Source: a virus. From it: a stretch of DNA of 24,183 nt. A program made the position numbers and the translations under genes. The stretch covers positions 1 through 24,183 of the IMG/VR virus record IMGVR_UViG_3300037119_005966; one strand, given 5' to 3'. Positions 1 through 24,183 of this stretch are shown here, piece after piece; the stretch's first letter is position 1; every line of letters starts with the position of its first letter. The notes beneath the pieces are model-generated. The model saw nothing but the letters and a program-made list of their open reading frames with translations. It had not been told where the DNA came from and did not search any database.

Positions 1-30
1 GGAGGTCGCGACCCTCACAATCTGCCGCAC

Positions 31-420
31 CCTAGGAACCCTAGGAATCCGACCCTCGCGCGGCGAGGTCGGAACCCTAGGGAACCTAGGGTCGCGGTCG
101 GCGCGAGGGTAAAAGAATCGTTGCCGGCGCAACGATCGCTGTTGGTAACGCGGCGGAAGGGCCACACAGGGGTCAAAAATGGAAGTGGTACGTTTCCTAG
201 GACCCCTAGGAATCCGAGGTCGGCCAGGATTGCCCTCGTGGGTCCCGGTGGGAGGGGGTGGGGCCGGAAAACGTCGCGAGGGGTCCTAGGGGCGGTGATT
301 TGTTGCGCCGGAGGCCCGGATTCCGACGATTCCTTGCGCCGTTTCATGTTGTGAAACTTGAAACAGACCTCGGGGTCCTAGGGATGCTGGGAGGCCGTCG
401 CCGGAGGCTGGGTTCCTAGG
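31..420. repeat. Cluster of nine CCTAGG palindromes, three of them in 9-bp pairs
   Basis: CCTAGG starts at 31, 40, 76, 85, 196, 205, 285, 377 and 415. The pairs 31/40, 76/85 and 196/205 are each spaced exactly 9 bp. The copy at 196 follows directly on the TGGTACGTT box, and the copy at 415 lies just upstream of the TAGACT -10 of the first gene. This placement suits operator sites for a dimeric repressor. The binding protein is unknown. Confidence 0.7.
186..194 (+). promoter_or_regulatory. Extended -10 promoter box TGGTACGTT
   Basis: TG-N-TACGTT is one of eight TGGTACGNT sites in the window, all between genes. CCTAGG palindromes at 196 and 205 cover the expected start site, suggesting repression there. 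No clear -35 is visible. Confidence 0.5.
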
Positions 421-425
421 GACGC

Positions 426-431
426 TAGACT
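426..431 (+). promoter_or_regulatory. -10 box TAGACT, leaderless spacing
   Basis: TAGACT lies exactly 6 nt before the ATG at 438, so transcription would start at or next to the A of the start codon. A CCTAGG palindrome ends 5 nt upstream. Confidence 0.55.
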
Positions 432-437
432 GTCCTC

Positions 438-1178
438 ATGGCGTTCGCGTTCCTACATCCGCTAATCAACCCGCCCGTCAGCGTGGCCGGGATCGACATT
501 ACGTCGCGTGCGGTCGAGGGAACCGAGGCGGAGCTCGACCTGCTCGCAGCGGCCGGGGTCGTGAGCCGCAACGGCTGCGACTTCGTCGTCACCCCGAGCG
601 GCATGACCGACCTCGAAGTCTACGATCCGTTCTGGCCGCCGAGGGACCCGACCGACCGAATGGATGTTCTCGGGTGGCCCAAGTGGATCAACTACGCCTA
701 CGGGATGAAGCCGATCGGAGCCGAGCCGCGCTTCGAGACCAACCGTCCCCTCGACGCTACGGTGACTTGGTGGCTCGGGACTTCCTGGCCGTACGTTCGC
801 GGGTCGAGCGCCGGCAAGTTCGCGATGCACGCCGAACCCGGAGAGTGGTACTACTTCCGGGCCGACATGTACATCGATGCGCCGACTGTTGCCCAAGTCG
901 ATTCGATCAACCTCAACACGAACTTCTATGGCGACCCCGAGGACGGAGATTCGTGGCTCGGCCACATGAACGGTGACCCCTCCAACGAACCCTTCGAGCT
1001 CGTCGCCGGACACCAGCGCCTCGAATGTTGGCGACAGGCGATCGCCGCCTCGGACGGAATCGATTTCTATGTCAACCTCGTCAACTCGACCGGCTCAACC
1101 TACACGCCGACCGCCGTGATCCACAAGCCCGTCGTCGCGTGGGCGTCGGCCGACAACGTCGTGCCGCGAATCCTATGA
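438..1178 (+). CDS. Unknown protein, possibly virion-associated (246 aa)
   Basis: The family is not recognised. The 246-residue product is acidic and rich in Trp, Tyr and Asn in its second half (for example WWLGTSWPYVRG and GEWYYFRADMYI), a composition seen in beta-rich carbohydrate-binding or tail proteins. There is no signal peptide or membrane segment. The ATG at 438 is chosen because TAGACT sits 6 nt upstream with no Shine-Dalgarno sequence, matching the leaderless pattern found elsewhere here. The stop overlaps the next start (ATGA), so the next gene is probably translationally coupled. A structural role is a guess from composition only. Confidence 0.75.
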   Translation: MAFAFLHPLINPPVSVAGIDITSRAVEGTEAELDLLAAAGVVSRNGCDFVVTPSGMTDLEVYDPFWPPRDPTDRMDVLGWPKWINYAYGMKPIGAEPRFETNRPLDATVTWWLGTSWPYVRGSSAGKFAMHAEPGEWYYFRADMYIDAPTVAQVDSINLNTNFYGDPEDGDSWLGHMNGDPSNEPFELVAGHQRLECWRQAIAASDGIDFYVNLVNSTGSTYTPTAVIHKPVVAWASADNVVPRIL

Positions 1179-1471
1179 GCATCCTCAAGCCCAAGCACAA
1201 CATCTCCGCTGCCGGTGAGTGGATCGACTGGAAGCGCATCTCCGAGTGGGAGGCGATCGAGCGCGCCAACGAGCGTTACCTCGCCGAGCAGGTTCCGATC
1301 TTCGTCACCCGCAAGCGCAAGGCGAGCCTGATCTTGGTCTACCGGATCGGCCTCGACCCGCGCTTCGACGGCCGGACCCCGAACGCGACGACGCCGGGGC
1401 CGCTCGCGCCGATCTTCGTGGACGGGTTCGACTTCCGCGAGCTCGATACCGGCGAACTGAGGAAGGAGTAG
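1175..1471 (+). CDS. Unknown 98-aa protein
   Basis: The family is not recognised. The ATG at 1175 overlaps the TGA of the preceding gene (ATGA), indicating coupled translation in one operon. The protein is mixed charged, with an amphipathic N-terminal half (EWEAIERANERYLAEQ) followed by a short beta-like stretch (ASLILVYRIGL) and a Pro-rich loop. There are no Cys residues or membrane segments. Its last codons carry the GGAAGGAG sequence that precedes a tiny downstream open frame. It may work with the preceding gene product, but no function can be assigned. Confidence 0.75.
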   Translation: MSILKPKHNISAAGEWIDWKRISEWEAIERANERYLAEQVPIFVTRKRKASLILVYRIGLDPRFDGRTPNATTPGPLAPIFVDGFDFRELDTGELRKE

Positions 1472-1473
1472 CC

Positions 1474-1488
1474 ATGTGTGTCAGTTAG
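1474..1488 (+). CDS. Possible leader peptide MCVS
   Basis: This is a four-codon open frame. GGAAGGAG (1461-1468) is well placed before its ATG. Its stop lies in the 5' arm of a small hairpin (GTTAG, GTAA, CTAAC; 1484-1497), which is followed at once by the GGAGG ribosome site of the next gene. The arrangement resembles a translational leader, but chance cannot be excluded at this length. Confidence 0.25.
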   Translation: MCVS

Positions 1489-1510
1489 GTAACTAACGAA
1501 GGAGGCACAC

Positions 1511-1699
1511 ATGCACCACAAGCGAAACCGTCGTGGCTCGCGCGCCTGCAAGCGCGAGGTCCGGCGAATCGGACGCAAGCGCGAGCGTCTCGCCGCCGAG
1601 CAGGCGATGCGGGGCGGCAGCGCCCGGATCATTTGGGGCGGATGGGGCCACCGGCCCGACCACCCGCCGATCGTTGACAACGACGACACGCTCTGCTAG
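1511..1699 (+). CDS. Small basic protein (62 aa)
   Basis: The family is unknown. The N-terminal two thirds are strongly basic (HHKRNRRGSR, KREVRRIGRKRERL), suggesting nucleic-acid binding, while the tail is acidic (VDNDDTLC). The start is set by GGAGG at 1501-1505, 5 nt before the ATG. The end of the gene carries the -35 and -10 of the promoter for the RNA locus downstream: TTGACA at 1674, and TAGAGT whose TAG is this gene's stop codon. A link with the tRNA-like and RNase P RNAs that follow is possible from position only. Confidence 0.7.
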   Translation: MHHKRNRRGSRACKREVRRIGRKRERLAAEQAMRGGSARIIWGGWGHRPDHPPIVDNDDTLC

Positions 1700-1702
1700 A
1701 GT
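1674..1702 (+). promoter_or_regulatory. Strong promoter of the RNase P RNA locus
   Basis: A perfect TTGACA -35 (1674-1679), a 17-bp spacer and TAGAGT (1697-1702) preceded by TG-C form an extended -10. It is the best consensus promoter in the window. The expected start near 1709 is directly before the first tRNA-like hairpin. It drives RNA genes, not a protein gene. Confidence 0.8.
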
Positions 1703-1710
1703 CCAAGGAC

Positions 1711-1742
1711 GCTCCCGGGAGATTCAAACTCTTCCCGGGAGC
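1711..1742 (+). ncRNA. tRNA-like minihelix (acceptor/T-arm mimic)
   Basis: This is a 12-bp stem (GCTCCCGGGAGA with its complement, one bulged T at 1733) closed by a seven-base loop TTCAAAC, which fits the T-loop consensus TTCRANY. Twelve base pairs is the length of a stacked acceptor plus T stem. No T-run follows, so an intrinsic terminator is unlikely. Acceptor/T-arm minihelices are known to be minimal RNase P substrates. A role as a processing signal or RNase P ligand is inference. Confidence 0.5.
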
Positions 1743-1745
1743 TCC

Positions 1746-1821
1746 GGGTCGCCAAGGCGGCGTCTCTCCCTCAAGGCCAAAGTGCAGGGGAGGACGGCGA
1801 GTTCGAATCTCGCGCGATCCA
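1746..1821 (+). ncRNA. tRNA-like element without canonical D and anticodon arms
   Basis: The acceptor GGGTCGC pairs with GCGATCC (one G-T). The T arm is perfect (GCGAG, TTCGAAT, CTCGC) and a discriminator A follows. Between them no 5-bp/7-base anticodon arm can be drawn. Instead an 11-bp stem with one C-A mismatch (1762-1772 with 1786-1796) carries a 14-base loop. The layout recalls the tRNA-like domain of tmRNA, which also lacks a true D stem and has a long helix in place of the anticodon arm, but no message-like region is present. It is probably not decoding. Confidence 0.5.
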
Positions 1822-1823
1822 TC

Positions 1824-1883
1824 GGGGAGGACAGGCTTTCGACGCTGTCACGGCGGACCTCGGTTCGATTCCGAGCCTCTCCA
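1824..1883 (+). ncRNA. 60-nt D-armless tRNA-like element, resembling a tmRNA tRNA-like domain
   Basis: The acceptor GGGGAGG pairs with CCTCTCC, the T arm is perfect (CTCGG, TTCGATT, CCGAG) and the discriminator is A1883. Only 28 nt separate the two, too few for D and anticodon arms. They contain GG-C-TTTCGACG, close to the GG-N-TTCGAC conserved after the acceptor of bacterial tmRNA. Alternatively they form a bulged stem with loop TTTCGAC, which would read as an Arg anticodon TCG. It ends one base before the RNase P RNA. Confidence 0.5.
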
Positions 1884-1884
1884 T

Positions 1885-2152
1885 GCAGCGCATCCGGGTT
1901 GTCGCGGCGCGAAAGCGTCGAGGAAAGTCCGGGCATCCCGTGGCCGTCTACCACGCGGACCGTTGGAGGGAGGCTTTACGGCCGGTTGAACCTCGCCGGC
2001 ACCGAAGGGATGCGATCCCAAGTGTATCGGCCGGACGGGGCTGATCTGGTGGGAGCGCCGGTAGCGAGTAATCGCCCGGGACGGGTACCGCCTGCCGCCC
2101 GTCAGAAAGATGGCAACCTGAAAACCAGGACCCGGCTTACAGGGTGCGCTGC
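1885..2152 (+). ncRNA. rnpB: RNase P RNA (compact bacterial type)
   Basis: This is the catalytic RNA that matures tRNA 5' ends. The 5' core GAGGAAAGTCCGGGC (1920-1934) and the 3' core CCCGGCTTACAG (2130-2141) are the two strands of the universal P4 region. P1 is an 11-bp helix joining 1885-1895 to 2142-2152 and fixes both ends. P2 is GGTTGTC with GGCAACC. P3 is CGGCGC-GAAA-GCGTCG with a GNRA loop. CAGAAAGATGGCAACC resembles conserved region V. At about 268 nt it is shorter than usual bacterial RNAs (roughly 330-420 nt), so some peripheral helices must be missing. The usual ACAGAA before the 3' core reads CCAGGA here. No RNase P protein gene is seen in the window, so the host protein may be borrowed. 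Its 3' end overlaps the promoter of tRNA array 1. Confidence 0.88.
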
Positions 2153-2177
2153 AACTGTCTCGGATGTGTGATACAGT
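2149..2177 (+). promoter_or_regulatory. Promoter of tRNA array 1
   Basis: The 12-mer GTGTGATACAGT (2166-2177) is identical at all three tRNA arrays and contains an extended -10 (TG-A-TACAGT). CTGCAA (2149-2154) is a possible -35 at 17 bp, overlapping the last bases of the RNase P RNA. About 75 nt of GC-rich leader without a gene (2184-2258) follow before the first tRNA. Confidence 0.75.
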
Positions 2178-2258
2178 TCTACGTCCTCGCTGGTTACGGG
2201 CTTGCCCCTCTGACCGGCACCACCGGGCGGCCCGTGTCAAAGCGTGTCGCCTGGCCAT

Positions 2259-2331
2259 GGGGCCTTAGCTCAGTAGGGAGAGCGTCGCACTTGCAATGCG
2301 AAGGTCAAGGGTTCGATTCCCTTAGGCTCCA
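2259..2331 (+). tRNA. tRNA-Ala(TGC)
   Basis: A full cloverleaf with acceptor GGGGCCT/AGGCTCC and anticodon loop CTTGCAA on stem TCGCA/TGCGA. No CCA is encoded; the trailer is CTCC. Confidence 0.95.
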
Positions 2332-2335
2332 CTCC

Positions 2336-2408
2336 GGTCCGCTAGCTCAGCAGGGAGAGCAGCGCCTTTACACGGCGAAGGTCGTAGGTTCGATTCCTAC
2401 GCGGACCA
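2336..2408 (+). tRNA. tRNA-Val(TAC)
   Basis: The acceptor GGTCCGC/GCGGACC is perfect. The anticodon loop is TTTACAC, and T stem GTAGG/CCTAC is present. The trailer is CTCC with no encoded CCA. Confidence 0.93.
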
Positions 2409-2412
2409 CTCC

Positions 2413-2485
2413 GGACGATTAGCTCAGTAGGGAGAGCGCCACGGTGACAACGTGGAAGTCGCTGGTTCGAGTCCAGCATTGTCCA
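2413..2485 (+). tRNA. tRNA-Val(GAC)
   Basis: The acceptor is GGACGAT/ATTGTCC, with anticodon stem CCACG/CGTGG and loop GTGACAA. G34 would read GTC and GTT. No CCA; the trailer is CTCC. Confidence 0.92.
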
Positions 2486-2489
2486 CTCC

Positions 2490-2563
2490 GCGTGTGTAGC
2501 TCAGTTGGTTAGAGCGACTGCTTGCCAAGTAGTAGGTCACGAGTTCGAATCTCGTCACGCGCT
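2490..2563 (+). tRNA. tRNA-Gly(GCC)
   Basis: The acceptor is GCGTGTG/CACGCGC, the anticodon loop TTGCCAA and the T stem ACGAG/CTCGT. The discriminator is T and the trailer CTCAT. Confidence 0.93.
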
Positions 2564-2568
2564 CTCAT

Positions 2569-2642
2569 GGTAGATTAGCTCAGTTGGTTAGAGCGCCGAT
2601 CTGATAAGTCGGAGGTCCGAGGTTCAAGTCCTCGATTTACCA
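2569..2642 (+). tRNA. tRNA-Ile(GAT)
   Basis: The acceptor is GGTAGAT/ATTTACC and the anticodon loop CTGATAA on CCGAT/GTCGG. The trailer is CTTC with no encoded CCA. Confidence 0.95.
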
Positions 2643-2646
2643 CTTC

Positions 2647-2718
2647 TCCACCGAAGCATTGATGGCGATGCACTTGGCTCTTAACCTTGTGAATCGGGTT
2701 CGACTCCCGGCGGTGGGA
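2647..2718 (+). tRNA. tRNA-Lys(CTT), imperfect anticodon stem
   Basis: The acceptor is TCCACCG/CGGTGGG, the T stem TCGGG/CCCGG, the D stem GCAT/ATGC and the anticodon loop CTCTTAA. The anticodon stem CTTGG/CCTTG carries two adjacent T-T mismatches, so the gene may be weakly functional. It is the only Lys tRNA seen and reads AAG, the dominant Lys codon here. Confidence 0.8.
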
Positions 2719-2722
2719 TCAA

Positions 2723-2793
2723 GCGTGTGTGGTGTAGCGGTAACACACCAGCCTTCCAAGCTGGTTTCGCGGGTTCGAGTCCCGCCATGCGCT
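2723..2793 (+). tRNA. tRNA-Gly(TCC)
   Basis: The acceptor is GCGTGTG/CATGCGC, nearly the same 5' arm as tRNA-Gly(GCC). The anticodon stem CCAGC/GCTGG has loop CTTCCAA, and the T arm is perfect. The trailer is CTCC. Confidence 0.94.
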
Positions 2794-2807
2794 CTCCATC
2801 GCTCGGC

Positions 2808-2908
2808 GCTGGCCGAGTCGAGTCGCTTAACGCTGCGGGCTAGGAACTCCGTGGCGCGGGATCACGTTGCGACACGGTGAGTAGACACGATCCGGTGAGA
2901 GGCCGGCA
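2808..2908 (+). ncRNA. Structured tRNA-like remnant or unknown RNA in the gap of array 1
   Basis: This fills the only large gap of array 1. GCTGGCC (2808-2814) pairs with GGCCGGC (2901-2907), followed by A and CTT exactly like a discriminator and trailer before the next tRNA. Inside, an 8-bp stem (CGCTGCGG with CCGTGGCG) holds a 10-base loop GCTAGGAACT, and GGCCGAGT resembles a Ser D arm. No TTCRA T-loop exists. It could be a decayed class II (Ser-like) tRNA or a distinct RNA. Confidence 0.35.
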
Positions 2909-2911
2909 CTT

Positions 2912-2984
2912 GGCGACTTAGCTCAGCCGGTAGAGCGGCTCCCTGAAAAGGAGCGCGTCGTGGGTTCGATTCCCACAGTTGCCA
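2912..2984 (+). tRNA. tRNA-Phe(GAA)
   Basis: The acceptor is GGCGACT/AGTTGCC, the anticodon stem GCTCC/GGAGC with loop CTGAAAA, and the T stem GTGGG/CCCAC. The trailer is CTC. Confidence 0.95.
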
Positions 2985-2987
2985 CTC

Positions 2988-3060
2988 GCCGATGTAGCTC
3001 AGTTGGTAGAGCTCTGCTTTCGTAAAGCAGCGGTCAAGGGTTCGAGTCCCTTCGTCGGCT
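2988..3060 (+). tRNA. tRNA-Thr(CGT)
   Basis: The acceptor is GCCGATG/CGTCGGC and the anticodon stem CTGCT/AGCAG with loop TTCGTAA. The discriminator is T. Only two bases separate it from the next tRNA. Confidence 0.94.
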
Positions 3061-3062
3061 TC

Positions 3063-3131
3063 GCCTCGCGTTCAGGAGAAAGCATCGCCCTTTGTACGGC
3101 CGATGGATGGGTTCGAGTCCCATGTGAGGCT
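3063..3131 (+). tRNA. tRNA-Thr(TGT), very short D arm
   Basis: The acceptor is GCCTCGC/GTGAGGC and the T stem ATGGG/CCCAT is perfect. The anticodon loop TTTGTAC sits on GCCC-type pairs with one C-C mismatch. The D arm is only about TTC-AGGA-GAA, giving 69 nt overall. Confidence 0.8.
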
Positions 3132-3133
3132 TC

Positions 3134-3205
3134 GCTGGATTAGCTCAGTGGTAGAGTTCCTCCGTGGTAAGGAGGCGGCCGAGGGTTCGAATCCCTCATC
3201 CAGCT
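3134..3205 (+). tRNA. tRNA-Thr(GGT)
   Basis: The acceptor is GCTGGAT/ATCCAGC and the anticodon stem CCTCC/GGAGG with loop GTGGTAA. This is the last tRNA of array 1 and the third consecutive Thr tRNA. Confidence 0.95.
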
Positions 3206-3225
3206 TCGTACATCGCCCCGCACTA

Positions 3226-3263
3226 CGCCCGCCTTTAGGTCCGATCCCTTCTGGCGGGCGTTT
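3226..3263 (+). terminator. Intrinsic terminator after tRNA array 1
   Basis: CGCCCGCC (3226-3233) pairs with GGCGGGCG (3253-3260) and is followed by TTT. The loop is 19 nt. It separates the array from the promoter of the LPXTG-type gene. Confidence 0.7.
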
Positions 3264-3273
3264 GCGTTCTACC

Positions 3274-3302
3274 TTGATTCTTTACCTGGAATCTGGTACG
3301 CT
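3274..3302 (+). promoter_or_regulatory. Promoter TTGATT-17-TACGCT of the LPXTG-type gene
   Basis: TTGATT (3274-3279), a 17-bp spacer and TGGTACGCT (3294-3302) form a complete promoter. CCCTAG follows the -10, similar to the CCTAGG sites at the left end. Confidence 0.75.
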
Positions 3303-3340
3303 TCCCTAGTCCGAAAGTCATACCACGGAGGGGAGGAAAT

Positions 3341-3508
3341 ATGAATCCAACTGACCACCAGTACGGAAGCACGGTCCAGCAGCTTCACGACAGCGTCAAC
3401 GCGCTGCCTCTGACCGGCACCGACTTCGCGCTGATCGCAACCGTCGCTGTCGCGATGATCGTCGCAGGAATCCTGCTTCGATGCGCCGTTGCCCGCTCGC
3501 GCAGCTAG
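3341..3508 (+). CDS. Small membrane protein with LPXTG-like sorting signal (55 aa)
   Basis: A 55-residue protein. Residues 22-26 read LPLTG, residues 28-47 are a hydrophobic helix (FALIATVAVAMIVAGILL) and the tail RCAVARSRS is basic. This is the order of a Gram-positive sortase cell-wall sorting signal. The N-terminal 21 residues are short and polar with no signal peptide, so classical export is not explained; the helix may act as a signal anchor. The ATG is fixed by GAGGGGAGG 3 nt upstream and by its own promoter at 3274. Its TAG stop shares bases with the stop of the convergent gene (CTAG). It could modify the host surface or be displayed on it. The LPXTG match may also be coincidental. Confidence 0.75.
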   Translation: MNPTDHQYGSTVQQLHDSVNALPLTGTDFALIATVAVAMIVAGILLRCAVARSRS

Positions 3509-3738
3509 GGCAGGCGCAAATCAGACTCAGCGTCGCCCTGCCGTGTCAGAATCACGCGCAGGCCGATGGTGAACGGGTCACGCTGGCTTCCGCCTTGGAT
3601 CGCTGTGGCGGAAGTCAGCAAGTACCCGTCCTGAGCCGAGTTGAGGATGAACTTCCCGAGCGTCTCCGTGTCTGCCGGGTCTGACGGGACCGGGACCTCG
3701 ATCATCCGGGTGTCCTTGATTTCGGCCTTGGTACTCAT
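3505..3738 (-). CDS. Unknown 77-aa protein
   Basis: The family is not recognised. The sequence suggests a small alpha/beta fold: an N-terminal charged strand, a helix (DTETLGKFILNSA) and two beta stretches (GYLLTSATAI, FTIGLRVILTR). No membrane segment or metal motif is present. Its ATG overlaps the TGA of the upstream phosphoesterase gene (ATGA), so the two form a two-gene leftward operon with coupled translation. The stop codon overlaps that of the opposing LPXTG-type gene, leaving no room for a terminator between them. Confidence 0.75.
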   Translation of the reverse strand: MSTKAEIKDTRMIEVPVPSDPADTETLGKFILNSAQDGYLLTSATAIQGGSQRDPFTIGLRVILTRQGDAESDLRLP

Positions 3739-4445
3739 CGCTCACCAGCCTTTCGTCGGGCAGCCTCGTCTAGCTGCTCTTGGGTTGTCTCCGGGTACTC
3801 GCCGAGGATCACCGCGTCGAGCAGCAGCTTGAGGTTGACCGGCTTGTACTTGGTCTGCTCAAGCGACAGGTTGATGTGGTTGCGCAGGAACGGAACGAAC
3901 TCGTCGCGGCTGTAGCCGTTGTTGTGGATGTGGCCGTGGATGCGAATGTCTCGCTGCGGGTGCATCTCACGGCCGTCGTCCTCAAGGGACCACGGGTAGT
4001 GGCTGAACGACACCAGCTTGGCCGCCGAGGACTCGTCGTTGGGCTTCGTCAGCGCCATGCCGGAGGCCGTGTTCGGAAACACCTTGATCGAGAACGGCCG
4101 CGTCAGCTTGAAGCCGCTGTCGCGGTAGAAGCTGTAGCGCTGCCGGTCGTGATTGCCGGCAATCAGCAGCTTGCGCGCGCCCGTGAGCTCGGGAGCGGTC
4201 AGGTTCTTGAACCGCGCGTTCGATCGGTAGCACAGGTCGCCAAGGTGAAGCACCGTCGCGTCGTCGGGTACCTCCTTGCGCCACTCTGCGATCATCACCT
4301 GCTCGTGGTCGAGCGGGCGGTGACAGAAGCCCACGATGTTGTCATGGCCAAAATGTGTGTCTGACACGAGCCATGTCGTCGCGGGGTCAATATCGTCTCT
4401 GATCTTCTCTGTGGCGCGACTCGGACGCGCCTTCTGTCGGCTCAT
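3735..4445 (-). CDS. Calcineurin-like metallophosphoesterase (236 aa)
   Basis: A binuclear metal phosphoesterase. Motifs appear in family order: SDTHFGHDN (D29, H31), HLGDL (D70), GNHD (97-100), FSHYPW and IHGHIH. The 236-residue length fits a single catalytic domain. Phage enzymes of this family act on phosphodiesters or nucleotides and some remove RNA 2',3'-cyclic phosphates; the substrate here cannot be read from sequence. The start at 4445 is preferred over an upstream in-frame codon because GGAAGGAGG lies 6 nt before it and a TGGTACGCT promoter lies 27 nt upstream. It is divergent from tRNA array 2. A role in RNA end repair near tRNAs is speculation. Confidence 0.88.
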   Translation of the reverse strand: MSRQKARPSRATEKIRDDIDPATTWLVSDTHFGHDNIVGFCHRPLDHEQVMIAEWRKEVPDDATVLHLGDLCYRSNARFKNLTAPELTGARKLLIAGNHDRQRYSFYRDSGFKLTRPFSIKVFPNTASGMALTKPNDESSAAKLVSFSHYPWSLEDDGREMHPQRDIRIHGHIHNNGYSRDEFVPFLRNHINLSLEQTKYKPVNLKLLLDAVILGEYPETTQEQLDEAARRKAGER

Positions 4446-4471
4446 TGAGCCTCCTTCCGTTGATTGCAAGC

Positions 4472-4480
4472 AGCGTACCA
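4472..4480 (-). promoter_or_regulatory. Extended -10 TGGTACGCT for the phosphoesterase operon
   Basis: It reads leftward toward the gene starting at 4445 and lies 30 bp from the rightward tRNA promoter at 4510, making a divergent control region. Confidence 0.6.
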
Positions 4481-4509
4481 CTTTGCGGCCTCCCACGAGC
4501 GGCGAGGAC

Positions 4510-4521
4510 GTGTGATACAGT
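4510..4521 (+). promoter_or_regulatory. Promoter of tRNA array 2
   Basis: GTGTGATACAGT, identical to the 12-mers at arrays 1 and 3, contains the extended -10 TG-A-TACAGT. No good -35 is visible at 17 bp. The first tRNA starts 11 nt downstream of the -10. Confidence 0.7.
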
Positions 4522-4531
4522 GTCGGGACTC

Positions 4532-4611
4532 GTCGGGTATCCGCCTGGGACGCGGAAGCGGGCTGTAAACTCGCTGCCTCTGGCTATGTGGTTCGATTCC
4601 TCTACCCGGCA
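4532..4611 (+). tRNA. tRNA-Tyr(GTA)
   Basis: A class II tRNA with acceptor GTCGGGT/ACCCGGC, anticodon stem GCGGG/CTCGC with loop CTGTAAA, and variable arm GCC-TCT-GGC. The T stem TGTGG/CCTCT has two T-T mismatches. Confidence 0.88.
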
Positions 4612-4614
4612 TAC

Positions 4615-4698
4615 GGAAGGTGAACTCGCAAGGCGCGAGACCGGATTCGAAACCCGGAGGTCGCTTCGGCGGCAGGCGTTCGACTCGTCCTCCTTCCG
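4615..4698 (+). tRNA. tRNA-Ser(CGA)
   Basis: A class II tRNA with acceptor GGAAGG/CCTTCC, discriminator G, anticodon loop TTCGAAA on CCGG/CCGG and a long variable arm. Its 5' half is nearly identical to tRNA-Ser(GCT) at 4855. The trailer is CTCAA. Confidence 0.9.
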
Positions 4699-4703
4699 CT
4701 CAA

Positions 4704-4774
4704 GTCGCGATGGCCGAGGGGCGAGGCGGCGGGCTGCAAACCCGTCCACGCAGGTTCGAATCCTGTTCGCGACT
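4704..4774 (+). tRNA. tRNA-Cys(GCA)
   Basis: The acceptor GTCGCGA/TCGCGAC is perfect and the anticodon loop CTGCAAA sits on GCGGG/CCCGT. The trailer is CTCGC. Confidence 0.93.
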
Positions 4775-4779
4775 CTCGC

Positions 4780-4850
4780 TCGGGACTCGTCTAACGGCAG
4801 GACAGGTGGTTTTGGCCCACCGAATCAGGGTTCGAATCCTTGGTCCCGAA
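4780..4850 (+). tRNA. tRNA-Gln(TTG)
   Basis: The acceptor TCGGGAC/GTCCCGA is perfect, and the anticodon stem GGTGG/CCACC has loop TTTTGGC. Confidence 0.93.
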
Positions 4851-4854
4851 TCTC

Positions 4855-4937
4855 GGAAGGTGAACTCGCAAGGCGCGAGGGCCGGTTGCTAGCCGGTGCG
4901 GTCCGCAAGGGCAGGCGTTCGAATCGTCCTCCTTCCG
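4855..4937 (+). tRNA. tRNA-Ser(GCT)
   Basis: A class II tRNA with acceptor GGAAGG/CCTTCC, anticodon stem GCCGG/CCGGT with loop TTGCTAG and discriminator G. It shares its 5' half with tRNA-Ser(CGA), suggesting duplication followed by anticodon change. Confidence 0.92.
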
Positions 4938-4942
4938 CTCAC

Positions 4943-5027
4943 GGAGGGTGAACCCGCAAGGCGCGGGGACCGCCTGGAAAGCGTCTCGGCGGCTTCTGCC
5001 GCTGTGTTTCGAGTACACCGCCCTCCG
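4943..5027 (+). tRNA. tRNA-Ser(GGA)
   Basis: A class II tRNA with acceptor GGAGGGT/GCCCTCC, anticodon loop CTGGAAA, variable arm with CGGCGGC and discriminator G. The anticodon stem needs one bulged C. Its D arm matches the two other Ser tRNAs. Last in array 2. Confidence 0.9.
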
Positions 5028-5033
5028 CTCTAG

Positions 5034-5039
5034 TACCCT
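5034..5039 (+). promoter_or_regulatory. -10 box TACCCT, leaderless spacing
   Basis: TACCCT is followed by 6 nt and the ATG at 5046. It lies directly after tRNA array 2 and has no ribosome site downstream. Confidence 0.5.
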
Positions 5040-5045
5040 TAGCCT

Positions 5046-5672
5046 ATGGCCAACAAGAACCACAAGGGATCGCCGCTCGAACACGTCCGCAACCTCTTCG
5101 AAAGCAAGGGGCTGGACGCTATCTGGAAGTGGGCATCGGACGGCAAGGGCGCCTCCGAGAAGGCCGACCGCTTCCGCATCCTCGAAATCTTCGCGCAGCG
5201 ACGCCGCGACTCCGACGAAGGCTCCAAGATCGATTGGGGCAAGGTCCGCAAGGTCTACGCCGAGGAACGCGACAAGTGGATCAAGCGCGCCGAGCAGAAC
5301 GCGCAGCCCGACTTCGAGACCACGCTCGGGCCGCCGCATTGGGGCGGAGCTCGTGACTTCTTCGACGCGATCATCTACCCGATCGCGCTCGACATGGGCA
5401 TGTCGCCGGACTACGACGACAAGGAGACCGGCCACGCAGTCGGCGGCGACCACGACCCGAACGTCCGCAACGCCTTCGCCGAGGACTTCCCGACGTTCAG
5501 CGGCGCCAACTTCGCCAACGCGGTCGCCCGCAAGCTAGGCAAGGCGTCCGGCAGCGTCGGCACCTACGCCTTCATCTACTACAAGTGGAACAACATCACT
5601 TGGCGCGTCCAGATTCTTTGGGCGGTCGAGGGCCACTTCAACCACGTCCACATCGGCGCTCGCAGCACATGA
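5046..5672 (+). CDS. Putative M15-like peptidase / cell-wall hydrolase (208 aa)
   Basis: The C-terminal third has two features spaced as in zinc-dependent M15-type peptidases: GGDHDPNVRNAFAEDF, matching the H-x(n)-D metal-ligand segment, and FNHVHIG near the end, matching the final H-x-H ligand motif often written DHVHVG. The N-terminal 90 residues are charged and helical (KVRKVYAEERDKWIKRAEQN). No signal peptide is present. If the reading is right it cleaves peptidoglycan cross-bridges for lysis or entry. The ATG lies 6 nt after a TACCCT box. The stop overlaps the ATG of a tiny membrane protein (ATGA), a common lysis-cassette arrangement. The overall family match is moderate. Confidence 0.6.
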   Translation: MANKNHKGSPLEHVRNLFESKGLDAIWKWASDGKGASEKADRFRILEIFAQRRRDSDEGSKIDWGKVRKVYAEERDKWIKRAEQNAQPDFETTLGPPHWGGARDFFDAIIYPIALDMGMSPDYDDKETGHAVGGDHDPNVRNAFAEDFPTFSGANFANAVARKLGKASGSVGTYAFIYYKWNNITWRVQILWAVEGHFNHVHIGARST

Positions 5673-5788
5673 ACCTCGTCGGACTGATCGTCGTGCTGCT
5701 CTGCTTTTGCATCGGCTACGCGGTTGCCGGCATCATCGCGGCCTGCGTCCTAGCGCTGATCGCGCTGCTGTTCTTCCACGTCCGCTAA
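5669..5788 (+). CDS. Very small membrane protein (39 aa)
   Basis: MNLVGLIVVL is followed by a continuous hydrophobic stretch to residue 37 and ends FFHVR. One long or two short transmembrane helices fill almost the whole chain. The ATG overlaps the TGA of the putative hydrolase, so it is translated by coupling. Position after a candidate cell-wall hydrolase suggests a holin-like or lysis-accessory role, but 39 residues is small for a holin. Its TAA stop overlaps the stop of the opposing gene. Confidence 0.65.
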   Translation: MNLVGLIVVLLCFCIGYAVAGIIAACVLALIALLFFHVR

Positions 5789-6039
5789 TGCACGCCGGGA
5801 CACCCGTGCGGGTGTGCCTTGCGGTACTGATGCTCCAAAGTCAGTTGTGCAATCTCGCGGACGCTCTCCTCGTCAAGTTCCGGATTCGCGTTCACGCTGA
5901 TTGAGAACACCGGCGTCTTAGGTCGGCCGGTGTACGTACGCGCGATCCAGAGCGTCGAGCCGCGCCACGGGACCTTGTCGAGCGAGAAGTCCGGCCAGTT
6001 CGGCACCGGGTTGTACGGGACCTCCCTAGGGTCCGCCAC
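5785..6039 (-). CDS. Unknown 84-aa protein
   Basis: The family is not recognised. The GTG at 6039 is preferred because GAGAGGG lies upstream and because it overlaps the end of the previous leftward gene, as do its neighbours; a longer frame from 6090 would overlap that gene more. Sequence features are a Pro-rich N-terminus (EVPYNPVPNWPDF), beta stretches (STLWIARTYTG, PVFSISVNAN) and a C-terminal helix (DEESVREIAQLTLEHQYRKA). It is the last gene of the CCA-adding enzyme operon. Confidence 0.65.
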   Translation of the reverse strand: MADPREVPYNPVPNWPDFSLDKVPWRGSTLWIARTYTGRPKTPVFSISVNANPELDEESVREIAQLTLEHQYRKAHPHGCPGVH

Positions 6040-6223
6040 GGATGCCCTCTCGGAAGCCCTGTACGAAGCCCTTGCCGCAGAAGATCGCAAACAGCACCCC
6101 TAGGATCACAAGCGCCACCAAGAACACGACGAGGGCCATGAACGCGAACATCCAGAAGGCGCCCGTGACGCAGATCAGGAACCCTAGGGCTAGTACCTCT
6201 TCCCATCCGTAGACGTTATCCAC
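6026..6223 (-). CDS. Small two-helix membrane protein (65 aa)
   Basis: Residues 9-33 and 34-50 are hydrophobic (LALGFLICVTGAFWMFAF, VVFLVALVILGVLFAIF), followed by a short Gly/Arg-rich tail (FVQGFREGIRGG). The GTG at 6223 overlaps the TAA end of the CCA-adding enzyme gene, indicating coupled translation. The family is unknown and no link to tRNA maturation is visible beyond the operon. Confidence 0.7.
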   Translation of the reverse strand: MDNVYGWEEVLALGFLICVTGAFWMFAFMALVVFLVALVILGVLFAIFCGKGFVQGFREGIRGGP

Positions 6224-7709
6224 GAGCGCCCGCCTTCCGCGCGCGCTGTAGTTGCCACTCGCGCTCCAAGCGAACGCCGGAGGGCTGACAGACGACCTCG
6301 TCCAGCACGGCGGCGAGCGCCGCGCCGATTTCGCGACCCTGGAATCCCTCGGCGATCAGATCGTTGCCGTTGATTTCGAGGTCGCCGACGCCGCAGGGGA
6401 CGCCGTCCGCCTGCGCGGCTGCGCGCACGCCTTCCAGATGCCCGACGACCTCAAGGTGGCCCGCGTTGGCCTTGCCCTTGCCGGTCAGGTCGCACATGCG
6501 CATCAGGTATAGGTCGCGCAGCATCGAGTCGCCCAAGCGCACGCGCTCGCGGCGGACCTTGACCGAGTTGACCTTGGCGACGCCGACCATGTGGTTCTGG
6601 ATCAGCACCGAAACGTCGTCGGTGAGACGCTTCTCGGCGTTGAGGCGCTTGGCAGCGCGGCGCCAAATGTCCACGCCCGCGTCCTCGTGGTTGCGGGGCT
6701 TGCGCATGTCTGAGTCCAGTACGTTTCGGCCTGTGGCGACGATAGACGCCGCCCACTGAGCGTCGGAAGGCTCGTAGTAGTGCTTGCGGCCGTCCTTGCC
6801 GATCCACGCCGTCTCGGGCTTCGCCGAGTCGTGAAACAGCAGCGCCCACCGGACGCGCAGGGGCGCGTCAACGTGGGCCGCCGTTTCCAGCGCCGTGAAG
6901 GTGTGTTCGTCAGTGGTCAGGTCGTGGTAGCGCGAAGCCTGATTGAACCCGAGCATGGGTTCCAGTTCGGGTAGCACCACCGCCAGCACTCCGGAGTCGC
7001 GAGCGACTCGCAGCGCCTTCGCGGGACACTGGCCCATCAGCATCTTGCTCATTTCCTCGATCACGGTGCCGCTGACTCCGGCCGCCGTCAGGCCGGTGAC
7101 CGCGTCCGCGTGCGCGCACATGAGCGCGTAGGTCTGCGCCTCCAACTCGTAGTCGAGCGTGGAGACGAAGCGCAGCGCGCGCAGGATGCGCAGGGGATCG
7201 TCGCGGAACGAGTCCGCGTGCGTGACCTTGACCCGGCGCCGCAGCAAGTCCTCGCGGCCGCCCAAGGGATCGATCAGTTCGGCCTCGGTGTCAGGCGACA
7301 GAGGGCCGTAGTACAGCGCGTTGAAGGTGAAGTCGCGGCGCTCCGCGTCCTCGCTCAGTTCGAGCGTGGGCTGCAAGACGATTTCGAAGTCGCGGTGGCC
7401 GGGTCCGGTGCTGACCTCGGTGCGGGGCAGCACGATTTCAACCAGCCCGAGGCCGCGCCCGCCGACGCGCCAACCGGCGTGGCGACCGTCGCGCAGCTTG
7501 AGGGGCGAGACCGAGAACTTCTCGATCCGAGCCTCGCAGCCGTAGGCCATCAGACGCCGGTAAATGTCGTCCAGCGTCGCGTTGCGGATCATGTAGTCGC
7601 AGTCCTTGGTCTTGCGGCCCAAAACGTCGTCGCGAACCGAGCCGCCGACGCGGTAGGCTTCGAGGCCAAGGGTGCGGATGAAGCTGTCGGTTCGTTCGGT
7701 TGCTGCCAT
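6216..7709 (-). CDS. cca: tRNA nucleotidyltransferase (CCA-adding enzyme) with HD domain
   Basis: Class II CCA-adding enzyme of 497 residues, which adds or repairs the 3' CCA of tRNAs. The N-terminal catalytic domain shows GGSVRD (22-27), the metal-binding DCDY (36-39), RRDFTFNALYY and RDDPLRILRALRF. A central HD domain follows (RYHDLTTDEHTF and LLFHDSAKP), then a helical C-terminal region for tRNA binding. The start at 7709 is chosen over longer frames because it begins at the conserved N-terminus and because TACGTT of a TGGTACGTT box lies exactly 6 nt upstream, the leaderless arrangement. None of the tRNA genes here encodes CCA, so this enzyme is their obvious partner. It heads a three-gene leftward operon. 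Confidence 0.93.
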   Translation of the reverse strand: MAATERTDSFIRTLGLEAYRVGGSVRDDVLGRKTKDCDYMIRNATLDDIYRRLMAYGCEARIEKFSVSPLKLRDGRHAGWRVGGRGLGLVEIVLPRTEVSTGPGHRDFEIVLQPTLELSEDAERRDFTFNALYYGPLSPDTEAELIDPLGGREDLLRRRVKVTHADSFRDDPLRILRALRFVSTLDYELEAQTYALMCAHADAVTGLTAAGVSGTVIEEMSKMLMGQCPAKALRVARDSGVLAVVLPELEPMLGFNQASRYHDLTTDEHTFTALETAAHVDAPLRVRWALLFHDSAKPETAWIGKDGRKHYYEPSDAQWAASIVATGRNVLDSDMRKPRNHEDAGVDIWRRAAKRLNAEKRLTDDVSVLIQNHMVGVAKVNSVKVRRERVRLGDSMLRDLYLMRMCDLTGKGKANAGHLEVVGHLEGVRAAAQADGVPCGVGDLEINGNDLIAEGFQGREIGAALAAVLDEVVCQPSGVRLEREWQLQRARKAGARG

Positions 7710-7715
7710 GGAGGA

Positions 7716-7724
7716 AACGTACCA
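7716..7724 (-). promoter_or_regulatory. Extended -10 TGGTACGTT, leaderless, for cca
   Basis: The hexamer TACGTT ends 6 nt before the cca ATG. It diverges from the TAGCCT box at 7750 on the other strand, so both genes share about 50 bp of control DNA. Confidence 0.65.
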
Positions 7725-7749
7725 CATCGGCGTCTGGCTGTCAAGCCGG

Positions 7750-7755
7750 TAGCCT
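7750..7755 (+). promoter_or_regulatory. -10 box TAGCCT, leaderless spacing
   Basis: GGTAGCCT followed by 6 nt and ATG at 7762. The same GGTAGCCT string precedes the starts at 11243 and 16217. Confidence 0.6.
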
Positions 7756-7761
7756 GTAGGC

Positions 7762-8412
7762 ATGGCACTAGCAAACGATTCTGTCCTCGTAACGCCCGGA
7801 AGCGGCGCCACGATCGCTACGCAGCTAGCGAACTCCAAGGAGCATCAGGTCACGATGCAGGCCGACGCCTCCGGCCACATCCTCGGCTCCAAGCCGCAGT
7901 ACCACTACACCATCGCCTCGCAGGTTCACGTAGCCTCGGCGAACTCCGTCCATTGGGACATGTACAACGCCGACGCGAGCGCGATTGTTCGTGTACTGTC
8001 GATCCGCCAGATTCCGAACATCACGACCGCCGTGACCGGCATCGTCTTCGATTGGCTGCTTGAGCGCACGACTTCTGCCGGCACCGGAGGCACGGCGCAG
8101 ACTGCATGGCTTGCAGACCTCAGCGACACGGCGCTCGACGCCGACATTACCTGCCGCTCGAAGCCGACCGGCGCTGCCGCGCAGTCCACCGACTTGCGCA
8201 GCTACTCGCTGTCGTCGGAAGAGACCAACGCGGGAACGATCCAAATTGCCTCGCAGGGCGGTCTCGAGCTCGTGCCGCCGCTGCTCGACGGGACCTCCGA
8301 CCAGCGAGGAAAGGGGATCGTCCTGCGCCAGAATCAGGGCATCCGCTGCGTCCAGGTCACCAACTCGAACGCGGGCAACACGGGCTGGTTGATCGGCTTC
8401 TCCGTGGAGTAG
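7762..8412 (+). CDS. Probable virion structural protein (216 aa)
   Basis: The family is not firmly recognised. The protein is rich in Ala, Ser and Thr, with alternating beta-type stretches, short LASD-type turns and no Cys cluster, ending NTGWLIGFSVE. It is the first gene of a rightward block whose next member carries LamG domains, so a tail, head-decoration or fibre role is likely from position. The start is set by TAGCCT 6 nt upstream. The next ATG lies 3 nt after the stop. Confidence 0.7.
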   Translation: MALANDSVLVTPGSGATIATQLANSKEHQVTMQADASGHILGSKPQYHYTIASQVHVASANSVHWDMYNADASAIVRVLSIRQIPNITTAVTGIVFDWLLERTTSAGTGGTAQTAWLADLSDTALDADITCRSKPTGAAAQSTDLRSYSLSSEETNAGTIQIASQGGLELVPPLLDGTSDQRGKGIVLRQNQGIRCVQVTNSNAGNTGWLIGFSVE

Positions 8413-8415
8413 GCC

Positions 8416-10086
8416 ATGAGCCTGCTCCTTCTATTCGGTCAAGGGAGCACCTCTCCCTTCCAGTCGTTCGTTGAGGGTACCCTTGCGCCGCAGCATTGGG
8501 TGCGTCTCGGTGAGCCTTCGGGGACCGTCGCCGAGGATCGCGGCAGCATGCCGCAGAACGCTACCTACGTCAACACCCCGACGATGGATGTGACCGGCGC
8601 GGTCCAGAGCGCGGGCGGCAACGATGGCGCGGTCACCCTTAACGGGACCAATGAGTACCTGACGACCCCGTGGACGATTCCGGCCGGATCGGTGCGCACC
8701 TTCATTTGGGCGGTCAAGCGCACCAGCAACTCGGGCTACGACCCTATCTTCGGGTCCTATCAGGCGAGCCTTGACATTGTCTATGCGCCGGTCTCGGGTC
8801 CGGAGCAGCTTTGGATTTTCGGGATCGACGGCAGCAACGCGATGCCATGCGATTGTGCTTTCCCGCTCACGGACGGCAACTGGCATACGCAGGTTCTTGT
8901 TATCGATCAGCCGGGCGACACGGCTGAGTTGTGGACTGACGGGGTCACTACCGGAGCGCAGCCCTCCGGGTCTGCCGACTTGACCGGCTCGACCGCTCCG
9001 ATCGCGCTCGGTCACGACCTCAGCGGCGGCGAGTATCACGCCGGATCACTGGACGAAGTGATGATCCTAGACCGCAGGATCACCGCTGCCGAGATTGCGC
9101 AGTTTCAGGCGCATTTCGAAACGGGGCTTGCGGCGGAGGCGTTGGCTGACGCGCCCAACGCCTACTACGGGATGGGGTCCGCTGCGGCTGGTTGGGACTT
9201 CTCTGGAAACGGTGCGCACATTGACTACACGAGTGGCACCCCCACAGCCTCGGCGTCGCTTGTTGCTGGCGGAGTCGAAAGCGGTGCGCAGCACCTTGAC
9301 GCAGGCGATTTGTGGGGTACTGACGACCCGGCGCATGAAGTCGGAGACTCCTTCACCTACGAGTGCGTAGTCAAGCCGGGCCTAGTTGCCGGTCCAGATG
9401 CCTCGCGACGACTAATGAGCAGCTTGTCCGGCTCCGGACCCGACCTCAACTTCTATTGGGACTTCGGCGAGGAGATGTACATTCTTACTCTGAACAAGAT
9501 GGACATTTCCGAGGTCGTCTCGTCGGCCCCGCTGGTTGCAGAGCTACAGACCGTCATTGTTGCCTGCACCAAGGACGGTGCGACGACAAAGCTGTACATC
9601 AACGGCGACGACGTTACCGGGTCGGTAACGAACGCGACGATGGCGAGTTCTGAGCAGTTCTTGATCGGGGACTTCGGCGACGTGCCGATTGACATTGACG
9701 AAGTCGTTGTCTACGATTACGCGCTCTCCCCGGCGAGGGTCCTTGCCCACGCGACAGCCGCTAACCTCACGGACAGCACGCCGCCCGTCGCGACGCTACT
9801 GACTGGACCGAGCGCAACGCGCATTAGTACGCAAGCTGGAAAGGACTCTACCGACGTGACCTTCGAGATGAACGAGGCCGTCCAAGCCTACAAGGTGAAG
9901 CTGGTCCCGGCCTCGGGCAGCCCGCACACCGCCGGCACTCAGATCGAGGCGGGTGGTGCCAAGGCAGCAGGTGAGGACGTAAGCATCACACTCACCGACG
10001 ACGAGCTCGTAGCGGCCGGGGCAACCGAAGGAAACCTAGTGGTCAAGCTGTTCGGGCAGGACTTGGCCGGGAACTGGTCGAGCTAG
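8416..10086 (+). CDS. Tail fibre-like protein with two LamG domains and an Ig-like domain (556 aa)
   Basis: Residues about 25-230 and 235-450 are two concanavalin/LamG-type beta sandwiches. Each shows the family pattern of a displayed ligand face, a WHTQVLVID or TVIVACTKDG strand, then GSLDEVMILDRRITAAEI or IDIDEVVVYDYALSPARV near the end. The last 100 residues form an Ig-like domain similar to the C-terminus of the next gene product (VKLVPASGS...AGTQI, VVKLFGQDLAGNWS). Such proteins bind host-surface glycans. The ATG lies 3 nt after the previous stop with only a weak GGAG, suggesting coupling. Confidence 0.8.
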   Translation: MSLLLLFGQGSTSPFQSFVEGTLAPQHWVRLGEPSGTVAEDRGSMPQNATYVNTPTMDVTGAVQSAGGNDGAVTLNGTNEYLTTPWTIPAGSVRTFIWAVKRTSNSGYDPIFGSYQASLDIVYAPVSGPEQLWIFGIDGSNAMPCDCAFPLTDGNWHTQVLVIDQPGDTAELWTDGVTTGAQPSGSADLTGSTAPIALGHDLSGGEYHAGSLDEVMILDRRITAAEIAQFQAHFETGLAAEALADAPNAYYGMGSAAAGWDFSGNGAHIDYTSGTPTASASLVAGGVESGAQHLDAGDLWGTDDPAHEVGDSFTYECVVKPGLVAGPDASRRLMSSLSGSGPDLNFYWDFGEEMYILTLNKMDISEVVSSAPLVAELQTVIVACTKDGATTKLYINGDDVTGSVTNATMASSEQFLIGDFGDVPIDIDEVVVYDYALSPARVLAHATAANLTDSTPPVATLLTGPSATRISTQAGKDSTDVTFEMNEAVQAYKVKLVPASGSPHTAGTQIEAGGAKAAGEDVSITLTDDELVAAGATEGNLVVKLFGQDLAGNWSS

Positions 10087-10090
10087 GCGC

Positions 10091-10096
10091 TATCCT
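10091..10096 (+). promoter_or_regulatory. -10 box TATCCT, leaderless spacing
   Basis: Six nucleotides before the ATG at 10103 and just after the stop of the LamG gene. Confidence 0.5.
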
Positions 10097-10102
10097 GACC
10101 TA

Positions 10103-10777
10103 ATGGCCTCGCACTTCAACCTCGTCCTCGACACCACCGCGCCCGGTGGTGTCACAATCTCGCTAGCCGCTGGCGCTTCGCACACCGCTGTCCGCGCGAT
10201 CACCGCCACGATCGCCACTTCGGACGGCGACACGACCGGCTACCAGATGAAGATTTACGGTGACGTTGACGACACCGTGAACGCGAACATTCAGCCGACC
10301 GAAGGCGCGTCGTCCTGGATTTCGTTCAACACTTCGCAGGCTGTCACCCTCTCGACGGGCGACGGCTCCAAGACGGTCAACGTCAAGGTACGCGACGACG
10401 TTTACAACGCCTCCGGCGCATCGAGCGACTCGATCACGCTCGACACCACCGTCCCGGTTCTCACGATCACCGGACCGGACGTTTCCAAGGTCTCCAAGCA
10501 GACCGGCAAGCGCACCGCCTCGTTCAGCTTCTCGCCGGACACGGCGCTGACCGCCTACAAGGTCAAGGTCGTCCCGAACTCCGGCTCGCTAGAGAGCGCT
10601 GGAACTCAGATTCCGACGACCGCTGGCTCGACCAACATGAGCGGCGGCGCGGTGTCTGCGGCCGGTACGGTCAACTGCACCATCGACGGCGCCGACCTCG
10701 AAACGGCGTCCTCGGGCGACGGCTCCAAGGTCGTCAAGGTATTCGGACAGGAAGCCTCGGGCAGTTGGTCGGTGTAA
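10103..10777 (+). CDS. Ig-like repeat virion protein (224 aa)
   Basis: Two Ig-like units are visible. The first spans about residues 10-115 and ends DSITLDTTVPV. The second, residues about 116-224, closely matches the C-terminal domain of the LamG protein (YKVKVVPNSGS...AGTQI, VVKVFGQEASGSWS). It starts MASHFNLVLDTTAPG, similar to the next gene. Such domains decorate phage tails or capsids and may bind carbohydrates. TATCCT lies 6 nt before the ATG, so it may have its own leaderless transcript. Confidence 0.75.
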   Translation: MASHFNLVLDTTAPGGVTISLAAGASHTAVRAITATIATSDGDTTGYQMKIYGDVDDTVNANIQPTEGASSWISFNTSQAVTLSTGDGSKTVNVKVRDDVYNASGASSDSITLDTTVPVLTITGPDVSKVSKQTGKRTASFSFSPDTALTAYKVKVVPNSGSLESAGTQIPTTAGSTNMSGGAVSAAGTVNCTIDGADLETASSGDGSKVVKVFGQEASGSWSV

Positions 10778-10789
10778 GCTAAGAGGGCT

Positions 10790-11233
10790 ATGCCCTCCGC
10801 GTTTACGCTCACCCTTGACACTCACGCGCCCGCACTCTGGCTCGGACAGCCCGTGCTGCTCGGCGGGATGCTGCGGATTCCGTACGCAGTCGATGAGCCG
10901 TCGATCACCGAAGTCTTTGCCAACGCAAGCGGCTCCGGCGACCCGATCGAGGGGACGGTCAACGCAGAGTTTCTACTCTTCGACCTCGGCGGTGGAGAGT
11001 TTCCTGCCGGCACCGTCCACGTCAGCGTCCGCGACGAAGTCGGCAACGAGCTCGACTACAGTAGGCCCGTCTCGTTCTCGACCGTCGTTTTCCACGACGT
11101 AACGACGAAGATCGTGGACCCTCCGTCCGGCGCGATCCGGCCGCGCTACTACACTGGCGCGGTCGAACACAACGACCCGGTTCCGTCCGATGAGAAGTGG
11201 GGCGCACCGCCGAATCGGCGTGGCTTCCGGTAG
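10790..11233 (+). CDS. Ig-like virion protein (147 aa)
   Basis: The N-terminus (SAFTLTLDTHAPA) matches that of the preceding protein, and residues up to about 105 look like one Ig-like domain (GTVHVSVRDEVGNELD). The tail is Pro-rich and positively ended (EKWGAPPNRRGFR). It is probably a shortened paralog of the preceding gene. AAGAGGG close to the ATG may be the ribosome site. TAAGCT lies 9 nt upstream, so it does not strictly fit the 6-7 nt leaderless spacing. Confidence 0.7.
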   Translation: MPSAFTLTLDTHAPALWLGQPVLLGGMLRIPYAVDEPSITEVFANASGSGDPIEGTVNAEFLLFDLGGGEFPAGTVHVSVRDEVGNELDYSRPVSFSTVVFHDVTTKIVDPPSGAIRPRYYTGAVEHNDPVPSDEKWGAPPNRRGFR

Positions 11234-11236
11234 CCT
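11231..11236 (+). promoter_or_regulatory. -10 box TAGCCT, leaderless spacing
   Basis: GGTAGCCT is followed by 6 nt and the ATG at 11243. The TAG of this box is also the stop of the preceding gene. Confidence 0.55.
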
Positions 11237-11242
11237 ACAGGT

Positions 11243-11644
11243 ATGTCTTGGATTCGCCACAACTGGCTCGCCCTCGTCGTTCTCGTAGCGATCGTCGGCT
11301 CGTTTTTTGTCGCGCGCGCTGACTCGATCCAGCGTGACGCCGATCAGGCGGACGCGCTGATCGAGGGCTGCGTCAGTTCCAACACCGCGCGCGCCTTGGT
11401 AGCCGCCTTCCAGCACCGCACGGCAGATGCTCGGCGATCGACAGGTGATATTGGGATTGCAAACGACTACGATGCGTTCGCGCGAGGTCAAGAGAGCAAC
11501 CTAATCGCGGCCAAGTACACCGACGATCCTAGCGCCGCTGCTCAGGTGATTGTTCGCGAGGATGAAAACGGACAACTCGCCGTCGAACTGACACCGGAGT
11601 CCGAAGCGCTAATCAGCGAAAGCTGCGCGAAGTTCTACGGCTAA
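11243..11644 (+). CDS. Membrane-anchored protein, paralog A (133 aa)
   Basis: An N-terminal transmembrane helix (residues 8-24, WLALVVLVAIVGSFFVA) is followed by a soluble domain with two conserved Cys (EGC at about 43 and ESC at about 128). It aligns with the next protein over its whole length: GC..NTARALVAAFQH against SC..NSRSAIGSAWQH, and YTDDPSAAAQ against YIEDPTAAVQ. The Cys pair probably faces outside and could form a disulfide. The family is unknown; a lysis or superinfection role is possible. The start is set by TAGCCT 6 nt upstream. Confidence 0.72.
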   Translation: MSWIRHNWLALVVLVAIVGSFFVARADSIQRDADQADALIEGCVSSNTARALVAAFQHRTADARRSTGDIGIANDYDAFARGQESNLIAAKYTDDPSAAAQVIVREDENGQLAVELTPESEALISESCAKFYG

Positions 11645-11648
11645 GCCC

Positions 11649-12134
11649 ATGGACTTTCTACGGCGAAACGCCATGACTCTCATTGTGCTTGGCGCGATCG
11701 CCGCCTCGTTTTTCGTGGGGCGCTACGAAGCTGATCGGGCTGACGAACGCGCGCTTGCAGCCAACCTAGCCTCGTGTATGCGCGAGAACTCTCGCTCGGC
11801 GATCGGGTCGGCATGGCAGCACGAACTCGCCGACTTCGCGAACAACGCGGCAGAGCGCGAGCAGGTAATTCCGCTAGAGCAGCTTGTGCGCGGAAGCGAA
11901 GCCTACCTCTCGATCGCCAACTACATCGAGGACCCGACCGCTGCTGTCCAGACCCGCACGGTTCTACTCGACAACGGGACCGTGGCGCGCGTTCTGACGG
12001 AGCGATCCTCGGCGTTGATTCAGGAAGGATGCGAAAGGTCGTACGGCGCCTCGCCGGGTACCGCCGTGCCGCTCCCTCTCCCCGTAGCTGAAACAATTTC
12101 GCCTGCGGGAGCGCAAACGCGCGACGCTCCGTAG
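11649..12134 (+). CDS. Membrane-anchored protein, paralog B (161 aa)
   Basis: This is a tandem paralog of the preceding gene. An N-terminal membrane helix (MTLIVLGAIAASFFVG) is followed by the same two-Cys domain and an extra 28-residue Pro/Ala-rich tail (GTAVPLPLPVAETISP). The ATG lies 4 nt after the previous stop and no strong Shine-Dalgarno is visible, so coupling is likely. The gene ends 6 nt before the -35 of tRNA array 3. Confidence 0.72.
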   Translation: MDFLRRNAMTLIVLGAIAASFFVGRYEADRADERALAANLASCMRENSRSAIGSAWQHELADFANNAAEREQVIPLEQLVRGSEAYLSIANYIEDPTAAVQTRTVLLDNGTVARVLTERSSALIQEGCERSYGASPGTAVPLPLPVAETISPAGAQTRDAP

Positions 12135-12140
12135 CCCCGC

Positions 12141-12169
12141 TTGCAAACGTCAGCGGAGTGTGATACAGT
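12141..12169 (+). promoter_or_regulatory. Promoter of tRNA array 3
   Basis: TTGCAA (12141-12146), a 17-bp spacer and the shared 12-mer GTGTGATACAGT (12158-12169) are present. A 7-bp inverted repeat (CGGAGTG, CACTCCG; 12154-12178) brackets the -10 and may be an operator. The leader then ends in a CT dinucleotide run at 12214-12226. Confidence 0.8.
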
Positions 12170-12225
12170 TCCACTCCGGTTGAGCAACGGGTCGCGCCCC
12201 GCGCTCGATCGATTCTCTCTCTCTC

Positions 12226-12296
12226 TGCTTGGTGGGGTAATGGCAGCCCAATCGGTTCTGGCCCGATCAGTCTAGGTTCGAATCCTAGCCGAGCAG
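12226..12296 (+). tRNA. tRNA-Gln(CTG)
   Basis: The acceptor is TGCTTGG/CCGAGCA with discriminator G. The anticodon stem ATCGG/CCGAT has loop TTCTGGC and the T stem is CTAGG/CCTAG. The trailer is CTTC. Confidence 0.94.
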
Positions 12297-12302
12297 CTTC
12301 TC

Positions 12303-12374
12303 TGGTCCGTAGTTCAGTGGCAGAACGCCTCGCTGTTAACGAGGATGCCGCAGGTTCGAATCCTGCCGGACCAG
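12303..12374 (+). tRNA. tRNA-Asn(GTT)
   Basis: The acceptor TGGTCCG/CGGACCA is perfect and the anticodon stem CCTCG/CGAGG has loop CTGTTAA. The discriminator is G and the trailer CTTCAT. Confidence 0.95.
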
Positions 12375-12380
12375 CTTCAT

Positions 12381-12454
12381 CAAGGCGTAGGCCAGTCTGG
12401 TAGGTCGCTCCCCTCGGGAGGGAGAAGTCGAAGGTTCGAATCCTTCCGTCTTGA
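12381..12454 (+). tRNA. tRNA-Pro(CGG)
   Basis: The acceptor is CAAGGCG/CGTCTTG and the anticodon stem CTCCC/GGGAG has loop CTCGGGA. The trailer is CTCAC. Confidence 0.93.
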
Positions 12455-12459
12455 CTCAC

Positions 12460-12533
12460 GGAGACGTAGCTCAGTTGGTTAGAGTGCTTCCCTGTCACGG
12501 AAGAAGTCGCGGGTTCGAGTCCCGTCGTTTCCG
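12460..12533 (+). tRNA. tRNA-Asp(GTC)
   Basis: The acceptor is GGAGACG/CGTTTCC and the anticodon stem CTTCC/GGAAG has loop CTGTCAC. The discriminator is G and the trailer CTCAC. Confidence 0.95.
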
Positions 12534-12538
12534 CTCAC

Positions 12539-12610
12539 GCCGCGTTCGTCCAGTGGTTAGGATGCCGCCCTCTCAAGGCGGAGGCACGAGTTCGACTCTC
12601 GTACGCGGTA
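12539..12610 (+). tRNA. tRNA-Glu(CTC)
   Basis: The acceptor is GCCGCGT/ACGCGGT and the anticodon stem CCGCC/GGCGG has loop CTCTCAA. The trailer is CTCAA. Confidence 0.94.
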
Positions 12611-12615
12611 CTCAA

Positions 12616-12688
12616 GGCGCTGTGGTCTAATGGTCATGATGCCGGCCTTTCAAGCCGGACGATGCGAGTTCGAATCTCGTCGGCGCTT
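12616..12688 (+). tRNA. tRNA-Glu(TTC)
   Basis: The acceptor is GGCGCTG/CGGCGCT (first pair G-T) and the anticodon stem CCGGC/GCCGG has loop CTTTCAA. The trailer is CTCCC. Confidence 0.92.
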
Positions 12689-12693
12689 CTCCC

Positions 12694-12767
12694 GTCGCTG
12701 TAGCTCAGTTGGACAGAGTGCCTCCCTGCGAAGGAGGAAGTCGAAGGTTCGAGTCCTTCCAGTGACG
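12694..12767 (+). tRNA. tRNA-Arg(GCG)
   Basis: The acceptor is GTCGCTG/CAGTGAC and the anticodon stem CCTCC/GGAGG has loop CTGCGAA. G34 is unusual, since bacteria normally read CGN with an A34 that becomes inosine. The trailer is CTCC. Confidence 0.93.
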
Positions 12768-12771
12768 CTCC

Positions 12772-12840
12772 GGGGCTAAGGTCATGGCGACCAAGCGGAT
12801 TCCAAACCCGCAGGCCGGTGTTCGATTCATCGTAGCCCCG
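12772..12840 (+). tRNA. tRNA-Trp(CCA)
   Basis: The acceptor GGGGCTA/TAGCCCC is perfect. The anticodon loop TTCCAAA sits on GCGG/CCGC pairs, the D stem is GGTC/GACC and the discriminator is G. The trailer is CTTC. Confidence 0.92.
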
Positions 12841-12844
12841 CTTC

Positions 12845-12926
12845 GCGTCTCTGGCGGAATTGGTATACGCGCACGGTTTAGGCCCGTGTGTCTTACGACA
12901 TGAGGGTTCGACTCCCTCGGGACGCA
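12845..12926 (+). tRNA. tRNA-Leu(TAG)
   Basis: A class II tRNA with acceptor GCGTCTC/GGGACGC, anticodon stem CACGG/CCGTG with loop TTTAGGC, and variable arm TGTC-TTAC-GACA. The trailer is CTTCAC. Confidence 0.95.
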
Positions 12927-12932
12927 CTTCAC

Positions 12933-13005
12933 GCCTCTTTGGCTCAGTGGACGGAGCGCGCGGTTTCGGCCCGCGAGGTCCCGGGTTCGAATCCTGGAAG
13001 GGGCG
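12933..13005 (+). tRNA. tRNA-Arg(TCG)
   Basis: The acceptor is GCCTCTT/AAGGGGC and the anticodon stem CGCGG/CCGCG has loop TTTCGGC. The discriminator is G and the trailer CTTCAC. Confidence 0.94.
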
Positions 13006-13011
13006 CTTCAC

Positions 13012-13085
13012 GGTGTAGGTAGCTCAACAGGCAGAGCTCTCGGTTGTGGTCCGAGCGGTTGCGGGTTCGATTCCCGTCCTACACC
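13012..13085 (+). tRNA. tRNA-His(GTG)
   Basis: The acceptor is GTGTAGG/CCTACAC, and G13012 pairs with the discriminator C13085 as the G-1:C73 hallmark of His tRNA. The anticodon stem CTCGG/CCGAG has loop TTGTGGT. The trailer is CTCAT. Confidence 0.95.
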
Positions 13086-13090
13086 CTCAT

Positions 13091-13164
13091 CGGGGCATGG
13101 CGCAGTCTGGTAGCGCTCTGGCATGGGAGTCCAGAGGTCGCAGGTTCGAATCCTGCTGTCCCGA
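13091..13164 (+). tRNA. tRNA-Pro(GGG)
   Basis: The acceptor is CGGGGCA/TGTCCCG and the anticodon loop ATGGGAG sits on CTGG/CCAG with one C-T mismatch at the loop. The trailer is CTTC. Confidence 0.9.
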
Positions 13165-13168
13165 CTTC

Positions 13169-13250
13169 CGATCCGTGGTGGAACTGGTATACACGTCGTC
13201 TTGAGGAGGCGGTGCTTCACGGCATGAGGGTTCGACTCCCTCCGGATCGA
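13169..13250 (+). tRNA. tRNA-Leu(GAG)
   Basis: A class II tRNA with acceptor CGATCCG/CGGATCG, T stem GAGGG/CCCTC and anticodon loop CTTGAGG on a stem with one bulged G. The trailer is CTTC. Confidence 0.88.
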
Positions 13251-13254
13251 CTTC

Positions 13255-13338
13255 GCCTCTGTGTTGGAATAGGCAGACTCGGCCGTTTCAAAAGCGGCTG
13301 CTCGACAGAGCGTGCAGGTTCGAATCCTGTCAGAGGCA
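13255..13338 (+). tRNA. tRNA-Leu(CAA)
   Basis: A class II tRNA with acceptor GCCTCTG/CAGAGGC and anticodon stem GCCGT/GCGGC with loop TTCAAAA. The variable arm is CTGCTC-GACAGAGCG. Confidence 0.92.
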
Positions 13339-13342
13339 TCAT

Positions 13343-13414
13343 CGCTGCGTAGCTCAGAGGCAGAGCAGGGCTTTCATACGGCTTGTGCCGGAGGTTCGAT
13401 TCCTCCCGTAGCGA
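13343..13414 (+). tRNA. tRNA-Met(CAT) or tRNA-Ile2(CAT)
   Basis: The acceptor is CGCTGCG/CGTAGCG, the anticodon loop TTCATAC sits on a stem with several G-T pairs, and the T stem is GGAGG/CCTCC. The 1:72 pair is intact, so it is not the initiator type. If C34 is converted to lysidine it would read ATA instead. The trailer is CTTC. Confidence 0.88.
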
Positions 13415-13418
13415 CTTC

Positions 13419-13486
13419 GTCCTCGAAGGCGGAACTCTTCTGGCCTCCTAAGCCGTGAGACGCAGGTTCGAATCCTGCCGGGGACT
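13419..13486 (+). tRNA. tRNA-Arg(CCT), short D arm
   Basis: The acceptor is GTCCTCG/CGGGGAC, the T stem GCAGG/CCTGC and the anticodon loop CTCCTAA is on TGGC/GCCG. It is only 68 nt long, with a reduced D arm (AAG...CTT). Confidence 0.85.
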
Positions 13487-13560
13487 TGCGGAGTAGAGAA
13501 GTGGCTATCTCGCTGTCCTCATAAGTCAGAGAACGCTAGGTTCGAATCCTGCCTCCGCCA
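13487..13560 (+). tRNA. Initiator-like tRNA-fMet(CAT)
   Basis: The acceptor pairs GCGGAG/CTCCGC, but the first pair is a T-C mismatch, the 1:72 mispair typical of bacterial initiator tRNA. The anticodon loop CTCATAA and the pattern GCGGAGTAGAG...CTATCTCG follow initiator tRNAs. The usual three G-C pairs of the anticodon stem are not conserved, and the T stem has a C-C mismatch. Its 3' 25 bases overlap the end of the HNH gene on the other strand. Confidence 0.78.
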
Positions 13561-13841
13561 TGCTTGTGTTCCTTCCTGTGGCAATTAGCGCAGAGGACGA
13601 CACACTTATCGAGCTCCGCTTGCAGCTTCTCCCGGCCGAACGTTCTATGGACGGCCTCGGGGATGTTGAACAGCTTTGGCCCCTTGACGTGGTGAAAGTC
13701 AAGGCAGCAGGGGTCCTGTTCGTCGCAGCGGGTGCATCCGTGCGAAAGAATCTCGTCTAGCCGAACGCGGACCGCAGCACGGCGCTTTCGATGGTACTCA
13801 TCGATGTATTCCTTGCGCTTTCCCGTGTAACGACTCGCCAT
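13536..13841 (-). CDS. HNH endonuclease (101 aa)
   Basis: A compact HNH nuclease. It carries the zinc pair CTRC (C36, C39), the catalytic DFHH (D48, H50, H51) and CANCHRKEH (C84, C87, H88) in the usual order. The N-terminus is basic, for DNA binding. It is of the free-standing type often found as a mobile gene beside phage tRNAs. The C-terminal eleven or so residues (HGGGRIRT) are encoded by the antisense strand of the initiator-like tRNA. The ATG at 13841 lies 6 nt after TAACAT of an extended -10, so the mRNA is probably leaderless. Confidence 0.9.
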   Translation of the reverse strand: MASRYTGKRKEYIDEYHRKRRAAVRVRLDEILSHGCTRCDEQDPCCLDFHHVKGPKLFNIPEAVHRTFGREKLQAELDKCVVLCANCHRKEHKHGGGRIRT

Positions 13842-13847
13842 GTGGTT

Positions 13848-13856
13848 ATGTTAGCA
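13848..13856 (-). promoter_or_regulatory. Extended -10 TGCTAACAT, leaderless, for HNH gene
   Basis: TG-C-TAACAT ends 6 nt before the HNH start codon. It is divergent from the small RNA promoter at 13884. Confidence 0.6.
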
Positions 13857-13883
13857 GTCATAGCGCATCGCGTCAGCCTAATC

Positions 13884-13892
13884 TGGTACGAT
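13884..13892 (+). promoter_or_regulatory. Extended -10 TGGTACGAT of a small RNA
   Basis: The site has the recurring TGGTACGNT form. The expected start, G13899, is the first base of a hairpin. No gene on this strand follows before the terminator. Confidence 0.65.
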
Positions 13893-13898
13893 TACCTT

Positions 13899-13963
13899 GT
13901 CTCAGGCGGCTAGGGGAAGGCGACCGAGACGCACGAGAGGCGTCACCTTCGGGTGGCGCCTTT
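13899..13963 (+). ncRNA. Candidate small non-coding RNA (about 65 nt)
   Basis: This segment is bounded by a promoter on the left and a strong terminator on the right, with no start codon inside. GTCTC at the predicted 5' end pairs with GAGAC (13926-13930), extended by GG/CC across a bulged A. The loop holds the purine run AGGGGAAGG, which resembles a Shine-Dalgarno sequence. A terminator hairpin follows. It lies between the HNH gene and a leftward operon. A regulatory or decoy role is inference. Confidence 0.55.
13939..13963 (+). terminator. Intrinsic terminator with UUCG loop
   Basis: GGCGTCACC, TTCG, GGTGGCGCC forms nine base pairs (one G-T) and is followed by TTT. It can end the small RNA and any read-through from tRNA array 3. 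The reverse strand has only a weak T tract. Confidence 0.8.
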
Positions 13964-13970
13964 CGCATTT

Positions 13971-14666
13971 CTACGGGTTGATCTTCGTCCAGAAGTCGTC
14001 GCGCGGCTCGTACAACTCGGTCAGCGCCGAGACGTTGTAGACACGCTTGCCGGCAAGCCAGTGGCGGCCGTGCGCCTCGTGGATGTGGCCGCAGACCGTG
14101 ATCGAAGGCTGCGCAAGCCGGATCGCCGAGGCTAGGTGCTTGTCGCCGACGTGGCCGCCGCCGAAGTTTCCGTACTTGTTACGCTGCTTCTCGGAGGTCG
14201 GGATGTAGTCGCCCGCGCGGTACGGCGGCCCGTGGCTCATCAGAATGTCGATGCCGGACGTGATCGCCTGCCCGCGAAGTTCGAGCGCCTCGTCGCTGGC
14301 GTAGAACGCCCACCGGGGCAGCCCCGGAACCCACGGAGTACCGTAGATGCGCAGGCCGTCATGCTCGGTCTCGGTGTCCTGCAACAGCGTCCACGGCAAG
14401 TCGGGGATCAGGTTCGGATGCTCGCCGACGAAGTCGTGGTTGCCCCAAATCGCGATCGTCGGCAGGCTTAGCCGCTCTAGCCATCCCCGGAACTCGTGGT
14501 CAAGCCAGTCGGCCTGCTCAGTCGAGCCGGACGTGACGGCGCCCATCGGGTTAGACGAGACGTTGCGCAGGAAGTCAGGGCAAATGTCGCCGACCAGCAG
14601 GATCGCCGAGGCGTCGGCCGGAGGATCGACAAGCTGCCCGTGAAGGTCAGCGGCCGCGTAAATCAC
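13971..14666 (-). CDS. Metallophosphoesterase (231 aa)
   Basis: A second calcineurin-like phosphoesterase, distinct from the one at 3735. Motifs are ADLHG (D7, H9), LLVGD (D27), IWGNHDF, MSHGPP and CGHIHEAHG, in the order of the MPPED/UPF0046-like group. These are Mn- or Fe-dependent phosphodiesterases; the substrate is unknown. The GTG at 14666 begins directly at the conserved strand and lies 3 nt after the previous stop. It is the last gene of the seven-gene leftward operon that ends near the UUCG terminator. Confidence 0.88.
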   Translation of the reverse strand: MIYAAADLHGQLVDPPADASAILLVGDICPDFLRNVSSNPMGAVTSGSTEQADWLDHEFRGWLERLSLPTIAIWGNHDFVGEHPNLIPDLPWTLLQDTETEHDGLRIYGTPWVPGLPRWAFYASDEALELRGQAITSGIDILMSHGPPYRAGDYIPTSEKQRNKYGNFGGGHVGDKHLASAIRLAQPSITVCGHIHEAHGRHWLAGKRVYNVSALTELYEPRDDFWTKINP

Positions 14667-14669
14667 GGC

Positions 14670-14786
14670 CTACCGCCAGCGCCCGCGAATGTCCTTGGTC
14701 CCGCCCTTGGTCGAGCGAATGACGAGGACCGAGATGAGGACTACGGCGCAGATCGCGCCAACGATGAGAAAGTCAATCGGTGTCAT
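14670..14786 (-). CDS. Single-pass membrane protein (38 aa)
   Basis: MTPIDFLIVGAICAVVLISVLVIR forms one transmembrane helix, followed by a basic tail (STKGGTKDIRGRWR). The start at 14786 is preferred over a longer frame because GAAGGAG lies 8 nt upstream. That ribosome site lies inside the end of the MazG-like gene, showing tight coupling. The family is unknown. Confidence 0.7.
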   Translation of the reverse strand: MTPIDFLIVGAICAVVLISVLVIRSTKGGTKDIRGRWR

Positions 14787-15183
14787 GTGATTCTCCTTCG
14801 ATGATCGAGACGAACCGGGACATGTCAGCGTCGAAGTAGTTAGGTCCCTTCGTCGGCTTCGTTCCAGGTCCGGCAGGTGTCTTGGACATGTTGGAACGGT
14901 GAACCTCGTCGTAGGCCGCTTCAAAGGGTAGTCCTAGCGCGATCGCCGTTCCTTCGACAACGTAGCACAGATCGATGGTCTCCTTCAAGACCTTCTGCAT
15001 AAGTTCGACGCACCGGACCGGGTCGTCGGCGTAGCAGAGCGCCTGTAGCTCGGCCATCAGTTCCTCGTACTCTTCGCGGATCAGGCGGCCGCGAAAGCGC
15101 ACGAGCTCGGGGTCGGGGACGAGCGGCGGCATCGGCGGGGCCGGGTGGCCGTAGCGCTCGTGGAACTTCTTGACCCTACTCAT
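14773..15183 (-). CDS. MazG-like nucleotide pyrophosphohydrolase (136 aa)
   Basis: An all-alpha NTP pyrophosphohydrolase. The metal-binding signature is EEYEEL (E37, E38, E40, E41) followed by KETIDL (E68, D71), then DEVHRSNMSK, a typical MazG-family segment. Phage members hydrolyse non-canonical or excess (d)NTPs or act on alarmones, and would fit with the phage ribonucleotide reductase in nucleotide-pool control. The start ATG overlaps the TAG of the upstream 60-aa gene, and the C-terminus overlaps the next gene. Confidence 0.85.
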   Translation of the reverse strand: MSRVKKFHERYGHPAPPMPPLVPDPELVRFRGRLIREEYEELMAELQALCYADDPVRCVELMQKVLKETIDLCYVVEGTAIALGLPFEAAYDEVHRSNMSKTPAGPGTKPTKGPNYFDADMSRFVSIIEGESHDTD

Positions 15184-15358
15184 CGGCGAGCCTGCTCACC
15201 TTGTAGCGCCGATCGGCGGGCAAGTACAGGCAGTCTCCGTTCGCGCTCCTGAGTACGAGGAACGCGCCTTCGGTGTAGACGGCCTTCGCCGTGTACTCGG
15301 CGTACCAGCGCTTCGGGCCGCCCGCCTTCGCGTAGTAGACCTCGACGCTGTAGATCAG
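15176..15358 (-). CDS. Unknown 60-aa protein with apparent CTG start
   Basis: An open frame with strong G/C third positions runs from LIYSVEVYYAK to KVSRLADE, filling the gap between two operon genes. No ATG, GTG or TTG occurs in frame before the stop-to-start junction. CTG at 15358 overlaps the TGA of the upstream gene (CTGA), mimicking the ATGA overlaps elsewhere, so CTG (or ATC) is the likely start. The protein appears beta-rich (IYSVEVYYA, AFLVLRS, CLYLP). The stop overlaps the MazG-like start. Confidence 0.6.
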   Translation of the reverse strand: MIYSVEVYYAKAGGPKRWYAEYTAKAVYTEGAFLVLRSANGDCLYLPADRRYKVSRLADE

Positions 15359-15570
15359 CGACCCCCGGGTCGCGAGTGACGCACGCGCCGCGCGCGCTTG
15401 CGCTGCGTCAGCTTCTTCGGGCGGCTCGCCTTGCGAATCGCGGCAGCCCGGACGCGCGCCTTCTTCTTCGCGCTCGGCTTCGGCAGATTCCTAGGACCCC
15501 TATCGCTCCGAGGTTCGCCCGGCTGCTCGCCGAGGAAGGTGTCGATCTTGGAGAGAGCGTCGCTCGGCAT
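15355..15570 (-). CDS. Small basic protein (71 aa)
   Basis: The N-terminal 20 residues are neutral to acidic (SKIDTFLGEQPGEP). The rest is highly basic (KPSAKKKARVRAAAIRKAS, LTQRKRARRVRHSR), suggesting binding to DNA or RNA. The ATG lies one base after the stop of the upstream gene. The coding sequence contains TTCCTAGGACCCCTA, which matches a segment of the left-end CCTAGG region at 195-208. The family is unknown. Confidence 0.65.
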   Translation of the reverse strand: MPSDALSKIDTFLGEQPGEPRSDRGPRNLPKPSAKKKARVRAAAIRKASRPKKLTQRKRARRVRHSRPGGR

Positions 15571-15571
15571 C

Positions 15572-15871
15572 CTAGGGCTTCTTCATCTTGAATAGCTTGC
15601 GGCGCTCGCGCTGGATGCGCTCGGAGGCGTCGCGAATCTTCTGCCGGTTGCGCTCGGCCACGCCGGTCTGCGGGCCGTAGGGGAAGCGTCCGATTTCGGT
15701 GCGCAGAGGGGCCATGGCCTCCTTGAGGCGCATCAGCGCGAGGTCAATGTCGATCTTGCGCTGGTTGGACTGCTTGTTGGTCCGCCGCGCATGCGTCTGG
15801 CGCACCGCCTGCGCGAACACGACCGCCGCGTCGGCGTTCTCGATCAGTCCGTCAGCGAGGGTCGCCGGCAC
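15572..15871 (-). CDS. Unknown helical protein (99 aa)
   Basis: The protein is predicted mostly helical with a basic C-terminus (RQKIRDASERIQRERRKLFKMKK), possibly a coiled coil or nucleic-acid contact. The GTG at 15871 overlaps the TAG of the upstream zinc-finger gene, indicating coupling. No catalytic motif is visible. Confidence 0.65.
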   Translation of the reverse strand: MPATLADGLIENADAAVVFAQAVRQTHARRTNKQSNQRKIDIDLALMRLKEAMAPLRTEIGRFPYGPQTGVAERNRQKIRDASERIQRERRKLFKMKKP

Positions 15872-15981
15872 TACGCGCTCCGCCAGAAGTGGAACACGCA
15901 GCAGCCGCGAACGATCGCGGGGAAGTTGCAGCGCGGCCTTGAGCAGCGCGAGAGGTCTGTCGGCTCAATCAGAATCGGCAT
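15871..15981 (-). CDS. Tiny zinc-finger-like protein (36 aa)
   Basis: It has C13, C18, C27, C28 and H31 (CSRPRC...RGCCVFH), a pattern like the short C-x4-C-x8-C-x(2-3)-H knuckles of small phage and actinobacterial proteins. The start at 15981 is preferred over an upstream in-frame ATG because TACGAT of a TGGTACGAT box lies 7 nt before it and no ribosome site is present. It is first in the seven-gene leftward operon. It could bind DNA or RNA. Confidence 0.65.
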   Translation of the reverse strand: MPILIEPTDLSRCSRPRCNFPAIVRGCCVFHFWRSA

Positions 15982-15988
15982 GAACGGA

Positions 15989-15997
15989 ATCGTACCA
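15989..15997 (-). promoter_or_regulatory. Extended -10 TGGTACGAT for the seven-gene leftward operon
   Basis: TACGAT ends 7 nt before the ATG at 15981, giving a leaderless or near-leaderless transcript. Confidence 0.65.
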
Positions 15998-16101
15998 CAT
16001 CGAGTCGCGCCATGTGCGTCTCGAAGGGGCCAAAAAGACGATGAAGTGGTACGAATGTGGGGGTCACTACTTGGCTTAAACACTGGCGATTTCGCACGTC
16101 A

Positions 16102-16133
16102 CCCCGTTACTCCCTATGTTAGGGAGTACGGGG
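16102..16133. other. Strong hairpin/palindrome between the leftward operon and the portal gene
   Basis: CCCCG-T-TACTCCCTA, loop TGT, TAGGGAGTA-CGGGG forms 14 bp with one bulged T. No T-run follows on either strand. It lies in a 235-bp intergenic region between a weak rightward TGGTACGAA (16047) and a leftward TGGTACGTT (16178-16186), so both could transcribe through it. It may be an operator, a processing site or a structured RNA element. Confidence 0.6.
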
Positions 16134-16177
16134 TCGGCGACATGGCCTGCCGGACGCTCAAATCCAAGGCGGTTGCA

Positions 16178-16186
16178 AACGTACCA
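16178..16186 (-). promoter_or_regulatory. Extended -10 TGGTACGTT, leftward, no obvious gene
   Basis: It fits TGGTACGNT. Downstream on this strand only a nine-codon frame (MSPTPYSLT, 16116-16143) precedes the hairpin at 16102-16133. It may make a short RNA or leader. Confidence 0.4.
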
Positions 16187-16203
16187 CCGGGCGGCTTGTG
16201 CGG

Positions 16204-16209
16204 TAGCCT
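16204..16209 (+). promoter_or_regulatory. -10 box TAGCCT, leaderless spacing, for portal gene
   Basis: GGTAGCCT lies 7 nt before the portal ATG at 16217 and repeats the string found before 7762 and 11243. Confidence 0.55.
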
Positions 16210-16216
16210 ACCTATC

Positions 16217-18391
16217 ATGGACTTCGACTTCTCTCGCGTTCTCGCGCGCCAAGTAGAGGGCAAGGCTTTGCCCGCCCACCCCGCCTTCATGTCTCGCGGG
16301 CCGATCGCCACGTACCAGCCCGGTCGCGGAAGCCGCGACCAAGCGCTCATCTCTCAGCGCGAAGCGTCGCGCCACGCCGAGGCGTACGGCGGCGATCAAG
16401 CGATCGATTGGGTCTACGACTCGATCGGCCTCTACTCCGATCCCGTCTCGACCGCGCCCTACACGCTAGAGCGCCCGGACGGCACCAAGCTGGTCCGCAC
16501 CAAGACGGACGGAACCCCGCCCGAGTACAAGGTCGGCCCGGCTGAACTTTACAAGCTGCTTGACAAGCCGAACCCGTACATGCTCTACGACGAGTTCATG
16601 GCGCTGCTCGTGATCGATCTGCTGCTCGTCGGCAACCACTACTGGTTCAAGTGGAACTGGAACACGCCTGCGGCCGCGCTGTATCGCCTCGCGCCCTCGC
16701 ACGTCAAGATCAAGCCGGGACCCTACGGGCCGGAGGGCTACGAGTACCAGCCGCCGGGCGCGCCGCGACCGCTCAAGATCAAGCCCGAGAACATCGTTCA
16801 CTTCCGCCGTCCCAACCCGCACAGCCAGTGGTACGGCCTCGGCGTAATCCAGGGAGCGGGCCGTTCGATGGACTTGGAGTTGGCGATCACCGACACCATG
16901 GCCTCCTACTACGAGAACAAGGCCGACCCGAGCCTGATCGTCCAGTCCGAGCGCCGCGTCCCGCGCGACGTGTTCAATAAGCTGCGCGCTCAGCTTCGCG
17001 CCCGCGTCTCCGGCTCGCCGAACGCCGGTGAGTTGCTCGTCCTCGAAGCGGGCCTCAAGGCATCGAGCCTTTCGACCTCCGCCTCGGACGCGCTGTTCGA
17101 TCGCCTCGGCAAGATGAGCCGCGACCGCGTGCTGACCAAGTTCCGCGCCTCGCCGCTGCTGTTCGGCCTCATGGACGAGTCCTCCGGCTCGAACAAGGTC
17201 TCCGACGCTCGCCGCGAGTTCGACAACTACACCCTGCGGCCGTTCATGGAGAAGGTCGCCCGTCAGGTCACCGCCGCAGTCACCGAGGACTTCAACTGCG
17301 TCTACAAGATCGCCCACCGCCAGATTCTTCCGCCGGAGGAAGCGATCAAGGTCGGCGAGTCGGTCGCCAAGATGCCGGGCGCCAAGGTCCGCGAGGTCCG
17401 TCGCCAGTACGAGCAGTTCGGGATCGAGGAGTCCACCGGCGACCCCGAAATCGACAACCTCGTAATCAACGTCCCGGGCGAGGAGCTCGATGAGGACGGC
17501 ATGAACGGCCTCGCCGACCAGCCCCTCAGCACCGAGCCGGGGCGCCCGCCGCTGGTCAAGAACACCGCCGCCTTCGGCGTCGCCAACGCGAAGGTCCGCG
17601 AACCCGCCGAGGGCAAGGCGTTCGACCTCGCCGCGATCGAGTCCCGCCTCGACGGGCTGGTCGAGGGCAAGGCGTCGCAGCCGCTACCGAGCGAGGAACG
17701 TCCGCCCGACAACTTCGCCGCCGCGCGCAAGACCGACATTGACGGCATCGCGCTGACGATCGCCGCTGAACTTCGCGACGCGACCTCCGCGCTTGAGCGC
17801 GAGCTACTCGACCACGTCGAGGGCAAGGCGCTCAAGTCGTCGGACCTCGTCAGTCGCATCAAGCGGTCGCCGGCATGGACCGCCTTCAAGGCGAAGGTCA
17901 CGTCGATCCTCGAAGAGGGCGCGCGCCGAGGCGCCGCCTCCGGCGTGATGCACTCGGGCCTCGCTCCGGAAGAGGACATTGACTACGACGACATTGTCAA
18001 GTCGGTAGTCCACCGCCCGGACGGCGTGCGAGGCATCATCGCCACGCTGCGCGAGCGCGTCGTCAACCGAATCAAGGAGGCCCGCGCCGCCAACGGTGAG
18101 CGCCACGACTTCGAGGCCGCCGTCCGCGACGTGATCGCGGAGTGGGGCAACTCGCAGGCCACCACGATCGCAGACACCGAGGTCGTCCACGCCTACAACG
18201 AGGCCACTCTGACCGCCGCCGAGGTCAGCGGCGTCAAGCGCGTGTTCGTCACGGACGGAGACGACCACGACGAGCCGTGCATCGAGGCCAACGGTCAGGT
18301 GTGGGAGATTGCCCACGCCCGCACCAACCGCCTAGAGCATCCCCGATGCCGCCGGGCGTTCTTGCCGCTGACCACCGAGACGGTATCCTAG
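16217..18391 (+). CDS. HK97-type portal protein fused to a MuF-like head morphogenesis domain (724 aa)
   Basis: Residues about 40-430 match the HK97 portal family: a WVYDSIG segment, KLLDKPNPYMLYDEFM, the YRLAPSHVKIK and NIVHFR strands, and SSGSNKVSDARREFDNYTLRPF near the end of the core. The portal is the dodecameric DNA gate of the head. A linker of about 100 residues follows, then residues about 540-724 resemble MuF minor head proteins (TIADTEVVHAYNEATL, DDHDEPCIEANGQVW, EHPRCRRAFLP). EGKA occurs at 14-17, 465-468, 483-486 and 535-538; the last three lie in the linker, so processing into separate portal and MuF proteins is plausible. The start at 16217 fits the TAGCCT box and the domain start; the frame stays open 426 nt upstream without support. 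Confidence 0.88.
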   Translation: MDFDFSRVLARQVEGKALPAHPAFMSRGPIATYQPGRGSRDQALISQREASRHAEAYGGDQAIDWVYDSIGLYSDPVSTAPYTLERPDGTKLVRTKTDGTPPEYKVGPAELYKLLDKPNPYMLYDEFMALLVIDLLLVGNHYWFKWNWNTPAAALYRLAPSHVKIKPGPYGPEGYEYQPPGAPRPLKIKPENIVHFRRPNPHSQWYGLGVIQGAGRSMDLELAITDTMASYYENKADPSLIVQSERRVPRDVFNKLRAQLRARVSGSPNAGELLVLEAGLKASSLSTSASDALFDRLGKMSRDRVLTKFRASPLLFGLMDESSGSNKVSDARREFDNYTLRPFMEKVARQVTAAVTEDFNCVYKIAHRQILPPEEAIKVGESVAKMPGAKVREVRRQYEQFGIEESTGDPEIDNLVINVPGEELDEDGMNGLADQPLSTEPGRPPLVKNTAAFGVANAKVREPAEGKAFDLAAIESRLDGLVEGKASQPLPSEERPPDNFAAARKTDIDGIALTIAAELRDATSALERELLDHVEGKALKSSDLVSRIKRSPAWTAFKAKVTSILEEGARRGAASGVMHSGLAPEEDIDYDDIVKSVVHRPDGVRGIIATLRERVVNRIKEARAANGERHDFEAAVRDVIAEWGNSQATTIADTEVVHAYNEATLTAAEVSGVKRVFVTDGDDHDEPCIEANGQVWEIAHARTNRLEHPRCRRAFLPLTTETVS
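18384..18389 (+). promoter_or_regulatory. -10 box TATCCT, leaderless spacing
   Basis: It lies at the very end of the portal gene and 6 nt before the ATG at 18396. Confidence 0.5.
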
Positions 18392-18395
18392 CCTC

Positions 18396-18638
18396 ATGAA
18401 CGAGTGCTGCGGAAACTGCACCATCTGCCCCTACGGCGTAGAGGTCACCGCCCCTGCCTTCACGATCCACAACGTCACCGTAGGCCGCAAGAAGCGCAAG
18501 CGCAAGCCGGGCGCAGGCTCGGCAGTCGGCGTGCGGTCGCACACCCGCACCCCGCGCGGACCCAACCGAGGCAAGAAGAAGGTCCGGGTTGACGGCTACA
18601 AGCGTGGAAAGTCGAAGCGCAAGCGACGCCGTCGCTGA
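18396..18638 (+). CDS. Cys-rich, very basic small protein (80 aa)
   Basis: The N-terminus holds C4, C5, C8 and C11 (MNECCGNCTICPYG), a likely metal knuckle. From residue 30 the chain is strongly basic (GRKKRKRKPG, GKKKVRV, KSKRKRRRR). DNA binding, for example in condensation or packaging beside the portal, is reasonable but unproven. The start is set by TATCCT 6 nt upstream with no ribosome site. Confidence 0.7.
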   Translation: MNECCGNCTICPYGVEVTAPAFTIHNVTVGRKKRKRKPGAGSAVGVRSHTRTPRGPNRGKKKVRVDGYKRGKSKRKRRRR

Positions 18639-18640
18639 TC

Positions 18641-18649
18641 TGGTACGGT
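18641..18649 (+). promoter_or_regulatory. Extended -10 TGGTACGGT
   Basis: It follows the stop of the basic protein directly and drives the small-gene block from 18678. A six-codon frame (MEGAAA, 18661-18681) lies in the leader and overlaps the next start. Confidence 0.6.
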
Positions 18650-18660
18650 TCCTCTCCCCT

Positions 18661-18681
18661 ATGGAAGGAGCCGCTGCGTGA
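18661..18681 (+). CDS. Possible leader peptide MEGAAA
   Basis: The ATG lies 11 nt after the -10, and the TGA overlaps the GTG of the next gene (GTGA). Its codons contain GGAAGGAG, the ribosome site of that gene, so translating it would compete with initiation at 18678. This could be coincidence. Confidence 0.2.
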   Translation: MEGAAA

Positions 18682-18971
18682 ACTACACCCGGGAAGAGTT
18701 CTTCGACCTGATGGAAGAGGCCGAAGCGCAGGGTAGCCTGCATCTCGAAACCGAGTGCCGCCCGGTGACCTACGTGTTCGAGGTCGAGGGCAAGGAGCGT
18801 CCTGTAACGCTCAAGGGCTGTGGAAACGCGACGCTGTTCGATGTACCCTATGAGAGCGACGTAGGAATTGTCGGCACCCACATGGTCAACGTCTGCGCGG
18901 TAGACGACAGCATGGGAAGGTGGCCACGGTTCGGCGGAGACCGATTTGCCCGAGTAGAAGAGGAAGAGTAA
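18678..18971 (+). CDS. Unknown acidic protein (97 aa)
   Basis: The family is not recognised. The N-terminal helix (EEFFDLMEEAEAQ) is followed by beta stretches (SLHLETECRPVTYVFEVEG, GNATLFDVPYESDVGIVGTHMVNVC) and an acidic end (VEEEE). It contains three Cys without a clear metal motif. The GTG start has GGAAGGAG 7 nt upstream. The stop overlaps the next ATG (TAATG). Confidence 0.72.
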   Translation: MNYTREEFFDLMEEAEAQGSLHLETECRPVTYVFEVEGKERPVTLKGCGNATLFDVPYESDVGIVGTHMVNVCAVDDSMGRWPRFGGDRFARVEEEE

Positions 18972-19192
18972 TGCTGGAAATCACATCACGAGACACACTG
19001 GACACGACCGTCGTGACGGGCGAGTTTGTCGAGTTCATTCAGGATTTGAACCTTGCAGCGGCGCAGGGCAAGCAGTTCGTGGTCGCCACCGAGGTTCGCG
19101 ACTCCGAGACGCAGCCGGTGGCTCTCGAAACCCGCAACATCACCCGCATCCGGGTACTGGACGGGATCGAAGATGCCTTCGTCGGTCGCTAG
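18971..19192 (+). CDS. Unknown 73-aa protein
   Basis: A small alternating beta/alpha chain (TTVVTGEFVEFIQDLNLAAAQ, FVVATEVRDSETQPVALETRNITRIRVL). The ATG overlaps the preceding TAA, so it is coupled. It may be a small regulatory or structural protein; no function can be read. Confidence 0.68.
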   Translation: MLEITSRDTLDTTVVTGEFVEFIQDLNLAAAQGKQFVVATEVRDSETQPVALETRNITRIRVLDGIEDAFVGR

Positions 19193-19319
19193 CACCCTAC
19201 TGCTGTTTGCCGTCGTGCTGGCGCTCGCCTCCGCGCCCACCGCTGCGATCATCGTCGGCGCGGTCGCCGTCGTGGTCGAAGTCGCGATTTCGCTTTCTGC
19301 TGGTCTAGCGTCGCCCTAG
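19173..19319 (+). CDS. Small membrane protein (48 aa)
   Basis: Two hydrophobic helices (STLLLFAVVLALASAPTAA and IIVGAVAVVVEVAISLSAG) fill the chain. It starts inside the last 20 bases of the preceding gene in another frame, and the next ATG lies 2 nt after its stop, so it fits the dense overlap style here. A holin-like role is possible but not shown. Confidence 0.55.
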   Translation: MPSSVASTLLLFAVVLALASAPTAAIIVGAVAVVVEVAISLSAGLASP

Positions 19320-19321
19320 CC

Positions 19322-19699
19322 ATGCACGCCGAACACGACGCGCGGCTGGCCGAGTTCGAGCGCTGGCGCAAGAGTTGGGTTCGCCGCGCAATCTTCGGCT
19401 ACGGAGTGATCCTAGTCGCCGGACTAATCGGCATGTGCATCGTCGCCAACGTGGCGCAGAACAGCAACGAACTGTCTCAGCGCGTCGAGGCCCGATCGCA
19501 CGACTTCTGCGAGGCCACCAAGATCACCCGCAACGCTGCCCGCTCAAACGCGCAGTTGGCGAATGACGGCCTGCGCTCGATCAGCCCGGCCGTCCCGCCG
19601 AGCGCGGCGACGCGCGAAGTGATTGCCGCCCGTCAGGAACTCCGTCGAGACCTCGAAACGGTCAACTGCGATCGGTATTTCAGGGACGAAGCCAAGTGA
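19322..19699 (+). CDS. Membrane-anchored protein (125 aa)
   Basis: A cytoplasmic basic N-terminus (RWRKSWVRRA) is followed by one membrane helix (residues about 22-44, IFGYGVILVAGLIGMCIVANVA) and a helical outer domain with two Cys (DFCEATK, NCDRYF). The general layout, membrane anchor then helical two-Cys domain, resembles the paralogs at 11243 and 11649, but sequence similarity is weak. Confidence 0.68.
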   Translation: MHAEHDARLAEFERWRKSWVRRAIFGYGVILVAGLIGMCIVANVAQNSNELSQRVEARSHDFCEATKITRNAARSNAQLANDGLRSISPAVPPSAATREVIAARQELRRDLETVNCDRYFRDEAK

Positions 19700-19842
19700 T
19701 TGTCGCACGTTGCATCCTTTCGCTTCCTAGGCGTGCCGCAGGCGCAACGTGGGGCGTCGTTCTTGATATGCTGCTCGGACCCGCAGAGGACTTCGAGTAC
19801 GTCAGCACGACCTCCCCTGAGAAGCCGCCGACTATCTCATAG
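19696..19842 (+). CDS. Unknown 48-aa protein
   Basis: The GTG overlaps the preceding TGA (GTGA). Residues 1-30 are hydrophobic to mixed (MIVARCILSL, GVVLDMLLG) and the end is polar and Pro-rich. The open frame runs cleanly to TAG at 19842, 49 nt before the reductase start. It is supported by overlap and frame only. Confidence 0.5.
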   Translation: MIVARCILSLPRRAAGATWGVVLDMLLGPAEDFEYVSTTSPEKPPTIS

Positions 19843-19891
19843 CCCACAGATCGCGGGGCCGTAAACCAAGCCTATCCAGGAGGACACTTCC

Positions 19892-21613
19892 TTGTCTCGT
19901 ATCGCCCCGTTTGAAACTGATTTTGCCCACTCCGTCGCGAGCCACAAGTACATGGCTCCGAACGGCGAGAAGCGGTGGGCCGAGACGGCGAAGCGAGTCG
20001 CCCACCACCCAATGCAGGCGGTGCGCGGGCGCGGCGTCAGCCTGCCCGGACTGACCGAGGAAATCCACGAGCTCGTCCGCGACCGCAAGTTCATCCCCGG
20101 CGGCCGCTACCTCTACGCGACCGGCAACGACTTCCATCAGGTGCAGAACTGCCTCCTGCTTGAGTGCGAGGACTCGCGCGAGGGTTGGGCCAACCTAAGC
20201 TGGCGCTCCGAAATGTCGCTGCTGACCGGCGCCGGCATCGGCGTGTATTGGGGCAAGGTGCGCCCCAACGGGTCTAGCGTCAAGCGGACGGGCGGCACCG
20301 CCTCCGGTCCGGTACCGAAGATGATCCAGATTAACGAGACGGGCCGCGCGGCCGTACAGGGCGGCGACCGTCGCTCGGCGATTTGGGGTGGCCTGCTGTG
20401 GTCTCACGGCGACATTTTCTGGTTCAACCGCGTCAAGGACTGGCCGCAGTACATCAAGGACGCCAAGGCCAAGGACCCTAGCGTCCCGGCGCCGTGCGAC
20501 ATGACGAATATCTCCGTCTGCCTAGACGACGACTTCTTCGCCGCGTTCGAGAACCCGAACTTCAAGGGGCCGATCGTGGACTCGCGAGGCATCCACCAGA
20601 TGTGCGCCCCGGACGGCCGGACGTGGCACGAGTGGGCGCAGGCCGTGTATTGGGACGCTGTCGATCGCATGACGCAGCACGGCGAGCCTGGATTCTCGAT
20701 TGACCTCGGGGATCAGAGGGATGAGAAGCTGCGCAACGCCTGCACCGAGATTGTCTCGGCCGACGACTCCGACATTTGCAACCTCGGCGGCCTCGTGCTG
20801 TCGCGCTTCGACAGCCCGGCCGAGTTCGAGAAGGCGGTTCGGCTCGGCGTCCTGTTCCTGACGGCCGGGACCGAGTACAGCCACGTTCCGTACGACCGCG
20901 TCGCTGAGATTCGCGACAAGAACCGCCGCCTCGGCCTCGACATGCTCGGCGTCCACGAGTTCTTGCTCAAGCGCGGCATCGGCTACGGCACCGACGACGC
21001 CTTCGAGGCGCTGGACCCGTACATGGCCGCCTACGATCGCGCGCTCGAATACGCGAACGAGTGGCAGGCCAAGATGGGACTCAGCCCGTCGATCGCCGCG
21101 ACCTCGGGCGCCCCGACCGGCACGCGCGGAGTGATTGCGGAGACAACTACCGGGTGGGAGCCGGTGACCTACGCTGCCTACAAGCGCGACGTAATCACGT
21201 CCAAGGCGCACTCCGCCGACGAACGCACGTCGCACTACATCGTGGACCCGACCGTCGAGCGGCTGATCCGCGACGGCTACATCCTGCCCACCGACGAGGT
21301 AGAGGACTCCGCCTCGCTCGCGCTCGACTACGAGCGCCGGTTCAAGATGCAGGCGTACGCTCAGTCTCACACCGACCAAGCGATCAGCATGACGATCAAC
21401 CTCCCGCACGTAATGACCGACGCAGCCGAGCGCCGGACGTTCGGCGACACGCTCTACAAGTACCTGCCGAGCCTGCGCGGGATCACGGTCTACCCGGACG
21501 GCGCGATCGCGGGTCAGCCGATCACCCGTGTCCCGCTCGCCGAGGCGATGGGACACGATCACCTGATCGAAGAGACCGAAGAGAAGTGCGCATCGGGGTC
21601 CTGCGGCCTCTAG
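19892..21613 (+). CDS. nrdJ: Adenosylcobalamin-dependent ribonucleotide reductase, class II (573 aa)
   Basis: It reduces ribonucleotides to deoxyribonucleotides for phage DNA synthesis. Cys positions follow the class II RTPR pattern: an early C87 (NCLLL), then C284-x-E286 (ACTE, radical site region) with C296 (ICNLGG) 12 residues on, and a C-terminal redox pair C566/C571 (CASGSCGL). The segments LLTGAGIGVYWG, GGDRRSAIWGGL and PTGTRGVIAETTTGW fit the substrate-binding barrel. At 573 residues it is shorter than typical RTPR (about 740) and shows no obvious ATP cone, so overall allosteric control may be absent. The start is TTG with AGGAGG 8 nt upstream. It sits among head genes and would act with the MazG-like enzyme. 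Confidence 0.92.
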   Translation: MSRIAPFETDFAHSVASHKYMAPNGEKRWAETAKRVAHHPMQAVRGRGVSLPGLTEEIHELVRDRKFIPGGRYLYATGNDFHQVQNCLLLECEDSREGWANLSWRSEMSLLTGAGIGVYWGKVRPNGSSVKRTGGTASGPVPKMIQINETGRAAVQGGDRRSAIWGGLLWSHGDIFWFNRVKDWPQYIKDAKAKDPSVPAPCDMTNISVCLDDDFFAAFENPNFKGPIVDSRGIHQMCAPDGRTWHEWAQAVYWDAVDRMTQHGEPGFSIDLGDQRDEKLRNACTEIVSADDSDICNLGGLVLSRFDSPAEFEKAVRLGVLFLTAGTEYSHVPYDRVAEIRDKNRRLGLDMLGVHEFLLKRGIGYGTDDAFEALDPYMAAYDRALEYANEWQAKMGLSPSIAATSGAPTGTRGVIAETTTGWEPVTYAAYKRDVITSKAHSADERTSHYIVDPTVERLIRDGYILPTDEVEDSASLALDYERRFKMQAYAQSHTDQAISMTINLPHVMTDAAERRTFGDTLYKYLPSLRGITVYPDGAIAGQPITRVPLAEAMGHDHLIEETEEKCASGSCGL

Positions 21614-21641
21614 AGTCACTCGCGTCCGTACCATTCCGTAT

Positions 21642-22364
21642 GTGAGTCTTGTTCCCGCAGAGAACTTCGTTCAGCCGGTCGCCGACAACGACGACCTCTT
21701 CGCCTTCGCGATTCCGATGGAGTCGAAGGCGCTCGACGGTGAGGCCGTTGTCGAAGAGGACAACGGCGACCTGACGATTCAGGGCTACGCCGCTGTTTGG
21801 GAGGGTGACGACCGCGAGGGCGAGAACTTCGTCCCGGGCGCCTTCACCCGCGCAGCCAAGTCTTTCCTCGAAGCGCATCCGTCGCTTTGCTTCCACCACA
21901 AGCGCGACCACGTACTCGGCCGCGTCACCGAACTCGAAGAGGACGGTAAGGGTCTGCGCATGAAGGCCCGCGTCGATGGTGCGATCAAGAAGCACCCCGT
22001 ACTCGGCACCTACTACGAGCAGATCAAGAACGGCACCCTCAACGGTCTATCGGTCGGCGGCTTCTTCAAGCGCGCGATGATCGAGGGCAAGCGTAAGATC
22101 GCCGACATGGATTTCACCGAGATTTCGGTAACAGGCGTACCCGTACACACCGGCCCTTCCTTCTCCGTAGTTGCCGGCAAGGCACTACTGGACGACGTTG
22201 AGGTACCTACGGTACCTGCCGTCGAAGGAGAGGTCCGAGAGTCTGACGTTGAGGCTGTTGCCTTCGTAGTTGGCGAACTCAACACACTCTTCGATCGCAT
22301 CGAAGAGGCGGCCAAGAAGCGCCGCGCCCCGGTAAACGAACCTGACCCCGTCAGCGGCGACTAG
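21642..22364 (+). CDS. Prohead maturation protease, S78 family (240 aa)
   Basis: This is the HK97 gp4-like serine protease that trims the scaffold from the prohead. GYAAVWEGDDREGENFVPGAF is the family N-terminal strand. H85/H86 (FHHKRDH), S137 (NGLSVGGF) and E160 (DFTEISV) are the likely catalytic residues. ESKA at 27-30 and AGKA at 178-181 may be self-processing sites at each end of the core. The start is GTG; TACCAT lies 7 nt upstream and no clear ribosome site is seen, so it may be leaderless. Confidence 0.9.
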   Translation: MSLVPAENFVQPVADNDDLFAFAIPMESKALDGEAVVEEDNGDLTIQGYAAVWEGDDREGENFVPGAFTRAAKSFLEAHPSLCFHHKRDHVLGRVTELEEDGKGLRMKARVDGAIKKHPVLGTYYEQIKNGTLNGLSVGGFFKRAMIEGKRKIADMDFTEISVTGVPVHTGPSFSVVAGKALLDDVEVPTVPAVEGEVRESDVEAVAFVVGELNTLFDRIEEAAKKRRAPVNEPDPVSGD

Positions 22365-22399
22365 TCGCTGTCACAACGCCCGCTAATTTAGGAGGCACG

Positions 22400-23728
22400 A
22401 TGAAGGACCTGGAAGCAATCACCGCTGAGCTCTCGCCGCTCGAAGAGAAGGCCAACGCCGTTCTCGCCGAAGTGGAAGAGGGAACCAAGTCTGCGCAGGA
22501 GGCCAAGGCACTAGTCGAGGAACTCCGCCCGCAGATCGAGACGCTGACCGTCGAGCGCGAGCGCGCACTCGAAGCGAAGGCGATCGAGGACATGAAGGGT
22601 GAACTCGGAACGCTCAAGTCCACCATCGAAGACCTACGCAAGCCCTCCGGTGAGTTCGTCCTAGAGACGGACGACGAGGGCAAGGCCGTCAACGCCGAAG
22701 AGGACCCCTACGGCGACGGCAAGCTGTCCGTGTTCCAGGACATTCGCCTCGCCAACAAGGGTGACGCGGACGCTCGTGAGCGCCTGACCAAGGGCTTCGA
22801 GGGTCTCGACTCCGAGGGCAAGGCCATGACGGAAGGCACGCAGGCTCAGGGTGGCTATCTAGTCCGCCCGCAGGTCGAGCGTCAGATCGTGGAGGCTCGC
22901 GAACTGGACAACGTCCTTCGCAACCTCTGCTCGAAGCTGAACGTCACCACCAACTCGATCCAGCTAGACCAGCTTGGCTTGACCACGACCGCCGGATGGG
23001 TCGCGGAACTCGCCGAGAAGCCCGAGACCACGGGCATGACGCTAGCAACCGTCACCGCTTCGGTGTTCACGGCTGCCGGCCTCGCAACGGTCTCCAACCA
23101 GCTACTCGCTGACTCCAACCCCGCCGTAGACGGACTCGTCACGGCAGACCTCGCGAAGCGCCTCGTAGCGCTCGAAGAGGCGGCGTTCATCGCCGGAACG
23201 GGTACCGGTCAGCCCCTAGGCATCCTGAACACCCCGGGCATCGGCGCAACCGCGCTGACCAGCACGGACGTTCTCGACCTACTGGACGCAATCCTCGACG
23301 CAATCGCGGACGTGGAGACGGATCACGGCGCACCGAGCGCGATCCTGATGCACCCCCGCACTTGGACTCGCATCCTCAAGTCGCGTGACGCGCAGGACGC
23401 CTTCTACATCAACCCGGCCGGTGGCCCGCAGGACCCCCGCACCGGACTCCGTGGCCCGGTCAAGTCCCTTTGGGGCTACCCGGTAGTCACTTCGAACCGC
23501 ATCCCGACCAACCTCGGTGGCGGCACGAACGAGTCCCGGGTCGTCGTAGGCGACTTCCGCGAGGCACTCATCCTCGACCGTCAGGGAATCACGGTTGACG
23601 AGTCCCGCCACGTCTACTTCACCACCAACCAGACCGTATTCCGCGCAGAGCAGCGCGTCGGATTCACGGCAGCCCGCACCCCGGCAGCGTTCAACGTCGT
23701 CGGCGGCGCAGGACTGGCCAACGGCTAA
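22400..23728 (+). CDS. Major capsid protein, HK97 fold, with N-terminal delta domain (442 aa)
   Basis: Residues 1 to about 140 are a charged helical delta/scaffold domain (coiled-coil-like, with EEKA, EAKA, EAKA, EGKA and EGKA). From residue 142 (AMTEGTQAQGGYLV) the chain follows HK97-family capsids, with the E-loop and P-domain (ILMHPRTWTRILKSRDA, GYPVVTSNRIP, VVVGDFREALILDRQGITVD). Cleavage after K141 would leave a 301-residue mature subunit, comparable with the 282 of HK97. The ATG has AGGAGG 7 nt upstream, and the gene directly follows the protease in the standard order. Confidence 0.95.
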   Translation: MKDLEAITAELSPLEEKANAVLAEVEEGTKSAQEAKALVEELRPQIETLTVERERALEAKAIEDMKGELGTLKSTIEDLRKPSGEFVLETDDEGKAVNAEEDPYGDGKLSVFQDIRLANKGDADARERLTKGFEGLDSEGKAMTEGTQAQGGYLVRPQVERQIVEARELDNVLRNLCSKLNVTTNSIQLDQLGLTTTAGWVAELAEKPETTGMTLATVTASVFTAAGLATVSNQLLADSNPAVDGLVTADLAKRLVALEEAAFIAGTGTGQPLGILNTPGIGATALTSTDVLDLLDAILDAIADVETDHGAPSAILMHPRTWTRILKSRDAQDAFYINPAGGPQDPRTGLRGPVKSLWGYPVVTSNRIPTNLGGGTNESRVVVGDFREALILDRQGITVDESRHVYFTTNQTVFRAEQRVGFTAARTPAAFNVVGGAGLANG

Positions 23729-23746
23729 GCGAGAGGACTGAACGAC

Positions 23747-24127
23747 ATGGCAGAAAAGAAGGCAGAGAAGAAGGACGCGAAGGTCGAGACCTTCGAGGGT
23801 CCCGTCTCCGAGGCTCCCGTCGAGGCACCGCAGGGTGCCGAGGCATCCGCCCCGGACGCTGGCGAGCCTCGCGAGCCTCAGGCAGTCGTCAATCAGGGCG
23901 AGGTTCCCGCACAGGTCCGCGCCGAGCGCAAGCCCGACTCCGATGTGGTCAAGGTCAGCGAGACTCACGTAACGCTGGACGAGGTCATTACCGACCCGAG
24001 CTCCCCGCTCGCGGTGCAGGTACCGGAGGCCGCTGAGGACGAGGGCGCACTTCCGATCCACGCTCTCGCGAAGCCCCGCCCCGAGGACGTTTTCTCGGAC
24101 GAGGCTTCCAAGTCCGACAAGAAGTAA
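23747..24127 (+). CDS. Acidic, disordered head-associated protein (126 aa)
   Basis: The chain is low-complexity and acidic, rich in Ala, Pro, Glu and Val (SEAPVEAPQGAEASAPDAGEP), with Lys-rich ends (MAEKKAEKKDAKV, SKSDKK). It appears disordered, with one more ordered stretch (VVKVSETHVTLDEVI). GAGAGGA precedes the ATG. Proteins of this kind often follow the capsid gene and act as decoration, neck-adaptor or scaffold helpers. The function here is unknown. Confidence 0.75.
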   Translation: MAEKKAEKKDAKVETFEGPVSEAPVEAPQGAEASAPDAGEPREPQAVVNQGEVPAQVRAERKPDSDVVKVSETHVTLDEVITDPSSPLAVQVPEAAEDEGALPIHALAKPRPEDVFSDEASKSDKK

Positions 24128-24163
24128 CCCCAACCCTTCCTACACCCAACCCACGCTGATGAG

Positions 24164-24183
24164 AGCGCCCTCCGGGGCGCTTT
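24164..24183 (+). terminator. Intrinsic terminator after the head gene block
   Basis: AGCGCCC, TCCG, GGGCGCT forms seven pairs and is followed by Ts running to the window edge. Confidence 0.75.

Follow-up and report, generated by a model that had tools for sequence, protein, structure and literature searches.

Does a phage whose genome is rich in tRNA genes encode the catalytic RNA that matures them? RNase P RNA is a textbook cellular ribozyme, and the maturation of phage tRNAs is usually credited to the enzyme of the host. The question is raised by IMG/VR virus record IMGVR_UViG_3300037119_005966, analyzed here over its whole length of 24,183 nt (hereafter, the window), in which a first-pass annotation had proposed a 268-nt RNase P RNA with P1, P2, a GNRA-capped P3 and P4.

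An RNase P RNA with a replaced specificity domain

The proposed helices are present, and the covariance model for bacterial RNase P class A (RF00010), suggested as a check, matches the locus: the whole model covers positions 1886-2155 (+) at 56.9 bits, with an E value of 7.8e-17 for the stretch against all of Rfam and 8.2e-19 when only this family is searched. The match falls short of the 100-bit gathering score, and the RNA is consequently missed by a default Rfam scan. The features of the gene are listed below.

1885-2152 (+), RNase P RNA gene, from P1 to P1; RF00010 match, paired helices, conserved in relatives
1885-1895/2142-2152 (+), P1, 11 of 11 paired
1897-1903/2112-2118 (+), P2, 7 of 7 paired
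1905-1910/1915-1920 (+), P3 hairpin, 6 of 6 paired, GAAA loop
1925-1933 with 2131-2138 (+), P4, 5' strand AAG-U-CCGGG with CCCGG-CUU, 8 of 8 paired around bulged U1928
1934-1939/2007-2012 (+), P5, fully paired
1940-2006 (+), replaced specificity domain of 67 nt between the P5 strands, no CR-II or CR-III motif
2016-2054 (+), P15/P16 region, with the L15 GGU motif at 2048-2050
2016-2019/2051-2054, P15, fully paired, GGU 2048-2050 in its loop
2026-2045, P16, fully paired
2064-2075, P18-like hairpin, GNRA-capped, fully paired
2125-2138 (+), J2/4 (CCAGGA) and the P4 3' strand

The RNA shares with class A RNAs of RF00010 the helices P1, P2, P3, P5 and P15/P16, the bulged U of P4, the L15 GGU, which presumably contacts the tRNA 3' end, and a canonical J3/4, GAGGAAAG. 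It differs from them in its score below the gathering threshold, in the 67-nt specificity domain without CR-II or CR-III, in J2/4, and in being phage-encoded, within a tRNA array and without rnpA. The J2/4 sequence is CCAGGA in the window and ACAGGA in the RNA of L226, so that the consensus ACAGAA is met in neither; the other tabulated RNAs carry ACAGAA, except for one with ACAAAA. Owing to this deviation, reduced activity is possible, and the full activity of these two RNAs is left open. The single-sequence fold of the window RNA was unremarkable (z -1.45) and gave no support either way; its significance rests on the covariance model and on comparison. By its core structure, the window RNA is an RNase P RNA, but not a canonical class A RNA, and the earlier observation of this RNA is confirmed. 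Its description as "reduced" holds mainly in the sense that the specificity domain has been replaced, whereas the catalytic core and the L15 GGU are retained.

A tmRNA call by ARAGORN at 1731-2212, which overlaps the RNase P RNA, was rejected as pieces wrongly joined together. A tRNA-like element (about 1746-1822), with a 7-bp acceptor stem and a T arm, and no clear D arm, separates two small ORFs from the RNase P RNA.

The phage contig and its tRNA arrays

Pfam matches to head proteins bear out the view that the genome is that of a phage, and the tRNA array reported downstream of the RNA was found, its tRNA-Ala starting about 100 nt beyond the RNA end. The contig also encodes a ribonucleotide reductase.

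15791-18391 (+), portal protein, PF04860 (E 2.3e-41), phrog_2662; a long open frame, whose true start is perhaps internal
21642-22364 (+), prohead protease (S78), PF04586; marks the contig as phage
22400-23728 (+), HK97 major capsid protein, PF05065; marks the contig as phage
6216-7838 (-), CCA-adding tRNA nucleotidyltransferase, PF01743 (E 1.9e-14) and PF12627 (E 7.5e-07)
2259-3205 (+), first tRNA array, directly 3' of the RNase P RNA, no encoded CCA
4532-4850 (+), second tRNA group (Tyr, Cys, Gln)
12226-13561 (+), third tRNA array, no encoded CCA

Rfam detected 27 tRNAs in the window and ARAGORN about 30. None of the 27 that were checked encodes CCA, and neighboring tRNAs are tightly packed, with gaps of at most 8 nt in 20 of 26 pairs, mostly of 3-7 nt.

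Several further features of the contig were noted. After about 21 of the 27 tRNAs (2332-13567), CCA is replaced by CU, often as CUCC, CUUC or CUCA; allowing for one wobble, the sequence ACU might base-pair with the L15 GGU, which may reflect an adaptation to precursors that lack CCA. Inspection by eye of about 4616-5030 added three tRNA-like genes, probably for serine tRNAs, whose variable arms are long and which neither ARAGORN nor Rfam reported. Two genes for calcineurin-like phosphoesterases lie near the tRNA arrays (3735-4496 and 13971-14666, both on the minus strand), and the start of the contig (1-430) bears repeated short motifs containing CCTAGG (CCTAGGAACCCTAGG and variants), which are probably regulatory or origin-like.

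Conservation and covariation in relatives

Relatives of the window were reached through homologues of the capsid protein and the reductase. In each of the four relatives whose sequence spans the site, the RNA occupies the same syntenic place. Rfam scored the RNA at 32.4 bits in G132 (80,254 b) and at 19.1 bits in G127 (80,397 b). In G120 and G125, Rfam found no RNase P RNA, and the RNA became visible when the syntenic gap that precedes tRNA-Ala was inspected.

Across five sequences (the window and four relatives, with the strands chosen by eye), all pairs were formed in both P2 (35/35) and P4 (35/35), and swapping of the 3' strands between sequences lowered the pairing to 70% and 80%, respectively. 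The columns of P4 vary (AT/GC, GC/CG, CG/TG/TA, CG/GC and GC/AT), i.e., they exhibit compensatory changes. Since P4 hardly varies in ordinary bacteria, such changes constitute strong evidence that the helix is maintained. In P1, an RNA's own ends form 10.8 pairs on average, versus 6.8 with swapped ends. Loss of the P4 and P1 pairings in related phages, which would have refuted the first-pass annotation, was looked for and does not occur.

A mechanical scan of 335 kb (counting both strands) retrieved the window, L208 and L209 and nothing else; its criteria were a GRGGAA start with a bulged T, complete pairing of P4, a motif resembling J2/4 and 8 or more pairs in P1. The scan misses L228 and L226, and thus shows how specific these criteria are rather than how complete. 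A lineage-specific DNA pattern search yielded only members already known, and screening a genome collection with the capsid protein left the host unidentified.

Just upstream of the RNase P RNA, an element of 60-83 nt was observed that resembles the tRNA-like domain of tmRNA alone, with neither reading frame nor pseudoknots. A message-less tmRNA would be odd.

L228, 4702-4784, tmRNA-like RNA, RF00023 at 61.5 bits (E 1.3e-21), above the gathering score
L209, 2060-1978 (-), tmRNA-like RNA, RF00023 at 44.6 bits
L208, about 1329-1388, and window, about 1825-1883, tmRNA-like RNA, by eye and position only

Distribution among IMG/VR records and cultured phages

The 15-base motif of the P4 5' strand occurs in 115 IMG/VR contigs. 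RF00010 was detected in 28 of 41, 25 of 39 and 20 of 36 records of three searched sets, the last of which includes one record that was obtained differently and is negative for RF00010 (L117). The 3' strand of P4 was absent from the search pattern; nevertheless, P4 with its bulged U pairs at 8 of 8 positions in 32 of the 33 RNAs examined and at 7 of 8 in the remaining one. A GGU that fits L15 is visible in nearly all of the RNAs.

In 34 IMG/VR records, the window and one relative among them, the RNase P RNA lies within a tRNA array, defined as at least 3 tRNAs in the surrounding locus, which spans 1.5 kb on either side of the RNA (less at contig ends). A tRNA on the same strand is located no more than 7 nt from the RNA match in 26 of these 34 records, often on both sides. 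Near-duplicates are present among them (e.g., G020/G038, G021/G064 and G014/G065), and the number of independent lineages is therefore smaller. A large terminase was also found in 21 of 42 selected records. High-scoring IMG/VR RNAs (about 334 bits, e.g., L119-L121 and L146-L148) that lack a tRNA array were treated as host DNA.

Among isolated phages, a BLAST search with the window RNA revealed nothing beyond the P4 motif. A blastn search with the RNA of L165 matched Microbacterium phage A3Wally, in which the RF00010 match lies at 93852-94072 (72 bits, E 5.1e-23), flanked by two tRNA genes. Big4, Zooman and one further record carry the RNA at 91% identity. The cultured phages A3Wally, Big4 and Zooman infect Microbacterium foliorum, and their genomes are complete. 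At the RNA locus of all three, no annotation of RNase P is given, which agrees with the earlier remark that such RNAs are rarely annotated in phages.

Matches in Microcystis phage MaAM05 and Acinetobacter phage MD-2021a were set aside, as their neighboring genes look bacterial. In the INPHARED entry MW495066.1 (MaAM05, our L210), fabI, engB, mtgA and glyS lie beside the RNase P RNA-like stretch, and this entry may contain bacterial DNA.

Remodelled specificity domains

A test for CR-III and the GUAAGAG motif separates the host-like copies, which are positive, from about 26 negative records, among them the window and the relatives tested. In the groups around G015, G020/G038 and G021, a shortened GGGUGAAAC-like element is kept, for which reason "altered" is a fitting term for these groups. 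A different core, GGGAG(G/C)C-hairpin-...-ACC, is common to the window, L208, L168, L167 and L188. By eye, the stem that encloses this core seems to covary, as GAGG/CCUC in the window and L208, GCGG/CCGC in L168 and GGUG/CACC in L226. Yet another core, CACUAAGC...AAGCA, was recognized by eye in L142, L165, L166, L185 and A3Wally.

Protein partner and CCA-adding enzyme

The first-pass annotation saw no gene for the RNase P protein, and none came to light in a wider search: RnpA (PF00825) was absent from all 42 RNA-bearing records (the window, two relatives of ~80 kb and 39 others), many of which are fragments, and from all three isolates, while the same search was positive in 10 of 14 control genomes. 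The lack of an RnpA gene in 45 records suggests that the host protein is probably borrowed.

The CCA-adding enzyme is encoded by the window, by both long relatives and by all three isolates, and in A3Wally it is annotated as a tRNA nucleotidyltransferase. Overall, it was detected in 15 of the 42 RNA-bearing records, many of them fragments, versus 2 of 23 controls without a detected RNase P RNA. These two are G120 and G125, which do in fact carry the RNA. The control records are shorter on average, and the contrast is thus only indicative.

Proposed function and alternative explanations

The observed RNA, conserved and covarying, located in a tRNA array that encodes no CCA and accompanied by a CCA-adding enzyme but no RnpA gene, is interpreted here as a working ribozyme that matures CCA-less phage tRNA arrays together with host RnpA. 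We assign this reading a probability of roughly 0.7; expression, catalysis, the use of RnpA and a preference for phage precursors are all inferred. In the proposed mechanism, the phage would supply an RNA that has a catalytic core (P1-P5, P15, the bulged U of P4 and the L15 GGU) and a replaced specificity domain, probably co-transcribed with the phage tRNA array. The RNA would most likely recruit host RnpA, and the mixed enzyme would cut the 5' ends of the tightly packed, CCA-less phage tRNAs, whose 3' ends would then be completed by the phage CCA-adding enzyme. Where the RNA abuts tRNAs, the cutting of those tRNAs may also free the RNA itself. Against a working ribozyme stand the J2/4 deviation, the missing specificity motifs and the finding of the CCA-adding enzyme in only 15 of 42 records, and no data on expression or activity are available.

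The absence of an RnpA gene, the remodelled specificity domain and the changed J2/4 of the window would also suit a decoy, i.e., an RNA that ties up host RnpA or pre-tRNAs and shuts off host tRNA maturation for the sake of takeover. We consider this unlikely, since a protein sponge would need neither the bulged U of P4, kept by compensatory change, nor the L15 GGU, and since the RNA resides in phage tRNA arrays that need RNase P. An active RNA could, alternatively, be steered toward different substrates, for instance host mRNAs or the adjoining tmRNA-like RNA. The replaced specificity domain and the presence of that tmRNA-like neighbor in relatives are compatible with this proposal, which appears no more probable than the decoy: no candidate target other than tRNAs can be named, and tRNA arrays are the constant companion of the RNA. 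Processing of the phage's own tRNAs, one of the two roles originally suggested, is favored over the other, a changed specificity of host RNase P, although sequence cannot decide between them.

Certain copies carried by phage contigs still have a host-like sequence (e.g., L123 and L180), as would be expected if a host rnpB had been picked up with a tRNA cluster and were decaying without function. For the RNAs as a whole such a passenger is quite improbable, since divergent copies retain their helices by compensatory change, which is not expected of decay, and their position is conserved in relatives. Bacterial contamination or chimeric assembly may account for certain IMG/VR and INPHARED matches that look bacterial, with host-like RNAs near contig ends or housekeeping neighbors. 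Against this explanation stands the same layout, shared by independent contigs whose capsid or reductase homologues are 60-80% identical, and the presence of the RNA in the genomes of cultured phages refutes it for practical purposes.

A broader hypothesis, which is tentative and for which we would claim slightly less than even odds, is that phage RNase P RNAs do not form one class but represent several independently remodelled lineages, which form mixed holoenzymes with host RnpA for tandem CCA-less arrays, have their tRNA-abutting ends matured by RNase P, and in many cases lie beyond the reach of current RNA models.

Relation to known systems and implications

In phage T4, tandem CCA-less tRNA precursors, in which a few nt separate neighboring tRNAs, need RNase P, and a T4 precursor for which efficient processing by RNase P prefers a 3' CCA has been described (reviewed in PMC11143913). 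T4 precursors are processed by the host enzyme, whereas the phage of the window encodes the RNA subunit itself. Jumbo and huge phages, as described in PMC7162821 and PMC7824862, possess tRNA arrays, a CCA-adding enzyme and RNA repair functions, and resemble the window phage in their large tRNA sets and CCA-adding enzyme. Term searches found no mention of RNase P in PMC13282480 or of ribonuclease P in PMC7824862, and no RNase P RNA is listed in the accessible part of PMC7162821. Megaphages were recognized because a full Rfam scan showed only tRNAs and a tmRNA in their genomes (PMC8172020). Extra, altered copies of RNase P RNA, for which horizontal transfer is suspected, have been reported in Mycobacterium austroafricanum and M. 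sp. YC-RL4 (PMC9569102). As far as the available sections of that source go, these copies differ from the present ones in residing in bacterial genomes, beside an endonuclease gene, and are not attributed to phages; the sequences were not compared. No published description of a phage-encoded RNase P RNA was found in open-access text, but the subscription literature was mostly not covered, and this absence is not proof.

The presence of RNase P RNA in both related and unrelated phages suggests that the equipment of some viruses includes a tRNA-processing ribozyme. A viral ribozyme with an exchanged substrate-reading half and no protein gene provides natural variants that bear on the roles of the specificity domain and L15, on how cleavage proceeds in tandem precursors separated by only about 4 nt, and on whether phages escape their dependence on host tRNA processing. 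Since complete genomes of cultured Microbacterium foliorum phages carry the RNA, these questions are directly testable.
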